Of a DNA stretch of 64,000 bases, positions 1 through 64,000 are shown piece by piece (the stretch's first letter is position 1; the number at the start of each line of letters is the position of its first letter). Source of the DNA: Pseudoxanthomonas suwonensis (lineage in GTDB: Bacteria > Pseudomonadota > Gammaproteobacteria > Xanthomonadales > Xanthomonadaceae); contig NZ_PDWP01000014.1 in NCBI RefSeq assembly GCF_010093235.1, positions 1-64,000 of the forward strand, read 5' to 3'. Both the position numbers and the translations under genes were made by a program. The notes beneath the pieces were generated by a model. It had not been told where the DNA came from. It searched no databases and worked only from the letters and a program-made list of their open reading frames with translations.

Positions 1-119
1 CCAACCTGGTCGAGGGCATCAACAACAAGATCAAGGTCATCAAGCGCATGGCCTACGGCTTCCGCGATGACGCCTACTTCTTCCTCAAGACCCGGGCGGC
101 CTTCCCCGGAGTTGGGTGA
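1..119 (+). CDS. ISL3-like transposase, C-terminal fragment cut by window edge
   Basis: The reading frame is open from base 3 and ends at TGA 117-119, giving the last 38 residues. The segment EGINNKIKVIKRMAYGFRD followed by a terminal AAFPG stretch is typical of the C-terminus of ISL3-family DDE transposases; the E in VEG is expected to be the last acidic catalytic residue (family knowledge). The rest of the gene lies left of the window, so its integrity cannot be judged. No terminal inverted repeat can be assigned, because the bases after the stop form the terminator of the entericidin gene on the other strand. Confidence 0.75.
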   Translation, partial: NLVEGINNKIKVIKRMAYGFRDDAYFFLKTRAAFPGVG

Positions 120-125
120 AGAACC

Positions 126-155
126 AAAAAAAAGCGGAGCCATCGCTGGCTCCGC
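126..155 (-). terminator. Intrinsic terminator of the entericidin gene
   Basis: A perfect 9-bp hairpin GCGGAGCCA/TGGCTCCGC with a 4-base loop spans 134-155. On the minus strand it is followed by a run of eight T (126-133). It lies about 70 bases downstream of the entericidin stop and also closes the end of the converging transposase gene. Confidence 0.85.
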
Positions 156-226
156 CTGCAACTCCATCTGCGCACGTCCTGTGCCCGGCGCATCCTGCGC
201 TCACCGGTTCCTCTCGAGCTTCCAGC

Positions 227-379
227 TCAGCACTTGCCGTCCTTGCAGTCCTGGGCCTTGTCCTCGAGCTTTTCACCGCCCCTCTGGATGTCCTTGCCCG
301 CGCCGGCCATGGTGTTGCAGGCGGTCAGGGCGGAAATCGAGAACAGGCCCAGCAGGGTCAGGGCAACGATGCGCTTCAT
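227..379 (-). CDS. Entericidin A/B family small lipoprotein
   Basis: This is a 50-residue protein starting MKRIVALTLLG, with a lipoprotein signal peptide and a lipobox LTAC whose Cys would be lipidated after cleavage. The mature part, NTMAGAGKDIQRGGEKLED, is the amphipathic helical core of the entericidin family. These are short membrane-associated lipoproteins known as a toxin/antidote pair in enterics, but usually single copy in other proteobacteria and of unclear role. GGGAG lies 8 bases before the ATG and supports this start. A strong terminator follows. It is a stand-alone gene convergent with the transposase tail. Confidence 0.85.
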   Translation of the reverse strand: MKRIVALTLLGLFSISALTACNTMAGAGKDIQRGGEKLEDKAQDCKDGKC

Positions 380-479
380 AAGGGGCTCCCATCGGGTGTC
401 ATGCCCGCACGGCATGTGCGGCTTGGGCGCCACTTTTCCCGGATCACCGTCGTTCCGGCGTGAACCCGGCGATGACGTT

Positions 480-1403
480 TCAGTCACGCATCAGCGTGGA
501 CTTGCCGAACAGGCTCTCGACCAGGTCCACCGCCAGCTCGGCGGTCGCGTTGCGGTTGTCCAGCACCGGGTTGAGCTCGACGATGTCCAGCGAGCCCATG
601 CGCCCCGTGTCGGCGATCATCTCCATCACCAGCTGCGCCTCGCGGTAGTTCACGCCGCCAGGCACGGTCGTGCCCACGCCGGGCGCGATGCCGGGGTCGA
701 GGAAATCCACGTCGAAGCTGACGTGCAGGTGCGTGTCCGCGTCCACGCCTTCCAGCGCCTGCTGCATCACCGCCTTCATCCCGACCTCGTCGATGTAGCG
801 CATGTCGTAGATGTCCAGGCCGTGCTGCTTGACCAGGCGCTTCTCCTCCGGATCCACCGAGCGGATGCCGATCTGCCGCACCTGGGCCGGCGTGATCGCC
901 GGCCCCTCCCCGCCGAGGCGGGTGAGCACGTCCGGGCCGATGCCGCACAGGCAGGCCACCGGCATGCCATGCACGTTGCCGGAAGGCGTGACCTCGCTGG
1001 TGTTGAAATCGGCATGCGCATCCAGCCACAGCACCCGCAGCTTGCGCCCGGTCTCGCGGCAAGGCCGCGCCACCGCCGTGATCGAGCCCATGGCCAGGCA
1101 GTGGTCGCCGCCCAGCATCACCGGCATGCGCCCGCGGCGAAGCTCGACCAGGGTCGCCTCCATCAGGGTGCGGTTCCACTCGACCACCTGGGCCAGGTGG
1201 CGGTAGCCGTCGACCGGCGGCTGCCAGGGATTGGGCGGTCCGGACAGGTTGCCGGTATCGACCACGTCCACGCCGCGCGCGGACAGCGCCTCGGCGATGC
1301 CGGCGATGCGCAGGGCGTCCGGACCCAGCGAGGCGCCACGGTGGCCGGCACCGATGTCGGTGGGGACGCCAATCAGGGAAACAGGGGGATAGCTGCGGGG
1401 CAT
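480..1403 (-). CDS. rocF: Arginase (ureohydrolase family)
   Basis: A 307-residue cytoplasmic enzyme expected to hydrolyse L-arginine to L-ornithine and urea with a dinuclear Mn centre. The ureohydrolase metal-binding motifs are all present: GGDHC near residue 98, DAHADFN near 127 and SFDVDFLDP near 229. The length matches bacterial arginases (about 300 residues), and the early GVPTDIGAGHRGASLGP segment is arginase-like rather than agmatinase-like. It is transcribed alone; its upstream side faces a divergent small gene at 1511. No urease or ornithine-catabolic partner lies beside it, so its pathway role (arginine breakdown or polyamine supply) is inferred. Confidence 0.9.
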   Translation of the reverse strand: MPRSYPPVSLIGVPTDIGAGHRGASLGPDALRIAGIAEALSARGVDVVDTGNLSGPPNPWQPPVDGYRHLAQVVEWNRTLMEATLVELRRGRMPVMLGGDHCLAMGSITAVARPCRETGRKLRVLWLDAHADFNTSEVTPSGNVHGMPVACLCGIGPDVLTRLGGEGPAITPAQVRQIGIRSVDPEEKRLVKQHGLDIYDMRYIDEVGMKAVMQQALEGVDADTHLHVSFDVDFLDPGIAPGVGTTVPGGVNYREAQLVMEMIADTGRMGSLDIVELNPVLDNRNATAELAVDLVESLFGKSTLMRD

Positions 1404-1510
1404 GACGGTATCCGTTGAAACTTTCCCGGGAGTCTAGCCGGCATGCCCGCGCACCTCGCGCCGCAACGCAGCAGACGCTGGTTTCACGGCCGCGGTGCTA
1501 TTGAGGGTGC

Positions 1511-1828
1511 ATGTCGACCACCTCGCTGCCCCCCGTATCCCGCCAGCCGCGCCCCCCGGCCGCGGTCATTCCCGCCGTCGCGCTTCCCACCGACGAGCCG
1601 CCGCCGTTCAACGTGCCGCTGACCCTGCTGGCCGAAGCCGAGGGGCAGACCGACATCCTGCATGGGTTCCACGATGGCGAAGCCTGGTACGCCTACGACC
1701 TGCCTGCGGCAGGCCAGTGGCGCGTGCTCGCGTGGCAGGCGGGCTACCGCTGGCCGCCGGGCCTGCCGGACGGCGTACGCCTGTCGCGTCCCGCGCCGCT
1801 GTACGCGGCCTGCGGGCTGCTGCCCTGA
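1511..1828 (+). CDS. Hypothetical protein, 105 aa
   Basis: No family is recognised. The N-terminal third is proline-rich and probably disordered. The rest holds a compact tryptophan- and tyrosine-rich segment (EAWYAYDLPAAGQWRVLAW and so on), suggesting a small folded domain. Codon use is the high-GC3 pattern of the neighbouring genes, which favours a real gene. There is no signal peptide or membrane segment. It is divergent from arginase and runs towards the tRNA-Thr gene on the other strand. Confidence 0.55.
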   Translation: MSTTSLPPVSRQPRPPAAVIPAVALPTDEPPPFNVPLTLLAEAEGQTDILHGFHDGEAWYAYDLPAAGQWRVLAWQAGYRWPPGLPDGVRLSRPAPLYAACGLLP

Positions 1829-1860
1829 CGCGCCCGGCCGCGATGCGGCCGGAGCCTGGA

Positions 1861-1936
1861 TGGTGCCGCTTGTCCGATTCGAACGGACGACCTACCGCTT
1901 ACAAGGCGGTTGCTCTACCAGCTGAGCTAAAGCGGC
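1861..1936 (-). tRNA. tRNA-Thr (anticodon UGU)
   Basis: On the minus strand the 76 bases fold as a standard cloverleaf. The acceptor stem GCCGCTT pairs with AAGCGGC, the D-arm carries AGCTCAGCTGGTAGAGC, the anticodon stem is ACCGC/GCGGT with loop CTTGTAA, and the T-arm holds GTTCGAATC. The anticodon TGT reads ACA-type threonine codons. The 3' CCA is encoded in the DNA (1861-1863). It lies 26 bases after the SPOR-domain gene on the same strand. There is no sign that its 3' end is used as an integration site. Confidence 0.97.
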
Positions 1937-1962
1937 GCGGCCGGCGATTCTAGCGCAGGCGG

Positions 1963-2616
1963 TCAGCGACCGCCGGCCGGTCCGGCCAGGGGACCGCAAT
2001 CGATGGGCCGCGTCTGGCCGGCAATTTCCCGCACCTGTTCCGGCTGGCTGGTCGCCAGCAGCAGCCACCAGCGCGGTGGCTGTGCGTTGCCCATGGGGCG
2101 CAGCTCTGCCGGGAAACCCAGCTGGCGCATGGCTTCCACGCGACGCTCGGCCATGGCGCGGTTGCGGAAGGTGCCCAGCGCCACGGCGTTGGCGTCGCCC
2201 CCCTGTTGCAGCACGAGCACGTCGGTGAAGCCGGCCGCCTGCAGGCGTTCCACGGTCTCATCCGCTGCGCTGCGGCTGGCGGCCGGAGGCAGCAGGACCC
2301 GGAACATCCCGGCCTCGCCCTCTTCCTCCTCCAGTTCCGACCGGGCCACCAGCGCGTCCAGGCGTGACTGCAGCTCCACGGCCGCGGCGCGGCTGCGGAA
2401 GGGGCCGGCGCGCAGGCAGGTGGGCGCCGCCGGGGCAGCCGGCGCGGCCGCTGGCGCGGCGGAGGCCTCCGCCCACGTGCGTACGAGTTCCAGCGTGGCG
2501 ACCCCGGCAAGCGGCGCGGGCGGCTGCGGCTGTCCGGGCTCGGGGCGCAGCAGCCACCAGGTGGCCACGCCGAGGTTGAGGACGGCCAGGACGACGATGA
2601 GGGCGCGGGCGATCAT
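1963..2616 (-). CDS. SPOR-domain inner-membrane protein
   Basis: A 217-residue protein with one N-terminal membrane anchor (about residues 4-23), an Ala/Pro-rich linker and a periplasmic C-terminal part. It carries a degenerate SPOR-type repeat around TCLRAGPFRSRAAAVELQ and again around AVALGTFRNRAMAERRVEA. SPOR domains bind denuded glycan strands at the division septum (family knowledge). It lies 44 bases after coaX and probably ends a birA-coaX-SPOR operon, an order common in Xanthomonadaceae. Its own role is not known. Confidence 0.75.
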   Translation of the reverse strand: MIARALIVVLAVLNLGVATWWLLRPEPGQPQPPAPLAGVATLELVRTWAEASAAPAAAPAAPAAPTCLRAGPFRSRAAAVELQSRLDALVARSELEEEEGEAGMFRVLLPPAASRSAADETVERLQAAGFTDVLVLQQGGDANAVALGTFRNRAMAERRVEAMRQLGFPAELRPMGNAQPPRWWLLLATSQPEQVREIAGQTRPIDCGPLAGPAGGR

Positions 2617-2660
2617 GGCCCGATTCTAGGGGACCCCGGCCGGCGATGGCCGGCCGCCGG

Positions 2661-3380
2661 TCAGCGGACCGCCGCCTCGCGGGCCCAGATCGCCAGGCCC
2701 TCGATCACCAGCGACGGCTGCAGCCGCGCCTGCGGCAGCAGCGGCAGCAGGGCCTCGGCCCCGCCTCCGTGCAGCAGCAGCGCCGGTTCGCGGCCCAGCC
2801 GCTGGCGCGCCTGGTCCAGCGAGCGCAGCCCCAGGGCCACGGCAGCGCCGTCGCAGCCGGAGGCCAGCGCATCCTCGGTATCGTCGGCGAACTCGACGTA
2901 GTCGCCTCCCCGCGCCGGCAACTGCGCCGCGCGCGCGTGCAGGACCTCGCGCATCAGCGTGGGCGACGGCGCGATCCGGCCGCCGTGGTGGCGTCCGCCG
3001 GCGTCGAGCAGGTCGATCGTCAGCGCGGTGCCGACCCCGGCCAGCAGCACGTCGCCGCCGGCCTGGTGGGCGGCCAGCAGCGCCAGGAAGCGGTCCACGC
3101 CGAAGCGCTGTGGCTGCGGGTAGGCCACGCGCACGCCCGCGCATCCGGGCAGGGTGCGGGCGATGTGCACCTCTTCGAAGTTCGCATGCAGGCGTTCCAG
3201 CACCGCGGCGGTCATGGCCGGGCTGGCCACGCTCGCGACCCAGGCGCGGCGCCCGCGCGGAACCGGGGCGCGGTGCAGGTCCTCGCCGTGCGGCCAGGCC
3301 TGGACCGGCCCGGGCGCGCCGCCATCCCAGGGCGCCGCCTTGAAGCGCGAGTTGCCCAGGTCGAACAGCCAGTCGCTCAT
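2661..3380 (-). CDS. coaX: Type III pantothenate kinase
   Basis: A 239-residue cytoplasmic enzyme catalysing the first step of coenzyme A synthesis, pantothenate to 4'-phosphopantothenate. Family motifs are clear: DLGNSRFK at residues 7-14 (phosphate-binding), GVDRFLALLAAH in the middle (pantothenate/dimer site) and VGTALTIDLLD. The start at MSDWLFDLGNS is fixed by the invariant DxGN motif near the N-terminus and by a 4-base ATGA overlap with the birA stop, which implies translational coupling. The birA-coaX pairing is frequent in bacteria. Confidence 0.92.
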   Translation of the reverse strand: MSDWLFDLGNSRFKAAPWDGGAPGPVQAWPHGEDLHRAPVPRGRRAWVASVASPAMTAAVLERLHANFEEVHIARTLPGCAGVRVAYPQPQRFGVDRFLALLAAHQAGGDVLLAGVGTALTIDLLDAGGRHHGGRIAPSPTLMREVLHARAAQLPARGGDYVEFADDTEDALASGCDGAAVALGLRSLDQARQRLGREPALLLHGGGAEALLPLLPQARLQPSLVIEGLAIWAREAAVR

Positions 3381-4336
3381 CGCCGCCTCACGCTGACTTC
3401 GCCGGCATGCACGCGGCGCTCGCCGGCATCGGTGGCCACGCGCAGCGCGCCATCCGGCGCCAGCCCCAGCGCGCGGCCCTCGAAGTCGCCGCGCCCGTCG
3501 AGCACCCGCACCGGCTGGCCGGCCAGCACGTCCAGCGCCGCGAAGCGCGGCTCGAACGGGGCCAGGCCCTCGCGGTCGAACAGCTCCAGCGCCGGCAGCA
3601 GGGCATCCAGCACGGCGATGGCGAGGGCGTTGCGCGAGGGCACGCCCCCGCCGAGCCGGGCCAGGTCGATCCAGGGCTGGTCGATGTCCCCGGCCTCGCC
3701 GCCAAGGTCCACGTTGATGCCGATTCCGATCACCGCATGCACCGGCCCGCCATGCTCGCCGCCGCCCTCGACCAGAAGGCCGGCCAGCTTGCGCCCGTCG
3801 GCGACCAGGTCGTTGGGCCACTTCAGCCCGACCGCGGCGTAACCGCTGGCACGCAACGCCTCGGCGACCGCCACGCCGGCGACCAGGCTCAGGCCTCCCA
3901 GCCGCGCCAGGCCGCCATTGAAGCCCCGCCGCACCGAAACGCACACCTGTCCGCCCAGCGGCGAAACCCAGCGACGCCCCAGGCGCCCGCGACCGGCGTT
4001 CTGGCGCTCGGCCAGCAGCACCTCCACGCCCGGGGCCGGCGGCCGCCGCAGCAGCTCGCTATTGGTCGAATCCACCGCCCAGGCCACATCCAGCGCATGC
4101 AGCAAGGCGGCCGCCTCCGTCGACAGGCCGGCGCGCAGGCGCCCGGCATCGAGCAGTTCGGCCGGACTGGTGAGCACGTAGCCGCGGCCGGGGCGCGCCT
4201 CGATCCGGGCACCGGCCGCACGCAAACCCTCGATGCGCTTCCAGACTGCGGCGCGGGTGATGCCCGCGTCGCGGGCCAGTGCATCGCCCGAACTCCCGCC
4301 TGCGGCCAGCCGCCGTAGCAGCTCCCGATCGTCCAC
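3377..4336 (-). CDS. birA: Biotin--protein ligase / biotin operon repressor BirA
   Basis: A 319-residue bifunctional protein. Residues 1-60 form a winged helix-turn-helix (RELLRRLAAGGSSGDALARD...). Residues about 85-245 form the ligase domain with GRGRLGRRWVSP (biotinyl-AMP loop), LKWPNDL with the catalytic Lys region, and GIGINVDLG. The last 45 residues form the small beta-barrel. It attaches biotin to the acetyl-CoA carboxylase carrier protein. The HTH suggests it also represses biotin genes, none of which are in this window. It is the first gene of the birA-coaX-SPOR operon, divergent from the small exported gene at 4453. Confidence 0.93.
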   Translation of the reverse strand: MDDRELLRRLAAGGSSGDALARDAGITRAAVWKRIEGLRAAGARIEARPGRGYVLTSPAELLDAGRLRAGLSTEAAALLHALDVAWAVDSTNSELLRRPPAPGVEVLLAERQNAGRGRLGRRWVSPLGGQVCVSVRRGFNGGLARLGGLSLVAGVAVAEALRASGYAAVGLKWPNDLVADGRKLAGLLVEGGGEHGGPVHAVIGIGINVDLGGEAGDIDQPWIDLARLGGGVPSRNALAIAVLDALLPALELFDREGLAPFEPRFAALDVLAGQPVRVLDGRGDFEGRALGLAPDGALRVATDAGERRVHAGEVSVRRR

Positions 4337-4452
4337 AACCGCTCCTGCAATCTGCGCAATCGCCGATTATCGGGCATCCGGGGTCCGCCGGACCGTCGCG
4401 AAGGCTGGATCCGCGGTATATTCCATGCCTTGACCGGCCGCCCGGACCGACC

Positions 4453-4743
4453 ATGCGCCGATTCGCCCCGATCCTGCTGCTGACCATCCCAACCCTGTGC
4501 TGGGCCGGCCCCGAACTGCCGGATCAGGAACAGAAGCGCGGCGCATGCGTCTACGCGCGGCCCGCGGCAACCCCGACCTCGCGGGTCGAGGGCGACGTGC
4601 CGCAGGCACGGCCGGCGGTGCCACCGGTTGCCAGGAGTGCGCCGCAGGCGCCGGCCAACGGCGGTGGCGGGGATTCGGACGGCGTCGTGCCGCGTGCGCG
4701 CGGCGGCCGCTGGCACAGCTTCCTCCCGGGTATGTTCCGCTGA
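4453..4743 (+). CDS. Small exported hypothetical protein, 96 aa
   Basis: It begins MRRFAPILLLTIPTLCWAG, a clear Sec signal peptide with probable cleavage after CWA. The mature part is short, proline- and alanine-rich and low in complexity, with one Cys, and ends RWHSFLPGMFR. No domain is recognised. Its TGA overlaps the presumed CTG start of mtfA (CTGA at 4740-4743), so the two are probably co-translated. Confidence 0.6.
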   Translation: MRRFAPILLLTIPTLCWAGPELPDQEQKRGACVYARPAATPTSRVEGDVPQARPAVPPVARSAPQAPANGGGGDSDGVVPRARGGRWHSFLPGMFR

Positions 4744-5498
4744 TCGGCAGGCTTTCGCGCTGGCTGCGCCTGGGCGCGGCACCCATCGACGAGGACCTCT
4801 GGCAGCAGGCCTGCCAGGCCCTGCCGTGGGTGCGCGGGCTGGACCCGGGGCGCCGCGGGCGGCTGCGGACCCTGGCCAGCCGCTTCCTGCACGAGAAGAC
4901 CATCACCCCGCTGGCGGGCCTGGAGCTGTCGGCCACCGACCGGGTCCTGCTGGCGGCGCTGTGCTGCCTGCCGCTGCTGGAATTCGGTGCGGACGGACTG
5001 CGTGGCTGGTCGCAGCTGCTGGTCTATCCCGACGCCTTCCGCGTGCGCCGCAGCCACGTGGACGCCGCAGGCGTTCTGCACGAATGGGACGACGAGCTCT
5101 CCGGCGAGGCCTGGGACCATGGTCCGCTGGTGCTGTCCTGGGCCGACGTGCAGGCCGACCTGGACGAGCCGGACGGCGGCTACTGCGTGGCCGTGCACGA
5201 GATGGCGCACAAGCTGGACGTGCTGGACGGCGAGCTGGACGGCACCCCACCCCTGCCGCCGGCGTGGCACCGGCAATGGGCCCGGGACTTCCAGCGCGCC
5301 TACGACGCGTTCTGCGCAACGGTCGACGCCGGTGGTGAGACCGCGATCGACCCGTATGCCGCCGAGGCGCCGGAGGAGTTCTTCGCGGTGGCCACCGAAT
5401 ACCACTTCTCCGCGCCCGGACTGCTCGCGGAAGAAATGCCGGAAGTGGCCGCGCACCTGGCCCGCTTCTACGGCCCCTCGCCCCTACGCGCCGCGTAG
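4740..5498 (+). CDS. mtfA: Zinc-dependent peptidase MtfA
   Basis: Homologous throughout to MtfA, a cytosolic metallopeptidase that in E. coli binds the glucose-PTS repressor Mlc. The zinc site VHEMAHKLD (HExxH) lies near residue 160. The C-terminal EEFFAVATEYHFSAP segment holds the third ligand region, and SRFLHEKTITPLAGLELS is a conserved early segment. The start is unresolved: no ATG or GTG lies where homology begins. A CTG at 4740 overlapping the upstream stop is the most economical choice and gives 252 residues, close to the family length. The stop codon overlaps the first base of the REP array. Confidence 0.85.
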   Translation: MIGRLSRWLRLGAAPIDEDLWQQACQALPWVRGLDPGRRGRLRTLASRFLHEKTITPLAGLELSATDRVLLAALCCLPLLEFGADGLRGWSQLLVYPDAFRVRRSHVDAAGVLHEWDDELSGEAWDHGPLVLSWADVQADLDEPDGGYCVAVHEMAHKLDVLDGELDGTPPLPPAWHRQWARDFQRAYDAFCATVDAGGETAIDPYAAEAPEEFFAVATEYHFSAPGLLAEEMPEVAAHLARFYGPSPLRAA

Positions 5499-6012
5499 TA
5501 GCCCGGATAAGCGAAGCGCATCCGGGAACAGGCTTCCGGCAGGCGTCCGCCCGCGATTGGCATGCGTCTCCCCGGATGCGGCCTTCGGCCTTATCCGGGC
5601 TACGAACCGCGGCCTCGCCGCTTCGCCCAGGTCGGCTGAACGCCACGAGCGCGTAGCCCCGTAGCCCGGATAAGCGAAGCGCATCCGGGAACAGGCTTCC
5701 GGCAGGCGTTCGCCCGCGATTGGCATGCGCCCCCCCGGATGCGGCCTTCGGCCTTATCCGGGCTACGAACTGCGGCCCTCGCCGCTTCGCCCAGGTCGGC
5801 TGAACTCCACCAACGCGCAGCCCCGTAGCCCGGATAAGCGAAGCGCATCCGGGAACAGGCTCCCGGCAGGCGTCCGCCCGCGGTTGGCATGCGCCCCCCC
5901 GGATGCGGCCTTCGGCCTTATCCGGGCTACGAACTGCGGCCCTCGCCGCTTCGCCCAGGTCGGCTGAACGCCACGAGCGCGTAGCCCGGATAAGCGAAGC
6001 GCATCCGGGAAC
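5498..6012. repeat. Tandem array of REP/BIME-like palindromic elements
   Basis: Three near-identical 106-bp units (5498-5603, 5661-5766, 5825-5930) each open with GTAGCCCGGATAAG and close with its inverse CTTATCCGGGCTAC. Inside are CATCCGGG and CCCGGATG arms, so each unit is a long imperfect palindrome. A fourth, left-half copy lies at 5981-6012. The 50-57-base spacers are also conserved, so the whole is a tandem repeat of about 163 bp rather than independent insertions. It fills the space between the convergent mtfA and phoQ genes. No REP-associated transposase (RAYT) is visible in the window. Confidence 0.9.
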
Positions 6013-6042
6013 CCCTCGTGGCTCCCCGCCGCACCACGCGGG

Positions 6043-6113
6043 CGAATCCCGAATCCCGAATCCCGAATCCCGAATCCCGAATCACGAATCACGAATCCCG
6101 AATCACCAATCCC
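6043..6113. repeat. Heptanucleotide tandem repeat (CGAATCC)n
   Basis: About ten head-to-tail copies of the 7-mer CGAATCC, three of them ending in A instead of C, lie directly before the phoQ stop codon. The tract is non-coding and probably slippage-prone. With the REP array it accounts for the whole 620-base gene-free gap between mtfA and phoQ. Confidence 0.85.
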
Positions 6114-6118
6114 CGCCT

Positions 6119-7549
6119 TCAAAGCCCCGGCGGCAGCACGACCTCGAAACGCGCCCCGCCCAGCTCCTCGGAACGGGTGACGTGCAGTTCGCCGCGGTAG
6201 TCGCGGACCAGGTCCTGCACGATCGACAGGCCGATGCCGTGGCCCTGCACGCGCTCGTCGCCGCGCACGCCACGCTGCAGCACCTTGGCCACGTCCTCCG
6301 GGGCGATGCCCGGGCCGTCGTCGTCGACCGCCAGCAGCAGGCCGGCGCGACGGTTGGGCGCGGTCGGGCCGGGACGCGCGGTCAGCACCACGCGCCGGTT
6401 GGCCCACTTGAACGCGTTCTCCAGCAAGTTGCCCAGCAGCTCCTGCAGGTCGCCGGCCTCGCCGTAGAACTGGGCGCGCGGGGCGATGTCGAATTCGCAC
6501 AGCACGCCCTTGCGCGCATAGACCTTCTCGAGCCCGCGCACGATCTCCTCGGCGGTGGACTCGATCGGCACCGGCGCGGAGAACAGCTTGTGGCCGCTGG
6601 AAGCGGCGCGCGCCAGCTGGTAGGAGACCAGGTCGTTCATGCGCCGCAGCTGCGCGTCCAGCTCCTGGCGCAGGGCTTCTTCCGAGGCCCCGGCATCGAG
6701 CTGGGTACGCAGGACCGCCAGCGGCGTCTTCAGGCTGTGCGCAAGGTCCGCCAGGGTATTGCGCTGGCGCTCCAGGTTCTCGCGCTCCGAATCGATCAGC
6801 GCGTTGATGCTGTCGGTCAGCGGCTCCAGCTCGCGCGGGTGGCGCTCGCTCATGCGCTGCAGCTGGCCGCGCTGCACCTTGGTCAGCTCGGCGATCACGC
6901 GCTGCAGGGGACGCAGGCTCCACTGCAGGATCAGCGCCTGCAGCAGCAGCAGGATCAGGCCGGCGCTGCCGAGGTTCATCCATAGCGCGCCGCGGAACAC
7001 GCGGACCTGGGCATCCAGGGTCTGCGTGTCCTCCATGACGTAGATGGTGTACGGGAACTCGGCCTCGGGGCCGCGCTCGCCCCAGACCAGGCCGATGCCG
7101 TAGCGGTAGACCTCACCCTGGCTGCCGTCGAGCTGGGTGATCCGGAGCGGGCCCTCGAAGCGCTCCTCGCGCGGGCTCAGCATCCCGTAGGCTTCCGGCA
7201 GCAGCGGCCCCTCGGCCGACAGCGAGGCCCAGTGCCCGTCGGGCAGCACCACTTCGGCGTACAGACCGCTTCCCGGGCGGTGGAAGCGCGGATCGGGCCC
7301 GACTTCCGGCGTGTACAGCGAACCGTCGCGGCCGAAGTCGATGTTGTCCGCGTACGCCATCGCGTAGCTCTTCAGCCGCTGGCGCAGGTTGTTCTGCGCC
7401 GTCTCGGCGAAGGACCGGTCCAGCGCGATGCCCGCCAGCATCAGGAAGGCGACCAGGCCGATGCTGGCCGCCATCAGCTGGCGCGCCTTCAGCGAACGAG
7501 GTCGCCAATGCCGCAGCCGGGGCCGTTCGCTCCCTTCCACGTGGCCCAA
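6119..7549 (-). CDS. phoQ: PhoQ-type sensor histidine kinase
   Basis: A 476-residue inner-membrane kinase. Two membrane segments (about residues 25-43 and 195-213) flank a periplasmic sensor domain of about 150 residues. A HAMP-like linker, HisKA H-box DLAHSLKTPLAVL, N-box NLLENAFKWAN and G-boxes DDDGPGI and GHGIGLSIV follow. In this family the sensor reads low divalent cations, acid or cationic peptides; that function is inferred from homology and the phoP partner. It starts about 10 bases after phoP. The first usable codon is TTG at 7549, and GTG a few codons later is an alternative, so the exact start is uncertain. Confidence 0.85.
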   Translation of the reverse strand: MGHVEGSERPRLRHWRPRSLKARQLMAASIGLVAFLMLAGIALDRSFAETAQNNLRQRLKSYAMAYADNIDFGRDGSLYTPEVGPDPRFHRPGSGLYAEVVLPDGHWASLSAEGPLLPEAYGMLSPREERFEGPLRITQLDGSQGEVYRYGIGLVWGERGPEAEFPYTIYVMEDTQTLDAQVRVFRGALWMNLGSAGLILLLLQALILQWSLRPLQRVIAELTKVQRGQLQRMSERHPRELEPLTDSINALIDSERENLERQRNTLADLAHSLKTPLAVLRTQLDAGASEEALRQELDAQLRRMNDLVSYQLARAASSGHKLFSAPVPIESTAEEIVRGLEKVYARKGVLCEFDIAPRAQFYGEAGDLQELLGNLLENAFKWANRRVVLTARPGPTAPNRRAGLLLAVDDDGPGIAPEDVAKVLQRGVRGDERVQGHGIGLSIVQDLVRDYRGELHVTRSEELGGARFEVVLPPGL

Positions 7550-7559
7550 CTGCCGAGGC

Positions 7560-8243
7560 TCAGCCTTCGGTGCGCGGGATCGCGAAACGGTAGCCGCGGC
7601 CGCGCACGGTCTCGATCGGCTTCAGCTCGCCCTCGGGATCCAGCTTCTTGCGCAGGCGGCCGATGAACACCTCCAGCACGTTCGAGTCGCGGTCGAAGTC
7701 CTGCTGGTAGATGTGCTCGGTGAGGTCGGCCTTAGAGACCAGCTCACCGGCGTGCATCATCAGGTACTCGAGCACCTTGTACTCGTAGCTGGTCAGGTCG
7801 ACGTTGCTGCCGTTGACCGTGACCGTCTGCGCGGCCAGGTCGAGCGCGACCGGCCCGCATTCGAGCACCGGCTTGCTCCAGCCCGCGGCGCGGCGCACCA
7901 GCGCGTTGAGGCGCGCCAGCAGCTCCTCGACGTGGAACGGCTTGACCAGGTAGTCGTCGGCGCCCTGCTTGAGCCCCTCGACCTTGTCCTGCCAGCTCGA
8001 ACGCGCGGTGAGGATCAGCACCGGGAAGTTCTTGCCCTCGTCGCGCAGGGCCCTGATCAGTTCCATGCCCGACATCTTGGGCAGGCCCAGATCGATGATG
8101 GCCACGTCGAACGGGACCTCACGTCCCATGTAAAGGCCTTCCTCGCCATCCTGCGCGGCATCCACCGCGAAGCCCTCGCGCTTGAGGCGCGCGGCGAGCG
8201 TCTCCCTCAGCGGGGCCTCGTCTTCGACCAGAAGGATTCGCAT
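7560..8243 (-). CDS. phoP: PhoP-type response regulator
   Basis: A 227-residue OmpR/PhoB-class regulator. The receiver domain (residues 1-115) has the acidic pair ED at 7-8, phosphoacceptor D51 in IIDLGLPKMSG and Lys in LVKPF. The winged-helix DNA-binding domain (about 125-220) includes LTSYEYKVLEYLM and IGRLRKKLDPEG. The start is set by MRILLVEDE, the standard receiver N-terminus. It is followed by phoQ and preceded 52 bases upstream by a small PepSY-like gene, so the three are probably one transcript. Xanthomonas PhoP regulators control virulence and outer-membrane remodelling genes (family knowledge). Confidence 0.9.
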   Translation of the reverse strand: MRILLVEDEAPLRETLAARLKREGFAVDAAQDGEEGLYMGREVPFDVAIIDLGLPKMSGMELIRALRDEGKNFPVLILTARSSWQDKVEGLKQGADDYLVKPFHVEELLARLNALVRRAAGWSKPVLECGPVALDLAAQTVTVNGSNVDLTSYEYKVLEYLMMHAGELVSKADLTEHIYQQDFDRDSNVLEVFIGRLRKKLDPEGELKPIETVRGRGYRFAIPRTEG

Positions 8244-8295
8244 GCACTCTCCCTGAGTTGCAGTCGGGACCGGCTTTTTGCCGGGGCCCCATCGT

Positions 8296-8682
8296 CTAGC
8301 GTGAATCGTGATCGTCGCGTCGCGAAGCGCGGCGGCTGCGCTCGCCCGGACCCGGATCATCCATATAGCGGACCCGGCCACGATCGTCCATGTACTTGAC
8401 GCGCGTGATGTTGCGTCCCTCGTAGGGGACCAGCTCGGCGCCGAGGATCTGCCCCCCGGTCGAGCGCTGCACCCAGCGTACCGCCTCCGACAGCGAGCGG
8501 CGGGACTGCCGGACTTCCGACGCGCCAGCCGACTCCGAATGCAGCGGACGTTCGCTGCGCGGCGGTCCGCCGGCGCGCTCACCCGCCCCCGCACCCGGCC
8601 CGGCCACCGGCGGCTGGGCAGCCGCAAGGCCCGGCAGGCCGGCCAGCAGCAGAACAGGGATGAGGCGGCGCGGAGCAGACAT
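8296..8682 (-). CDS. Exported PepSY-like protein upstream of phoP
   Basis: A 128-residue protein with a Sec signal peptide (MSAPRRLIPVLLLAGLPG, cleavage near AAAQ). A proline/glycine-rich linker follows, then a segment RRSLSEAVRWVQRSTGGQI through YMDDRGRVRYMDDPG that resembles a PepSY fold (EAV helix followed by paired VKYMDDRGRVRY strands). The tail is basic and Arg/Asp-rich. Such small periplasmic proteins often accompany two-component systems and may modulate the sensor. That is inferred from position only. It is the probable first gene of the phoPQ operon. Confidence 0.65.
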   Translation of the reverse strand: MSAPRRLIPVLLLAGLPGLAAAQPPVAGPGAGAGERAGGPPRSERPLHSESAGASEVRQSRRSLSEAVRWVQRSTGGQILGAELVPYEGRNITRVKYMDDRGRVRYMDDPGPGERSRRASRRDDHDSR

Positions 8683-8691
8683 CGTTGCAAT

Positions 8692-8783
8692 CCTAACGAA
8701 CGGCGGAGGTCTTTGATATGGCCGTCACGGATGCAACGCGTGGCAGTCAGGACCCTTGGCCTTGGATAGGCATGTTCGTTAGG
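8692..8783. promoter_or_regulatory. Perfect 10-bp inverted repeat upstream of the PepSY-phoPQ genes
   Basis: CCTAACGAAC at 8692-8701 is repeated in exact inverse, GTTCGTTAGG, at 8774-8783. The proximal arm ends 10 bases before the PepSY gene start codon. The 72-base separation is too long for a simple operator dyad but fits two half-sites for a looping or cooperative regulator. A role in phoPQ control is inference. A perfect DnaA-box 9-mer (TTATCCACA) lies at 8806-8814. Confidence 0.4.
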
Positions 8784-8887
8784 GAGCAGTGAATCCGGTC
8801 TGAACTTATCCACACCCCTGACGGCTGCCGTTCAGCGCAACAAGCAGCCGTTTTTCCCGCGTTTTCTCGTAAAAACGCGACCAGGGC

Positions 8888-9901
8888 TCAGGCCGCGCCT
8901 GCCGGCGCGAGGGTCGCCTCCAGGGCCTGCTCGACCAGGTCCCAGCCGGCACCCGGGCGGTGCGCGCCCTCGCTCAGGACCTGCCTGAAAAGCCGCCCGC
9001 CCGGCTGGCCGTGGAACAGGCCCAGGACGTGGCGGACGATGTGCTTGAGCGGGACCCCGGCCTGGCGCTGGGCTTCCACGTACGGGGCCAGGCGACGCAG
9101 CAGTTGGCCGCGTTCGAGCTGCTGGCCCCCATACAGGGCCACGTCCAGCCGGTGCAGCAGGTACGGGTCGTGGTAGGCGGCGCGGCCCAGCATCACCCCA
9201 TCCACGTGCTGCAGCTGGGCCTGGACCTGCTCTTCGGAAGCCAGGCCGCCGTTGACCAGCACCTCCAGCCCGGGGCGCTCGCGCTTGAGCCGCCATGCCC
9301 ATTCGTAGCGCAGCGGCGGGACCTCGCGGTTCTCCTTCGGCGACAACCCCTGCAGCCAGGCGTTGCGCGCGTGGACCACGAAGGTCCGGCAGCCGGCCGC
9401 GACCACGGTGTCGATGAAGGCCGCGAAACGCTCGTATTCGTGGTCCTCGTCCACGCCCAGCCGGCACTTCACCGTCACCGGGACGGTGCGGCCATCGACC
9501 GTGGCGGCCTCCACCATCGCCGCCACGCACTCGGCCACCAGGGCCGGCTCGCGCATCAGGCAGGCGCCGAAGCGGCCGGCCTGGACCCGGTCGGAGGGGC
9601 AGCCGCAGTTGAGGTTGACCTCGTCGTAGCCCCATTCCACGCCGATCCGCGTGGCGCTGGCCAGCGCCTCCGGCTCGCTGCCGCCCAGCTGCAGGGCCAG
9701 CGGATGCTCGACCGGGTCGTAGCCCAGCAGGCGTCCGCGGTCGCCCAGGACCACGGCATTGGCGTGGACCATCTCGGTGTACAGCCGCGCATGCGGGGCC
9801 AGCAGCCGGTGGAACACCCGGCAGTGGCGGTCCGTCCAGTCCATCATGGGAGCGACGGACAGGCGGGCGGAAGCGGCGTAGGAAGCGGGGATGATGGACA
9901 T
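8888..9901 (-). CDS. dusA: tRNA-dihydrouridine(20/20a) synthase DusA
   Basis: A 337-residue FMN-dependent enzyme that reduces uridine 20/20a in the tRNA D-loop. The N-terminus SVAPMMDWTDRHCRVFHR is the DusA signature (FMN binding). NLNCGCPSDRVQAGRFGAC carries the catalytic Cys region, and VHARNAWLQGLSPKENRE binds the FMN phosphate/tRNA side. KCRLGVDE and VLVNGGL complete the TIM barrel, and the C-terminal helical domain is present. The length fits DusA (about 330) rather than DusB or DusC. It is monocistronic and the start MSIIPASYAASARLSVAPMMD is conventional. Confidence 0.93.
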   Translation of the reverse strand: MSIIPASYAASARLSVAPMMDWTDRHCRVFHRLLAPHARLYTEMVHANAVVLGDRGRLLGYDPVEHPLALQLGGSEPEALASATRIGVEWGYDEVNLNCGCPSDRVQAGRFGACLMREPALVAECVAAMVEAATVDGRTVPVTVKCRLGVDEDHEYERFAAFIDTVVAAGCRTFVVHARNAWLQGLSPKENREVPPLRYEWAWRLKRERPGLEVLVNGGLASEEQVQAQLQHVDGVMLGRAAYHDPYLLHRLDVALYGGQQLERGQLLRRLAPYVEAQRQAGVPLKHIVRHVLGLFHGQPGGRLFRQVLSEGAHRPGAGWDLVEQALEATLAPAGAA

Positions 9902-10029
9902 GGCGGGTACGGCGTGGGGCCCGCAATTGTCGCCCAGGCCTGCACGGGTTACCTAACCGGCGGGTTCAGGCACGTGGCCTGCCGGGAACGGATGCGGCCT
10001 TTGGTTGCCGCAGGGCGGCGGCGCCCCGG

Positions 10030-10569
10030 CTAGCGTCCGGCGCGCGCGGCGTGTTCGCGTTCGCGCTGCTGCAGGGCGCGGCGCAGGGTGGCATCCGGCT
10101 CCAGGTCGCGCCCCCAGCGGCGGTAGGCATCGGCCATGGCCAGGCGCAGGGCCACGTGCGGGTCGGGTGCCTCCGGCTTCCGCAGCTTCGCCACCACTTC
10201 GGCCCAGTCGCCCTCGGCGCCCAGCCGGGCGCGTTCGCGCACCACGCTGCGGCAGTCCGTCTGCAGTGCACGCGCGAGGAAACAGGCATACCAGGCATCG
10301 CCGGGGTTCCAGCCCGGCTGCGCGACCAGCCCATGGACGTAGGCGCGCGGCGTGCCGGCATAGCGCTCCACTTCCGCGGCGAAGGCTTCCGGGTAGTCGG
10401 GGGCATAGCGGTCGATGTCCGCCAGCTGGCGGTCCATCCAGGCGTCGCCGGTGCCGTAATGCGGACGCTCGGCGGGGCGCTCGGCGGCGGGGGCGGCCGC
10501 CACCGGCGTCGGAAGCGTTGCGCCTACGGCGACCAGGCACAGGGCAAGCGACAGCATCCTGCAGTGCAT
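10030..10569 (-). CDS. Exported hypothetical protein, 179 aa
   Basis: The start chosen is MHCRMLSLALCLVAVGA, giving a signal peptide with cleavage near VAAAPA; MLSLALCL at 10557 is an alternative. The mature part is helical and charged, with RPHYGTGDAWMDRQLADID and repeated alpha-helical patterns that suggest a TPR-like or helical bundle fold. No domain is recognised with confidence. It lies 83 bases from the next gene upstream on the same strand and may follow it in the same transcript. Confidence 0.6.
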   Translation of the reverse strand: MHCRMLSLALCLVAVGATLPTPVAAAPAAERPAERPHYGTGDAWMDRQLADIDRYAPDYPEAFAAEVERYAGTPRAYVHGLVAQPGWNPGDAWYACFLARALQTDCRSVVRERARLGAEGDWAEVVAKLRKPEAPDPHVALRLAMADAYRRWGRDLEPDATLRRALQQREREHAARAGR

Positions 10570-10653
10570 GACGTTCCAAGGATCAGGCCAGACCCGCATT
10601 GTGCCGCGTCCTGCCCGGCGGCGCGTGGCGGGCGCCGCCGTGCCGCCCCGCGG

Positions 10654-11391
10654 TCACGGGGCCAGCAGCGCGCGCGCACGGTCCTCCAGCACACGCATCG
10701 CCGCCAGGTACGGCGCGGGGCCGTAGCTGACGCGTGCCGCGCCGGCGGCGGCGAACGGGGCGAGCGGCGCCTCCACGTCCAGCAGCATGATGTTCACCGG
10801 CAGCGGGGAGGCGGCGCACAGCGAGCGCACCAGGCCGGGCTCCAGAAGGCCCGGGACGAACAGGCTTCCCGCACCGGCCGCCCGCCAGGCATGCGCGCGC
10901 CCGATCGCCTGCTCCAGCAGGGAGGCGTGCGTTTCCGGGCGCTCCTGCAGGAACAGGTCGGTACGGGCGTTCACGAACAGTCCGGCGGCGGCGACTGCGG
11001 CGATGCGCCCGGCCTGCCCGTCGATCGCACGCACTCCGTCGCCGAGCCGGTCCTCGAGGTTGCAGCCGATCGCGCCGGCGTCGCGAAGACGGCGGGCGTT
11101 GCCGGCCACCTCGGCCACGGAGTCGCCATAACCGGCCTCGAAATCCACGCTCAGCGGCAGCTCCACGCTGCGCGCGACCCGCTCGGCAACCCGCACCAGG
11201 TCCCCGAAGGCCAGCGCCTCGCCATCCGGCAGCCCCATGGATGCCGCCACCGCCCAGCTGCTGGTCGCGATCGCGCGCGCGCCCGCCGCGGCGACCGCGC
11301 GTGCGCTGCCCGCGTCCCAGGCATTGACCAGCACCAGGGGCATGCCGGGGCGATGCAGGGCACGGAAGCCTTCAAGCGGCTGGTTGTTCAT
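10654..11391 (-). CDS. Isocitrate lyase / PEP-phosphonomutase superfamily protein
   Basis: A 245-residue TIM-barrel protein. The superfamily metal site DFEAGYG (DxE) lies near residue 93 and NLEDR near 118, and VNARTDLF is a conserved strand. The KKCGH catalytic loop of true isocitrate lyase is absent, which puts it with the oxaloacetate-decarboxylase / carboxyphosphonoenolpyruvate-mutase-like group. The early LVLVNAWDAGSARAVAAAG is characteristic of that group. The substrate is unknown, probably a small 2-oxo acid or 2-methylisocitrate-type compound. It is on the same strand as, and downstream of, the AraC regulator and the 48-residue Cys-rich protein, which may share control. Confidence 0.8.
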   Translation of the reverse strand: MNNQPLEGFRALHRPGMPLVLVNAWDAGSARAVAAAGARAIATSSWAVAASMGLPDGEALAFGDLVRVAERVARSVELPLSVDFEAGYGDSVAEVAGNARRLRDAGAIGCNLEDRLGDGVRAIDGQAGRIAAVAAAGLFVNARTDLFLQERPETHASLLEQAIGRAHAWRAAGAGSLFVPGLLEPGLVRSLCAASPLPVNIMLLDVEAPLAPFAAAGAARVSYGPAPYLAAMRVLEDRARALLAP

Positions 11392-11642
11392 TGCGGTCTT
11401 CTCCTGGATGGGTTGGCCGGAGGGCCACCGGCGATCGCGCCGATGCACCGGCGTTTCCGGCGGGCGATGCCGCCAGGCGCCACATCGTCCGGGCCCCATC
11501 GCGGCGTCGCTGGCCGGAAACGGACTTCATCCGTGCGGGCGCCTGGCGATCGATGGGCGCGCGCGCCGGGTCTCCAGGCCGCGTCCGTCCCGGCGATGTC
11601 GTGCGCGCCACGTCCCTTGGCGGGGCGTGGCGTCGCGATGGC

Positions 11643-11789
11643 TCACGCCTCCGATGCCGAGGCGTAGGCCTCCCTCAGCTTCGCGGCGCATTCGTCGCAG
11701 CACACCTCGACGATGCGGCCGCCGATCTTCACCTGGATCGCGTCCCCGTCGAGTTCGCAGTCGCAGGCCGCACAGGTCTTCCCGCTCAT
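11643..11789 (-). CDS. Small Cys-rich metal-binding protein, 48 aa
   Basis: Starts MSGKTCAACDCELDGDAI and ends in a basic/acidic helix. Six Cys occur as CAACDC and CCDEC, flanking a beta-hairpin-like IQVKIGGRIVEV. This spacing resembles YHS/TRASH-type treble-clef metal-binding modules, so zinc or copper binding is likely but unproven. It lies between the AraC-type regulator (77 bases upstream) and the PEP-mutase-like gene on the same strand. The uncorrected AraC frame runs over it, so it is easily masked. The Shine-Dalgarno sequence is weak (AAGG about 9 bases before ATG). Confidence 0.75.
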   Translation of the reverse strand: MSGKTCAACDCELDGDAIQVKIGGRIVEVCCDECAAKLREAYASASEA

Positions 11790-11866
11790 GTCGATGCCTT
11801 GGTTCGCCGCCCGGAACTGGCGGGCGCAGTAGACGTCGCCAGCGCGGCCGGGCGTTATCGGAATCT

Positions 11867-12714
11867 TTAGCGACCTGCCGACGGGCGCCGCTGCAGGGCC
11901 AGCTCGCGGAACTCGCTGGCGTGCGTCCGTAAGCCTGGTGGAAGGCGGCGCTGAAGTGGCTGTGGCTGGAAAAGCCGAGCTGGTGTGCGAGATCGCCCAC
12001 TTCCTCGCCCTCGCCCAGCAGGTCCAGCGCCCGCGCCAGGCGCAGCCGCAGCTGGTAGCGGTACAGCGGCACGCCCTCGACGGCGTGGAAGCTCTGGGTC
12101 AGGTACACCGGCGACACGCCGACCTCGGCGGCGACCTCGGCCAGTGTCCAGCGCCGCCCCAGGTCGCGCACCAGCACCAGCCTGGCGCGGTCGACGAGGC
12201 GCTGGCGGCCATGGCTTGCGCCGGCCGCGTGCGTGGTGCGCGGGCCGATCGCGCGCAGCATGAGGGTCAGCGCCAGGCTCTCGCCTTCCAGCGCATCGGC
12301 AACGCCTTCGCGCAGGCTGTGCCGCAACAGCGCGACCAGCACCTGTGCGCGCGGATCGATGCGCAGGCGCTGGACGCGGAAGCGCAGGGGTTCGCCCTCA
12401 TGCAGCAACGGTGGCGGAGCGATCTCGCGCAGCAACACCGGATCCGGCGTGATCGCCAGGCTGGCATCGCCGCCGGCATGCGGGTGGCTGATCCGGTAAG
12501 GCTCGCCGGCATTGAAGAACAGCACCTGGCTGGCATCGGCCACCACTTCCCCACCCCCGACGTGGCGCAGATAGGTGCCGCGGTACGGGAACACGAGCTG
12601 GGTGCGCGTCGCCTGCTCGACCTCGCGCTGATGCCGGCAAAGGCCGGCACAGACGACGTCCCGGACCTCGACCAGCGGGGTCTTCAGCAGTTGCTGGACG
12701 GTGAAATCGACCAT
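11867..12714 (-). pseudogene. AraC-family transcriptional regulator, one-base frameshift near the 3' end
   Basis: The N-terminal cupin-like sensor domain (residues 1-150) is followed by two AraC helix-turn-helix motifs: WTLAEVAAEVGVSPVYLTQS and VGDLAHQLGFSSHSHFSAAF. The family signature ends YGRTPSEFREL. Here the frame reads YGRTPA and then leaves the family sequence. Adding one base at about 11917-11922 restores SEFRELALQRRPSAGR and a TAA at 11867-11869, giving 282 residues, a normal length. Without correction the frame runs on to 11527 through the 48-residue gene. Only the last residues are affected, so DNA binding might survive. A sequencing deletion is as likely as a real mutation. Its target is probably the adjacent Cys-rich/PEP-mutase genes. 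Confidence 0.75.
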
Positions 12715-12759
12715 GGCCAGCGCATTGTGCCGCGCCCGGCCGTGGCGGGCCTGCGGTGC

Positions 12760-13482
12760 TCAGCCGGCGGCGCCGTCCGCGATCCCGCCGATCACCCCGG
12801 GCAGCTCCGCCGCGGTGGTCGCGGTGCGCACGCGCGGATGCGCTTCGGCCAGGCCATGCTCGGCCTCGTGCGCCCAGGTGATCGCATAGGGGATATGCAC
12901 GCCCCAGCCGCCCAGGCGCACCACCGGTTCGATGTCCGAGCGCAGCGAATTGCCGACCATCACGAACTGCGATGCGTCGATGCCGAACTCGGCCAGCACG
13001 CGCGCGTAGGTCGGAGGATCCTTCTCCGAGACGATCTCGATGCGCGGGAACAGGTCCGCCAGCCCGGAGCGGGCGATCTTGTCCTCCTGGTGGAACAGGT
13101 CGCCCTTGGTGACCAGCACCACCGGCCAGCGCGCGGCCACCGCCTCGACCGCCTCGCGGATACCGTCCAGCAGCTCCACCGGATGGCCCAGGGTATCGCG
13201 GCCTATGTCGACCACCTGCTGCAGGTCGCGGGCGCTAATGCGCGCGTCGGTCAGTTCGATCGCCGCCTCGATCATCGACAGGGTCATGCCCTTGGCGCCG
13301 TAGCCGAACACCTTGAGGTTACGCCGCTCGACCTCGAGCAGGTGGCGCAGGGTGCCGGCGTCGTGCAGGTCGATGTAACGGCCGATGATTTCCTCGTAAC
13401 GCTTCTCGGCGGCGCGGTAGTAGTCCTCGCTGCGCCAGAGGGTGTCGTCGCCGTCGAAGCCGACCAGGCGGATATCGTTCAT
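12760..13482 (-). CDS. HAD-superfamily hydrolase
   Basis: A 240-residue cytoplasmic phosphatase-like protein. Motif I is GFDGDDTLW near residue 8 (nucleophile and acid/base Asp), motif II is VTKGD near 123, and motif III/IV is in VSEKDPP and VGNSLRSDIEP. A helical cap lies between motif I and II. The start MNDIRLVGFDGDDT is set by motif I; the longer upstream frame has no homology. The substrate is unknown, as for most YjjG-like HAD enzymes. It is 45 bases from the AraC gene and oriented the same way, but is probably independent. Confidence 0.85.
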   Translation of the reverse strand: MNDIRLVGFDGDDTLWRSEDYYRAAEKRYEEIIGRYIDLHDAGTLRHLLEVERRNLKVFGYGAKGMTLSMIEAAIELTDARISARDLQQVVDIGRDTLGHPVELLDGIREAVEAVAARWPVVLVTKGDLFHQEDKIARSGLADLFPRIEIVSEKDPPTYARVLAEFGIDASQFVMVGNSLRSDIEPVVRLGGWGVHIPYAITWAHEAEHGLAEAHPRVRTATTAAELPGVIGGIADGAAG

Positions 13483-13546
13483 TGGCAGGTCCCGGACACG
13501 CGCCTCGCGGCGGGGGTGCAGGATACCAGCGCCCCGGCCGGGCCAG

Positions 13547-13576
13547 AAAAAAGGAAGCGGGCCGGAGCCCGCTTCC
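13547..13576 (-). terminator. Intrinsic terminator after the EF-hand gene
   Basis: A perfect 10-bp hairpin GGAAGCGGGC/GCCCGCTTCC with a 4-base loop (13553-13576) is followed on the minus strand by six T (13547-13552). It starts 21 bases after the EF-hand gene stop and separates it from the HAD gene. Confidence 0.88.
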
Positions 13577-13597
13577 GTTGCCACCAGGGACCCGCGG

Positions 13598-13954
13598 TTA
13601 CTCCTGCGCGGCGCCGCCCTGCTGCTGGTTCTGGATGAAGGTGCGGTACTCGTCGGCGGTCAGCTCGCCGTCGCCGTCCGCATCGGCGGTCGCGAACACG
13701 CTCGACAGCGCCGAATGGGCCTGCGCCTCGGTGCGGCTGATGCTGCCGTTGCCGTCCGTATCCAGGTCGGCCCAGCCCATGCCCTGGCCGCTGGCACCGG
13801 ACTGCTGGCGCTGCTGCTCGGCGGCGCCGGTGGCGGACTGGGTCGGGGTCTGCTGGGTGGTGGGCGTGGTGCTCTGCGCGAACGCCATCGGCGCGGCGGC
13901 AATCATGCCCAGGAACAGCAGGCCGGTCGTGGTGCGGGTGTTGTGCTTGCTCAT
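13598..13954 (-). CDS. Exported EF-hand calcium-binding protein
   Basis: A 118-residue protein with a signal peptide (MSKHNTRTTTGLLFLGMIAA, cleavage near AFAQ) and a Thr/Gln-rich linker. It has two EF-hand loops: DLDTDGNGSISRTE and DADGDGELTADE, both with acidic residues at positions 1, 3, 5 and 12 as needed for Ca2+. It ends in a Gln-rich tail. It is probably periplasmic or secreted, acting as a Ca2+ buffer or sensor; no specific role can be given. It is monocistronic, with its own terminator. Confidence 0.85.
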   Translation of the reverse strand: MSKHNTRTTTGLLFLGMIAAAPMAFAQSTTPTTQQTPTQSATGAAEQQRQQSGASGQGMGWADLDTDGNGSISRTEAQAHSALSSVFATADADGDGELTADEYRTFIQNQQQGGAAQE

Positions 13955-14158
13955 TGGCGTACTCCGTCGGGTGGAAGGACGTGACTGCGTTTCGCAGCAC
14001 ACGGGGCGCACCTTGCACCAGCACGAATGAACACCAATGCCCTCGCGATCCCACGCGGAACGCCCTGTTAACCACACAGGCCGCGGGGCGTTGTAATCGC
14101 CTGTTAGCGCGCCGTGGACGGGCTGTTAGACCCGCCTTCAACCGCGACGAACAGCGCC

Positions 14159-14551
14159 CTACTTCGTCGTATCGGCACCGCCCGCGGCGTCCTGCGCGGC
14201 ATGACGGTGACTGAACAGCCACCAGCCCAGCACGCTGCCGGAGACCGCGCCGATGACCTCCAACATCACCCGCGTGCCGAGGTTGTCGGCGTCGTGGATG
14301 CCGGCAAGGGCCAGGCGGGCGTACAGCGGCGATTCCAGCTTCACCATGCCGATGTAGAACAGGTTCCAGGCGTCCAGCCCGGCAGCGACGACCGTGGCGA
14401 TCACCGCACCCCAGCCGAGCACGTGGCCGATCTGCATGCCGGTGCGGCGCCCGATCCAGGCCCAGGCGGCGTAAACCAGCACCCCGACGAGGAACGCGAT
14501 CAGGCCGGCTTCGAGGCAGCCAAGCAGGCCGGTATGCAGGGGCAGGTTCAT
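14159..14551 (-). CDS. Membrane protein of unknown function, 130 aa
   Basis: Four hydrophobic segments are visible (about residues 12-32, 44-60, 66-82 and 94-113), with short polar loops and a hydrophilic tail ending DTTK. The sequence LEAGLIAFLVGVLVYAAWAW and the later VMLEVIGAVSGSVLGWW look like paired helices. The family is not recognised; similar proteins occur in Xanthomonadaceae. It lies 58 bases downstream of the CPXCG protein gene on the same strand and may be co-transcribed with it. Confidence 0.65.
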   Translation of the reverse strand: MNLPLHTGLLGCLEAGLIAFLVGVLVYAAWAWIGRRTGMQIGHVLGWGAVIATVVAAGLDAWNLFYIGMVKLESPLYARLALAGIHDADNLGTRVMLEVIGAVSGSVLGWWLFSHRHAAQDAAGGADTTK

Positions 14552-14609
14552 GGAGCGGCTGGACCTTGGCGAAAACGGGCCACAAGTCTAGCCGCCACGC
14601 GCCTGCCGG

Positions 14610-14798
14610 TCAGTCCTCGCCTTCGCGCCGGGCGGTCAGCGAGGCGTGGCCGTCCTGGTCGATCGCCACGTCCAGCACGATCGGCTGGCAGCAGACCTGG
14701 CAATCCTCGACGTACCGCTGGTCGCCCCCGCTGGGATCGACCGCGGTGTCGAAGTTCTCCCCGCACCACGGGCATTGCACCGTCAGCCACTCTTCCAT
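14610..14798 (-). CDS. CPXCG-motif cysteine-rich protein
   Basis: A 62-residue protein starting MEEWLTVQCPWCGENFDT with a second pair DCQVCCQP. The two CxxC motifs form a zinc-ribbon-like site, and the family is named for the CPxCG motif seen at residues 9-13. It is cytoplasmic and of unknown function. It lies 13 bases after the VanX-type dipeptidase gene, so it probably sits on the same transcript. Confidence 0.85.
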   Translation of the reverse strand: MEEWLTVQCPWCGENFDTAVDPSGGDQRYVEDCQVCCQPIVLDVAIDQDGHASLTARREGED

Positions 14799-14811
14799 CT
14801 GCACGCCTCCC

Positions 14812-15567
14812 TCAACGCACCGGCACGTCATAGGCAGTGCACGGATCCGGCTCCGGCTGCAGCGTGTAGTGCCACCACTCCTGCGGGTAGTTGCCGAAGC
14901 CGCGGATCTGCATCGCCGCGAGCAGGCGCTGCCGGTTGGCCTGCGCCGCTTCCGGCACCGGCGCGTCGGTACTGGACAACGGATCGAACAGGTCGAACGG
15001 CGTGCCCATGTGCAGCGGCTCGCAGCCTGCATCGGTGCACTGGAGCAGGGTCAGGTCCACGGTGGCGCCGCGGCTGTGGCCGGAGCTGTCGGAGATGTAG
15101 TCCGGCACCAGGTCGGTCTTGTCCACCCGCGGGTACCAGCGCGCCTTCTGCCGCGGATCGTCCGGGCCCTGGGCCCAGTCCATGAAGGCCTGCACCGAGC
15201 GCACCGGCCGGTAGCAGTCGTAGACGAGCAGGCCGACCCCCTGGGACTGCAGGTCGTGCTGCACCCGCGCCAGGGCCTCGGCCACCTGCGGCAGCAGCAG
15301 GCAGGCATTGGCCTCGTAACCGGGCACCGGCGCGCCGGTGAAGTTGTTGGAACCGAAGTAGCGCGCCTCGACCTGGATGCCGGGACCCAGCGTGCGCACC
15401 TCGACCAGGCCGGCCTCCTCCGCGGTTTCCGCCGGGGATACCTGCACCTCGCACGCCATCGCGGCCGACGGCAGCAGCAGCAAGGCGATCAGGCGGCCGC
15501 GGATGCGGCGGGGAAGGACTTCAGCGGCAGCCGCGTTCGTGCACGAAGGCGAGGTCCTGGTAGTCAT
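14812..15567 (-). CDS. ddpX: D-alanyl-D-alanine dipeptidase (VanX/DdpX family), exported
   Basis: A 251-residue zinc dipeptidase. The full VanX active site is present: H164 and D171 in SGHSRGATVDL and H233 in EWWHYT as zinc ligands, E230 as catalytic base, and R120 in YDCYRPV for substrate. It would split D-Ala-D-Ala from stem peptides into free D-alanine. The N-terminus has a hydrophobic signal (LIALLLLPSAAMA), so it acts in the periplasm, unlike cytoplasmic VanX of enterococci. The first ATG overlaps the upstream serine hydrolase by 47 bases. No vanHA genes are present, so a nutritional or recycling role is more likely than vancomycin resistance. Confidence 0.88.
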   Translation of the reverse strand: MTTRTSPSCTNAAAAEVLPRRIRGRLIALLLLPSAAMACEVQVSPAETAEEAGLVEVRTLGPGIQVEARYFGSNNFTGAPVPGYEANACLLLPQVAEALARVQHDLQSQGVGLLVYDCYRPVRSVQAFMDWAQGPDDPRQKARWYPRVDKTDLVPDYISDSSGHSRGATVDLTLLQCTDAGCEPLHMGTPFDLFDPLSSTDAPVPEAAQANRQRLLAAMQIRGFGNYPQEWWHYTLQPEPDPCTAYDVPVR

Positions 15568-17080
15568 AGCTGAAGTCCGCTTCCGGATCGACCTTGGACA
15601 GGCGCAGCGTACTCCCGTCCGCGCCGGGCGGGTGAAGCCAGGCTTCGGCGTCCACGCCGTCGTCGTCCCAGTCCACCAGCCAGCGCTCGCCGACCCGCAT
15701 CAGCCGCCCACGCATGCGGGGCGAGCGCGCCGAGGCGAAACCGACGCCATCCCCGCGCGGGCACAGCGCCACCTCGCCGAACCAGGGATCGCGCCAGATC
15801 CCCAGCAGCGCCGTGGCCTCGCGGCGCGTCGCCGGGCGCCGCGCGCGGGTGTCCGGCGCCGGCTCGGCCCGGCGGCGCAGGGCGCGTTCGCGTTCCAGCA
15901 GGGCGGCGTAATGGGCCACGTCCAGGGCCGGTTCCGGGCGGGTGTAGCGCTTGGCCAGCACCTGTCCGAGCACCGTGCGCGCGTCCTCGGCCTCGCCGTT
16001 GACGAGGATGACGATGCCGGTGCGCAGGTCCGGCAGCAGGATCACCGAGGAATACATCCCCGACAGCGTGCCGGTATGGGCGACCTTCCACTGCCCGTCC
16101 ATGTCCGACAGGCGCCACCCGTAGCCGTAGGCATGGAAGTGGCTGTTGTCCCATTCGCGCATGCGCCGGCCCACCGGCATCGGCACGTGGCCGGTCCATG
16201 TCGCCTGGCGCTGCATGGCCGACAGCCACGGATGCGCCGGATCCAGCCACATCCCGATCCAGCGCAGCATGTCGTCCAGGCTGCAGCGGATCCCCCCGGC
16301 GGCCATCGAGGTGAGATCCGGCACCACGCCCCGCTCCGGCGGCGCCGGCAGGTTGCGCCCGTCCACCCGCCGGTGCGGACGCGCGATCGGGCCGGCGTCG
16401 GCGACGTTCCAGCTGCCCACGCGGCAGCCCTCCATGCCCAGCGGCGCGAACAGCTCCTCGCGCACCAGCTGTGCGTACGGCTTGCCGCCGGCCGCCGCGG
16501 CGACCTCCCCGGCCACCACGTACAGCAGGTTGTCGTAGGCGTAACCGGAACGGAAGCTGGCCACCGGCCGCAGATGCGCGAGCCCGGCGATGATGTCGGC
16601 GCGGCTGAAGTCGTTGGGCTCCGGCCACAGCATCAGGTCGCCCGCGCCGAGGCCCAGGCCGCTGTTGTGGACCAGCAGGTCGCGCACCTGCATGTTCGCG
16701 GTGACCCATGGGTCGTGCATGCGGAACCGCGGCAGGTGCTTCACCACCGGGTCGTCCCAGCGCAACCTGCCCCGGTCGACCATCCGCGCCAGCACCGCCG
16801 CGGTCATGGCCTTGCTGTTGGAGGCGATATTGAACAGGGCCTGCGGCGTCACCGGCTCGCCGCTGCCGGCAGCCAGCTCGCCGCGGGTGACGACCGCCGT
16901 CACCCGGCCGTCCTCGATCACGCCGACCGCGATGCCGGGCAGGTCGTAGCGCGCGACCACCTCGTCCACGGCCTTTTCCGCGAAGGCCTGCGCCGGACCG
17001 GAAGGCAGGTCCGCGGCGATCGCCGGAATCGCAAAAAAAGCGGCCGCCAGGGCGGCCGCAGGAGGGAGGAAACGCAGCAT
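15521..17080 (-). CDS. Beta-lactamase-fold serine hydrolase, periplasmic
   Basis: A 519-residue protein with a signal peptide (MLRFLPPAAALAAAFFAIPA, cleavage near IAA). The class C beta-lactamase/DD-peptidase fold shows all three motifs: S87-N-S-K90, Y182-D-N184 and HTG in VAHTGTLSG. Residues beyond about 400 form an extra C-terminal domain that reads as a beta-rich lipocalin-like module (GIWRDPWFGEVALCPRGDG). Likely chemistry is D-aminopeptidase, DD-carboxypeptidase or esterase; a true beta-lactamase is less likely given its length and neighbours. It lies 56 bases after the TonB receptor. An intrinsic-terminator structure is embedded in codons 8-16, which should limit read-through into this gene. 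Confidence 0.85.
   Translation of the reverse strand: MLRFLPPAAALAAAFFAIPAIAADLPSGPAQAFAEKAVDEVVARYDLPGIAVGVIEDGRVTAVVTRGELAAGSGEPVTPQALFNIASNSKAMTAAVLARMVDRGRLRWDDPVVKHLPRFRMHDPWVTANMQVRDLLVHNSGLGLGAGDLMLWPEPNDFSRADIIAGLAHLRPVASFRSGYAYDNLLYVVAGEVAAAAGGKPYAQLVREELFAPLGMEGCRVGSWNVADAGPIARPHRRVDGRNLPAPPERGVVPDLTSMAAGGIRCSLDDMLRWIGMWLDPAHPWLSAMQRQATWTGHVPMPVGRRMREWDNSHFHAYGYGWRLSDMDGQWKVAHTGTLSGMYSSVILLPDLRTGIVILVNGEAEDARTVLGQVLAKRYTRPEPALDVAHYAALLERERALRRRAEPAPDTRARRPATRREATALLGIWRDPWFGEVALCPRGDGVGFASARSPRMRGRLMRVGERWLVDWDDDGVDAEAWLHPPGADGSTLRLSKVDPEADFSYDYQDLAFVHERGCR
17033..17059 (-). terminator. Intrinsic terminator inside the 5' end of the serine hydrolase gene
   Basis: On the minus strand, GCGGCCGC-CCTG-GCGGCCGC (17040-17059) is a perfect 8-bp GC-only stem with a 4-base loop. 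Seven consecutive T follow (17033-17039). It sits about 80 bases past the TonB receptor stop and about 20 bases inside the next reading frame, encoding part of its signal peptide. It probably terminates most receptor transcripts and makes downstream expression conditional on translation of the leader. Confidence 0.75.
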
Positions 17081-17136
17081 CACCTGCTCCCCGATGCGGG
17101 CCTGTGGTCCATCACCAGGCCCGCGCCGTCCGGTTG

Positions 17137-20100
17137 TCAGTACTCCAGCGCCAGCACCAGCTGGGCATAGCGCGGGGACTGCAGGAAGCGCTCGCGGCCG
17201 AAGAACTCGTCGCGGGTGCCAATGCTCGATTCCAGGTCCTGGTAGACCCAGACCGGCCGCTGGCGGTTGAAGATGTTGTTGGCCGAAAGCTTGGCCGAGA
17301 ATTTCGCCGGGCCGAAATCGCGCTGGTAGGCCACGCTCAGGCCGACGTCGATGTACCAGGGCATGCGCCCGGCGCCGCCGCGCGCGGAGTGCTCGTACAC
17401 GCGGTCGGAGGTGCTCCAGGTGTCGCCTTCCTGCGGATTGGCGAAGGCTTCCTCGGGGGTGCACTTGTCCACGCACACGAAGTAGCTGTGGTAGAGCTTC
17501 CAGTTGTACGGGTTGCCGACGCCGAAGCCGGTGATCGGGCCGCCGGAGCGGGCGTCCACGGTCGCGCCCAGGCTCCAGTTCCCGGTCAGGGCGTAGGTGC
17601 CGCGCAGCTTGACCTGGTGGCGGTGGTCGTTGGCCAGCGGGCCGTGGCCGCGGTAGTTCACGAACGGGTCGTCGAAGTTCTCGGTGCGGCCGGTGTCGCC
17701 GAAGTTGGTGTCGGTGTTGACCGGGCCCTCGGCGTTGCCCTCGTTCCACGACAGCGTGTACGAGGCATTGAACGCCCACTTGCCGTCCCAGGCGCGGTCC
17801 AGCTGCAGCTCCAGCGCCTTGTAGGTGCGCCTGGGCTTGCTCCAGCCGCGCTGCCCGGTCGGGGTCGAGCCCACGTACTCCCACTCGCCGTCGATGTACT
17901 CGAAGTCGTCCGACTCGGTCCAGTAGCCGCCCCTGGAGGTGTCGACGGTGATGTAGCCGTCGTTGCTGCCGTCGCAGTCGGTGTCGCCCCAGATGGTGAC
18001 GTCCTTGCCCGGGTTGCCCATCACCCACACGCTGGGCACGCGGCCGCAGTGGGTGGCGGTGATGTTGATGTCGTCGATGGCGTTGTGCAGCTTGCGGTAG
18101 ATGCCGCGCGCGCCCCACGACCATTTCTCGCCCAGCACCTGCTGGAAGCCCAGGATCAGCTCGTCCTGGTAGACCGGGTCCATGTCGGCATCGACCTCGG
18201 CGCGCAGGTCGCCGACGGTGCCGTCGCCCTGGTCGTCGTCGAAGCCCATGAACTCGCCCAGCACCGGCACCGCGTACTGGACGCCGTCGCGCTCGCGGAT
18301 CTCCCAGCCCTCGAGTCCGTGGTAGCTGCGCGCGTCGAGCAGGGCGCCGCCCTGCTTGATGTTGATGACGTTGGCCACCGGCAGGAAGTAGCGGCCGACG
18401 TTGCCGAACACCTTCATCGTGCCCTGGCCCGCCGGATCCCAGGAGAAGCCCAGGCGCGGCGCCCACATGTCGTCCATCCTGATGTAGGTGCGGCCTTCGG
18501 CGTCCTTGTTGTTGAACTCCTCGTAGCGCAGGCCCAGGTTCAGGACCAGGTTGTCGGTGATCGACCAGTTGTCCTCGATGTAGTAGGCGCGGTTGGTCGA
18601 TTCGAACTCGCCGAAGATCGCGTACTGGCGGGCGCGCACGCAGGCGGTGTAGCCGGCCGGGACCAGGAACCCGCCGCAGTTGGAGTTGTTGGTCAGCGGG
18701 GTGGCGGTATACACGTTGTACTGCACGCCGCCGGGACCGGAGTAGACCTGGTCGAGGTCGGAGGTGTTGGTCTCGTCGTCGATGCCGAAGCGCAGCAGGT
18801 GGTCGCCCAGCACCCACTCGAAGTCGATCCGGCTCTGCTCGCGCTCGTCGTTGCGGTCGTAGACGGTGGGGTTGCTGGTGCAGCCCAGGGGCACGCCCGG
18901 ATCGGGCACGCCGGAGGCGCGGGTGACGTAGTTGCAGTCCACGTCGTTGGGCGAACCGGTGACGCTGTTGCGCTCGTTGCGGCCGTGCATCACCTTCATC
19001 GACAGGTTGTCGGTCAGGTACGAGCTCCAGGTCAGCGCCCAGTTGGTGCCGCCGGTCTCCGAGTAGGAGTCGCTGAGCTTCTGGCCGACGGTGTCGCTGT
19101 CGAAGTCGTAGGCGTAGGTGGCGGTGTCGGTGCGGTTCTCGTTGGAGAACGCCATCAGGCTCAGCAGGTTGCGGTCGGTGATCTGCCAGTCCAGGGTCGT
19201 GCCCCAGAAGCCGTCGTCGGAGTCGCCGCGGTCGAACGAGGTGCCGGCGTCGTTGGTGTTCTCCGGCTCGACCTTGCGGCCCTCGTACATGGCGAAGAAG
19301 AACATCCGGTCCTTCACGATCGGGCCCGATGCCCACACGTTCAGGCGGGTGGAGTCGGTCCTGTCCCTGCTGCGGGTCAGGTAGCGGTCGCCGTCCAGGT
19401 AGCTGTTGCGCGCCGACGACTCCCAGTCCTTCGGAGCCCACACCAGCTTGGAACCATAGTGGAACTCGTTGGTACCGGACCGTGCCACGGCGTTGACCAC
19501 GCCGCCGGTGGTGCGGCCGAACTCCACCGAGTAGCCGCCGGTCTTGACCTGGAAGTCCTCGTAGAAGTCGAACGGCGCCTCGGAGAAGCCGACGCGGTTG
19601 TAGAAGTCGGTGACGTTGAGGCCGTTGACGTAGAACGCGTTCTCCGCCACCGAGGAACCGCCGAAGGAGATGCCGCCGAACGCGGCGCTGCCGGCGGCCA
19701 CGCCGGGCGCCAGCAGCGCCACCGAGGTGACGTTGCGGTCCACCGGCAGGCGCGCCAGCTCCTCGGCGTTGATGTTCATCGCCGACTCGGTGGAGGTGAC
19801 GTCCACCGGCAGGACCACGCGGCTGCCGACCACCTCGATGCCTTCGAGGGTGGCGGGTTCGGCGACCAGGTTCACCGAGGTGGTCGCGCCCAGGGTCACG
19901 GTCACGTCGGCCTGCCTGCCCCCTTCGGCCTGCACCGTGTAGCTGCCCGGCGGCAGCAGCGGCAGGCGGTAGCTGCCGTCCTCGCCTGCGGTGACCGTGC
20001 GGCTGAAGCCGGTGGCCGGATTGGTGATGGTCACCCTCGCCCCGGCCTCCGCCCTGCCGGCGACGGCGCCGGTAGCGCTCTGGGCCATCGCCAGCGGTGC

Positions 20101-20166
20101 CATCGCGCCCAGGCACGTGCCGAGCGCCGCGGCCAGGGCCGCCTTCCTCAGGATCCTGCTGTCCAT
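17137..20166 (-). CDS. Oar-like TonB-dependent outer-membrane receptor
   Basis: A 1009-residue outer-membrane protein. A signal peptide (about 1-28) is followed by a carboxypeptidase-regulatory-like beta domain (about 35-105, including TVTAGEDGSYRLPLLPPGSYTV). Then come a plug domain with LEGIEVVGSR, FYVNGLNVTDFYN and VKTGGYSVEFGRTTGGVVN, and a beta-barrel to the C-terminal LALEY, ending in an aromatic residue as outer-membrane proteins do. The regulatory domain plus plug order is that of Oar-type receptors, often used for large ligands such as peptides or glycans. The ligand is unknown; neighbours point to peptidoglycan fragments. The upstream transglutaminase gene overlaps its start by 19 bases, implying coupling. 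Confidence 0.9.
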   Translation of the reverse strand: MDSRILRKAALAAALGTCLGAMAPLAMAQSATGAVAGRAEAGARVTITNPATGFSRTVTAGEDGSYRLPLLPPGSYTVQAEGGRQADVTVTLGATTSVNLVAEPATLEGIEVVGSRVVLPVDVTSTESAMNINAEELARLPVDRNVTSVALLAPGVAAGSAAFGGISFGGSSVAENAFYVNGLNVTDFYNRVGFSEAPFDFYEDFQVKTGGYSVEFGRTTGGVVNAVARSGTNEFHYGSKLVWAPKDWESSARNSYLDGDRYLTRSRDRTDSTRLNVWASGPIVKDRMFFFAMYEGRKVEPENTNDAGTSFDRGDSDDGFWGTTLDWQITDRNLLSLMAFSNENRTDTATYAYDFDSDTVGQKLSDSYSETGGTNWALTWSSYLTDNLSMKVMHGRNERNSVTGSPNDVDCNYVTRASGVPDPGVPLGCTSNPTVYDRNDEREQSRIDFEWVLGDHLLRFGIDDETNTSDLDQVYSGPGGVQYNVYTATPLTNNSNCGGFLVPAGYTACVRARQYAIFGEFESTNRAYYIEDNWSITDNLVLNLGLRYEEFNNKDAEGRTYIRMDDMWAPRLGFSWDPAGQGTMKVFGNVGRYFLPVANVINIKQGGALLDARSYHGLEGWEIRERDGVQYAVPVLGEFMGFDDDQGDGTVGDLRAEVDADMDPVYQDELILGFQQVLGEKWSWGARGIYRKLHNAIDDINITATHCGRVPSVWVMGNPGKDVTIWGDTDCDGSNDGYITVDTSRGGYWTESDDFEYIDGEWEYVGSTPTGQRGWSKPRRTYKALELQLDRAWDGKWAFNASYTLSWNEGNAEGPVNTDTNFGDTGRTENFDDPFVNYRGHGPLANDHRHQVKLRGTYALTGNWSLGATVDARSGGPITGFGVGNPYNWKLYHSYFVCVDKCTPEEAFANPQEGDTWSTSDRVYEHSARGGAGRMPWYIDVGLSVAYQRDFGPAKFSAKLSANNIFNRQRPVWVYQDLESSIGTRDEFFGRERFLQSPRYAQLVLALEY

Positions 20167-21701
20167 CCCCGTCTCTCTCCCGCAGTGGTGTTGAGGTCAT
20201 CCCCGCCCGTCCGGCCGCCTTCCCCGACCGGTAGCATCCGCCACTGGAACCGGTAGTCCCACTGGTCGAAATAGAGGTTGCCGCCCCGCCACTCGACTTC
20301 GCCGCGCTGCGAGTCCACGGTCTCGGAGCGGAAGTGGGTCTTGGCGGGCACGAAGTCGCGCGCGTAGTCGTCGTTGAAGGCGATGCGGTAGGCGTCCAGG
20401 CCGCCCAGGTAGAACCAGCGCAGCGCCGGGTCGTCGCTTTCCAGCTGGCCGGTGGTCACGTCCATCGGCAGCCAGCCGTAGGGACGCAGGTACATCCAGC
20501 CCCAGTCGTGCATGTTGTCGTAGCCGACGTCCTCGTCCGAGTAGGTCCAGCCGGACTGCCAGCGCGCGGGGATGCCGTTGAGCCGCAGCAGCGTGATCAG
20601 CAGCAGGGTCTGCTGGCCGCAGTCGGCATGCCCGGCCCTGAGCGCGTGGTCGCTGATGTTGGAGATGGTCGAGTACTCGCGGGCGCCGGCCCAGGGAATG
20701 CGGTCGACCGCCGCGAACAGCTTCTGCGCGATGCGGTAGGGATTGGTCTCGTTCCCCACCACCTGGTGCGAGAAGGCACGCAGCCCCGGGGTGAACACCA
20801 CGTGCGGCGGACGCTCGGCGAGGAACGGCGCCAGCGTCGGATCCTTGCGATCCACCGCCTGTACCCGCGCCGGATCGACCCGCACGCGGCGCGCGTACAC
20901 GGTCAGCTCGTAGGTCACCGAGAATTCGGTGGGCCTGCCGGACTGCGCCGTGGCTTCCAGGTAGACGGTGCGCATCGGCGCGCTTTCCGGCGCTACCCTG
21001 CCGCCGGCCGGCGAGGTCCGGACCAGGCGGATCCCTTCCTGCTGCGCGGGGATCGCACGCGGGTACGGAATCCATGCCCGCACCGTCTCGCCCGCCGGCA
21101 CCGCATCAGGCTCGACGATGATCGACTGCGTCACCTCGAGCCGGCGCGGTGCCACGCTGGTGGCGCCGCCCGCGGAGGCGGCAAGCACCTCGGCATGGTG
21201 CGGATGCAGGCGTTCGAACGGGCCTTCGGCGAACGGCCGCACCGGTGGCGCGCGGCGTGCCGCCGCCTCGGGGCTGAGCCGGAACAGGTTGGACACCGCG
21301 CGCCTGAACCAGCGGCGCTCCCCGTCGATGTCCATGTGCTCGACCAGGCCTGCCCGGTCCCAGGCCTCGAACTCGGCCTCGCGCAGGTCGGGAATCTGCC
21401 GCCGCAGCTGCGCCAGCACGCCTTCGCGGTTCAGGCTGAAGTCCAGGCGGATACGACGCATGCGCTCGCGCTCGAACTCCAGCGCGCGCCGCTGCAGGCC
21501 CGCCGTTTCCCAGCGGGCAAGCAGGTCGGCGATGCCTTCCTCGGCCTCGGCGAACCGCCCCTCGTCCACCGCGGCCACCACCTGCGGCAGCGAGTCCGGC
21601 ACCGCGGCCACCGCGCTCCCCAGCGCGAACAGCAGCAGCAGGCCCGCGCCCATGCGCGGCAACGGCCCGCCGCAGACCGCAGTCCGCACAACGGCGGGCA
21701 T
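20148..21701 (-). CDS. Transglutaminase-like cysteine protease-fold protein, exported
   Basis: About 517 residues from the ATG at 21701; a TTG at 21788 would add 29. An N-terminal hydrophobic segment MGAGLLLLFALGSAVAA serves as signal. The N-terminal third is helical (RFAEAEEGIADLLARWE), a beta domain follows, and then the transglutaminase core with a full Cys-His-Asp triad in HADCGQQ, NMHDWGWMY and MDVTTG. Bacterial members are usually periplasmic peptidases or amidases acting on peptides, so action on stem peptides is plausible in this locus. It is the first gene of the leftward set and its stop overlaps the TonB receptor start. Confidence 0.82.
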   Translation of the reverse strand: MPAVVRTAVCGGPLPRMGAGLLLLFALGSAVAAVPDSLPQVVAAVDEGRFAEAEEGIADLLARWETAGLQRRALEFERERMRRIRLDFSLNREGVLAQLRRQIPDLREAEFEAWDRAGLVEHMDIDGERRWFRRAVSNLFRLSPEAAARRAPPVRPFAEGPFERLHPHHAEVLAASAGGATSVAPRRLEVTQSIIVEPDAVPAGETVRAWIPYPRAIPAQQEGIRLVRTSPAGGRVAPESAPMRTVYLEATAQSGRPTEFSVTYELTVYARRVRVDPARVQAVDRKDPTLAPFLAERPPHVVFTPGLRAFSHQVVGNETNPYRIAQKLFAAVDRIPWAGAREYSTISNISDHALRAGHADCGQQTLLLITLLRLNGIPARWQSGWTYSDEDVGYDNMHDWGWMYLRPYGWLPMDVTTGQLESDDPALRWFYLGGLDAYRIAFNDDYARDFVPAKTHFRSETVDSQRGEVEWRGGNLYFDQWDYRFQWRMLPVGEGGRTGGDDLNTTAGERRGWTAGS

Positions 21702-21798
21702 CCCTGGTTGGCGAAGACGGGCTTCCACGACGACACTTCCCGCGTGCGGTGGTGCAGCCGGTGTAACACGCACGGAAGGCGGGGTCAATAATTTATTC

Positions 21799-21829
21799 TT
21801 GACCTCGCAAATCTTCGGAATAACTATTC
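21799..21829 (+). promoter_or_regulatory. Predicted promoter with palindromic operator for the P60-epimerase operon
   Basis: TTGACC at 21799-21804 is a good -35 element. TAACTA at 21821-21826 lies 16 bases on as a -10. Overlapping the -10 is the dyad GAATA-AC-TATTC (21818-21829), and a further TATTCTT half-site lies at 21794-21800. The stretch is markedly AT-rich against its surroundings and is shared with the divergent transglutaminase-receptor genes. The MurR/RpiR-type regulator encoded by the third gene is the obvious candidate to bind here. That is inference. Confidence 0.5.
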
Positions 21830-21862
21830 TTCAATACGTCCGTGCAGAGGGGAGGCCGCCAC

Positions 21863-23317
21863 ATGACCCCGCCAGTCGCGCGGAACAACCCCGATGGCCG
21901 GCGCGTGGCCGCGCTGGCCGCAGGCCTGCTGGCCGGGCTGGTGCTGGCGCTGCCCGCCTGGAGCACCCCCGCCCGAGAAGACGCGGCTACCGCGGTGGTC
22001 GGCGTACGCCTGCCCGACCTGGATCCCCGGCACTGGATCAGCCGGCTGGAACAGCCCCACCGCATCATCCTCGACCGCGAGGGCATTGCCGCGCAAAACG
22101 CACGCATGCGCGCCGGCGATCCCTCGATCCAGGACATCGCCGCCCTGCCCGACCCGCTGCCGGGGAACCTCGTGCGCGCACGGGTGGAGAAGCTCTCGTC
22201 GCCACCGGCCCGTCCGCTCTACGACGAACAGGGCAAGGCGGTGCCGGCGCGAAGGCTCTCGGCACTGCAGCGCGAACTTGCGCTGGACGCGATCCCGGCC
22301 AGCCGCCCGCTCCGCTACGGCCTGGTGGTGCACCGCGCCGCGCTGCGCACCTTCCCGACGATGCTGCGGGTGTTCTCCTCGCCCGGCGACACGGATATCG
22401 ACCGCTTCCAGGAATCGGCGCTGTTTCCCGGCGACGCGGTGGCGGTGCTGCACGAAAGCCGCGACCGGCAATGGCTGTTCGTGACCTCCGAGCGGTACTC
22501 CGCGTGGATCGAGGCCCGGCACGTGGCCATCGGAACGCGCGAGGAAGTACTGGGCTATGCCAGCCGCACGCCGTACATCGTGGTCACCGGCGCCACCGTC
22601 CGCACCACCTACACCCCGGAGGAGCCCCGGGTGTCGGCACTGCAGCTGGACATGGGCCTGCGCCTGCCGCTGCGCACGGGGCTGGATCCGTTGCGCACGG
22701 TCAACGGCCAGCATCCCTACGCCTCGCACGTGGTCGACCTGCCGGCGCGCCGCGCCGATGGCGGCCTGGAATTCGTGCCGGCCCTCATCCCGCGCTCGGC
22801 CGACGTGGCCGCCGACTACCTGCCGCTGACCCCGGCCAACCTCATCACGCAGGCGTTCAAGTTCCTCGGCGAGCGTTACGGCTGGGGCCATTCCTACGAC
22901 GCACGCGACTGCAGCGGCTTCGTGTCCGAGGTCTACCGCAGCTTCGGCATCCTCATGCCGCGCAATACCCGCGACCAGGCAGTGAGCCCGGCGCTGGACC
23001 GGATCGGCTTCGAGGCCGGCGACGACCCTGCACGCCGCAAGGCCGCGGTACAGGGACTGCAGGCCGGTGACCTCGTCTACATCCCGGGCCACGTGATGAT
23101 GGCCATCGGCCATCGCGACGGCATGGCCTACGTGATCCACGACACCAACGGCGGCGGCTGGCGCGGCCCGGACGGCAAGCGCGTATCCGCCGGCCTCAAC
23201 GGCGTGTCGGTCACCCCGCTGGAACCGCTGCTGTTCAACGAGGGCGAAACCTACGTGGACCGCATGACCAGCATCCAGCGGCTCCGTCCGCATCCCCTTC
23301 CCGAGACATCGAAGTGA
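21863..23317 (+). CDS. NlpC/P60 family peptidase with SH3-like domains, exported
   Basis: A 484-residue protein with an N-terminal signal/anchor (about residues 14-34). A helical region precedes two SH3b-like modules (about 150-225 and 225-300), and the C-terminal NlpC/P60 domain spans about 320-460. Catalytic residues are C350 in ARDCSGFV, H410 in PGHVMMAIG and H426 in VIHDTNG. This layout resembles YkfC-type gamma-D-glutamyl-L-diamino-acid endopeptidases, which release L-Ala-D-Glu from murein peptides, the substrate of the next enzyme. AGGGGAGG lies just upstream and supports ATG 21863. The TGA overlaps the next gene start (GTGA). Confidence 0.88.
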   Translation: MTPPVARNNPDGRRVAALAAGLLAGLVLALPAWSTPAREDAATAVVGVRLPDLDPRHWISRLEQPHRIILDREGIAAQNARMRAGDPSIQDIAALPDPLPGNLVRARVEKLSSPPARPLYDEQGKAVPARRLSALQRELALDAIPASRPLRYGLVVHRAALRTFPTMLRVFSSPGDTDIDRFQESALFPGDAVAVLHESRDRQWLFVTSERYSAWIEARHVAIGTREEVLGYASRTPYIVVTGATVRTTYTPEEPRVSALQLDMGLRLPLRTGLDPLRTVNGQHPYASHVVDLPARRADGGLEFVPALIPRSADVAADYLPLTPANLITQAFKFLGERYGWGHSYDARDCSGFVSEVYRSFGILMPRNTRDQAVSPALDRIGFEAGDDPARRKAAVQGLQAGDLVYIPGHVMMAIGHRDGMAYVIHDTNGGGWRGPDGKRVSAGLNGVSVTPLEPLLFNEGETYVDRMTSIQRLRPHPLPETSK

Positions 23318-24411
23318 AGATCACCGACATCGAACTGCGCATGCTGCGCGTGCCGCTGAAGACCCCGTTCAAGACCGCGCTGCGCACGGTCGACACGGTC
23401 GAGGACATCGTGGTCCTGGTGCGCACCGACACCGGCCACACCGGCCACGGCGAGGCCCCGGCCACCGCGGTGATCACCGGCGATACCCACGGCTCCATCG
23501 CCGAGGCCATCGACCGCTTCATCAAGCCGCGCCTGGTCGGCCAGGAGATCGCCAACCTCAACCGCATCTGCGGCCTGATCCAGGGCGCGCTGGAGCGCAA
23601 CACCAGCGCCAAGGCGGCGGTGGAGATCGCGGTCTACGACCTGTGGGGGCAGCTCTACGACGCGCCCCTGTACAGGATGCTGGGCGGCGGCGACCCGGTG
23701 ATCACCACCGACATCACCATCTCGGTCGACCACATCGACAAGATGGTTGCCGATTCGATCTCGGCGGTGGAACGCGGCTTCGACTCGCTGAAGATCAAGG
23801 TGGGCAAGGACATCGGCCTGGACATCGAGCGGGTCAAGGCGATCCATGCCGCGGTCGAGGGCCGCGCCCTGCTGCGCCTGGACGCCAACCAGGGCTGGAC
23901 CACGAAACAGGCGGTCTACGCCATGCAGACCCTCGAGGATGCCGGCGTGCTGCTGGAGCTGCTGGAGCAGCCGGTCAAGGCCGCCGACATCGAGGGCCTG
24001 AAGTACGTCACCGACCGGGTCCACACCCCGGTGATGGCCGACGAGAGCGTGTTCGGCCCGGACCAGGTGTTCGACCTGATCCAGCGCCGCGCCGCCGACA
24101 TCATCAACATCAAACTGATGAAGACCGGCGGCCTGTCCAACGCCATCCGCATCGCCGACATCGCCTCGATCTACGGCGTGCAATGCATGATCGGCTGCAT
24201 GATCGAATCGGCCATCTCGGTGGCCGCCGCCGTGCACCTGGCCGTGGCCAAGGCCGATGCCATCACCAAGGTCGACCTGGACGGGCCCTCGCTGGGCCAG
24301 TTCAACCCGGTCGAGGGCGGGGTCATCTTCGAGGAATCGGAGATCAGCATCACCGAGGCGCCGGGCCTGGGCATCCGCCAGATCCGTGGCCTGGAGCCGC
24401 TGGCGCGCTGA
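23314..24411 (+). CDS. ycjG: L-Ala-D/L-Glu epimerase (dipeptide epimerase, enolase superfamily)
   Basis: A 365-residue enzyme converting L-Ala-D-Glu to L-Ala-L-Glu. The muconate-lactonizing subgroup residues are all present: K160-I-K162, metal ligands D190, E218 and D243, and K267 in NIKLMKTGG. The dipeptide-specific D321-L-D323 motif, which holds the substrate ammonium group, is also intact. Positions match the B. subtilis enzyme (K162, K268, D321, D323) almost exactly. The start is GTG, overlapping the P60 stop by four bases, so the two are translationally coupled. Activity on the released dipeptide would feed glutamate and alanine into metabolism. Confidence 0.93.
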   Translation: MKITDIELRMLRVPLKTPFKTALRTVDTVEDIVVLVRTDTGHTGHGEAPATAVITGDTHGSIAEAIDRFIKPRLVGQEIANLNRICGLIQGALERNTSAKAAVEIAVYDLWGQLYDAPLYRMLGGGDPVITTDITISVDHIDKMVADSISAVERGFDSLKIKVGKDIGLDIERVKAIHAAVEGRALLRLDANQGWTTKQAVYAMQTLEDAGVLLELLEQPVKAADIEGLKYVTDRVHTPVMADESVFGPDQVFDLIQRRAADIINIKLMKTGGLSNAIRIADIASIYGVQCMIGCMIESAISVAAAVHLAVAKADAITKVDLDGPSLGQFNPVEGGVIFEESEISITEAPGLGIRQIRGLEPLAR

Positions 24412-24454
24412 GCGCCGGTTGCCACGCCACGGCCCTCCGGATGAAGATCGCCCC

Positions 24455-25297
24455 ATGCCGCCCCTGGTAAAGATCCGTTCCGAACGCGACCAGATGTCGG
24501 CCATCGAGCGCCGCATCGCCGACTTCATCCTCGACAACGCCCACCTGCTGCGCGACTACTCCTCGCAGCAGCTGGCCAGCGCCCTGGGCGTGAGCCAGTC
24601 CTCGGTGGTGAAGTTCAGCCAGAAGCTCGGCTTCCGCGGCTATCCCGACCTGAAGTTCAGCATCGGCCAGGCGCTGGCCCGCAACGGGGGCGACGCACCG
24701 GCCGCTCCCCCGCAGTCCGACGACGCCTATGCGCGCCTGGAGGAAGGCCTGCGCCGGAGCAAGGCGGCCGCCGAGGAGGAGACCCGCCTGATCAATCCGC
24801 GCGAGCGGATCGAGGCCATCGTCGGCATGGTCGACGGCGCGGACAAGGTGTTCGTCTGCGGCCTGGGCGACGACGGCCTGTTCGCGCGCGAGTTCGCCAT
24901 GCGCCTGTCGCTGCTGGGGGTGCTGGTCGTGCACCACGCCGACCCCATCCTGATGATGGCCAACCTGTCCGCGGCGCGGCCGGGCGACGTGCTGCTGCTG
25001 CTCTCGGAGTTCGGCCAGCTGGCGCCGCTGCCCCAGCTCAGCCGCCAGTTCCAGGCCTGCGAAGGCAAGGTGGTGTCAATCACCCGGCACACCTCCAACC
25101 CGCTGCGCGCCCATGCCGACGCGGCGCTGGTGGTGTCCGCGCACGATCCGGCCCCGCACGTGGCCCAGCTGCTGTACCGCTCCTCGCTGCAGTACCTGCT
25201 CGACTTCCTGTTCGTGCTGCTGTGCCAGGCCAACCCGGAACGGCACCGCCAGCTCAACATCAACCTCGAGCGCATCCAGCACCTGCTCGATACCTGA
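24455..25297 (+). CDS. MurR/RpiR family transcriptional regulator
   Basis: A 280-residue regulator. The N-terminal HTH-6 domain (about 1-77) contains YSSQQLASALGVSQSSVVKF. A SIS sugar-phosphate-binding domain follows (about 120-255), with VFVCGLGDDGLFAREFAMR and VLLLLSEFGQLAPL. SIS ligands in this family are phosphosugars such as MurNAc-6-phosphate, but the SIS here lacks the usual serine-rich S-x-S-G phosphate loop (SEFGQ instead), so another ligand is possible. It is the third gene of the operon and a candidate autoregulator acting at the palindrome near 21818. Confidence 0.88.
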   Translation: MPPLVKIRSERDQMSAIERRIADFILDNAHLLRDYSSQQLASALGVSQSSVVKFSQKLGFRGYPDLKFSIGQALARNGGDAPAAPPQSDDAYARLEEGLRRSKAAAEEETRLINPRERIEAIVGMVDGADKVFVCGLGDDGLFAREFAMRLSLLGVLVVHHADPILMMANLSAARPGDVLLLLSEFGQLAPLPQLSRQFQACEGKVVSITRHTSNPLRAHADAALVVSAHDPAPHVAQLLYRSSLQYLLDFLFVLLCQANPERHRQLNINLERIQHLLDT

Positions 25298-25304
25298 GGC
25301 GACC

Positions 25305-26135
25305 ATGACCCAGCCCCGCAGCCGCCCGCTTCGCCTGCACCCGTTCCTGCGCCTGCTGGCGACCGGGGTCCTGCTGCTGGCCGGCGCCAGCGCCACCGTG
25401 CTGGCCGCGTGGCCAGCCGCGCAGGAGGATGGGACCGCAGCCGCGCCGCTGCAGCTGGTGGTCGTGACCATCTCCGACTGGGACGCCACCACCGGCACCC
25501 TGCGCTACTACGGGCGCGCCACGCCCGACGCGCCATGGCGCGAGGCCGGGCGCTTCGCGGTGAGCATCGGCCGCAGCGGCGCGGCCTGGGGCGAGGGCCT
25601 GCATCCGGCGGCCGCCCAGGGCGAGGGACCCGCCAAGCGCGAGGGCGATGGGCGCAGCCCGGCCGGTGTGTTCGCGCTGGGGCCCGCGTTCGGCTACCCG
25701 CCGGCGGACGAGGTCGACACTGCCCTGCCCTACCGGCGGATGGACGCCAGCCACTGGTGCATGGACGTGCCAGGGTCGCCGCACTACAACCGCATCGTCG
25801 ACGCGCGCGAGGTCGGCCAGGCCGCGGTGGCCGGTTCCAGCGAACCCATGCGCCTGGACCTCCACCACGACGGCGATCCGCGCTACCGCCTGGGCCTGGT
25901 GATCGCGCACAACCCCGGCAACACGCCCGGCCACGGCAGCTGCATCTTCGCCCACCTGTGGCGGCAGCCCGGCGAGCCCACCGCAGGCTGCACCGCCATG
26001 GCCGAGGAGGACATGCGCCGCCTGCTGGCCTGGCTCGATCCGGCCGCGCAGCCGCGCTTCGTGCTGCTGCCGCGCACCGAGTACGCGCGCCTGGCGCCGC
26101 GCTGGGATCTCCCGGCGGCGGGATCCGCCCGATGA
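25305..26135 (+). CDS. L,D-transpeptidase catalytic-domain (YkuD-like) protein, exported
   Basis: A 276-residue protein with an N-terminal signal/anchor (about 14-35). Its YkuD-like catalytic domain is of the COG3786 type: KREGDGRSPAGVF, then H210-G-S-C213-I-F-A-H217 and the catalytic-type Cys at 229 in TAGCTAM. L,D-transpeptidases form 3-3 cross-links or attach lipoproteins to murein, and some act as L,D-carboxypeptidases. A trimming role on tetrapeptides would fit the locus, but the activity is not determined by sequence. It lies 7 bases after the regulator, and its stop overlaps the next gene (ATGA). Confidence 0.85.
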   Translation: MTQPRSRPLRLHPFLRLLATGVLLLAGASATVLAAWPAAQEDGTAAAPLQLVVVTISDWDATTGTLRYYGRATPDAPWREAGRFAVSIGRSGAAWGEGLHPAAAQGEGPAKREGDGRSPAGVFALGPAFGYPPADEVDTALPYRRMDASHWCMDVPGSPHYNRIVDAREVGQAAVAGSSEPMRLDLHHDGDPRYRLGLVIAHNPGNTPGHGSCIFAHLWRQPGEPTAGCTAMAEEDMRRLLAWLDPAAQPRFVLLPRTEYARLAPRWDLPAAGSAR

Positions 26136-27406
26136 GGTGGCCCGGCGCCACCACGCGCGTGCTGCTGGCGCTGGCTGCAGGCGCCATCGCCGGCCTGGCC
26201 CTGGCCCATGCCAGCGCGCCGGCCGCGGCCACGGCGGCCGCCATCGCCCAGCCGATCGGCAAGCTGTGGCTCAGCGCGCTGCAGATGACGGTGGTGCCGC
26301 TGGTGCTGTCCCTGGTGATCCTGGGCGTGGCCAACGCCGCCAACGCGGCCGCCTCCGGCCGCGTGGCGCGACGGGCGATGCTGGTGTTCGTGGTCCTGCT
26401 GTCGCTGTTCTCCGGTTACGCCGCGGTCGTTGCGCCGACGGTGCTGGCCTCGGTCGAACCGGACCCGCAGCTTGCCGCCAGCCTGCAGGGCGGCATGGTC
26501 GCGGCACCGGCCGGCGGCGCGCCCTCGCTGGCGCAGTGGATCGGCAACATCGTTCCCTCCAACGCGATCATGGCCGCGGCCCAGGGGGCGATGCTGCCGC
26601 TGGTGGTGTTCGCGCTGTTCTTCGGCTTCGCCCTCACCCGCATCGCCGCCGAGCGCCGCGCCCAGGTCATCGGCCTGTGCCAGGGCATTGCCGACGCGAT
26701 GATCGTGATCGTGCACTGGGTGCTGCTGGCGGCGCCGCTGGGCGTGTTCGCGCTGATGCTCGCGGTGTGCGCGCAGGCGGGCCTTGGCGTGGTCGGCGCG
26801 CTGGCCGGCTACATCGTCCTGCAATGCGGGCTGTACCTCGGCGCGACGGCGATCTGCTACGTGCTGGTGGCGGTGTCGGCGGGACGCTCGCCCCTGGCCT
26901 TCGCACGGGCGGCGCTGCCGGGGCAGGGGGTGGCGGCCAGCACCCAGTCCTCGCTGGCCACGCTGCCGGCGGTGCTGGAGAGCGCGCGCGAGCGCCTGGG
27001 CATTCCGGCCACGGTGGCCGGCCTGGTGCTGCCGATGGCGGTGACCCTGTTCCGCATCACCAGCCCGATCCAGTACGTGACCGCCGCCTGCTTCGTGGCC
27101 TGGGCCTATGGCATCGAGCTGGCCCCGCTGCAGCTGGCGGCCGGCGCGGCGCTGGCGGTGGTGATCAGCATGGGGTCGGTCGGCCTGCCCGGCCAGGTGA
27201 GCTTCATGGCCACGGTGCTGCCGGTGACCCAGTCCATGGGCCTGCCGCTCGAACCCCTGGGCCTGCTGCTGGCGGTGGACACCATCCCCGACGTGTTCGC
27301 CACCACCGGCAACGTCACCGGCGACCTGGCCGCGACCAGCATCGTCGCGCGCCACAGCCCGGATGCGGTGGATCCGGACGAGCCGCCGCCTGTCGAGGCA
27401 GCCTGA
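26132..27406 (+). CDS. Dicarboxylate/amino acid:cation symporter (DAACS family)
   Basis: A 424-residue inner-membrane transporter with eight or so membrane helices and the two re-entrant hairpins of the GltPh fold. Hairpin 1 carries ASTQSSLATLP (the Ser-rich motif), hairpin 2 carries SMGSVGLPGQV, and helix 8 has DTIPDVFATTGNVTGDL. The NMDGT motif of helix 7 is replaced by RITSP, so substrate or ion use may differ from glutamate carriers. As last gene of the P60-epimerase operon it plausibly imports glutamate, aspartate or a small peptide product. The 4-base overlap with the upstream gene shows tight coupling. Confidence 0.88.
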   Translation: MRWPGATTRVLLALAAGAIAGLALAHASAPAAATAAAIAQPIGKLWLSALQMTVVPLVLSLVILGVANAANAAASGRVARRAMLVFVVLLSLFSGYAAVVAPTVLASVEPDPQLAASLQGGMVAAPAGGAPSLAQWIGNIVPSNAIMAAAQGAMLPLVVFALFFGFALTRIAAERRAQVIGLCQGIADAMIVIVHWVLLAAPLGVFALMLAVCAQAGLGVVGALAGYIVLQCGLYLGATAICYVLVAVSAGRSPLAFARAALPGQGVAASTQSSLATLPAVLESARERLGIPATVAGLVLPMAVTLFRITSPIQYVTAACFVAWAYGIELAPLQLAAGAALAVVISMGSVGLPGQVSFMATVLPVTQSMGLPLEPLGLLLAVDTIPDVFATTGNVTGDLAATSIVARHSPDAVDPDEPPPVEAA

Positions 27407-27483
27407 ACGCAGGCGGCGCCCGCTCACGCAGGTGTCACCGCGCGGGTCCGACATTCTTCCGTGGACGATACGGAGGAACCGCG

Positions 27484-27981
27484 ATGAAACAGCGGCACAT
27501 ATACAGCAGCCCCAATCTCGCGGCCGCGCAGGCCGCGCTCGGCGCCGCGCGCGATGCCGGGATCGACCGCGACGACCTGTCGCTGATCGCGCGCGCGGAC
27601 ATCGAAATGGATGCGGTACCCGACGACCTGCGCGAGGCGCACACCGACATGGTGCCGGCGGCGCTGCGTGGCGCGGCCGGTGGCGGCGCGATGGGACTGG
27701 TCGCGGGGCTGGTCGCGGTGGCGGTGCCGCCGCTGGGCATCACCCTCGCGGGCGCCGCACTGATGACCGGCGTCGGTGCCGCGGTAGGCAGCTGGTCCTC
27801 GGCGCTGATGGGCGCCACCGTGCAGGACCCGGTGCGGCGCAAGTTCGAGGAGGCGATCGAAGGCGGCCAGGTGCTGCTGGTCGTGGACGGTGAGGAGGAG
27901 CAATTGGCGATCGCGGATGCGGCGATCCAGCGCGCCGGCGCCACGCAGATGCCTTACGAGGGCAGCAGCGTAGCCAGCTGA
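27484..27981 (+). CDS. Membrane-associated hypothetical protein, 165 aa
   Basis: The N-terminal 55 residues look like a small alpha/beta sensor module (MKQRHIYSSPNLAAAQAALGAAR...). A glycine-rich hydrophobic stretch follows (about 66-105) that could form two membrane helices, then a charged alpha/beta tail with VLLVVDGEEEQ. The pattern resembles stress-induced GsiB/DUF1269-like proteins but no family can be named. A good Shine-Dalgarno (CGGAGGAA) precedes the ATG. It lies 77 bases after the symporter and is probably a separate unit. Confidence 0.65.
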   Translation: MKQRHIYSSPNLAAAQAALGAARDAGIDRDDLSLIARADIEMDAVPDDLREAHTDMVPAALRGAAGGGAMGLVAGLVAVAVPPLGITLAGAALMTGVGAAVGSWSSALMGATVQDPVRRKFEEAIEGGQVLLVVDGEEEQLAIADAAIQRAGATQMPYEGSSVAS

Positions 27982-28073
27982 ACGCCTAACACCGCGATCA
28001 CCCACCGGCGCGGCGGCTTTAACGGCGCAGCCGATAGGTTGGGTATCCATCCAACCGAACAGGAGAAACGCCG

Positions 28074-28385
28074 ATGAGCACGCCCGGCTACCAGATCCCC
28101 GGCCGCACGGCCACCGAGCAGTTCCCCGACTCCGGCTACTGGAACCAGCAGTACCGCAGCGAACCGTACTACCTGGAAGGCGACACCTACGAGGATTACG
28201 CCGCGGCATACGAGACCGGCTACGCCTTCCGCCGTCGCGATCCCGCGGCCGAGTTCGCCGCCGCCGAAGACCAGATGCGACGCGAATGGGAAGGCCGCAA
28301 GGGCAGCTCCCGCCTGGACTGGTCGCGGGCGCGCCTGGCCATCCAGCGCGCCTGGGAGCGCGGTGCCGATCCGCACGGCATGTAG
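28074..28385 (+). CDS. Conserved hypothetical protein, 103 aa, stress-type
   Basis: A hydrophilic, Tyr- and Glu-rich protein (YYLEGDTYEDYAAAYETGYAFRRR is its core; no membrane segment). Small proteins with this YEDY...Y-rich pattern recur in proteobacterial general-stress regions next to BON and DUF-type genes. The function is unknown. CAGGAGAAA lies 7 bases before the ATG. A GGTTGG/CCAACC inverted repeat lies in the leader at about 28037-28056. Confidence 0.6.
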   Translation: MSTPGYQIPGRTATEQFPDSGYWNQQYRSEPYYLEGDTYEDYAAAYETGYAFRRRDPAAEFAAAEDQMRREWEGRKGSSRLDWSRARLAIQRAWERGADPHGM

Positions 28386-28418
28386 TCCGCAACGCGGACC
28401 AATCCGTGGCCACCTACC

Positions 28419-28443
28419 GTCGCGCCGGCACTGCCGGCGCGAC
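28419..28443. terminator. Strong hairpin between convergent genes
   Basis: GTCGCGCCGG-CACTG-CCGGCGCGAC is a perfect 10-bp stem between the stress-type gene (+) and the glucosidase gene (-). It has no T-run on either strand, so it may act as a bidirectional transcript end through stability alone or with Rho. Confidence 0.5.
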
Positions 28444-28453
28444 GCTTATGCGG

Positions 28454-30649
28454 TCAGCGTGCCGCCGGGGCCAGCAGTTCGAATGCCGCCGGCTCTCCCG
28501 CAACCGACGATGGCGCCACCCACACGTCGAACCAGCCCGGCTCGGCACCATGGGTGCCGTCGGCGCGGGTAAAGGCCAGGTCCGCGCGGGCCAGGCGGAA
28601 CTCCACCTCGCACGACTCTCCCGGCTGCAGCAGCAGCTTCCTGAACCCCTTCAACTCGCGCACCGGCCGCACCCGGCTGGCGACGCGGTCGTGGACGTAC
28701 AGCTGCACCACCTCCTCCACCGCGCGCGTGCCGGCATTGCGCACGCTGGCGCGGACCACCGCCTCGCCATCCCAGGGCACCGCGGCGGCGTCCACCCTGG
28801 TCGCGCCGTATTCGATCCGGCTGTAGGTCAGTCCATGGCCGAACGGATAGAGCGCCGCATGCGGGTGCTCGCGCCAACGCGCCTTGAATTCCTTCATGTC
28901 CGGCAACTCCGGACGTCCGGTCCGCGGATGGTTGTAGAAGTACGGTTGCTGCCCGGAATCGTGCGGGAAACTCACCGGCAGGCGCCCGGAGGGGCTGTGG
29001 TCGCCGAACAGCACGTCGGCCACGGCATGCCCGGCCTGGCTGCCGAGGAACCAGGTCACCAGGATCGCCTGCGCGTCGCGTACGGCGCCCTGCAGCGCCA
29101 GCGCGCGGCCGTTGCGCAGCAGCACCACGACCGGCTTGCCGGTGGCGGCGACGGCCTCGGCCAGCGCCTGCTGCACCGGCGGAAGCTCGATCCGCACGCG
29201 CGACTGCGCCTCGCCGCTGTAACGCTGCGGCTCGCCCAGCGCCAGCACCACCACGTCGGCCTCGCGCGCGGCGGCGACCGCCGCCTCGATGCCACCGTCC
29301 AGCGGCGCTTCCAGGCCGCAGCCGTCCACGACCTGCAGCGCGGCGCCCTTCGGCAGCGCGGCACGGATGCCGGCCTCCAGGCCGACGTAGCGGCTGCGGT
29401 CGCCGAACAGGGTCCAGCAGCCTTCGATGTTGTCCATGTCGCGCGCGAACGGCCCGACCAGGGCGATGCGCGCGTCGCGGCGCAGCGGCAGCACCCCGCC
29501 CTCGTTTTTCAGCAGGACCATCGCGCGCCGCGCGGCATCGCGCGCCAGGGCCTCGTGCCCGGCCAGAAGCGAGGTATCGGCCTCGCGTGCCGGGTCCAGG
29601 CAACGGTAGGGATCATCGAACAGTCCGATCGCCGCCTTGAGCTGCAGCACGCGGCGCACCGCGGCATCGAGCTGCTCCATCGGCACCTTGCCCGATTCCA
29701 CCAGCGCCGGCAGGTGGGCGGCGTAGAAGCCGCTCTGCATGCTCATGTCCATGCCGGCGGTGAAGGCCAGTTCGGTGGCATGGGCCTCGTCGGCGGCGTA
29801 GCCGTGGGCCAGCAGCTCCATGTCGGCGGTGTAGTCGGACACCACGACGCCGGGGAAGCCCCATTCGTTGCGCAGCACTCCGGTCAGCAACGCGTGGTTG
29901 GCGCTGGCCGGGACGCCGTTGATGTCGTTGAAGGCGGTCATCACCGCCAGCGCGCCGGCATCGAGCGCGGCCTTGAACGGCGGCAGGTGGACGTCGCGCA
30001 GGGTGCCTTCGGAGATCTCGACGAAGTTGTAGTCCAGGCCCGCGGTCACCGCGCCGTAGGCGACGAAGTGCTTGGCCGTGGCCAGCAGCGAATCCGGCGC
30101 GCGCAGGTCGCCGCCCTGGAAGCCGCGCACGCGCGCGGCGGCGAACCGGCAGCCCAGGTAGACGTCCTCGCCGGCGCCTTCGGCGCCACGGCCCCAGCGC
30201 TGGTCACGGGCGATGTCCACTGCCGGCGCGTAGGTCCAGTGGATGCCGGCGGCAGTGGCCTCGACCGCGGTGGCGCGGGCAGTGCGCTCGGCCAGCTCCG
30301 GCTCGAAGCTCGCCGCCTCGCCCAGCGGGATCGGGAATACGGTGCGCATGCCGTGGATCACGTCCGCAGCCAGCAGCACGGGAATGCCCAGCCGGCTCTC
30401 CTCCACCGCGACGCGCTGGATCTCGCGCCCGGCCGCGGCGCCGACGCCGTTGAACAGGGTGCCGACGCGGCCTGCGCGCACCTGCTCCAGCACCTCCGCC
30501 GCGTTGCGCACGTTGGTCTCGGGATTCACGTCCGGCGCGAAGGGGCGGACCATGTCGGCGAAGACGCCGAGCTGGCCGGCCTTCTCCTCCAGCGTCATGC
30601 TCTGGATCAGCGATTCGACCCGCGGGTCGGCGGGGAGGGTGGTCGGCAT
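28454..30649 (-). CDS. Glycoside hydrolase family 3 beta-glucosidase
   Basis: A 731-residue enzyme with the GH3 layout: N-terminal TIM barrel (about 1-330), alpha/beta sandwich (about 360-580) and fibronectin-III-like C-terminal domain (about 620-725). The nucleophile Asp is in VVVSDYTADME, and the acid/base region is GEPQRYSGEAQSRVRIELP. It resembles BglX in order and length but shows no signal peptide at this start, so it is probably cytoplasmic unless a start further upstream exists. It would hydrolyse beta-linked glucosides or short oligosaccharides. It is monocistronic and convergent with the preceding small gene. Confidence 0.9.
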   Translation of the reverse strand: MPTTLPADPRVESLIQSMTLEEKAGQLGVFADMVRPFAPDVNPETNVRNAAEVLEQVRAGRVGTLFNGVGAAAGREIQRVAVEESRLGIPVLLAADVIHGMRTVFPIPLGEAASFEPELAERTARATAVEATAAGIHWTYAPAVDIARDQRWGRGAEGAGEDVYLGCRFAAARVRGFQGGDLRAPDSLLATAKHFVAYGAVTAGLDYNFVEISEGTLRDVHLPPFKAALDAGALAVMTAFNDINGVPASANHALLTGVLRNEWGFPGVVVSDYTADMELLAHGYAADEAHATELAFTAGMDMSMQSGFYAAHLPALVESGKVPMEQLDAAVRRVLQLKAAIGLFDDPYRCLDPAREADTSLLAGHEALARDAARRAMVLLKNEGGVLPLRRDARIALVGPFARDMDNIEGCWTLFGDRSRYVGLEAGIRAALPKGAALQVVDGCGLEAPLDGGIEAAVAAAREADVVVLALGEPQRYSGEAQSRVRIELPPVQQALAEAVAATGKPVVVLLRNGRALALQGAVRDAQAILVTWFLGSQAGHAVADVLFGDHSPSGRLPVSFPHDSGQQPYFYNHPRTGRPELPDMKEFKARWREHPHAALYPFGHGLTYSRIEYGATRVDAAAVPWDGEAVVRASVRNAGTRAVEEVVQLYVHDRVASRVRPVRELKGFRKLLLQPGESCEVEFRLARADLAFTRADGTHGAEPGWFDVWVAPSSVAGEPAAFELLAPAAR

Positions 30650-30738
30650 CGGCGGATGGGGTGCGGGGGTCCGGGAATTCTAGCGGAGTGGCCGCTGCGG
30701 CATCTCCCCGCCCCGGCCGCGCGCCTGCATCCGGCAAG

Positions 30739-30768
30739 AAAAAAGGCGCGGGACGTGGGTCCCGCGCC
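30739..30768 (-). terminator. Intrinsic terminator after the BON-domain gene
   Basis: A perfect 10-bp hairpin GGCGCGGGAC/GTCCCGCGCC (30745-30768) is followed on the minus strand by six T. It lies about 52 bases past the BON gene stop. Confidence 0.88.
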
Positions 30769-30819
30769 CTGCCTGCATCCCCGTGGGCGGGGCGCAGCGG
30801 CAAGTGCGTCAAGCCTGGC

Positions 30820-31170
30820 TCAGCGCGAAGCCTGGGCCGAAACCTTCAGCTTGGTGGTGTCGACCTTGCCGACGCCGTCGATTTCGGCGGCGATGCGCTT
30901 GGCCTCGTCGACCTGGGCCTGGCTCTCGACGTTTCCGGTCAGGAAGACCACGCCGTCGACGGTGTCGACCTCGATCTTGGTGCCGGCCACATCGCTGTCG
31001 GCGAGCAGGCTCGACTTCACCTTGGTGGTGATCCAGGTATCGGAAACCGGCTGGCTCGAATCGGCGTCGGCGGCCTTCTTCTTCTGCGGGTCGTTGTCGG
31101 CGGCCATCGCGGCACCGGAGAACATCACGGCGGTCAGGGCGACGGCGAGGATGGAAGCGTTCTTGCGCAT
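30820..31170 (-). CDS. Periplasmic BON-domain protein (OsmY-like)
   Basis: A 116-residue protein with a signal peptide (MRKNASILAVALTAVMFSGA, cleavage near AMAAD). A single BON domain follows (about 42-110): TTKVKSSLLADSDVAGTKIEVDTVDGVVFLTGNVES. BON domains bind phospholipid and stabilise the envelope under osmotic or other stress (family knowledge). The Shine-Dalgarno AAGGAGGT is perfect, so it is probably highly translated. It has its own terminator and is divergent from the oxidoreductase at 31336. Confidence 0.9.
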   Translation of the reverse strand: MRKNASILAVALTAVMFSGAAMAADNDPQKKKAADADSSQPVSDTWITTKVKSSLLADSDVAGTKIEVDTVDGVVFLTGNVESQAQVDEAKRIAAEIDGVGKVDTTKLKVSAQASR

Positions 31171-31335
31171 GGGTTACCTCCTTGGCTGATCGGGCGGCCA
31201 GTCTCCGCCAGCGGTACGTCCAGTCGAGGTGAACCGCGCGCAATGGATTCGTGATTGGTTCACGCCCATGAATCGGTTGCGGCTGCGCAAGGACGCACGT
31301 CTAATCGCCGGGTGCATCGAGTGGAATCGCTTCCA

Positions 31336-32397
31336 ATGCCATCGTCTCCGTTGAACATCGCGCTGGTCGGCTATGGGCTCGCCGGCCGCGTCTTCCATGC
31401 CCCGCTGGTCGCGACCGCGCCCGGGCTGCGCCTCCACAGCATCGTCTCCAGCCGCACCGCCGAGATCGCCGCCGACCACCCGCAGGCACGCCCGTGCGCG
31501 GGCGTGGCGGAGGTGCTGGGTGATCCTGCGATCGACCTTGTCGTCGTGGCGACGCCCAACGACAGCCACGCTCCGATCGCGCGCGCGGCGCTGCAGGCTG
31601 GCAAGCACGTGGTGGTCGACAAGCCCTTCGCCCTGCACCTGGACGAGGCCCGCGGCCTGGTGGAAGAGGCACGTGCCCACGGCCTCGTGCTGTCCGTATT
31701 CCACAACCGGCGCTGGGACGCGGACTTCCTTACCCTGCGCTCGCTGCTCGATGCCGGTGCGCTGGGCGAGGTCGCCGAGCTGCATTCGCACTTCGACCGC
31801 TTCCGTCCGCTGGTGCCGGACCGCTGGCGCGACCGCGCCGGGCCGGGGGGCGGCCTGTGGTACGACCTCGGGCCACACCTGGCCGACCAGGCACTGCAAC
31901 TGTTCGGGCCACCCCTGGCGGTCACCGCGGACCTGGGCATCCAGCGCCACGGCGCCTCCGCGGTCGACTACTTCCACGTGCAGCTGCGCTATCCGCGGCT
32001 GCGGGTGCTGCTGCACGCCGGCTCGCTGGTGCCGGGGCACGGCCTGCGCTTCGCCGTGCACGGCACCGGTGGCAGCTGGATCAAGCACGGGCTCGATCCG
32101 CAGGAGGATGCGCTGCGCGCGGGCCTGCGCCCGGGAAGCGGCGATGGATGGGGCCAGGACCCGCGCCCGGGCGTGCTGCTCCGCGTCGGCGACGACGGCC
32201 CGGTGGCCGAGGACGCATCCGCCCCGGCGCTGCGCGGCGACTGGCCGGCCTACTACGCCGGCGTGCGCGACGCGATCGTGCGCGGCGGCCTGCCGCCGGT
32301 GACCGGCGACAGCGCGCTGCTGGTGATGGCACTGATCGATGCGGCGAAGCGCAGCGACGCCGAACGCCGCGAGGTCGATTTCGCCTGGGCGGGCTGA
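31336..32397 (+). CDS. Gfo/Idh/MocA family NAD(P)-dependent oxidoreductase
   Basis: A 353-residue cytoplasmic enzyme. The N-terminal Rossmann fold has GYGLAGRVFHAPL (dinucleotide loop), and VVVATPNDSHAPIARAALQAGKHVVVDKPFA carries the conserved Lys of the DKP motif. The C-terminal substrate domain shows WYDLGPHLADQALQLFG with the catalytic-type His. It resembles E. coli YdgJ-like members. The substrate is unknown, probably a sugar or inositol derivative. A GTG 15 bases upstream is a possible alternative start. It runs towards the dehydrogenase at 32404 on the opposite strand. Confidence 0.85.
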   Translation: MPSSPLNIALVGYGLAGRVFHAPLVATAPGLRLHSIVSSRTAEIAADHPQARPCAGVAEVLGDPAIDLVVVATPNDSHAPIARAALQAGKHVVVDKPFALHLDEARGLVEEARAHGLVLSVFHNRRWDADFLTLRSLLDAGALGEVAELHSHFDRFRPLVPDRWRDRAGPGGGLWYDLGPHLADQALQLFGPPLAVTADLGIQRHGASAVDYFHVQLRYPRLRVLLHAGSLVPGHGLRFAVHGTGGSWIKHGLDPQEDALRAGLRPGSGDGWGQDPRPGVLLRVGDDGPVAEDASAPALRGDWPAYYAGVRDAIVRGGLPPVTGDSALLVMALIDAAKRSDAERREVDFAWAG

Positions 32398-32403
32398 GCG
32401 GCC

Positions 32404-33303
32404 TCAGCCGCTGCGCACGCCGTGCCCGCCGAAGCCCTGGCGCAGCGCGGCCAGCATCTTGTCGGCGTAGGAATCGTTCTCGCGCGAGCGCAGGCGTTCC
32501 AGCAGCGAAAGCGTGATCACCGGTGCGGACACGTCCAGCTCGATCGCCTCGGCCACCGTCCAGCGGCCCTCGCCGGAATCGGACACGTAGGGAGCGATGC
32601 CCTCCAGGCCCGGGTTGCGTTCCAGCGCGTCGGCGGCCAGGTCCAGCAGCCACGAACGCACCACGCTGCCGTGCTGCCAGATCCTGGCGACCTGGGCCAG
32701 GTCCAGCGCCATCGATTCCTTGCGCTGCATGATCGCGAAGCCCTCGGCGTAGGCCTGCATCATTCCGTACTCGATGCCGTTGTGGACCATCTTGGCGAAA
32801 TGCCCCGCACCGCTGGGCCCGACATGGCCCCAACCGCGATCCGGCGCCGGAGCCAGGCTCTCGAACACCGGACGCAGCCGCGCGGCGGCCCCGGGGTCGC
32901 CGCCGACCATCAGGCTGTAGCCTTCCTGCAGCCCCCAGACGCCGCCGCTGGTGCCGCAGTCCAGCAGGTGCACGCCGGCGTCGCGGCAGCGCGCGGCGCG
33001 GCGCTCGCTGTCGCGGTAGTTGGAGTTGCCGCCGTCGACCACCACGTCGCCGGGCTGCAGCAGGGGCAGCAGCAGGTCGAGGGTGGCGTCCACCGGGGCG
33101 CCGGCCGGCACCATCAGCCAGATCGCCCGCGGCGCCGGCAGTGCGGCGACCAGGGCCTCGAGGGAATCCACCGTTTCCAGTTCCGCGGCGGCGCCGCGAC
33201 CGGCGGCGCCGGGGTCGTAGCCGACCACCCGGTGCCCGCCGCGCTTGAGGCGCAAGGCCATGTTGCCGCCCATCCGGCCAAGCCCGACCATGCCGATGTC
33301 CAT
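32404..33303 (-). CDS. gnd: 6-phosphogluconate dehydrogenase, decarboxylating (short form)
   Basis: A 299-residue enzyme oxidising 6-phosphogluconate to ribulose 5-phosphate with CO2 release. GLGRMGGNMALRL at the N-terminus is the dinucleotide loop. DGGNSNYRDSERRA, GTSGGVWGLQEGYSLMVGG and GAGHFAKMVHNGIEYGMMQ carry the substrate and catalytic residues. The length of about 300 is that of the YqeC/GndA type, usually NAD-linked, rather than the 470-residue E. coli Gnd. It is divergent from the diguanylate cyclase; no zwf or edd lies nearby. Confidence 0.9.
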   Translation of the reverse strand: MDIGMVGLGRMGGNMALRLKRGGHRVVGYDPGAAGRGAAAELETVDSLEALVAALPAPRAIWLMVPAGAPVDATLDLLLPLLQPGDVVVDGGNSNYRDSERRAARCRDAGVHLLDCGTSGGVWGLQEGYSLMVGGDPGAAARLRPVFESLAPAPDRGWGHVGPSGAGHFAKMVHNGIEYGMMQAYAEGFAIMQRKESMALDLAQVARIWQHGSVVRSWLLDLAADALERNPGLEGIAPYVSDSGEGRWTVAEAIELDVSAPVITLSLLERLRSRENDSYADKMLAALRQGFGGHGVRSG

Positions 33304-33445
33304 GGGTCCTCCTGTCGTGGGTGAGGGGGCCAAGCCTCGCACAACCGGCGCCGGCGCCCGTGGAAAGGTCCGTCCCGTGCTAAATCCCGGCGGCGTGCCG
33401 CCGTTAACGAGGCGTTACCCCAACCGGGCCCAGGGCCCGAGAAGC

Positions 33446-34918
33446 ATGCGCATGTCCTTCCGAGACCGCGGAGCCGCAAGCGGCCAGCCCGCGCTGCGGT
33501 CCGCCCCCAGCGACGGCCTCGCCCCCGACGCCGGCAACGTCCTGCCCGTGTTCGCCCGTGGCATGGCGACGCTGCCGGGCGAGCTGGGCGACCTCGGCCG
33601 GCGCCTGGCCTCGGCCACCGAAAACGCCGACTGGGCCACCGTGGCGCGCGTGCTGCGCCAGTTCCTGGACAAGTACCTGCGCGATTTCGCGGCGGCGCTG
33701 GACGCACCCTCGGCCGCCGAGGCCGAGCAGCTGCGCGACCTGCTGCGCCAGGCCGTGGGCGTCGCCCTGGCCTCGCTGCTGCGTCCGCTGCCGGTCCTGG
33801 CCGACGAGTCCGCCGCCGTGGCCGGCGACCTCAAGCGCTGGTCGCCGGGGGCCGACCTGTCGCCGCTGGCGGCGCGGGTGCGCGAGCTATGCCACCAGGT
33901 CGGCGTGCACGCCGGCGAGGCCGCCGAACAGCAGGCGCTGCTGCTGGAACTGTTCGACCTGCTGCTGGAAAACCTGTTCGAGCTGCTGGACGACGGCAGC
34001 TGGCTGCGTGCCCAGGTCGCCGCCGTGCGCAACCTGCTGGCGCAGGAACCGGACCGCCAGGCGCTGGAAGCGACCCGCCAGGGCCTGCGCGAGCTGGCCT
34101 ACCAGCAGGGGCTGCTGCGCCGGGGCATCGAGCAGTCCAAGGACGCGATGCGGGTCATGATGGCCTCCTTCGTCGAGGGCCTGGACGGCATGGCCGCCGA
34201 GACCGGCGAGTTCCAGGACCGGCTGCAGGCGCACCTGGCGGCGATCCGCGAGGCGCGCACCATCGCCGACCTCGGCCACCGCCTGGAGGACGTGCTCGAC
34301 GACACCCGCCGCCTGCAGGAGCAGGCGCTGCGCTCGCACGAACAGCTGCAGGCAGCGCGCGCCGACGTGGAGGCCGCCGAGGCGCGCGTGCGCGAGCTGG
34401 AGTCGCGGCTGCGCGACATCGGCGAGCTGGCCAGCAGCGATCCGCTCTCCGGCGCGCTGAACCGCCGCGGCTTCGAGGAGCTCTACGGCCGCGTGCTGGA
34501 GCAGGCCGAGCGCGAGGCCTGGCCAGTCGCGGTGGCCGTGGTGGACCTGGACGAGTTCCGCAAGCTGAACGCCACCCACGGCCACGCCGGCGGCGACGCC
34601 GCGCTGTGCCACGTGGTGCAGGTGCTCCGCGACGGGCTGCGCAAGGAAGACGCGATCGCGCGCTACGGCGGCGAGGAGTTCTTCCTGCTGATGCCGCGCG
34701 CTTCCCTGGAGGAGGCGCTGGCGCTGGTGCAGCGCATGCAGCGCGAGCTGGCCGGTCGTCCGCTCGCGCACGAGGAGCGTCGCATCGAAGTCCGCTTCAG
34801 CGCGGGCGTGGCCGTGCGCCAGCTGGGCGAGGACGGTGAGCGCCTGCTCAAGCGCGCGGACCGTGCGCTGTACCGTGCCAAGCAGGACGGCCGCAACCGC
34901 GTGGTCGCGGTGCGCTGA
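33446..34918 (+). CDS. Diguanylate cyclase with long helical N-terminal domain
   Basis: A 490-residue protein predicted to be cytoplasmic. Residues 1-290 are helical with no recognised sensor domain, including repeated Leu/Gln-rich helices (EQQALLLELFDLLLENLFELL). A coiled coil follows (about 270-330), then a GGDEF domain (about 330-488) with the active GGEEF variant. The inhibitory I-site RKED lies exactly five residues before it, so the enzyme should make c-di-GMP and be product-inhibited. The coiled coil suggests control by dimer geometry. ATG 33452 is an alternative start two codons on. It is divergent from gnd. Confidence 0.9.
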   Translation: MRMSFRDRGAASGQPALRSAPSDGLAPDAGNVLPVFARGMATLPGELGDLGRRLASATENADWATVARVLRQFLDKYLRDFAAALDAPSAAEAEQLRDLLRQAVGVALASLLRPLPVLADESAAVAGDLKRWSPGADLSPLAARVRELCHQVGVHAGEAAEQQALLLELFDLLLENLFELLDDGSWLRAQVAAVRNLLAQEPDRQALEATRQGLRELAYQQGLLRRGIEQSKDAMRVMMASFVEGLDGMAAETGEFQDRLQAHLAAIREARTIADLGHRLEDVLDDTRRLQEQALRSHEQLQAARADVEAAEARVRELESRLRDIGELASSDPLSGALNRRGFEELYGRVLEQAEREAWPVAVAVVDLDEFRKLNATHGHAGGDAALCHVVQVLRDGLRKEDAIARYGGEEFFLLMPRASLEEALALVQRMQRELAGRPLAHEERRIEVRFSAGVAVRQLGEDGERLLKRADRALYRAKQDGRNRVVAVR

Positions 34919-34921
34919 GTC

Positions 34922-35266
34922 TCAGCTCGGGCGGCCGGCAGGACGCTCGTCGCCGCCCGCGGTATAGGCCGGCGGCGAATAGAAGTTCACCGTCCGCAAC
35001 GGGGTTGTGCCGGTGTTGCGGATCTCGTGCTCCTCGCCGCGCTCGATCAGCAGCAGGCTGCCCGGGCCCAGGCGCTGGCGGCGGCCGTCGACCACCGCCA
35101 GGCCGCTGCCGGACACCACGTAGAGCCACTGGTCCGCGCCGCGGTGGCGATTGCCCGGCCCGCCCTCGCTGCCGCCGGGAGGCAGCACCATCTGCGCCGC
35201 CTGCACCCGGCGGTGGCCGAAAAGGACGCGGAAGCCGCGGCCGAAGCGCAGTCGCCGGTGCTCCAT
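34922..35266 (-). CDS. Cupin-domain protein
   Basis: A 114-residue single cupin barrel. Motif 1 region is RHRGADQWLYVVSGSGLAVVDG, and motif 2 is GSLLLIERGEEHEIRNTGTTPL. Two His of the usual metal site are visible (HRGADQ and EEHEI), so metal binding is plausible. The function is unknown; many such proteins are isomerases or dioxygenase-like. It is convergent with the diguanylate cyclase (3-base gap) and divergent from the gene at 35405. Confidence 0.8.
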   Translation of the reverse strand: MEHRRLRFGRGFRVLFGHRRVQAAQMVLPPGGSEGGPGNRHRGADQWLYVVSGSGLAVVDGRRQRLGPGSLLLIERGEEHEIRNTGTTPLRTVNFYSPPAYTAGGDERPAGRPS

Positions 35267-35404
35267 GGTTCCTCCGCAAGTGTCTCCGGCCGAACCTGCC
35301 GGCGCCGGCGTGAAGCCGCCGTCGCGCCCTGCCGGCGTGCTTCACGCGGCCTTGCGCGCTTTCCCGGCCCAATTCGGCCATCCCTCTTTCAGCGGGCCAC
35401 GCCG

Positions 35405-36247
35405 ATGCCAGTCCGGCTGGGTTTCCAGATCGCCTACCGCTTCGCCCAGCCCACGCCGATGGTGGCGATGCTGGACGTGCACGACAGCCACGCCCACCGC
35501 CTGATCTCCGGTCCGGCGGTGTGGACCTCGCCGGAGGTCGCCCTGCATCGCTACCGCGACCGTTTCGGCAACAGCTGCCGGCGGCTGCTGGCGCCGGCCG
35601 GGCTGCTGGTGCTGCGCGGCGATGCCCTGCTCGCCGACAACGCCGCGGCTGGCTGGCGCCCGGGACCGCAACAGCCGCTTCCCGAGGAAGCCCGGATGTT
35701 CCTGCAACCCAGCCGCCACTGCGAAGGCCGGCCGCTGGCCCGCCACGCCCAGCTGCGGTTCGCGGACCTCCCGTCGGACCGGGTCCGGGTGCGGGCGATC
35801 TGCGCCCACGTTGCGCGCACCATCGAGTACGCGCCGGAAAGCGTCGACTTCACCCGCGGCGCGCTGCGGGCGCTGCAGGAAGGCCGTGGCATCTGCCGCG
35901 ACTTCACCCATGCGGCCATCGGCCTGTGCCGCAACGTCGGCATTCCCGCGCGCTACTGCGCGGGCTATCCGGCCGCCACCGCCGGAATGCGCCCGGAGCC
36001 TGCATTCGCCGCCTGGATGGAAGCCTGGATCGACGGGCGTTGGCAGGCGTTCGACCCGCGTACCGGCGCGGCCTGCCCGGATCGCATCCCGGTCGCGCGC
36101 CGCCGCGACGCCGCCGACGTCGCCACCAGCTGCACCTTCGGCATGTGCGAGCCGGAACGGGTGGAGGTGTGGGCGATCCAGGAATCCGTGGCGCCCGCGG
36201 ACGCCGGCGCCACGGTCGAGGTCGCCGCCCTGGCCCTGGCTTCCTGA
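35405..36247 (+). CDS. Transglutaminase-like family protein with missing catalytic His
   Basis: A 280-residue cytoplasmic protein with the two-part layout of this family: an N-terminal beta domain (about 1-115) and a transglutaminase-like core. The nucleophile C164 sits in GRGICRDFTH, and the Asp D217 in AFDPRTG. The residue that should be the catalytic His (the H of the usual FHAWxE) is A202 in PAFAAWMEAW. Without His the protein may be inactive or use another base. Sequence otherwise follows the family closely. It is divergent from the cupin gene. Confidence 0.82.
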   Translation: MPVRLGFQIAYRFAQPTPMVAMLDVHDSHAHRLISGPAVWTSPEVALHRYRDRFGNSCRRLLAPAGLLVLRGDALLADNAAAGWRPGPQQPLPEEARMFLQPSRHCEGRPLARHAQLRFADLPSDRVRVRAICAHVARTIEYAPESVDFTRGALRALQEGRGICRDFTHAAIGLCRNVGIPARYCAGYPAATAGMRPEPAFAAWMEAWIDGRWQAFDPRTGAACPDRIPVARRRDAADVATSCTFGMCEPERVEVWAIQESVAPADAGATVEVAALALAS

Positions 36248-36360
36248 TCCGGGCACCCGTTCACGGTTCCTGGCCGCGGCCTTGCCGCTGCGCTTACGCC
36301 TGCCGTGCGCTCATGTCGGCTGGTGCGCGAAAAACGCGCGACAGCAGCCTGGAGCCCGGC

Positions 36361-36567
36361 ATGACCCGTCCTTCTTCCCCGCCCGAAACGCACAGCACCC
36401 GCGACAAGCGCCCCGCCGCGGACCAGGACAAGCCGCATACCCCCGACCGGTACGCCAACAACGAGGGGCGGAAGAAGGGTCCGGACATGCCGGACACCGA
36501 TCCGGAGCGCAACCACGCCGTGCCCGGGGACTACGAGCGCCTGCCGCCCGACCGTCCACGGCGTTGA
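36361..36567 (+). CDS. Small hydrophilic hypothetical protein, 68 aa
   Basis: Highly charged and Pro/Asp-rich (RDKRPAADQDKPHTPDRYA is typical), without hydrophobic core, so probably intrinsically disordered. GGAG lies 8-11 bases before the ATG. An in-frame ATG at 36313 is an alternative start. No family is recognised. Similar short disordered proteins appear in stress regulons of related bacteria. Confidence 0.5.
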   Translation: MTRPSSPPETHSTRDKRPAADQDKPHTPDRYANNEGRKKGPDMPDTDPERNHAVPGDYERLPPDRPRR

Positions 36568-36770
36568 CGGCGCTCCGCTCGCTGGTAACGCCCGGGACGC
36601 GATGCCGCCGGTGCCCGCGGGCCTTTTCCTTCAGCGGCCCGGTGGCGCACACGGTGGCGATGCGTGCGACCAGCGTCCCGGCCGCCGGGCCGAAGCACCG
36701 CACGCATGTGCACCGGCCTCGAAGGTTGACCTCGCGGCACGCGCCGCCCGCACCATGGAGGAGGATTCCG

Positions 36771-37361
36771 ATGAAAGGACCGAACGGGCTTCCGCAGGCG
36801 CTGTATCGCGCCAACCTGCAGCTGCAGGCACGCATTGCGGAGCTGCTGCAGGACGGCAGCAGGCAATGGCTGGACTTCGGCCAGCGCCTGGTCGAGGAGG
36901 GACTGCTGGAACGCGACGCCGAGCTGCGAAGCCTCGGCCGCCACGACTGGCAGGCGCTTGCCGCGCTGCCGGCCGATGCGTTCTGGCGCCAGGTGCAGCA
37001 GCGCTTCGGCGACCAGCAGGCCGCGGCGCAGGTTTCGGTGGCGGTCCAGGCCGCCTTCGCCCGCGGCCTGCAGGAGGCCATGCGCGAGTGGCGACGCGAC
37101 ACCGCCGCCGCCCTCGACGAGGCCGGCCTGGGCTTCCCGGTCGACAACCCGATGTGGGGCGCGCTTTTCCAGGGCTGGGATGCGCTGCCCGGACTGGTGC
37201 CCGGCTTTCCCGGCCACGCGCCAACGGCGTCCGCCACCGCTTCGCCGCCGGGAGGCACCCCGGCCGCGCCCCGCGCGCGTCCGGCCAAGAGCGCGCCGCG
37301 TGCACGCAAGGCACCGGCAACGAAGGCCAAGTCCCCGCGCCCGGGCAAGTCGCGGGCCTGA
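36771..37361 (+). CDS. Phasin-like protein with Lys/Pro/Ala-rich tail
   Basis: A 196-residue protein. The first 115 residues form amphipathic helices (YRANLQLQARIAELLQDGS and QEAMREWRRDTAAALDEAG), as in phasins that coat polyhydroxyalkanoate granules. The last 45 residues are Ala/Pro/Lys/Arg-rich and would bind nucleic acid, as in PhaF-type granule proteins. GGAGGAGG lies before the ATG. No PHA synthase is in the window, so the name is an inference from sequence character. A 203-base stretch upstream holds no gene. Confidence 0.6.
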   Translation: MKGPNGLPQALYRANLQLQARIAELLQDGSRQWLDFGQRLVEEGLLERDAELRSLGRHDWQALAALPADAFWRQVQQRFGDQQAAAQVSVAVQAAFARGLQEAMREWRRDTAAALDEAGLGFPVDNPMWGALFQGWDALPGLVPGFPGHAPTASATASPPGGTPAAPRARPAKSAPRARKAPATKAKSPRPGKSRA

Positions 37362-37503
37362 GTTCCGCCTTTCCCTCCAGGGTGGGATGCGCGGCCGCGG
37401 GCGCGAAGCGGAACCGTGGTGTGCGGTTACCTCGCATGTCGCGGGTACCCCGACCGTCTCCCCAAACCCCTCCCCCCGGAAGGAGGAGGGGCCGGGATCA
37501 ACG

Positions 37504-38319
37504 CTACTTCTTTCCCCGCGCCTCCTGCTGGCGGCGCACCCACTGCATCTGCTCGAGGAAGGTGGTGGTCCAGTACCTGTCGCGGTTGGCGGCCAGGAAG
37601 GCGAGCAGTTCCTCGTGCGCTTCCTTGGATACCGAAAGGTAGTCGCCACCGATGCCGTGGAAGGTGAAGCCGATCATCGTGCCCTTGCGCCCGGCCTCCT
37701 CGACCAGCGCGATCAGCTGCCTGCCGGTGACCCCGTTCGGCACCGCCGCCGGCACCGCCGCCGGATCCAGCGCGTCCATGTCAGGCACCACGTCGCCGCC
37801 GACCAGCTTGATGCCGACGAAGCGGTCGGCGATGGCCTCGATGTAGTTGCCCTCGGCCACGTTGCGGTCGCCGCAGGGGGCGGTATAGGTACGCGGACCG
37901 GTGTAGCCGTCCAGCGACTGCAGGAACACGTCCGCGACCTCGACCTGCTCCCTGATCTGGGCCAGGCTCATCCGGTCCAGGTCCTGGTGCGCCGGCACCC
38001 ATTCGCGACCGGGTCCGTGGGCCGAACAGGGATGGGTCAGGCTGTGGTTGCCCAGCTCATGGCCCATGCGCGCCACCTCGCGCCATTCCTCCATCCGCGC
38101 CCGGACCGGCTCTCGCGCAGGCACGATGTAGAACGTGCCCTTGAGGCCGTACTTCTGCAGCGCCGGCACCGCATTGTCCAGCTGCGAATCCAGGGCGTCG
38201 TCGTAGGCCAGGCTCACCGCGGCCTTGCGGCCCTCCGGCCAGGCGAACTTCTCCCTCGCCGCCGCCGGCAGCGCCAGCGCGGCCAGGCAAAGTGCAAGGC
38301 AGACCTTTCCTGCTCCCAT
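37504..38319 (-). CDS. Polysaccharide deacetylase (NodB domain), exported
   Basis: A 271-residue protein with a signal peptide (MGAGKVCLALCLAALALPAA). The NodB fold (about 30-190) has SLAYDDALDSQ with the catalytic/metal Asp pair and HELGNHSLTHP with the two zinc-binding His. The later APCGDRN and GFTFHGIGG give the remaining motifs. It would remove N-acetyl or O-acetyl groups from a surface or extracellular polysaccharide. GAGGGAGAA precedes the ATG. It is divergent from the SMP-30-like gene. The 142-base gap at its 3' side contains a CCCCTCC/GGAGGGG hairpin near 37470-37495. Confidence 0.88.
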   Translation of the reverse strand: MGAGKVCLALCLAALALPAAAREKFAWPEGRKAAVSLAYDDALDSQLDNAVPALQKYGLKGTFYIVPAREPVRARMEEWREVARMGHELGNHSLTHPCSAHGPGREWVPAHQDLDRMSLAQIREQVEVADVFLQSLDGYTGPRTYTAPCGDRNVAEGNYIEAIADRFVGIKLVGGDVVPDMDALDPAAVPAAVPNGVTGRQLIALVEEAGRKGTMIGFTFHGIGGDYLSVSKEAHEELLAFLAANRDRYWTTTFLEQMQWVRRQQEARGKK

Positions 38320-38459
38320 GCGTTCTCCCTCGATCGGCCGCGGCCCTCCCGCGCCTTCCGGCGCAGAGTCTAGCCGCAGCCGCCGCCCCCCTGCCCGGGC
38401 GCGCGAAGGCGGGCCGCCAGCGGGTATCCTCCCGCCGTCGCCACCCCGGAAGGCCGTCC

Positions 38460-39473
38460 ATGTCCATCCGTACGTTCCGATGCCTGCGTCCGTGGGCGCT
38501 GCTGCTCGTGCTGCCGGCACTGCCCTGCGTGGCGACGCCGTCGCTGCCGGAACCGGCGCTGCTGTGGCAGGCCACCGGCTTCTCCGCACCCGAGTCGGTG
38601 GTGTACGACGCCGACCGCGACCTCTTCTATGTCTCCAACATGGGGACGCATGGCGAGGGTGCCGCGCCGGGCGACGGCTTCATCAGCCGGCTCGATGGCG
38701 AAGGCCGGATCCTCGACCTGCAGTGGGTGCAGGGCCTGCAGAACCCGAAGGGACTGGCGCTGGCCAATGGCCGCCTCTACGTCGGCGACGACGATGCACT
38801 GGTGGAGATCGACCTGGAGCACGGCGCCATCGTCGCACGCCGTTGGCCGCGGGATGGCGGTCCGGGGCAGTTCAACGACTGCACCGCCGATGCCGCGGGC
38901 AATGTCTATGTCTACAGCCGTCGACTGGCCACGATCTACCGGCTCTCGCCCGAGGGCTTCACGCCCTGGGTCGAAGTCGACGTGGAGAACAGCGGCCACT
39001 TCAATGGCCTGCGCGCCGATGGCGAGCGCCTTCTGGCTGGAAGCTGGGAAGTGCCAACCACCGGCAAGGCCGGCCACCTGAGCACGTTCGATCTCGCCGA
39101 TGGCCACGCCGGCCGCATCGGCGATGCCCCGATCGGGCACATCGACGGCATCGAACCGGACGGACGGGGCGGCTGGACCGTTACCGACTTCTCGCCCGGA
39201 CGGCTGCTGCACGTGGCCGCGGACGGCACTGTGACCGAACTGCTGGTGCTGATGCCCGGCACCGCCGACCCCCTCTACCTGCCGGAACGGCAGCTGCTGC
39301 GGGTGCCCCTGCTGCGCAACAACCGCCTGCTCGCCTTCCGCTGGGCCCCGGGCGAAGAGGCTTCGGACGAGGAGGCTTCGGACGAAACGGTCCCGGACGC
39401 GCCGGTCCCGGAAGAAGCAGTCCCGGAAGAAGCAGTCCCGGAAGAAGCGGCGCCCGACGACGGCGCGCCCTGA
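38460..39473 (+). CDS. SMP-30/gluconolactonase-like exported protein with acidic repeat tail
   Basis: A 337-residue protein with a signal peptide (MSIRTFRCLRPWALLLVLPA, cleavage near VAT). A beta-propeller of the SMP-30/LRE type (about 35-300) has repeated blades such as NPKGLALANGRLYVGDDDAL and HFNGLRADGERLLAGSW. The last 35 residues are an acidic EEASD/VPEEA repeat that is probably disordered. Lactonase metal ligands cannot be assigned with confidence. It ends one base before the glgX stop on the other strand. Confidence 0.75.
   Translation: MSIRTFRCLRPWALLLVLPALPCVATPSLPEPALLWQATGFSAPESVVYDADRDLFYVSNMGTHGEGAAPGDGFISRLDGEGRILDLQWVQGLQNPKGLALANGRLYVGDDDALVEIDLEHGAIVARRWPRDGGPGQFNDCTADAAGNVYVYSRRLATIYRLSPEGFTPWVEVDVENSGHFNGLRADGERLLAGSWEVPTTGKAGHLSTFDLADGHAGRIGDAPIGHIDGIEPDGRGGWTVTDFSPGRLLHVAADGTVTELLVLMPGTADPLYLPERQLLRVPLLRNNRLLAFRWAPGEEASDEEASDETVPDAPVPEEAVPEEAVPEEAAPDDGAP
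39405..39449 (+). repeat. Three tandem 15-bp repeats encoding VPEEA
   Basis: GTCCCGGAAGAAGCA is repeated exactly at 39405-39419 and 39420-39434, with one change in the third copy (39435-39449). They encode VPEEA three times in the tail of the SMP-30-like protein and keep frame, so copy number could vary without loss of the protein. Confidence 0.9.
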
Positions 39474-39474
39474 G

Positions 39475-41631
39475 TCAGGACGCAGGCTGTCCCGCATCCT
39501 CCGCATCGGCAGGCTGCGGCTGGTTCACGCGCACGGCCAGCAGCACCAGAGAACGCGGCGGCAGCTGCCAGGCGCCATCCACCGGCTGCGGCAGGTCGTC
39601 CGCGCTGCTGGCCAGCAACCGCGGCGTATGCAGCTGCTCCGGCAGGCGGAATTCCTGCGGGGCATCGCCGGCATTGAACAGGAACACCAGCGAATCCTCG
39701 CGCTCGGGCTGGTGCAGGCCGCTGGTGGGCGCCTGCCCGTCCAGGCAGGCCATCAGCACCCGCCGCTCGCCGTCGTGCCAGTCGCCCTCCTCCATCGCAC
39801 TGCCATCGGGACGGAACCAGCCGATGTCGTGCAGGCCGTGGGACCGGTCGTACTCGCCCATGAAGAACCGGCGGCGGCGCAGCTGCGGGTAATGCCTGCG
39901 CAGGCGCAGTAGCCGGCGCACGAAGGCCGCCTGCTGCTGCGCCGCCGGGGCGGCCGCCGCCTCCCAGTCCAGCCAGGTCAGTTCGTTGTCCTGGCAATAG
40001 GCGTTGTTGTTGCCCTGCTGGCTGTGGCCGAACTCGTCGCCTGACAGCAGCATCGGCGTGCCCTGCGACAGCAGCAGGGTGGCGAGCAGGTTGCGCATCT
40101 GCCGGGCGCGCAGGGCATTGATCTCCGGATCGTCGGTCTCGCCCTCGGCGCCGTGGTTCCAGGAGATGTTGTTGTCGCTGCCGTCGCGGCCCTCCTCGCC
40201 GTTGGCAAGGTTGTGCTTGTCGTTGTAGCTGACCAGGTCGCGCAGGGTGAAGCCGTCGTGCGCGGTGACGAAGTTCACCGACGAGTACGGCTTGCGGCCA
40301 TGGTGGTCGAACAGGTCGGCCGAGCCGGTGAAGCGGGTGGCGAACTCGGCCAGCTGCCCCGGGTCGCCGCGCCACAGGGCGCGCACGTTGTCGCGGAACT
40401 TGTCGTTCCATTCCGCCCAGCCCGGGGCGAAGTTGCCCAGCTGGTAGCCGCCCGGGCCGATGTCCCAGGGCTCGGCGATCAGCTTGACGTGTGCCAGCAG
40501 CGGGTCCTGGCGCACCGCGTCGAGGAAGCTGCAGGACGCATCGAAGCCGGTGCGCTCGCGGCCGAGGATGGTTGCCAGGTCGAAGCGGAAGCCGTCGACC
40601 CGCATCTCGCGCACCCAGTAGCGCAGCGAGTCCATCACCATGCGCAGCGCGCCGGCGTTGGTCAGGTCGAAGGTGTTGCCGGTGCCGGTGTCGTTGATGT
40701 AGTAGCGGCGGTCGTCGGCCAGCCGGTAATAGCCAGCGTTGTCGATGCCCTTGAACGACAGCGTCGGGCCCAGCTCGTTGCCCTCGGCGGTGTGGTTGTA
40801 GACCACGTCCAGGATCACCTCGATCCCGGCGTCGTGCATTCGCGCCACCATCTGCTTGAACTCGGTGATGCTGCTGCCCGACAGGTGGCGCGGGTGCGGC
40901 GCGAAGAAGCCGATGGAGTTGTAGCCCCAGTAGTTGCGCAGGCCCTTGTCCAGCAGGTACTGGTCGTCGACGAAGGCATGCACCGGCAGCAGCTCGATCG
41001 CGGTCACGCCCAGGTACTTCAGGTGCGAGATCACCGCGTCGTGGCGCAGGCCGGCGAAGGTGCCGCGCAGCCCTTCCGGGATGGCGCCATTGCGCATGGT
41101 CAGGCCGCGCACATGGGCTTCGTAGACGACGGTCCGGTCCCAGGGAGTGGCCGGCGAGCGCTCGCGTCCCCAGGTGAAGGCCGGATCGATCACCACGCAC
41201 TTGGGCATGTACGGGGCGCTGTCGCGGCGGTCGAAGCTCAGGTCCAGGTCGCGGTGGCCCAGGGTGTAGCCGAACAGGTGGGGCGCCCACTTGAGTTCGC
41301 CGCTGATCTGCTTGGCGTAGGGATCCAGCAGCAGCTTGTGCGGGTTGAAGCGGTGGCCGGCGTCCGGCTCGTACGGGCCGTGCACGCGGTAGCCGTAGCG
41401 CTGGCCGGGCCGCGCATCGGGCAGGTAGCCGTGCCAGATCTCGTCGGTGTACTCGGGCAAGGTGATGCGTTCCTGCTCGCGTCCGCGTTCGTCGAACAGG
41501 CACAGCTCCACCTTCGTGGCATGCCGCGAGTACAGGGCGAAGTTGACGCCCAGCCCATCCCAGGTCGCGCCCAGTGGGTACGGCGTGCCCTCTTCCAGCC
41601 GCGACTGGCGGCTCCATTTACGCGTCGGCAC
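39475..41631 (-). CDS. glgX: Glycogen debranching enzyme GlgX
   Basis: A 718-residue GH13 isoamylase-type enzyme that removes alpha-1,6 branches left after phosphorylase action. An N-terminal CBM48 domain (LGATWDGLGVNFALYSRHA) precedes the catalytic barrel. Nucleophile Asp is in GFRFDLATILGR, acid/base Glu in IAEPWDIG, and the HD pair in TAHDGFTLRDLVSYN; NHTAEGNELGPT is region I. The start is GTG at 41631 (VPTRKWSRQSRLEEG), overlapping the DUF2934 gene by 14 bases. It is the last gene of the glycogen/trehalose operon. GlgX is often far upstream in other genera; here it closes the run. Confidence 0.93.
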   Translation of the reverse strand: MPTRKWSRQSRLEEGTPYPLGATWDGLGVNFALYSRHATKVELCLFDERGREQERITLPEYTDEIWHGYLPDARPGQRYGYRVHGPYEPDAGHRFNPHKLLLDPYAKQISGELKWAPHLFGYTLGHRDLDLSFDRRDSAPYMPKCVVIDPAFTWGRERSPATPWDRTVVYEAHVRGLTMRNGAIPEGLRGTFAGLRHDAVISHLKYLGVTAIELLPVHAFVDDQYLLDKGLRNYWGYNSIGFFAPHPRHLSGSSITEFKQMVARMHDAGIEVILDVVYNHTAEGNELGPTLSFKGIDNAGYYRLADDRRYYINDTGTGNTFDLTNAGALRMVMDSLRYWVREMRVDGFRFDLATILGRERTGFDASCSFLDAVRQDPLLAHVKLIAEPWDIGPGGYQLGNFAPGWAEWNDKFRDNVRALWRGDPGQLAEFATRFTGSADLFDHHGRKPYSSVNFVTAHDGFTLRDLVSYNDKHNLANGEEGRDGSDNNISWNHGAEGETDDPEINALRARQMRNLLATLLLSQGTPMLLSGDEFGHSQQGNNNAYCQDNELTWLDWEAAAAPAAQQQAAFVRRLLRLRRHYPQLRRRRFFMGEYDRSHGLHDIGWFRPDGSAMEEGDWHDGERRVLMACLDGQAPTSGLHQPEREDSLVFLFNAGDAPQEFRLPEQLHTPRLLASSADDLPQPVDGAWQLPPRSLVLLAVRVNQPQPADAEDAGQPAS

Positions 41632-41833
41632 GTTCGTCCTCCTCTCCCGCGGTTCCCTGGCCGGCCTGCTGGTCCAGCGCGCGTGCGGCGATCTCGGCTT
41701 CCACCAGGCGTTCGGCCATGCCCCAGTGGCGCAGCTCCTGGCCGTCGGGGCGGCCCTCGGCCTCCCAGATCTGGCGCGCGAGTTCGCGCGTGCGGCGCTG
41801 GCGTTCGGCCGGGTCCATGGCATCGTTCCTCAT
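41618..41833 (-). CDS. DUF2934-domain small protein
   Basis: A 71-residue hydrophilic protein. The core RTRELARQIWEAEGRPDGQ followed by RHWGMAERLVEAE is the DUF2934 helix pair, common in proteobacterial glycogen/trehalose gene clusters. The C-terminus is acidic. It overlaps treY by four bases (41830-41833, ATGA) and glgX by 14, so it is translated within the operon. No function is known for the domain. Confidence 0.85.
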   Translation of the reverse strand: MRNDAMDPAERQRRTRELARQIWEAEGRPDGQELRHWGMAERLVEAEIAARALDQQAGQGTAGEEDERADA

Positions 41834-44409
41834 TCAGTGATCCACACTGCCACGGGCGAGCGTGCAAACAGCGTCGACAGCGGCACGTCCCGCGGCGATT
41901 CCAGTTCCAGGCGCGCATCTCCCAGCACGTCGCGCCAGTTGCCCGCGGGCAGGCGCAGGCTGCGCGCACCCCAGTGCGTTTCGGGCACAAGCAGTCCTTC
42001 GCCTTCCACCACCGGGGCATCGCCCACCAGCGCGCCGGCCCACAGCTGCTGGCGGCCGCTGCCGCGGAGGAATGCCACCACGTCCTCGCCTGCTGGCTGC
42101 GGCGTGTAGCGCGCCTGGAACAGCCGTGGATGCGTGCTGCGCCGCGCGAGCATGGACGCCAGCAGCCGGGCCTTGACCGCACCGTCCTGCCACTGTCGCA
42201 GCAGCGCCGGCCAGTCGCGGGCGTCGTCCAGCCAGGCACGGCGCAGGGCATAGTCCACGGGGCGACGGTTGTCGGGATCGACCAGGCTCAGGTCCCAGCC
42301 CTCGGTGCCCTGGTAAGTGTCAGGCACTCCGGGCGTGGCCAGCCGCAACAGCAGCTGGGCCAGGCCCAGGCGCGCTCCGGGCACGCCCAGCGCTTCGGCT
42401 GTCCGGGCCAGCGCCTGGTGCAGGGCGTTGTCCCTCAGCGCATGGCGCACCAGCGCATCGACTGCCGCTTCGACGGCCTCGTCCGGCTCGGTCCAGCTGC
42501 TGTGCTGCTTGCCCTCGCGCAGCGCCTTGGTCGCCCAGGCGACGACCCGGTCGGCGTATGCCTTGCGCGCCCTGTTGTCCCGAAGCTGCAGCGGCCAGGC
42601 CGCGACCAGGGTCTGCCACAGCATCAGGCGGAAGGTGGCCGGCACCGCGTCGCGCAGGCGCGGCGGCGTGGCCTCCTCGAAGACGTCGATCTGTTCGCCC
42701 CACCATTGCGGGCGATGCGACAGCGCCGCCAGCCGGGCGCGTGTGTCCTCGCCGCGCTTGTGGTCATGGGTGGCGGTGGCCAGCAACGCCAGGGGATGGC
42801 GCCTGGCGCGCTCGCGGCAGGCGCGGTGGAAGCCATCGATGCCCGGTGGTGCATGCAGCGGGTGGCTGCCGACCTCGTTGCGCGAGAGCAGCACGCCATG
42901 GCGGTAGAACGCGGTGTCCTCCACCGCCTTGGCGTTGAGCGGCGCGGTGAGCTGCTCGAAGCCGGCGCGCAGCCGCTGCAGGAGTGCGGCGGGCACGCCA
43001 GCCGCATCGGCGCCGCCCCGCAGCCAGCCGGTAAGCGCTGCCAGGGCCTGCTCCTCCGCCGGACCGAGATCGTCCCGCGCGGCAGCCGTGGCGGCATCGA
43101 GCCACGCGCCGCCTTCGGCATCCAGCCCGTCCTGGCCCGCATAGGTGCGGTAGACCGGGAATCGCACGCATAGAGCCTGCAGGGCGCGGGCCCACATCTG
43201 CGCGCTGAAATCGGCCAGCGCCGGCTCCTGCGCGGCGACCGCCAACAGCCTGTGCAGGCAACGGTTGAACTCGGCCTGCAGCGGGCCCCGCAGGACAAGC
43301 AGCCGCGCATCGCGCTCGACCGCGGCGAAGTCGCCCTCGCCACCGGCCTGCTCCCAGCGCGCACGCAGGTCCTGCAGGCCGGCGGCGTCATGCAGCACCG
43401 CGCCGGCCTGGTCCATGAAGTCGTAGCCGGTCGTGCCCTGGCTGGGCCAGGACGCCGGCAGCTGCTCGCCGGGTGCGAGGATCTTTTCCACGTACAGCAG
43501 CGCCTGTCCCGCCGCGAGGCCGCGACGCGCGCCGGCACGGTCCAGCGCCCCGCGCAGCGCCTGCACGTAGCCGGTGGGATCGGTCAGGCCGTCGACATGG
43601 TCCACGCGCACGCCGTCGATCACGCCCTCGGCCAGCAGTCGCAGCGGCAGCGCATGCACCGCCTCGAACACGTCGCGGCGTTCCACCCGCAGCGCGGCCA
43701 GCGAGGTGATGTCGAAGAAGCGGCGGTAATTGATGCGGTCGTTGCCCGCGCGCCACCAGAGCAGCCGGTAAGCCTGGCGTTCGAGGATGCCGGCCAGCGT
43801 GCCCTCGCCGCGGCGGGCCCCGGCATTGACGCGTTCCAGCCAGGCCCCCGCGCGGGCGCCGGCAGGTGCCGGTACCGTGCCGGGACCCAGCGGCCAGGCC
43901 TGGTCGTAATGGCGCACTTGCCAGCCATCGTCCCGGCGCTCCAACTGCAACAGGCCTTCGGCCAGCGCCGCATGCAGCGGACGGTCCAGCACTGGCAGCA
44001 GCAGGCGGCCACCCGCGCCGGGCGCCTCCCAGTCGACGTCGAACCAGTCGGCATGCCGGCTGCGGGGTCCGTGCCTGAGCAGGTCCATCCACCACGCGTT
44101 GCTGGCGTGGGTGGCCATGTGGTTGGGCACGATGTCCAGCAGCAGGCCCATGCCATGTTCGCGCGCGGCCTGCGACAGGCGCAGCAGGGCCGGCTCGCCC
44201 CCCAGCTCCGGGTTCACCCGGGTCGGATCGGTGTTGTCGTAGCCATGGGTCGAGCCGGGCACCGCGGCGCCGACCGGCGACAGGTACAGGTGACTGATGC
44301 CCAGGCGGGCGAAGTAGCCGACCTGCGCCGTGGCGTCGTCCAGGGTGAAGCCTGCATGCAGCTGCAGGCGCATGGTGGCCCGGGGAGCGGGGGGCGAAGG
44401 CCGGCTCAT
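41830..44409 (-). CDS. treY: Maltooligosyl trehalose synthase TreY
   Basis: An 859-residue GH13 enzyme that turns the reducing-end bond of maltodextrin into an alpha,alpha-1,1 bond, giving maltooligosyl trehalose. The TreY features are clear: early LHAGFTLDDATAQVGYFARLG, nucleophile Asp in GVRVDHVDGLTDP, Glu in LYVEKILAPGEQLP, THDHKRGEDTRAR with the HD pair, and late TPGVPDTYQGTE. Its partner TreZ is in the same operon. The start at ATG 44409 overlaps the restored malQ stop by four bases. Confidence 0.94.
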   Translation of the reverse strand: MSRPSPPAPRATMRLQLHAGFTLDDATAQVGYFARLGISHLYLSPVGAAVPGSTHGYDNTDPTRVNPELGGEPALLRLSQAAREHGMGLLLDIVPNHMATHASNAWWMDLLRHGPRSRHADWFDVDWEAPGAGGRLLLPVLDRPLHAALAEGLLQLERRDDGWQVRHYDQAWPLGPGTVPAPAGARAGAWLERVNAGARRGEGTLAGILERQAYRLLWWRAGNDRINYRRFFDITSLAALRVERRDVFEAVHALPLRLLAEGVIDGVRVDHVDGLTDPTGYVQALRGALDRAGARRGLAAGQALLYVEKILAPGEQLPASWPSQGTTGYDFMDQAGAVLHDAAGLQDLRARWEQAGGEGDFAAVERDARLLVLRGPLQAEFNRCLHRLLAVAAQEPALADFSAQMWARALQALCVRFPVYRTYAGQDGLDAEGGAWLDAATAAARDDLGPAEEQALAALTGWLRGGADAAGVPAALLQRLRAGFEQLTAPLNAKAVEDTAFYRHGVLLSRNEVGSHPLHAPPGIDGFHRACRERARRHPLALLATATHDHKRGEDTRARLAALSHRPQWWGEQIDVFEEATPPRLRDAVPATFRLMLWQTLVAAWPLQLRDNRARKAYADRVVAWATKALREGKQHSSWTEPDEAVEAAVDALVRHALRDNALHQALARTAEALGVPGARLGLAQLLLRLATPGVPDTYQGTEGWDLSLVDPDNRRPVDYALRRAWLDDARDWPALLRQWQDGAVKARLLASMLARRSTHPRLFQARYTPQPAGEDVVAFLRGSGRQQLWAGALVGDAPVVEGEGLLVPETHWGARSLRLPAGNWRDVLGDARLELESPRDVPLSTLFARSPVAVWITE

Positions 44410-46336
44410 GGCGTCGCCTCCGCCGCGTCGCTGCGGGCCTGGGCGAAGGCCTGCAGCGATGTATCCAGGACCGGCTCCGGCAGCGGATCCGGCAGGCGCC
44501 TGCGCCAGTTGGGATGGCTGTCGGTGGTCCCGGGCAGGTTGGGCTGTTCGCCCAGGCCCAGCGCGTCCTCGGCCGGCAACAGCGCAAGCACGGCCGGGGA
44601 CGGGCGGTAAACCGCAAGGCATCCATGCGCAGGTCCCCGCTGTCGATGCCCTCGGTGCGGAAGGCCTTGCGCAGGCGCGCCACGTCGGCCTGCCGCTCCT
44701 GCCACTGCGGCGTGGCAAGCAGCGCTTCGGGCGTTCCCTCCTGCAGTCCCAGGCGCCAGGCGATGTCGCGCCCCTCACCCCAGCCGGCGATGCTGGGCAG
44801 GTCGTGTGTGGTGGTGGTGGCGACCGCATGGCGGCGCCAGCGCTTGGGCGGCATGAACGCGCCGCGGCGGTCGCGGGTGAACGGCAGCACGTCGATCCCC
44901 AGTACGCCGCGGCGCGCCAGCTTCGCGCGGATGCCCGGCGGTACCACGCCCAGGTCCTCGCCGATCACGATGCAGCGGTGGCGCCAGGACTCCAGCGCCA
45001 GCAGGTCGAGCAGCACATCCAGCTCGCAGCGCAGGTAAACGCCGTCGCGTGCACTGGCGCCGCGCGGCACGACCCACAGCCGCTGCAGGCCGAGGATATG
45101 GTCGATGCGCACGCCACCGCGGTCGCGCATCACCGCGCGCAGCAGCTCGATGAACGGCGCGAAGCCCGACTGCCGCAACCCGGTGGGCGAATAGCCGCTG
45201 ATGCCCCAGGCCTGCCCTTCGGCATTGAATGCATCCGGCGGCGCGCCCAGTTCCAGTCCCCGCAGCACCGCCGACGGCGAAGCCGCGGCCTCGCTGCCGG
45301 ACGGGTCGAAGCCCACCGCCAGGTCCGCGACAAGGCCGATGCCCAGCCCGGCCCCGCGCGCCTGTCGCTGGCACTGCGCCCAGGCGGTGCGTGCCAGCCA
45401 TTGCCCGAACAGGTGCAGCTGCGCGGCGTCCTCGTCATCGCCGGCGGTGAACGCCACATACGCGGCCACTTCCGGTGGCGGCGCGGCGGCGAAGCGCGTG
45501 AAGTCCGCCTGCAGGTCGGGGCGCAGGGCCAGGCCATGCGCATGCAGCCGGCGCAGCCAGGCCCACTTGGCAGGCCGCGCCGCGGCCCAGTCGACGAACC
45601 GCGCCGACTCCAGTTCACGCAGGCGCGGGCGCAGGCCCGGATCATCCTCCAGCGCCTGTTCCGCCACTTCGCCGAATACCTGCGACGGCGAGGCATGCAG
45701 GGGATCGAGGCAGCGCCTGTCGCTGGGTGCGTAGGGGCTGTAATAGCCCGCGCCCTCGAGCGCGGCATGTACCGGGCTCAGCGCCAGCGCGTCGCCACCG
45801 GCGGCGGCCAGCCTGCGCAGCCAGTCGCTGCAGCCTGCGGTGTCGCCAATGCCGCCATCGCCCGGGGTGCGCGCCGAGTACACCTGTAGCGCCACGCCCC
45901 AGGCGCGTCCATCCGGCACCGCATCCTCCACGCCGAAGCAACGATCCGGCGCCACGGCGACCCGGCGCGGCGCGCCGTCGCGCAAGGTCCAGTAACCCGG
46001 CGTCAGTGGCACGCGCACGCGGCCACGCGCGTCGACCCGTGCGTCCTCGCGTTCGCCGTCCTCCGATTCCCACTGCCGCAGGCCAGGTCCGCCGCCGACC
46101 GCGATCCGGGTACCTGGACGGGCGGTCACCAGCGGCGGCTCGGCCTGCACGGCCTGCACCCGATGCAGGCTGTCGCGGCGCTGCGCCACCGTGGCCGCGG
46201 GAAGATCCATCGCCGCCAGTACCCCGTGCAGGGTGGCGTCGGACACCACCTGCGGCCGGCCGGAGACATCGGTCCATTCGCGGCACAGGCCCGCAGCCTC
46301 GGCCAGGGCGTGCAGGCTCGCGTCGTCCCCGCTCAT
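44406..46336 (-). pseudogene. malQ: 4-alpha-glucanotransferase MalQ (amylomaltase), one-base frameshift
   Basis: A 4-alpha-glucanotransferase that rearranges maltodextrins. Motifs are RIDHILGLQRLWVVPRG (nucleophile), GEDLGVVPP (acid/base) and TTHDLPSIAGW (HD pair), all before the break. The frame is lost at about 44616-44620 (GATGCC then TTGCGG on the minus strand). Adding one base gives MDALAVYRPSPAVLALLP and then GLGEQPNLPGTTDSHPNW, the standard MalQ end, and a stop at 44406 that overlaps treY by four bases. The corrected length is 643 residues. As it stands, translation would run past the treY start in the wrong frame. A sequencing deletion is quite possible. Confidence 0.88.
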
Positions 46337-48075
46337 GGGCCCACCCTGCGCACGCGCAGCCGGTCCGGCGGCAGCTCGCCCTCCTCCATCGGCCCGGTGC
46401 GCAGCAGGTCGCGTCCCGGCGGCAGGGCGCTGGGAAGCGTGGCGCGGCCGAGGTTCAGTTCGATCCACCACTGCGCCCCGCCCAGCTGCCAGCCGGCAGC
46501 GACGGCGGACTCGCCGATCACGCGCCCACCAAGTGGCCGGGCCTGGTCCAGGTGCGGCATCAGCTCGCGGGCGCGCAGGGCGAGCAGTCCGCCGAACCAG
46601 GCCAGCCACGCCCCGGCCAGGGCATCGTCCCCGGCCGGCCAGGGCGCGCGCGAAGCCTCGAAGGTCGAGGCCGCGTTGGGATCGGGAATCGTGCGCCTGG
46701 CCTCGGCGCTGGCGAAGGCGGCGAAGTGCGCGAACTCGCGGCGGCGGCCTTCGCGCACGGCCTCGTCCAGGGGCGCCTGGAAGTCGGTGAAGAACAGGAA
46801 GGGCTCGCGCGCCGCCCAGGGTTCGCCCATGAAGAACAGCGGCACCATCGGGGTCAGCGCGGTCAGGGCCATCGCCACGCGCAGGCGTTCCGGCGTGACC
46901 AGCACTGACAGCCGCTCGCCGCAGGCGCGGTTGCCGATCTGGTCATGGTTCTGGGCGAAGGCGACGAAGCGTTCCGGCGGCACATCCGCGCTCGACTCGC
47001 CACGGACGCGCCCCCGCGGGGTGGTCTCGCCCTGCCAGGCAAAGCCCTCTCCAAGCACGCGCGCCAGGTGCGCGGCGGCCTGCGGCGCGTAATCGCCGTA
47101 ATAGCCCTCGTCCTCGCCGGTCAGCAGCACGTGCAGGGCGTTGTGGAAGTCGTCGTCCCACTGCGCGGTGAAACCCCCGCGCAGCAGGCTGGCCTGGTTG
47201 TGCTCGTTCTCCAGCACCAGGTGCACGTGGCGGTCGGCAGGCAGGGCCGCATGCACCGCCTTCCGCAGCTGGTGGAGGAAGGCGGTCGGCTCGATCGCAT
47301 GCACCGCGTCCAGGCGCAGTCCGTCGAAGCGGTATTCCTCCAGCCACATCAGCGCATTGGCGATGAAATAGCCCTGCACCGCCGGCTGCCCGAAATCGAT
47401 GGCCTCGCCCCAGGGTGTGTGCGAGCCGGCGCGGAAGAACGACGAGGCATAGCTGCCCAGGTAGTTCCCGTCCGGGCCGAAGTGGTTGTAGACCACGTCC
47501 AGCAGCACCATCAGGCCCAGGCCATGGGCCTCGTCCACCAACGCCTTGAGCTCGTCCGGGGTGCCATAGGCATTGGCGGGAGCGAACGGCAGCACCCCGT
47601 CGTAGCCCCAGTTGCGGCTGCCCGGGAACTGGGCCAGCGGCATCAGCTCGATCGCGGTAATCCCCAGTGCCGCCAGCCGCGGCAGCTGCGCGCGTACCCC
47701 GACATAGCCGCCGCACGCGCCGACATGCAGTTCGTAGACCACCGCCTCGCGCCAGGGCCGGCCACGCCAGTCGTCGTGGCGCCACGTGTAATCGCCGCGG
47801 TACAGGGCGCTGGGTCCGTGCACGCCTTCGGGCTGCCAGCGCGAAGCCGGATCCGGTACCTCGTTGCCACCATCGATGCGATAGCGGTAGCGCGCGCCCT
47901 CAACGGCCGCCGTTTCGACTTCGAACCAGCCATCGCCCGCTGCCCACATCGGCACGGCCTGGCCGGCGAGCACGAGTTCCACCTGGCGCGCATCCGGAGC
48001 CCAAAAACGGAAGCGCCAGTTCCCCTCCCCGGCTGGGCAGGCGCCCGGGGGCTTGGACGCGGTGATGGCGCTCAT
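46333..48075 (-). CDS. treZ: Malto-oligosyltrehalose trehalohydrolase TreZ
   Basis: A 580-residue GH13 enzyme that releases trehalose from the TreY product. The N-terminal CBM48-like domain ([17 protein letters not shown]) precedes the barrel. [12 protein letters not shown] carries the nucleophile, LVLENEHNQ the acid/base Glu, and [18 protein letters not shown] the HD pair with the TreZ-specific GNRA/GER segment. [22 protein letters not shown] is also typical. It overlaps both glgB (48072-48075) and malQ (46333-46336) by four bases. Trehalose made from glycogen serves as osmotic and desiccation protectant (pathway knowledge). Confidence 0.94.
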
Positions 48076-50303
48076 GCCCCGGCCTGGAGGTAAAGCGTGG
48101 CCAGCGGCGGCAACGTCAGGGCCAGCGACTGCGCGTGGCCATGCATGGGTCGCCGCACCGTCTGCAGCAGGCCGCCATTGCCGACGTTGCTGCCACCGTA
48201 ATGGGCGCTGTCGGTGTTGAGCAGCTCGCGCCAGCCGCCGGCGCAGGGCACGCCTACCGAGTAGCCATGGTGCACGGCCGGGGTGAGGTTGGTCACCGCC
48301 AGCACCGGTGGCGCGCGCCCTTCCGGATCGTGGCGCAGGAAGGCGACCACGTTGTTGCGCGAGTCGTCGGCCACGCTCCACTCGAAGCTGCGCTCGTCCT
48401 GCTCGGCCACGTGCAGGGCCGGCTGCGCGCGAAGCATGCGGTTGAGGTCGCCGACCAGCCGCGCCAGCCCATCGTTGAGGGGGCGCTTCGCTTCTTCCCA
48501 GTCCAGCTGGGCATCGTGGTTCCATTCGGCCAGCTGGCCGCACTCGCCGCCCATGAACAGCAGCTTGGCCCCGGGGTGCGCCCACATCAGGGCGAAATAG
48601 GCCCGCAGGTTGGCGAAGCGCTGCCACTCGTCTCCGGGCATGCGCCGCAGCAGCGAGCCCTTGCCGTGCACCACCTCGTCATGCGACAGCGGCAGCACGA
48701 AGCGCTCGGCGAAGGCGTAGACCAGGCCGAACGTCATCTCGCTGTGGTGCCAGCCGCGATGGATCGGATCGCGCCCCATGTGCTGGAGGGTGTCGTGCAT
48801 CCAGCCCATGTTCCACTTGTGGGTGAAACCCAGCCCGCCGTGTTCGGCCGGCGCGGTGACGCCCGGCCATGCGGTGGACTCCTCGGCGATCAGCATCACG
48901 TCCGGGAAGCGGCGGCGCAGCTCGCTGTTCATCCGGCGCAGGAAACCGATCGCCTGCAGGTTCTCGCGTCCGCCATGCTCGTTGGGAACCCACTCGCCCT
49001 CGGGCCGGCTGTAGTCGCGGTAGAGCATCGAGGCCACCGCGTCCACGCGCAGGCCGTCGATATGGAAGCGCTCGATCCATTCCAGCGCCGAGCCGACCAG
49101 GAAGGCCGAGACCTCGTTGCGGCCGTAGTTGTAGATCAGGGTGTGCCAGTCGCGGTGGAAGCCCTCGCGCGGGTCCTCGTGCTCGTACAGCGCGGTGCCG
49201 TCGAAACGCTGCAGGCCGTGCGCGTCGGTCGGGAAGTGGGCACTGACCCAGTCCAGGATCACGCCGATCCCGGCGCGATGGCAGCGGTCGACGAAGCGCG
49301 CGAACGCCGCCGGTTCGCCATGGCGCGCGGTAGGCGCATAGATGCCCAGCGGCTGGTAGCCCCAGGAGCCACCGAACGGATGCTCGCTGACCGGCAGCAG
49401 CTCGATATGGGTAAAGCCCAGCGCCTGCACGTGCGGAATCAGCTCGTCGCCCAGCGCGTCCCAGTCCGGCGCGCGCCCTTCGGCATCGCGTCGCCAGGAG
49501 CCGGCATGCACCTCGTAGATCGAAAGCGGCCTGCCTTCCCAGCCACGCGAGGCCATCCATTCCTCGTCGTTCCAGGCGAACGGCGCGGGATCGGCCACCC
49601 GCGATGCGGTGGACGGCGGCAGTTCGCACTGGCGTGCGCAGGGGTCGGCCTTGTGCGGCAGGCGTGCGCCGTCCAGCCCGGTGATCTCGTACTTGTACAG
49701 GGCGCCGGCCCGCACGCGCGGCAGGAAGATCTCCCAGACGCCGGCACGATGGCGCAGGCGCATGGGGTGGCGACGCCCGTCCCAGCCGTTGAAGTCGCCC
49801 ACCACGGCCACGCGCCGGGCATTGGGCGCCCATACCGCGAAGCGCACGCCCTCGACTTCGCCCAGCCGCATGGGATGGGCGCCCAGCGCCGCGCGGCAGG
49901 CCTCGCCATCGCCGGCCGACAGGCGCTCCAGCAACGCCTCGTCCAGCAACGCGCCGAACCCGTAGGCATCCTCGGTCTCCTCGACCCGGTCGCCCCAGTC
50001 CACCCGCAGCAGGTGCACGCCGCCGCCGTCGACCCGTGCCTCGAACACGCCGAACACCGAAGTCGGCCGCAGCGCGGGCCACTGGTCCGGGCCGGTGCCG
50101 CAGCTCACCGCAACCGCCCCCGGGAACAGGACCCGCAGGCAGAACCCGCCTTCCGGCAGCGCATGCGCGCCAAGCCAGGCGAAGGCGTCGACCGGCTCGC
50201 CCGCCGCGAGCGCCGCCAGGGCGGCGTCGCGTTCCGGATCCCCGGGGCCGCCCGGGAAGGCTGGTTCGCATTCCTGCGGCATGGCCGCCACCCCTTCGCT
50301 CAT
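48072..50303 (-). CDS. glgB: 1,4-alpha-glucan branching enzyme GlgB
   Basis: A 743-residue GH13 enzyme that forms alpha-1,6 branches in glycogen. Two N-terminal beta modules (N1 and CBM48, with [30 protein letters not shown]) precede the barrel. The nucleophile is in [20 protein letters not shown], the Glu in [11 protein letters not shown] and the HD pair in [15 protein letters not shown]. Region I reads DWVSAHFP, where DWVPAHFP or DWVPGHFP is usual. The length is normal. It overlaps glgA and treZ by four bases each. Confidence 0.95.
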
Positions 50304-51871
50304 GCGGTCAGCCCCCGGGTTGCGGCGATCCCGGCCGCCTGGCGGTAGAGCGCGTGGTACTGCTGCCCGGCCGGCGTCCAGCCACCGGGGCGCAGCATGG
50401 CCGCGCGGCGCATGGCGCCCAGCAGCAGCGGACTGCGGAAGGTACGTATCGCGCGCTGCAGGCAGCGGCGCAGGCCGTCGGCGCTGGCGCCCTCGAACAG
50501 GAAGCCGGTCACGCCGTCGTCGACCGTGTCGATCAGGCCGCCGGTCGCATGCGCAACCGGCAGGCAGCCGAAGCGCTGCGCGTACATCTGGCTGAGGCCG
50601 CAGGGCTCGAAGCGCGATGGCATCAACAGGAAGTCCGCACCGGCGAACATCCGCCGGGCCAGCCCTTCCTCGAAGCCGATGAAGGCTCCTACGGCGCCGG
50701 GGAAGCGGCGCACCAGGGCGGCCACCTGCGCCTCCACCTGCGGCTCGCCGCCGCCGATGATCACCACCTGGCCGCCGGCGGCCACGATCTGCGGCGCCAC
50801 CTCGCAGGTGATGTCCAGGCCCTTCTGGTGGACCAGTCGCGAGACGACCGCGAACAGCGGGCCGCCGTTGTCCGGCAGGCCGAACGCGGTGCGTACCGCG
50901 CGCGCGTTGAGATGGCGGTCGCGGCAGTCGGCAGGGCTGAAACGCGCCGGCAGGGAACGGTCGGTGGCCGGGTCCCAGCTGTCGTCGATGCCGTTGACGA
51001 TCCCGCTGAGGTGGCCCTGCGCGGCCCGCCTGGCCAGCAGCTCGTGCAGGCCACAGCCCTCCTCCGGCCCCACGATCTGCGCCGCATAGCTGACGCTGAC
51101 GGTGTTGATGCGGGTTGCGTTGATGATCCCGGCCTTGAGGAACGAAAGCCGGCCATGGAACTCCATGTCCTCCAGGTGCGCCTTCGGCACGCCGATGGCC
51201 TTGGCCACGCTGCGCGGGAACACGCCCTGGTAGGCGAGGTTGTGGATGGTCAGCACGCTCGGGGTGTCACCGCCGGTCCAGCGCACGTAGGCCGCGGCCA
51301 TGGCCGAGGGCCAGTCGTTGAGGTGCAGCAGGGCCGGCCGCCACTTCAGTCCGCAGCCACCGGCGCCGATGCGCGCGGCGGCATGGGCGAAGGTGGCGAA
51401 GCGGATTGCATTGTCGTCCCACTCGGCGCCGGAGCCGTCCACGTAGGGCGAGCCGCTCCGCTCGAACAGTTCCGGGCACAGCAGCACGTAGACCGGCAGG
51501 CCGTCGGCCTGGTGGGTCAGGCCGATCCGGCATTCCGGCAGGCCGGCATGGGCGTCCACCCGGCCGACGATGTTCATGGCGCGGATGCGCTGCAGGACTT
51601 CCGGGTAGCCCGGGATCAGCACGCGCACGTCGCAGGCAGGGCGCAGCGCGCGCGGCAGGGCGGCGGCGACGTCGCCGAGGCCGCCGGCCTTGAGGAAGTC
51701 CGCCATCTCGGAGACGACGAAGAGCACCGGGATGCTGTGGTGGCCCGGCTGCGGCAGCACGGCTGCCGACTGGCGGCGCATGAAGCGCCCCCGTTCATCC
51801 CGTGGTGGAAGCCGCAGCGACTTCTGTTCACGTAACGCGACAACACCGACGGAATCGGGGGCGGCTGACAT
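50300..51871 (-). CDS. glgA: Glycogen synthase GlgA
   Basis: A 523-residue GT5 enzyme using ADP-glucose to extend alpha-1,4 chains. The N-terminal [16 protein letters not shown] (KxGGL loop, Ala for the usual Thr) binds ADP-glucose. [11 protein letters not shown] and [19 protein letters not shown] lie in the C-terminal Rossmann domain with the conserved Glu, followed by [10 protein letters not shown] basic 40-residue N-terminal extension precedes the core, so the start is uncertain; ATG 51871 was chosen and a GTG or CTG further upstream is possible. It is the first gene of the operon. No glgC is in the window, so ADP-glucose must be made elsewhere. Confidence 0.93.
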
Positions 51872-52160
51872 CGCAGTGGCTCGTTGTTCTGGGGTTGACG
51901 TTTCCCGCACCACCCCTTGCAGGGGGCAGCGGAGGTTCGTTTTGGGAGGTCAACGCAGATCGTGGGGGATATGCGCGAGCTACGGCTGCAATCTACAGCG
52001 CGTTCCGATAAATACGTTGTGAATTCCAACCGTCACCGGTGTGACTTTTGCGGATTTTCCTGCGAGGTCACGTAACCCGTTCATGCGGGTGCGCCATCAC
52101 ACCCTCCATGCGCCGGCGCATGCAACGGTCATGCAGTGGATTGCACCACGATGGGGCGAT
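51872..52160 (-). promoter_or_regulatory. Gene-free leader of the glycogen operon
   Basis: 289 bases separate glgA from napC, both on the minus strand. No reading frame here has coding character. GTCAC-CGGT-GTGAC at 52032-52045 is a perfect 5-bp dyad and could be an operator. An AT-rich stretch (ATAAATACG near 52008-52018) lies just downstream of it on the minus strand and may hold the -10. No clear intrinsic terminator for the nap operon was seen. Confidence 0.35.
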
Positions 52161-52760
52161 TCAGCCCTGCGGCACGCCCGCCATGTCCGGCAGGCGATGG
52201 GCGATGCCCTTGTGGCAGTCGATGCAGGTCTTCTCGCCGGTGCCCAGCCACAGCTTGTGGACCTGGGCCGCGCGCGCGCCCTGGCGGGTCAGGTCCATCG
52301 AATCGAAGTCGTGGCAGTTGCGGCACTCCAGCGAGTCGTTGGCCTTCAGCCGCGCCCACTCGTGGCTGGCCAGCACCAGCCGCTCGTCAAGGAATTTCTC
52401 GCGGGTATTGATGGTGCCGAAGATCTTGCCCCAGACCTCCTTGGAGGCCTGCATCTTGCGCGCGATCTTGTCGGTCCAGTTGTGCGGGACATGGCAGTCC
52501 GGGCAGGTGGCGCGCACGCCGGAGCGGTTGGTGTAGTGGATCGTGGTCTTCAGCTCCTCGAACACGTTGTCGCGCATCTCGTGGCAGGTGGTGCAGAAGC
52601 GCTCGGTATTGGTCGCCTCCAGCGCGGTGTTGAACCCGCCCCAGAACAGGACGCCGGCGATGAACCCGGCCACGGTCAGGAACCCCAGGCTGTAGTAGCG
52701 GCTGGGCGAACGCAGGGTCATCCACAGCAGCGACACGTGGCGGCGGAGGCGGCGGAGCAT
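52161..52760 (-). CDS. napC: NapC/NirT tetraheme cytochrome c
   Basis: A 199-residue inner-membrane quinol dehydrogenase passing electrons from menaquinol/ubiquinol to periplasmic NapB/NapA. One N-terminal membrane helix (about 22-43, [20 protein letters not shown]) is followed by four CxxCH haem sites: CTTCH, CPDCH, CRNCH and CIDCH. Length and haem spacing are those of NapC. Its ATG follows the napB TGA without a gap. It is the last gene of the napEFDABC operon. Confidence 0.95.
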
Positions 52761-53336
52761 TCAGTGCACCTCCGCCTGCGGGGCCGCCGGATCGGCAAGC
52801 AGGCTGTCGATGTCGCGGAAGCCGTTGGCCACCAGGGTCGGGGCATCGGTCTGGACCACGTGGCACTGCATGCAGAAGTAGCGGCGCGGCGAGATCGAGG
52901 CGAGGAACTGGTCGTCGCGGTCCATGTAGTGGGTGACGCTCACCGGCGGGGCCTGGAAGGTGGCCGCGTTGGCGCGGGCGTGGCACAGCATGCAGCGGTT
53001 GCTGTTCCGGTCGACCTGGTAGCCGTCGATCGCGTGGGGAATGGTCGGCGGCTGCATCGGATAGGCCCGCACCCGCTTGATGTCGGTGTTCTCCACCCGC
53101 GCGATCGGCGGCGGGTGGCCTTCCTGGTCCACCGGCACGCCGCGGCGGATGGCGTCGATCTGCCCGGAACCGGGGATGAAGACGGCCCGCGCGTCCACCG
53201 GCACGGATGCGGTGGCCTGCGGTTGCGGCGCCCGCGCCTCGCGCGCGCCGCGACCCAGGATCACGCCGAGGAAGAACAGCAGTGCCCCCAGCACGACGGC
53301 CAGGGCGATTGCGACCAGCGGCATCCGGTTTCGCAT
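52761..53336 (-). CDS. napB: Periplasmic nitrate reductase diheme subunit NapB
   Basis: A 191-residue periplasmic cytochrome. An uncleaved-looking or signal-type N-terminal helix (MRNRMPLVAIALAVVLGALL) is followed by the NapB core with two CxxCH sites (CMLCH and CMQCH) and the distal His ligands in the family pattern. YPMQPPTIPHAIDGYQVDRN is a typical NapB segment. It transfers electrons from NapC to NapA. It lies 10 bases after napA and abuts napC. Confidence 0.94.
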   Translation of the reverse strand: MRNRMPLVAIALAVVLGALLFFLGVILGRGAREARAPQPQATASVPVDARAVFIPGSGQIDAIRRGVPVDQEGHPPPIARVENTDIKRVRAYPMQPPTIPHAIDGYQVDRNSNRCMLCHARANAATFQAPPVSVTHYMDRDDQFLASISPRRYFCMQCHVVQTDAPTLVANGFRDIDSLLADPAAPQAEVH

Positions 53337-53346
53337 GACGCGGCTC

Positions 53347-55842
53347 CTATGCGGGGAGGACCTTGACCGCGCACTTCTTGTAGTCGGTCTGCTTGGAGAT
53401 GGGATCGGTGGCGTCCAGGGTGACCTTGTTGATCAGCTGGCCGGCATCGAACCAGGGCACGAACACCACCCCGCGCGGCATGCGGTTGCGGCCGCGCGTC
53501 TCGACCCGGGTGCGCATCTCGCCGCGACGCGAGGCCACCCGCACCTCGTCGCCGCGCTTGAGCCCGCGCGCGCGGGCGTCGTCGGGGTTCATGAAGCACA
53601 CCGCGGCGGGGAACGCCCTGTAGAGCTCGGGGATGCGCATGGTCATCGAGCCGGAATGCCAGTGCTCCAGCACCCGTCCGGTCACCAGCCACAGGTCGTA
53701 CTCGTCGTCGGGCGCCTCGGCCGGCGGCTCGTAGGGCAGCGCCCAGATCACCGCCTTGCCGTCCTTGTTGCCGTAGAACTGGAAGCCGGTCCCGGGCTTG
53801 ACGTAGGGATCGCTGCCTTCGCGGTAGCGCCAGCGGGTTTCCTTGCCGTCCACCACCGGCCAGCGCAGGCCACGCGCCCGATGGTAGGCGTCGAACGGCG
53901 CCAGGTCGTGGCCGTGGCCGCGTCCGAACTCGGCGTACTCCTCGAACAGGCCTTTTTGCACGTAGAAGCCGAAGTGCTGGGACTCCTGGTTGGCGTAGCC
54001 CTGTTCGATATCCGACAGCGGGAACGCGTCGACCTTGCCGTTGGCGAACAGCACCTCGAACAGGGTCTTGCCGCGGTAGGCCGGATTGGCGTCGAGGATC
54101 TCCTTCGGCCAGCACTCGTCGGTGGTGAAGCGCCTGGAGAACTCCATCAGCTGCCACAGGTCCGAACGGGCCTCGCCCGGGGCCTGCACCAGCTGGTGCC
54201 AGAACTGGGTGCGGCGCTCGGCATTGCCGTAGGCGCCCTCCTTCTCCACCCACATCGCCGCCGGCAGGATCAGGTCGGCGGCCTGCGCGGTGACCGTGGG
54301 ATAGGCGTCGGAGACGACGATGAAGTTCGCCGGGTTGCGGTAGCCGGGCCAGGTCTCCTGCAGCAGGTTGGCGCCGGCCTGCATGTTGTTGTTGACCTGC
54401 ACCCAGTAGGCATTGAGCAGGCCGTCCTTCAGCGCGCGGTTCTGCTCCACCGCGTGGTAGCCGGGCTTCGGATTCAGCAGGCCGCGCGGAAGCTTCCAGA
54501 TCTCCTCGGCGTGCTGGCGGTGCTCCGGGTTGGCCACCAGCATGTCAGCCGGCAGACGGTGGCTGAAGGTGCCCACCTCGCGCGCGGTGCCGCAGGCCGA
54601 GGGCTGGCCGGTCAGCGAGAACGGGCTGTTGCCCGGGGTGGAGATCTTCCCGGTCAGCAGGTGGATGTTGTAGACCATGTTGTTGGCCCACACCCCGCGG
54701 GTGTGCTGGTTGAAGCCCATGGTCCAGAACGACATCACCCTGACCTTCGGATCGGCGTACAGCTCGGCCAGCTGCTGCAGCCAGCCGGCCTCGACCCCGG
54801 TCATCTCTACCGCGTGCTGCAGGGTATAGGGCGCGACCAGGCGGGCGAAGTCATCGAAACTGCACGGCTCGCCGGCGCCGGGATCGGCCGCGCCGCTGGC
54901 GGCCACCTCCAGCGGATGCTCCGGGCGCAGGCCGTAGCCGATGTCGGTCGCGCCGCGCTTGAAGGTGGCGTGCTTCTCCACGAACTGCCGGTCCACCCGC
55001 CCGGTGCGGATGATGTGGTTGGCGATGTAGTTGAGGATCACCAGGTCGGTCTGCGGCTTGAACACCACCGGGATGTCGGCCAGCTCGAAGCTGCGGTGCT
55101 CGAAGGTGGACAGCACCGCCACCTTCACGTGCGGGTTGGACAGCCGGCGGTCCGTGACCCGGGTCCACAGGATCGGGTGCATCTCGGCCATGTTCGAGCC
55201 CCACAGCACGAAAGCGTCGGCCGCCTCGATGTCGTCGTAGCAGCCCATCGGCTCGTCCATGCCGAAGGTGCGCATGAAGCCATAGGCGGCCGAGGCCATG
55301 CAGTGGCGCGCGTTGGGATCCAGGTGGTTGCTGCGGAAGCCGGCGCGCATCAGCTTGGTCGCCGCATAGCCCTCCCAGACGGTCCACTGCCCGGAGCCGA
55401 ACATGCCGATGCCCTCGCCGCCCTTGGTCCTGAGCACACGCTTGAACTGCTCGGCCATCACGTCGAAGGCCTCGTCCCAGGACACCGGGGTGAAGTCGCC
55501 GTCCTTGGCATAGGCGCCGTTCTTCTTGCGCAGCAGCGGCGTGGTCAGGCGGTCGGCGCCATACAGCACCTTGGACAGGAAGTAACCCTTGACGCAGTTG
55601 ATGCCACGGTTGACCTCGGCATGCACGTCGCCATGGGTGGCGACCACCCGGCCGTCGCGCACGGCCACGTTGACTCCGCAGCCGGTGCCGCAGTAGCGGC
55701 ACGGCGCCTTGTCCCACTTCAGGCCGGTGCGGTCGCCTTCGGTGACCACGTTGGTGCCGCCGCCGGGTAATGGCAGCCCGGCGGCTGCGGCGGCGGTGGC
55801 CGCGGCGGCGGTGCGGATGAATTCGCGGCGCGTGGTGCTCAT
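53347..55842 (-). CDS. napA: Periplasmic nitrate reductase catalytic subunit NapA
   Basis: An 831-residue molybdoenzyme reducing nitrate to nitrite in the periplasm. The Tat signal has the twin Arg at residues 5-6 in RREFIRTAA. The [4Fe-4S] site uses C48, C51, C55 and C83 (CRYCGTGC and INCVKG). The molybdenum ligand is C181 in NARHCMAS, as in all NapA. Bis-MGD binding segments such as [18 protein letters not shown] follow. Full length with no breaks. Its start overlaps napD by four bases; NapD chaperones its Tat signal. Confidence 0.97.
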
Positions 55843-56138
55843 GCGGAAGCTCCACTGGCAATGGGCGGGGAAACCGGTTCGTCGAGCGCGTCCGCCGGTT
55901 CGGCATGGTGGTGCACCAGCAGCACGTTGAGCACGCCGGGCAGCTCACGCAGGCGGTCGACCAGGTCCATCACCTGGTACCGGTCCGCGGTTTCGCAGAC
56001 CACCACGCTGCGCGTGTCACTGGCGATGGCCAGCTCCAGCGCCGGCTCGGCCGCGACCGCCGCGCGCAGCGCCTGCAGCGCACCGGCGCGGTGCTGGAGC
56101 ACGAAGGAGGCGATGTGGACCTCGTCCGGTGCGTTCAT
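55839..56138 (-). CDS. napD: NapD, chaperone for NapA maturation
   Basis: A 99-residue cytoplasmic protein of the NapD ferredoxin-like fold. [20 protein letters not shown] and the later [22 protein letters not shown] match the family, including the conserved PGV loop. It binds the NapA Tat signal until cofactor is loaded. The C-terminus is extended by about 15 residues. Its start overlaps napF (56135-56138) and its stop overlaps napA, both by four bases. Confidence 0.92.
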
Positions 56139-56635
56139 GCGCAGGCCTCCTCCATTCCGGCCAGCGAGATCGCACTGGCCGGGCATACGCCGACGCAGGC
56201 GCCACAACCGGTGCAACGCAGGGCATCGACGGAGGCGGCGCCGCGCCCGCCGGGTGGGACGCGGATCGCCCGCTCCGGACAGACTTCGCGGCAGCTGGCG
56301 CATACGATCCCGGAACCGGCCAGGCAGGCTCCGGCGACCGTCGCACGCAGGCCCCAGGGGGGCAGCCGCGTGCGCTGCAATGCACCGGTGCCGCAGGCCT
56401 CCACGCAGGCGCCACAGAACGTGCACTCGCCGATGCCGGCAGCCGGGTCGAACCGGGGCAGGCCATCGGCGGCGCGCCCCAGCACACGCTCCGGACAGGC
56501 GCCGATGCACGCGTCGCAGCTGGTGCAGTATTCGACGAACCGTGCTTCGGGGATCGCCCAGGGTGGGCGCGGGCCGCAGGGGCCGGCGCCGAACAGCAGT
56601 TTCCGTCGGGAGAGTGCGGCGCCGGCCATGGTCAT
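56135..56635 (-). CDS. napF: Ferredoxin-type protein NapF
   Basis: A 166-residue cytoplasmic iron-sulfur protein. Four Cys clusters are visible: CTSCDACIGACPE, CTFCGACVEACG, CASCREVCPE (with a preceding Cys) and CTGCGACVGVCPAS. This gives the three to four [4Fe-4S] sites of NapF, thought to help NapA cofactor assembly. The start at ATG 56635 is favoured by its ATGA overlap with the napE stop; ATG 56629 is also possible. RRKLLFG resembles a twin-Arg motif, but NapF is not exported in characterised cases. Confidence 0.93.
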   Translation of the reverse strand: MTMAGAALSRRKLLFGAGPCGPRPPWAIPEARFVEYCTSCDACIGACPERVLGRAADGLPRFDPAAGIGECTFCGACVEACGTGALQRTRLPPWGLRATVAGACLAGSGIVCASCREVCPERAIRVPPGGRGAASVDALRCTGCGACVGVCPASAISLAGMEEACA

Positions 56636-56805
56636 GGACCTGTGGGCGGGCCTGCGAACAGCAGCTGCCACATCCAGACCATGAAGCCGTATCCGGCCAC
56701 GATCAGGATCGCCAGCAGCGGGAACACCACCGCTGTCACCAACAGGAACGCGATGCGCTCCTGCCGCCGTGTGACCTCCATCTTGGGGCCGGCATCCTGC
56801 TCCAC
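56632..56805 (-). CDS. napE: NapE/TorE family small membrane protein
   Basis: A 57-residue protein with a single membrane helix (about 19-49). The sequence EVTRRQERIAFLLVTAVVF followed by GFMVWMWQLLFAGPPT is the NapE pattern. The start is GTG 56805 with AAGGTAGG upstream; an internal ATG at residue 9 (56781) is an alternative. It overlaps napF by four bases and heads the nap operon. Its short length makes it easy to miss. The function of NapE is unknown and it is dispensable in some species. Confidence 0.88.
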   Translation of the reverse strand: MEQDAGPKMEVTRRQERIAFLLVTAVVFPLLAILIVAGYGFMVWMWQLLFAGPPTGP

Positions 56806-56943
56806 GTGCCTACCTTTTCAGGCTGGGTCCAGTGCAGTACGCGACGGAGGCTAGCACAGCAGCAAGGCACTGGCGTGACGCACTGCGGGAGCCGCCGCGC
56901 ACGCCCGCACGACCGTGACCGGACGCACGCCGGCGCACCTCTT

Positions 56944-57765
56944 TCAGGGGCGGCGAGGGAGGCGCCTGCGCGGCGGCTGCGGTTCGCGCTCGGCCATGTC
57001 GCGGACCCGCAAGCCCGCCTCGCGCACCAGGGTCGGCAGCAGCTGCGCCTCCGGCAGCAGATGCCAGTATTTCTGCGGCATCTCCTGGCGCATCATCCGG
57101 GTGTTCAGGCGCGCCGGGTTGAAGATGCTGGCGTAGTAGGTGCGCCACAGCCCGTCATGCGCATCCTCCGCCGGAACATCGGCACGCGGGCCTCCGGGAC
57201 CGGCCCACAACCGTTCGCCATCCCAGCGGGCGCTGCGGTACGGGGTGACGATGGTCCAGCGCATGCCGGCGAAACGGCGCGCGAAGAACGGCGCCACCCG
57301 GTCGACGATGAAGTGCTCCGGCTCGAACCAGGCGATGTAGGTCTCCTCCTCGCCCGGCACCGCGCGGAAGCGCACGAAGGCCTTCATCTTGTGGGTATCG
57401 CGGCGCACCGACTTTTCCAGCGCGCGGGCCCGGACCACGTCGGCATCGGTGCTGCGCTCCAGCAGCTGGCGCTGGCCATGGCCGATGCGGCAGAGCATCC
57501 GGTACAGCAGCGCATGCCGCTGCGGGTCGCGATGGCAGAGCACGCGCGCGGCAAGATCGAGGAACGCGGCCGGGACCGCCGGCTGCGGCGGATCCGGCGC
57601 CAACGGCGCCTGGTCCAGCCCCGGCCATGGCAGCAGGCCGCCCTGGGCATCGCCGCTCCAGTCCATCTGCTCCGGCGCCAGCCCGGCGGCGAAGGCATGG
57701 CGTGCGGCGGCACGCCAGGACGCCAGGTCCCACGGCGGATCGACCCGGGCGCGGAAGCCGGTCAC
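56944..57765 (-). CDS. DUF4130 / TIGR03915 family protein, DNA-metabolism partner
   Basis: A 273-residue protein of the TIGR03915 family, which almost always sits beside a radical-SAM protein of family TIGR03916. Segments such as KMKAFVRFRAVPGEEETYIAWFEPEHFIVDR and LNTRMMRQEMPQKYW are characteristic. In some bacteria this domain is fused to a uracil-DNA glycosylase-like UdgX domain; here it stands alone with a basic RRR-rich tail. It overlaps the radical-SAM gene by four bases. The biochemical role is unknown, presumed in DNA repair. Confidence 0.85.
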   Translation of the reverse strand: MTGFRARVDPPWDLASWRAAARHAFAAGLAPEQMDWSGDAQGGLLPWPGLDQAPLAPDPPQPAVPAAFLDLAARVLCHRDPQRHALLYRMLCRIGHGQRQLLERSTDADVVRARALEKSVRRDTHKMKAFVRFRAVPGEEETYIAWFEPEHFIVDRVAPFFARRFAGMRWTIVTPYRSARWDGERLWAGPGGPRADVPAEDAHDGLWRTYYASIFNPARLNTRMMRQEMPQKYWHLLPEAQLLPTLVREAGLRVRDMAEREPQPPRRRLPRRP

Positions 57766-59018
57766 GCGAACAGGTCGGCCTGGCGCGGCCTGGGCGCCAG
57801 CTGCGCGCGCAGCCGGGCCGGATCATCCAGGCGCGTACGCGGATGGTGGTCCAGCACGCTCACGAATGGCAGCAGCTTCTTCAGCGGCGCGCGCAGGCGG
57901 GCGAGGTCGTCCAGGCGCAGCCGGCCATGGCGGCGCGCGCTCACCAGGCGGTCGACATTGCGCGCACCCAAGCCGGGCACGCGCAGCAGCATCTCGCGCG
58001 GCGCGGTGTTGAGGTCCACCGGGAAGCGTTCCGGATTGCGCAAGGCCCAGGCCAGCTTGGGATCGATGTCCAGGTCGAGCATGCCGCCACCGTCCCCGGG
58101 GCGATCGGGCACGATCTCCTCCACGCCGAACCCGTAGAAGCGCAGCAGCCAGTCGGCCTGGTAGAGCCGGTGCTCGCGCTGCAGCGGCGGTGCGCGCGGC
58201 GGCAGCTGCGCCGAGGCATCCGGGATCGGGCTGAAGGCCGAGTAGTACACCCGCCTCATGCGGAAATCGCCGTACAGCGCGCTGCTGGTGCGCAGGATCA
58301 CCGCGTCGTCGGCGCCATCGGCGCCCACGATCATCTGCGTGCTCTGCCCGGCCGGCGCGAACCGGGGCGGCCGGCGCCGGGGCGTGGCCTTCGCGGCGCG
58401 ACGCGCCTCGGCGTTCTCATCCATGCGCCAGCGCAGCTCGCCCATGGCATCGCGGATGCCGTCGGCGCGCTTTTCCGGCGCCAGTCTCGCCAGGCCCTCG
58501 ACCGTCGGCAGTTCGACATTGATGCTGAGCCGGTCGGCGTAGCGCCCGGCCTTCTCCAGCAGTTCCGGCGAGGCCTCCGGAATGGTCTTGAGGTGGATGT
58601 ACCCGGCGAAGTGGTGGTCCTCGCGCAGGCTGCGCGCCACCTCCACCAGCTGCTCCATGGTGTAGTCGCCATTGCGGATGATGCCGCTGGAGAGGAACAG
58701 GCCCTCGATGTAGTTGCGCTTGTAGAAGTCCAGCGTAAGCCGGACCACCTCGCCGGTGGCGAAGCGGGCGCGGCGCACGTTGCTGCTGGCCCGGTTGATG
58801 CAGTAGGCGCAGTCGTAGATGCAGAAGTTCGTCAGCAGGATCTTGAGCAGCGATACGCAGCGGCCGTCGGGCGTATACGAGTGGCAGATGCCCATGCCCT
58901 CGGTGCTGCCGACGCCCTTCGTGCCGCGCGCGTCGCGACGCCCTGCACCGCTGGAGGCGCAGGAGGCGTCGTACTTGGCCGCGTCAGCGAGGATCGCCAG
59001 CTTGTCGGTCAGCTCCAT
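57762..59018 (-). CDS. SplB-like radical SAM protein, putative DNA modification/repair (TIGR03916)
   Basis: A 418-residue enzyme. The radical-SAM cluster motif is in LTNFCIYDCAYCINRAS (CxxxCxxC), and the barrel continues with FLSSGI and IHLKTIPEAS. Near the C-terminus a helix-hairpin-helix DNA-binding motif is visible: DLNTAPREMLLRVPGLGARN. This HhH plus radical-SAM layout and the DUF4130 neighbour define TIGR03916. By analogy with spore photoproduct lyase it may act on damaged pyrimidines, but the substrate is unknown. It is the first of a two-gene operon. Confidence 0.88.
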   Translation of the reverse strand: MELTDKLAILADAAKYDASCASSGAGRRDARGTKGVGSTEGMGICHSYTPDGRCVSLLKILLTNFCIYDCAYCINRASSNVRRARFATGEVVRLTLDFYKRNYIEGLFLSSGIIRNGDYTMEQLVEVARSLREDHHFAGYIHLKTIPEASPELLEKAGRYADRLSINVELPTVEGLARLAPEKRADGIRDAMGELRWRMDENAEARRAAKATPRRRPPRFAPAGQSTQMIVGADGADDAVILRTSSALYGDFRMRRVYYSAFSPIPDASAQLPPRAPPLQREHRLYQADWLLRFYGFGVEEIVPDRPGDGGGMLDLDIDPKLAWALRNPERFPVDLNTAPREMLLRVPGLGARNVDRLVSARRHGRLRLDDLARLRAPLKKLLPFVSVLDHHPRTRLDDPARLRAQLAPRPRQADLFA

Positions 59019-59093
59019 GCCGGCACGTTGGCCGGCACCCGTCTCAGCGGGTGAGACGCACCTACCTTGCCGATGAACCGTTCAATGCGAGGC

Positions 59094-59369
59094 TCAGGGC
59101 AGGCTGCGCCGCACGTAGACCGGATCGCCCTGCACGTCGGTGCGCACGGTGGTCGCGGCAGGCGCGGCGGCGGCCACCGGGGGCGTGGTCAGCAGGTCGT
59201 TGGTGCGGCGCTGCTCGGCGATCAACTGGCGCAGCAGCGGCTTGATCCCGAACACGGCAAACGGCACCAGGATCCACAGCACGGTCAGGATCAGGGCGAA
59301 GATGCCGGCGGCGATCATGAGCACATTCATGCCCGTGGCGGCGGCGTCGTTGGTGATGGTCAGCAGCAT
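59094..59369 (-). CDS. Small membrane protein, 91 aa
   Basis: Starts MLLTITNDAAATGMNVLMIAAG. One strong membrane segment (about 14-45) is followed by a basic amphipathic helix (KPLLRQLIAEQRRTNDLL) and an Ala-rich tail ending RRSLP. AGGAGCC lies before the ATG. No family is recognised. The layout, a helix plus coiled cytoplasmic stretch, is seen in small scaffold or holin-like proteins, but no function is claimed. Confidence 0.6.
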   Translation of the reverse strand: MLLTITNDAAATGMNVLMIAAGIFALILTVLWILVPFAVFGIKPLLRQLIAEQRRTNDLLTTPPVAAAAPAATTVRTDVQGDPVYVRRSLP

Positions 59370-59572
59370 GGCCTGGCTCCTCGTCGGCCAGGCACCGCGC
59401 CCGGCATCGCGGACCATGCTTGGCCAGCCACCCGTCCATGGCCGGTGAATCCTCCGCGCACGGCCGATCCACGCGCCATGCGCAAGCTGCAGGCGCATGG
59501 ACGCGGTCCCCACGCAAGGCGCGCGTCGCGACGGGATGGGACGGGATCACGCGCCCGGACGGGCGCGCCGCT

Positions 59573-59668
59573 TCAGCGGCTGCGCTCGCGGCGCAGGGCG
59601 AAGGTCGCCAGGCCGACGATGGCGGCCAGGCCGATGGCGAGGAACACGAAGACGGGCGTCAAGGACAT
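59573..59668 (-). CDS. Putative 31-residue single-helix membrane protein
   Basis: Starts MSLTPVFVFLAIGLAAIVG and ends in a basic ALRRERSR tail, with one hydrophobic helix (residues 4-24). GGGAG lies 7 bases before the ATG, good spacing for translation. Codon use is like that of neighbouring genes. Such short basic-tailed membrane peptides may be regulators or type I toxin-like peptides; there is no evidence to choose. It is below the length normally annotated. Confidence 0.45.
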   Translation of the reverse strand: MSLTPVFVFLAIGLAAIVGLATFALRRERSR

Positions 59669-59846
59669 GGAAGCTCCCTTTCGTTCTGGACGGGCCCGCG
59701 GCGATTGCCCGGGCAGCTACGGGATGCTGCTTCGCGACCGCCCCTTCCGGTCGCGTCCGGCCGGGGACATGCTGCGGCCGAGCCCCCTTATACCCGCCCT
59801 TACCCACGCCGCCACGCTGCACTGCACAGCAGCACCCCCCGCCTGA

Positions 59847-60850
59847 TCAACGGGGAAAGCGCAGGTGGTCGTCCAGTTCCGGGCCGCCGCCACGGTCGCC
59901 GCTGCCGGCGGCCACGTGCACCGCTTCGTCCAGCACCGTGGCCTGGGTGCCGTGGCGGCCGCGCGGCAACGGCGGCAGCGCGCTCCAGCGGCCGCTGCGC
60001 GGATCGTAGGCTTCCACCTCGGCGTGTGCCGGCACCTGGCGCGCGCTTTCGCCGCCCATCACCAGCAGCCGGCCACCCAGGGCCACCGCACCGGCGCCGG
60101 CGCGCGGGGTCGGCAGCGGCGCGTCGAGCGTGCTCCAGCGCGCGGCCTCGAAGTCATACACGTCGACGGCGGTGATGGTCAGCGACAGCGTGTCGCCGGT
60201 GTCATGCGAGGTACGGCGTCCGCCCGCGGCGTAGAGCTTTCCGTCCAGCACCGCGGCGTGGAAGTGGTCTCGCGCATGCGGCGCGTCGGGCAGTTCCTCC
60301 CAGCGCCCGGTGGCCGGATCGAACGCATCCAGCCACGGCACGTAGCCGCTCATGTGCCCGCGGGTATTGCCGCCCGCCAGGTAGATGCGGCCTCCATGCG
60401 AGACCACGCCGGCGGCACCGCGGCGGCGGTGCGCGGGGATTTCCGCGGTCTGGCTCCAGCGGTCGGCCCCGGGGTCGTAGACCAGCACATGGGTCAGCGG
60501 CTGCTCTTCCGGGTATTGGCCGGTGAATGCGCCCAGCACGTACAGGCGCCCGGCGTGGGCGACGGCCTGGAAATGGTGGATCTCCATCGGCGGTGCGGCA
60601 CCCCGCGTCCAGGCCCCGGGCGCCGGATCGAAGATGGCCCGCGGACGCCCGCCGCGTCCGCCGAGCAGGTAGAGCCGGCCATCCACGGCGACGAAGGCGT
60701 CTCGTGCCGCGCGTGCGGCGCGCCCTGCGTCGCCACCGCTGCCGACCAGGCCGCGGGCGCGGCGGATGCCGGCATAACGGCTGCGAGCAGCGCGGTGCAC
60801 AAGACGTGGATCGCGCGCGCAGGTGCGCGCCGGAACTGCGGCTTGGTCAT
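59847..60850 (-). pseudogene. Exported kelch-repeat protein, one-base frameshift
   Basis: Two frames make one protein. Residues 1-49 begin MTKPQFRRAPARAIHVLCTA, a signal peptide with cleavage near ASA. The kelch beta-propeller lies in another frame, from AFVAVDGRLYLLGGRGG to the stop at 59847. Adding one base at about 60699-60703 joins them as RHED-AFVAV and gives 334 residues. Five to six kelch blades are visible, for example GRIYLAGGNTRG, GKLYAAGGRRTS and GRLLVMGGES. It would be a periplasmic or secreted propeller of unknown ligand. The break is either a real null or a missing base in the assembly. Confidence 0.75.
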
Positions 60851-61014
60851 GGCGGATCCCGGTGGCGGCGAGGCAGGTGCGCGCATGCGCGCGGCCAAGG
60901 TCGCCGCTATCGGCCGCCTGCGTCAATCCGCCACGTCGTCGCCGGCTCCGTCCGCCAGCGCATGGTTGGACAGGTGACGCAACGGGAACGGTCCGCGACG
61001 CTTCGCGGTGCGGC

Positions 61015-61527
61015 TCAGCGCCCGGCCGGGCGCGGACCGGGCGCGGACAGCGGATACGGTCCCCAGCCCGGCCCCGGTCCATAGGGACCATGGAACCCGT
61101 GCGGACCGTCGTAGGTACCGATGTTCAACTGCAGGTTCATCGTCCGCGAGCCGCCGTCGTCGGTCGCGTATTCCTTGCAGTAGTTGATCGTGGCCGCCTG
61201 CCAGTTGCTGTTGCCGCCACGCTTCGAATAACCGACCCCGGCCTCGACCGAGCCGGTGATGTCGGTCTCCTCGCCATCCGGCGAGGTCGGGCAGGCGGGT
61301 CGGCGCACGACCAGCGGGCGCTCCGGCTGCGACGGCACGCCGGAAGTGTCTCCGTACCAGGTGCCCGGCGGGTCGTTGCGGTAGCCGGCCAGCGCGGACT
61401 GCGGCAGGGCCAGGTCCAGCGCTTCGGCGCTTTCGCCCTCGCCAGCGCCCGGTTCGGCGGCGGCGGCAGGCATGGCGGCGACCAGCAGGGCCAGGCCCAG
61501 GAAGGCAGGGAACGTGATCGTGCGCAT
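61015..61527 (-). CDS. Exported hypothetical protein, 170 aa
   Basis: The start MRTITFPAFLGLALLVAAMP gives a signal peptide with cleavage near AAAAE. The mature part has a likely beta-rich domain (ETDITGSVEAGVGYSKRGG, then NWQAATINYCKEYATDDGG) with two Cys that could form a disulfide, and a Gly/Pro-rich tail (GPYGPGPGWGPYP). GSVEAGVGYSKR resembles a beta-barrel or adhesin strand, but no family is recognised. It is 164 bases downstream of the kelch gene start on the same strand. Confidence 0.6.
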   Translation of the reverse strand: MRTITFPAFLGLALLVAAMPAAAAEPGAGEGESAEALDLALPQSALAGYRNDPPGTWYGDTSGVPSQPERPLVVRRPACPTSPDGEETDITGSVEAGVGYSKRGGNSNWQAATINYCKEYATDDGGSRTMNLQLNIGTYDGPHGFHGPYGPGPGWGPYPLSAPGPRPAGR

Positions 61528-61610
61528 GGGACGGTTCCGGGCGCCGCCGGAAGGCGGCATGTGGACACCGTAACAGCCCCGGCTTGAACGCCGGCTTGCG
61601 ACCGGCAGCA

Positions 61611-61649
61611 CGACGGGCGGCAATGCCGCCCGTCGTGGGGGGGGGGGGG
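61611..61649. other. Hairpin followed by a 13-base poly-G tract
   Basis: CGACGGGCGGC-aat-GCCGCCCGTCG (61611-61635) is a perfect 11-bp stem. One base later comes a run of 13 G (61637-61649). It lies 13 bases past the alpha/beta hydrolase stop, where a terminator is expected, but a G/C run replaces the usual T-run. The tract could vary in length by slippage or could be a base-calling artefact. Confidence 0.6.
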
Positions 61650-61662
61650 CGCGGCGCGCGGC

Positions 61663-62526
61663 TCAGTGGCGCAGGAAGTCCAGCAGGTCCTGGTTGAGCC
61701 GGTCCTTGTGGGTGTCGGTGATGCCGTGCGGGCCGCCCGGATACACGATCAGCTCCGCGCCCTTCACCAGCGCCGCCGAAGCGCGGCCGGAAAGGTCGAT
61801 CGGCACCACCTGGTCGTCGTCGCCATGGATCACCAGGGTCCGCACGTCGAACTTCTTCAGGTCCTCGCGGAAGTCGGTGGCCGAGAACGCGGCGATCGAG
61901 TCGTAGGTGTTCTTGTGGCCGCCCTGCATGCCCTGCGCCCAGAACGACTGGATCAGGCCCTGGTTCGGCTTGGCGCCCGGACGGTTGAAGCCGAAGAACG
62001 GACCGGAGGCGATGTCCAGGTACAGCTGCGAGCGGTTCTCGATCGAACCCTTGCGCAGGCCGTCGAACACTTCGATCGGCAGGCCGCCCGGGTTGTCGTC
62101 GGTCTTGAGCATCAGCGGCGGAACCGACGAGACCAGCACCGCGGCCTTGACCCGCGAGGTGCCGTGGCGGCCGATGTAGCGCGCGACCTCGCCGCCGCCG
62201 GTGGAGAAGCCGACCAGGGTGGCGTCGCGCAGGTCCAGCGCCTCGATCACCGCGGCCAGGTCGTCGGCGTAGTGGTCCATGTCGTTGCCGTCCCACGGCT
62301 GGCTGGAACGGCCATGGCCGCGGCGGTCATGGGCGACGACGCGGAAGCCGTGGTCGGCCAGGAACAGCATCTGCGATTCCCAGCTGTCCGAGCTCAGCGG
62401 CCAGCCGTGGCTGAAGGTGACGACCGGGCCGTCCTTCGGGCCCCAGTCCTTGTAGTACAGCTGCACGCCATCGCGGGTGGTGACGTAGTTGGCGGTGCGG
62501 GAAACGGTCGAATTGCGGGTATCCAT
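61663..62526 (-). CDS. Alpha/beta hydrolase, non-heme chloroperoxidase-like
   Basis: A 287-residue alpha/beta hydrolase. The catalytic triad is Ser in [17 protein letters not shown], Asp in [10 protein letters not shown] and His in [10 protein letters not shown]. The oxyanion region [15 protein letters not shown] and [12 protein letters not shown] are signatures of the cofactor-free haloperoxidase/arylesterase group. These enzymes hydrolyse esters and can form peracids. CAGGAG precedes the ATG. No signal peptide, so cytoplasmic. It is transcribed alone. Confidence 0.9.
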
Positions 62527-62740
62527 GACAGTGCTCCTGGGAAGGGGGAGAAGTCCCGGCGCGGTGCGCTGCCGGTGGAGTTACTGTGCGTGGAGGACGT
62601 TTCCCGGAGGTGATGCAGCGTCCGGGAAACTTCACCGGACGTCCGGGAGGCGCTGGAAGCGGCGCTGGCGCCGTGGCAGGCGGGAGCGGACGTCCCGCCG
62701 CAGGAAGCAGGCCGCACCGGGTGGTGCCCGGTACGGCGCG

Positions 62741-62773
62741 GGCGCGGCGCGGCGGCGGATCCCGCGCCGCGCC
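62741..62773 (-). terminator. GC-rich hairpin after the YbjN-domain gene
   Basis: GGCGCGGCGCGG (62741-62752) pairs with CCGCGCCGCGCC (62762-62773) around a 9-base loop, about 10 bases past the stop of the YbjN gene. There is no T-run, so it is a likely RNA-stabilising or Rho-assisted end. The rest of the 256-base gap to the hydrolase holds no gene that can be supported. Confidence 0.45.
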
Positions 62774-62782
62774 GGCGGCGGA

Positions 62783-63256
62783 TCAGAAGTCCACGGCGTC
62801 CTTGAAGTTGACCAGCAGGGTCCGGAACATCTCGACCTGGCTGCGCAGGTGGGCCTGGGCATCGGCGTGCAGGACCTCGAAGTCGTACTGCAGGTACGGG
62901 TCCATCTCCTCGTCCAGGAACATGCGCACGTAGCGGTACTGCTTGTTGAAGCGGTTGGCGACGAAGTACGTGGTGCCGTCGTCCAGGTCCAGCGCCGTCT
63001 CCAGCTGCAGCGAACCACAGCGGCCGTCCTTCTTGCAGTCGTAGAAGTTCAGGCGCGCGTGCAGGCCGTCGATCACGAAGTTGATCTGCGGATCGCCGAC
63101 GCCATCGGTCGCCAGTTCCGGCGACAGGTCCATCGAACGCATCACCGCCAGCGCCTCCTTGCCGCTGATGCGCTCGGCCGCGGCCTCGGCGGCCAGCAGC
63201 GGCGACGCCAGCGCCAGCGCCACGCCCAGCAGGCGCATGTTGGTCTTGTTCCCCAT
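62783..63256 (-). CDS. Exported YbjN-domain protein
   Basis: A 157-residue protein with a signal peptide (MGNKTNMRLLGVALALASPL, cleavage near AAA). The domain that follows, GDPQINFVIDGLHARLNFYDC then RCGSLQLETALDLDD and RFNKQYRYVRMFLDEE, is the YbjN fold (type III secretion chaperone-like). Two Cys (DCKKDGRC) may bond in the periplasm. The role is unknown; exported YbjN proteins are common in this order. AGGGGGGAAGA precedes the ATG; an internal ATG at 63238 is an alternative. Confidence 0.8.
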   Translation of the reverse strand: MGNKTNMRLLGVALALASPLLAAEAAAERISGKEALAVMRSMDLSPELATDGVGDPQINFVIDGLHARLNFYDCKKDGRCGSLQLETALDLDDGTTYFVANRFNKQYRYVRMFLDEEMDPYLQYDFEVLHADAQAHLRSQVEMFRTLLVNFKDAVDF

Positions 63257-63398
63257 TCTTCCCCCCTGTCGAGTAGTGGCGACATGCCACCTTGCATGAA
63301 TGGCGGGGCGTAGGCACCGGGGGGGCCTGGCGCCAGCGCGCCCGCCCTGTCCGGCGACTTTCCCCGGCGGAAGAATACCCCGCCGTCCCCGCGCCCGG

Positions 63399-63597
63399 TC
63401 AGCTGCGCGGGTCGTCCGGCAGGCCGAACCACTGGGCCATGACCGGCAACAGCAGCATCACCCCGGCGGCGATGCACAGCGAGATGCCGGTGTCGACGGG
63501 ACACCGGCGGGATCCCGGGCACGAACGCGGCCACGCAAAGCCCGACCGCCACCCGCACCCGCGCGCGCATTGTTTCGCCCGGCTCGACCGGCGCCAT
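63399..63597 (-). pseudogene. Small membrane protein split by a frameshift
   Basis: Frame one reads MAPVEPGETMRARVRVAVGL then CVAAFVPGIPPV. A different frame reads DTGISLCIAAGVMLLLPVMA then QWFGLPDD to a TGA at 63399. Removing one base (a C near 63500-63505) joins them into a 65-residue protein with two membrane helices. The two halves fit well together, but with no recognised family the gene itself is uncertain. Confidence 0.4.
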
Positions 63598-63771
63598 GGC
63601 GGGTGCCGCATGGGGTTGGCCGGAGCGTCCAGCTCGCCCCCCGGTATCCGGGGTGCAGCGTCGCAGGGTCCCGCGCGAGTCTCCCACGGACCGCCGCCGG
63701 CCCGCCAGCTATGCTGCCGGCGACGGCGGCCCTCCGGGCGCCGCCACCCGCCAAGCCTGAGGAGCCGTTGC

Positions 63772-63963
63772 ATGACGCCACTGGACAAGCCCATCCGTCG
63801 CGAACTGGCCATAGGCGACGAGCTGTACACGCTCACCATCAGCCCCGAGGGCCTGAAGCTGGTGCCCAAGGGCCGGCGCAAGGGCCTGGAGCTGGCCTGG
63901 AGCGACCTGGTCAGCGGCGACGCCGCGCTGGCTTCCGCGCTGCAGGCTTCGCTGGAGCGCTGA
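63772..63963 (+). CDS. Small conserved hypothetical protein, 63 aa
   Basis: Starts MTPLDKPIRRELAIGDELYT and continues as a beta-hairpin-rich sequence (YTLTISPEGLKLVPKGRRKG) with a helical LASALQASLER end. It looks like a compact alpha/beta fold. GAGGAGCC precedes the ATG. No named family. It is the last feature before the window edge. Confidence 0.65.
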   Translation: MTPLDKPIRRELAIGDELYTLTISPEGLKLVPKGRRKGLELAWSDLVSGDAALASALQASLER

Positions 63964-64000
63964 ACCCGGCTCCGGCCGGCGGCCCTGGGACCTGTGCCGC

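Follow-up and report, generated by a model that had tools for sequence, protein, structure and literature searches.

A conserved block of nine genes in Pseudoxanthomonas suwonensis joins an outer-membrane import gate to cell-wall-peptide enzymes, a transporter and a switch, an arrangement that suggests dedicated feeding on wall fragments. We put at about 0.68 the probability that this is a TonB-dependent locus dedicated to scavenging peptidoglycan fragments for carbon, nitrogen, a lysine precursor and D-amino acids. The block occupies positions 14812–27406 of the window, by which we mean the whole 64,000-nucleotide stretch that was analyzed. The sequence and a Pfam profile search divide its genes between two arms that diverge at about 21702–21862, in the order and orientation given by an earlier note on this DNA, which had placed a promoter region near 21.8 kb. 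The left arm, read leftward, encodes a transglutaminase-like protein, a TonB receptor, a serine hydrolase and a VanX-like dipeptidase, while an NlpC/P60 peptidase, an L-Ala-D/L-Glu epimerase, an RpiR regulator, a YkuD-fold protein and an SDF symporter follow one another rightward:

14812–15567, minus strand: putative VanX-type D-Ala-D-Ala dipeptidase (Peptidase_M15), signal-peptide-like start; PF01427, 135.9 bits
15521–17080, minus strand: serine beta-lactamase-fold hydrolase, of D-Ala carboxypeptidase, D-aminopeptidase or esterase type; PF00144, 210 bits
17137–20166, minus strand: predicted TonB-dependent receptor with CarboxypepD_reg, plug and barrel; Pfam, AlphaFold, synteny
20148–21701 (longest ORF to 21788), minus strand: transglutaminase-like protein (Transglut_core) with a Cys-His-Asp triad; PF01841, 58.6 bits
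21761–21769, unstranded: GTGTAACAC palindrome, the outer element between the two arms; recurs in the locus alignment with variants such as GTGTAGCAC
21783–21798, unstranded: GGTCAATAATTTATTC box, candidate operator for RpiR or promoter element; co-occurrence with RpiR
21818–21829, unstranded: GAATAACTATTC palindrome, second proposed operator element; sole exact match in its own genome
21863–23317, plus strand: putative SH3b-NlpC/P60 gamma-D-Glu-mDAP endopeptidase, DvLysin/PnpA-like, signal-peptide-like start; PF12913 (SH3_6), PF00877
23314–24411, plus strand: predicted YkfB-like L-Ala-D/L-Glu dipeptide epimerase in which no signal peptide was seen; best PDB match 1jpm, 3.5e-101 over 354 residues
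24446–25297, plus strand: RpiR, MurR/RpiR-family regulator (HTH_6 and SIS); Pfam, co-occurrence with the promoter box
25305–26135, plus strand: YkuD-fold protein, perhaps of L,D-carboxypeptidase or L,D-transpeptidase type; PF03734, 26.5 bits (cut-off 23.4)
26132–27406, plus strand: symporter of an SDF (DAACS) subfamily with an altered substrate site; PF00375, 263 bits

Comparison with relatives supports treating the nine genes as a unit. Among the named receptor loci (the best 80 of 341 relatives), cluster genes recur in 48–80 of 80 loci and the eight genes that flank the cluster in the window in 0–15, one of those eight, a GH3 gene, lying mostly outside the 10-kb flank of these loci. This difference in recurrence indicates that the grouping exceeds chance. 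The contrast is weaker at the cluster edge in 52 family loci that we chose, where the VanX-like gene was found in 19, the flanking GH3 in 17 and the other flankers in 0–11. Receptor, enzymes, carrier and regulator are co-located and co-inherited, as in TonB-linked nutrient utilization.

The receptor has plug (PF07715) and barrel (PF00593) domains above cut-off, and its AlphaFold model reaches a pTM of 0.78 with a mean pLDDT of 79. A PDB sequence search returned no solved structure near enough to tell its ligand, and our literature search turned up no account of a TonB receptor for muropeptides; we infer that its substrate is murein fragments. Paralogues of the receptor among the matches listed stand at 34–42%, and at locus L073 a 30% TonB-receptor match lies 3 kb away.

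An orthologous receptor occurs in 70 of 149 family genomes searched, all 70 of which also carry the epimerase; 20 other genomes have the epimerase alone and 59 have neither gene. Receptor and epimerase lie less than 5 kb apart in 67 of the 70, are separated by contig breaks in two and lie apart in one (Fisher 1.5e-24 for the linkage, kinship among the 149 genomes not being corrected for). At locus L065, which ends in a contig break, and at L078 (genome G003), the orthologous receptor sits on a different contig from the cluster. P60 and epimerase are both present in 77 of the 80 named loci, and the other three are contig ends. The prospect, raised in the earlier note, of a receptor found mostly without P60 and epimerase genes is contradicted by these counts.

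A class-wide sample of 369 genomes yielded the receptor at ≤1e-160 in five and a P60 orthologue at E ≤1e-50 in only four, the P. suwonensis genome and three others of the family. The fifth receptor (G327) is Oar-like, and the 16 kb around it contain none of the other cluster genes. On this sample we rejected a wide spread of the cluster beyond its lineage. Among the genomes sampled, the orthologous receptor and cluster are confined to one lineage plus Steroidobacter, and exchange of the receptor has taken place between genera. Eighteen of the 52 family loci have no orthologous receptor in view; in five of these the divergent slot next to P60 is filled by an unrelated TonB receptor (TBDRy), and L077 carries another receptor type downstream of the symporter.

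Sequence evidence supports placing the locus enzymes in murein-peptide families. The P60 protein most resembles muropeptide endopeptidases, not the free-L-Ala YkfC class. SH3_6, NLPC_P60 and a Cys-His dyad are present, the catalytic residues in 128 of 128 rows, and an N-terminal clip domain was undetected by Pfam; the best PDB match, 3m1u (5.5e-28, followed by 6sqx), begins at residue 130. YkfC Asp256 contacts the amine of free L-Ala, according to the portion of PMC2954226 used here, and this position is Asn in 127 of 128 rows and Asp in one. An NlpC/P60 peptidase it remains, as the earlier note had it, but one outside the free-L-Ala YkfC class. Since it lacks the YkfC Asp and lies nearest to muropeptide endopeptidases, an amidase would also be required; some relatives have an amidase gene inside the cluster, whereas that of the P. 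suwonensis genome is unlinked.

The epimerase keeps R24, K160, K162, D190, E218, D243, K267, D321 and D323 in 129 of 129 loci, with one short row dropped; we take these to include two catalytic lysines, three metal ligands and, in D321/D323 and R24, substrate residues. The 129 loci hold 116 distinct epimerase genes, as family and named loci overlap, and our residue, palindrome, box and symporter-site counts are per locus rather than per distinct gene. Scores against the curated NCBIfam models NF041118 (250.7 bits against a cut-off of 500) and NF011708 (110 against 343) fall short, and we assume that neither models the Bacillus-type epimerase.

The assignment of the left-arm dipeptidase to family M15, as VanX-like only, rests on residues and best hit. 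H164 and D171 occur in 84 of 84 rows and E230 and H233 in 82 of 84, with two gaps, in agreement with what we take to be the Zn-binding H, D and H and the catalytic E of VanX, and the best PDB match is 1r44, a D-Ala-D-Ala dipeptidase (1.6e-41). The VanX identification of the earlier note is borne out to this extent, but the protein scores 183 bits against the NCBIfam VanX model NF033115, under its cut-off of 320. The serine hydrolase has S87-x-x-K90, Y182-x-N184 and H335-x-G337 in 103 of 103 rows (eight short rows dropped), and its weak profile matches include a D-aminopeptidase model; BLA2 counts, inflated through BLA cross-hits, were left unused. C390/H427/D443 (longest-ORF numbering) of the transglutaminase-like protein are invariant in 109 of 109 rows, and its gene is present in 79 of 80 receptor loci. 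In the YkuD-fold protein, H217, G228 and C229 are kept in 106 of 106 rows (two short rows dropped). The L,D-transpeptidase fold proposed for it agrees with these residues and with its Pfam match, yet that match is weak, barely above cut-off, and the protein may be an L,D-carboxypeptidase or an L,D-transpeptidase-like enzyme. PDB sequence searches with this protein and the transglutaminase-like one returned no helpful match.

In the symporter, Ala is aligned at the TM8 Arg in 72 of 75 loci, and Arg308-[ILM]-[TAN]-S-P stands where solved relatives have NMDG, with Arg308 in 75 of 75. We take the TM8 Arg (GltPh R397) and the NMDGT motif as the marks of DAACS Glu/Asp carriers. Judged by its aligned sites, this protein is without the acidic-amino-acid arginine and is not a typical Glu/Asp carrier, so that its earlier description as a DAACS symporter is right as to the SDF family. 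In relatives, an APC permease and a DUF819 protein stand in for the SDF carrier or accompany it.

The RpiR protein has HTH_6 (78.9 bits) and SIS (49.1 bits) domains, both above the Pfam cut-off. The GGTCAATAATTTATTC box is found in 109 of 111 loci with RpiR (the exceptions being L059 and L161) versus 4 of 16 without RpiR in view; counting one locus per distinct epimerase gene and the box anywhere in the locus, the figures are 96 of 98 and 4 of 16. Elsewhere the box matches three times in 2.68 Mb, and its own genome has one match at ≤2 mismatches. Mapped on the epimerase tree, the box shows one change and RpiR two. As this amounts to about one event, we do not take the Fisher values as proof, and in a lineage-bound cluster much of the co-occurrence is one inherited assembly. 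Taken alone, the palindrome GAATAANTATTC is present at ≤1 mismatch in 32 of 111 RpiR loci; we rejected it as a general operator and prefer the GGTCAATAANTTATTC box. A TTG start at 21788 would put the conserved box inside the transglutaminase-like gene, which makes the ATG at 21701 the likelier start.

Relatives add further genes to the cluster: among the best 80 of 341, a DAP decarboxylase in 37 (best PDB match 2p3e, 3.7e-108), an M19 dipeptidase in 34 and an AmiD-like Amidase_2 in 12. The DAP decarboxylase is an extra, second copy in all five searched genomes that carry the cluster copy. These additions point to peptidoglycan (mDAP) stem peptides.

We propose that the receptor would carry murein fragments in through the outer membrane, as muropeptides or as free stem peptides. 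In the periplasm, an AmiD-type amidase may release the peptide from MurNAc, the serine hydrolase and VanX-like enzyme would process D-Ala ends and D-Ala-D-Ala, P60, judged by its family and active-site residues, would cleave gamma-D-Glu-mDAP, and the YkuD-fold and transglutaminase-like proteins may work on further bonds. The SDF carrier would move products over the inner membrane to the epimerase, predicted by homology and residues to convert L-Ala-D-Glu to L-Ala-L-Glu; the second DAP decarboxylase of relatives, recognized from gene content, could turn mDAP into lysine. RpiR, responding to some ligand, may control both arms through the conserved divergent operator, as its co-occurrence with the box suggests. 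A broader version falls a little short of an even chance: that this receptor family and its unrelated stand-ins are devoted to murein-fragment import, feeding a pathway to amino acids and lysine with an RpiR switch and a new SDF subfamily whose altered TM7/TM8 site serves L-Ala-D-Glu or diaminopimelate, and that receptors swap between lineages as the pathway stays.

The enzymes and carrier might instead reuse the cell's own turnover peptides, with the receptor recapturing self-shed fragments or binding another ligand after a chance assembly. P60-epimerase pairs do serve recycling elsewhere (PMC2954226, in the part consulted), and 18 of the 52 fetched family loci have no orthologous receptor beside the epimerase, 12 of these having none of the three tested types, though for L065 and L078 the orthologue lies on another contig. 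The P60-epimerase-YkuD core persists without those types in several genomes (for example at L069, L070, L076, L086 and L087), so a receptor is not always needed. We nevertheless think self-recycling unlikely: the orthologous receptor never appears without the epimerase in the sampled family genomes, the promoter box sits between both arms, and the position is kept when the receptor is replaced.

The imported material could also be other D-amino-acid or gamma-glutamyl peptides, such as peptide antibiotics or capsule peptides, degraded by the locus enzymes. The transglutaminase-like and beta-lactamase-fold enzymes are not murein-specific, and the D-aminopeptidase match would suit such a role, but the VanX-like, P60, epimerase, Amidase_2 and extra DAP decarboxylase genes jointly fit murein best, leaving this quite improbable. 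Least credible, at very long odds, is an Oar-like receptor that serves secretion of a hydrolase in an attack on competitors' walls. Oar of Myxococcus is reportedly tied to protease secretion. A relative of P60, PnpA, is a type II-secreted enzyme that cleaves the peptidoglycan of other bacteria (PMC7860986, in the sections drawn on). Against this, the signal-peptide-less epimerase, inner-membrane carrier and DAP decarboxylase have catabolic roles directed into the cell.

Murein recycling is usually pictured at the inner membrane, and the return of shed or foreign muropeptides across the outer membrane has largely been left open. AmpG, Opp/MppA and Agrobacterium ABC-transporter recycling, which also reuse murein fragments, are inner-membrane routes, for which we know of no dedicated outer-membrane receptor. 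TonB-dependent carbohydrate loci of Xanthomonas use sugars and, like the present locus, hold receptor, enzymes, inner-membrane carrier and local regulator together. The same holds for the TonB-dependent GlcNAc loci of Caulobacter, which use sugars as well (PMC13046382, from the text available), whereas the chemistry here is that of a D-amino-acid stem peptide. The murein-peptide operon ykfABCD of Bacillus (YkfB epimerase, YkfC P60) and ykfB-ykfC pairs found in other phyla likewise set a gamma-D-Glu-diamino-acid P60 beside an L-Ala-D/L-Glu epimerase (PMC2954226, same portion); our locus differs in its Asn in place of YkfC Asp256 and adds the receptor, VanX-like, serine hydrolase, transglutaminase-like and SDF genes and the RpiR switch. 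DvLysin, PnpA and EcgA, the group that supplies the best PDB matches of our P60 (3m1u, 6sqx) and has SH3b1 and NlpC/P60 domains like it, cut gamma-D-Glu-mDAP in muropeptides (PMC7860986, in those sections); the P. suwonensis enzyme differs in its epimerase and receptor context and in its undetected clip domain.

The locus offers testable handles in its receptor, altered-site carrier and operator. If our reading is true, soil, water and predatory Lysobacter-type bacteria could use peptidoglycan as food by way of a dedicated receptor, which would also affect the muropeptide pool sensed by hosts and neighbors.

Nine genes occupy positions 14812 to 27406 of the window, and all of them stand where the earlier note had placed them, on the same strands. 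They form two arms that diverge at about 21702-21862, in a region that holds three sequence elements.

14812-15567 (-), M15/VanX-like protein, left arm
15521-17080 (-), PF00144 serine hydrolase, left arm
17137-20166 (-), TonB receptor, left arm
20148-21701 (-), transglutaminase-like protein, left arm
21761-21769, outer palindrome
21783-21798, middle box
21818-21829, second palindrome
21863-23317 (+), SH3b-NlpC/P60 protein, right arm
23314-24411 (+), dipeptide epimerase, right arm
24446-25297 (+), RpiR regulator, right arm
25305-26135 (+), YkuD-fold protein, right arm
26132-27406 (+), SDF symporter, right arm

Several genes overlap in an operon-like manner (15521/15567, 20148/20166, 23314/23317 and 26132/26135). 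We conclude, with a probability of roughly two in three, that this stretch of the 3.42 Mb genome is a real, conserved and probably co-regulated murein-peptide locus that includes a TonB receptor, whose substrate we infer. In the predicted receptor model (pTM 0.78, mean pLDDT 79), a beta domain at the N-terminus accompanies a large barrel. A search of mainly open-access full-text literature, in which absence is no proof, turned up no muropeptide-specific TonB receptor; the closest one described there is a Caulobacter GlcNAc receptor (PMC13046382).

We used the receptor and the epimerase as queries against 149 genomes of the family, including the window's own. Among the matches listed, receptors separate into orthologues (at least 47% identity and at least 710 bits) and paralogues (34-42%, at most 596 bits). 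An orthologous receptor is present in 70 of the 149 genomes, the epimerase alone in 20 and neither gene in 59. The earlier note had grouped the receptor with P60 and epimerase genes, and this association holds in relatives: all 70 receptor genomes contain the epimerase, in 67 of them on the same contig with less than 5 kb between, and the other three have contig breaks (G007, G136) or separate contigs (G003). A named set, made up of the best 80 of 341 relatives in the receptor alignment from GTDB genomes, gives a similar picture, with the transglutaminase-like gene in 79/80 loci, the serine hydrolase in 78, both P60 and epimerase in 77, RpiR in 74, YkuD in 68, the VanX-like gene in 67 and SDF in 48. 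The three loci without P60 and epimerase (L091, L092, L166) stop at contig ends. As a control, eight window genes flanking the cluster were found in 0-15 of these 80 loci, the GH3 gene lying mostly outside the stretch covered. In 52 family loci, chosen from the 90 epimerase genomes as about one per genus plus most receptor-less ones, the counts range from 19 (VanX-like) to 50 (P60) for cluster genes and from 0 to 17 (GH3) for flanking genes, so the VanX-like gene at the cluster edge is no better kept there than GH3. The latter, beta-glucosidase-like, adjoins the cluster at 28454-30649.

Pseudoxanthomonas sp. J31 has the closest named locus (receptor 95%) among the best 80 of 341, whose genera include Pseudoxanthomonas, Luteimonas, Lysobacter, Stenotrophomonas, Xanthomonas (massiliensis), Dyella, Rhodanobacter, Luteibacter, Frateuria, Dokdonella, Tahibacter and also Steroidobacter, which we take to belong to another order than the window organism. 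A P60 orthologue was found in just 4 of 369 genomes of a class-wide sample, all four from the window's family, which marks the system as lineage-bound. One Stenotrophomonas-like copy of the cluster (L159) lies on a contig titled Bacillus subtilis SK7B5, probably through contamination.

Key residues of the enzymes are conserved across the loci. We aligned one best orthologue per locus and removed rows shorter than 70% of the window protein (eight for the serine hydrolase, two for YkuD, one for the epimerase, none for other proteins). Epimerase residues R24, K160, K162, D190, E218, D243, K267, D321 and D323 are kept in 129/129 rows, and its closest solved relative is the L-Ala-D/L-Glu epimerase 1jpm (3.5e-101). 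Conservation is likewise complete for P60 Y339, W341, D349, C350, S351, R367 and H410 (128/128), the SxxK/YxN/HxG motifs of the serine hydrolase (103/103), the transglutaminase-like Cys/His/Asp (109/109) and the YkuD-fold Cys (106/106); the M15 H/D are kept in 84/84 rows and E/H in 82/84, with gaps in the other two.

The best PDB matches of the P60 protein are DvLysin (3m1u), whose specificity is reportedly the subject of an mBio 2015 paper, and PnpA (6sqx). According to one report, both cut muropeptides, and PnpA is secreted, with a proposed role in fighting competitors or gaining nutrients from dead neighbors (PMC7860986). The YkfC paper describes Asp256 as essential in enzymes that require a free N-terminal L-Ala (PMC2954226), and in 127 of 128 P60 rows Asn occupies this position. 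Both observations suggest that the cluster P60 probably acts on sugar-linked peptides too, in which case an amidase would be required ahead of the epimerase step. In the window genome, an AmiD-like lipoprotein amidase is encoded outside the cluster and is 64% identical to the version inside the Rhodanobacter cluster.

Relatives carry additional genes within the cluster. Among the best 80 of 341 loci, these encode a DUF819 membrane protein (40/80), diaminopimelate decarboxylase (37/80), M19 dipeptidase (34/80), an APC permease replacing the carrier (20/80) and an Amidase_2 lipoprotein (12/80). The decarboxylase best matches solved diaminopimelate decarboxylases (2p3e, 3.7e-108). We counted its copies in eight genomes, five of them picked for having it in the cluster. 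Those five contain the cluster enzyme (456-472 bits) and another match of 292-319 bits in a frame of 875-1024 residues; this second kind is the only match above the cut-off in the window genome, S. maltophilia D457 and Steroidobacter, the last having an additional 182-bit match under it. The cluster decarboxylase is thus an additional copy in the five picked genomes, and the presence of a second such enzyme next to a gamma-D-Glu-mDAP endopeptidase points strongly to mDAP peptides. The DUF819 protein, encoded between the transglutaminase-like gene and P60 (for example at L105:7100-8218), is a candidate second carrier; the literature listing for DUF819 gave no role of this kind.

The symporter proposed earlier (DAACS) is indeed an SDF-family carrier, but the name Glu/Asp symporter does not suit it. 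Read against the residue roles established for GltPh, the window protein has Ala at the TM8 arginine of the solved SDF aspartate transporter and LFRITSP at the NMDG region; that Ala recurs in 72 of 75 aligned rows and Arg308 in 75/75. The protein encoded at 26132-27406 belongs to an SDF subfamily that has Arg in its TM7 motif and lacks the TM8 Arg. Its substrate would be a murein-derived amino acid or dipeptide, and the altered site may represent a new substrate class for the carrier family.

The divergent region of the window contains GTGTAACAC, GGTCAATAATTTATTCTTG and GAATAACTATTC, the second being the middle box. Allowing up to two mismatches, the box occurs in the divergent region of 109/111 RpiR loci (absent in L059 and L161) and in 4 of 16 loci without RpiR in view. 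Three of these four (L140, L150, L158) are shortened by contig ends, and the linked second copy of the other (L064) has RpiR. Outside divergent regions there are three matches in 2.68 Mb. Counting one locus per distinct epimerase gene, with the box anywhere in the locus, the figures are 96/98 and 4/16. The window genome has a single match at this threshold; seven other genomes have the cluster box with 0-2 mismatches, five of them with more matches at 2. L066 and L077 have RpiR and box while lacking the orthologous receptor and the transglutaminase-like gene; L067, whose alternative receptor is the same as that of L066 (81%), has neither RpiR nor box. This pattern makes the box likelier to be an RpiR operator, as we predict, than a part of the left-arm genes, a reading tempered by the 70-row epimerase tree, which shows one change of the box and two of RpiR.

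The receptor has a history of its own. The epimerase tree unites the window, four same-genus rows and J31 in one clade (support 96); G060, a same-genus genome with an epimerase only 65% identical and no orthologous receptor, was outside the set named for this clade. The five of these six that have the receptor do not form a clade in the receptor tree (AU p 2e-40). Among the best 80 of 341 relatives, those from Luteimonas and Lysobacter are nearest to the window receptor (77-74%), which is only 47-48% identical to those of its congeners. Within an otherwise congruent cluster, the receptor gene has undergone exchange between genera (window 17137-20166; loci L032, L033, L034, L056, L089 and L090). 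The neighboring transglutaminase-like gene is closer in those congeners (67-82%) than in Luteimonas (65%), suggesting an exchange of the receptor alone. An Oar-like paralogous receptor (34%) lies elsewhere in the window genome (G000:C66:53025-56012) and in a same-genus genome (G010); the 20-kb stretches around both (L083, L084) gave no match to any other cluster query.

We examined 18 family epimerase loci without an orthologous receptor in view for three receptor types. In five (L066, L067, L068, L082, L085) an unrelated receptor, TBDRy, occupies the same divergent slot next to P60, and in one (L077) another type, TBDRx, lies downstream of the symporter. None of the three types is present in the other 12. 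Of these, L065 and L078 carry the orthologue on a different contig, and in L073 a 30% receptor match lies 3 kb away. One genome (G057; L064 and L187) holds the system in two linked copies with two different TonB receptors and an in-frame stop in one epimerase copy. Taken together, the slot is often retained and refilled, but the core also occurs without it. Such refilling is what would be expected of a surface protein that is under attack while serving a fixed pathway.
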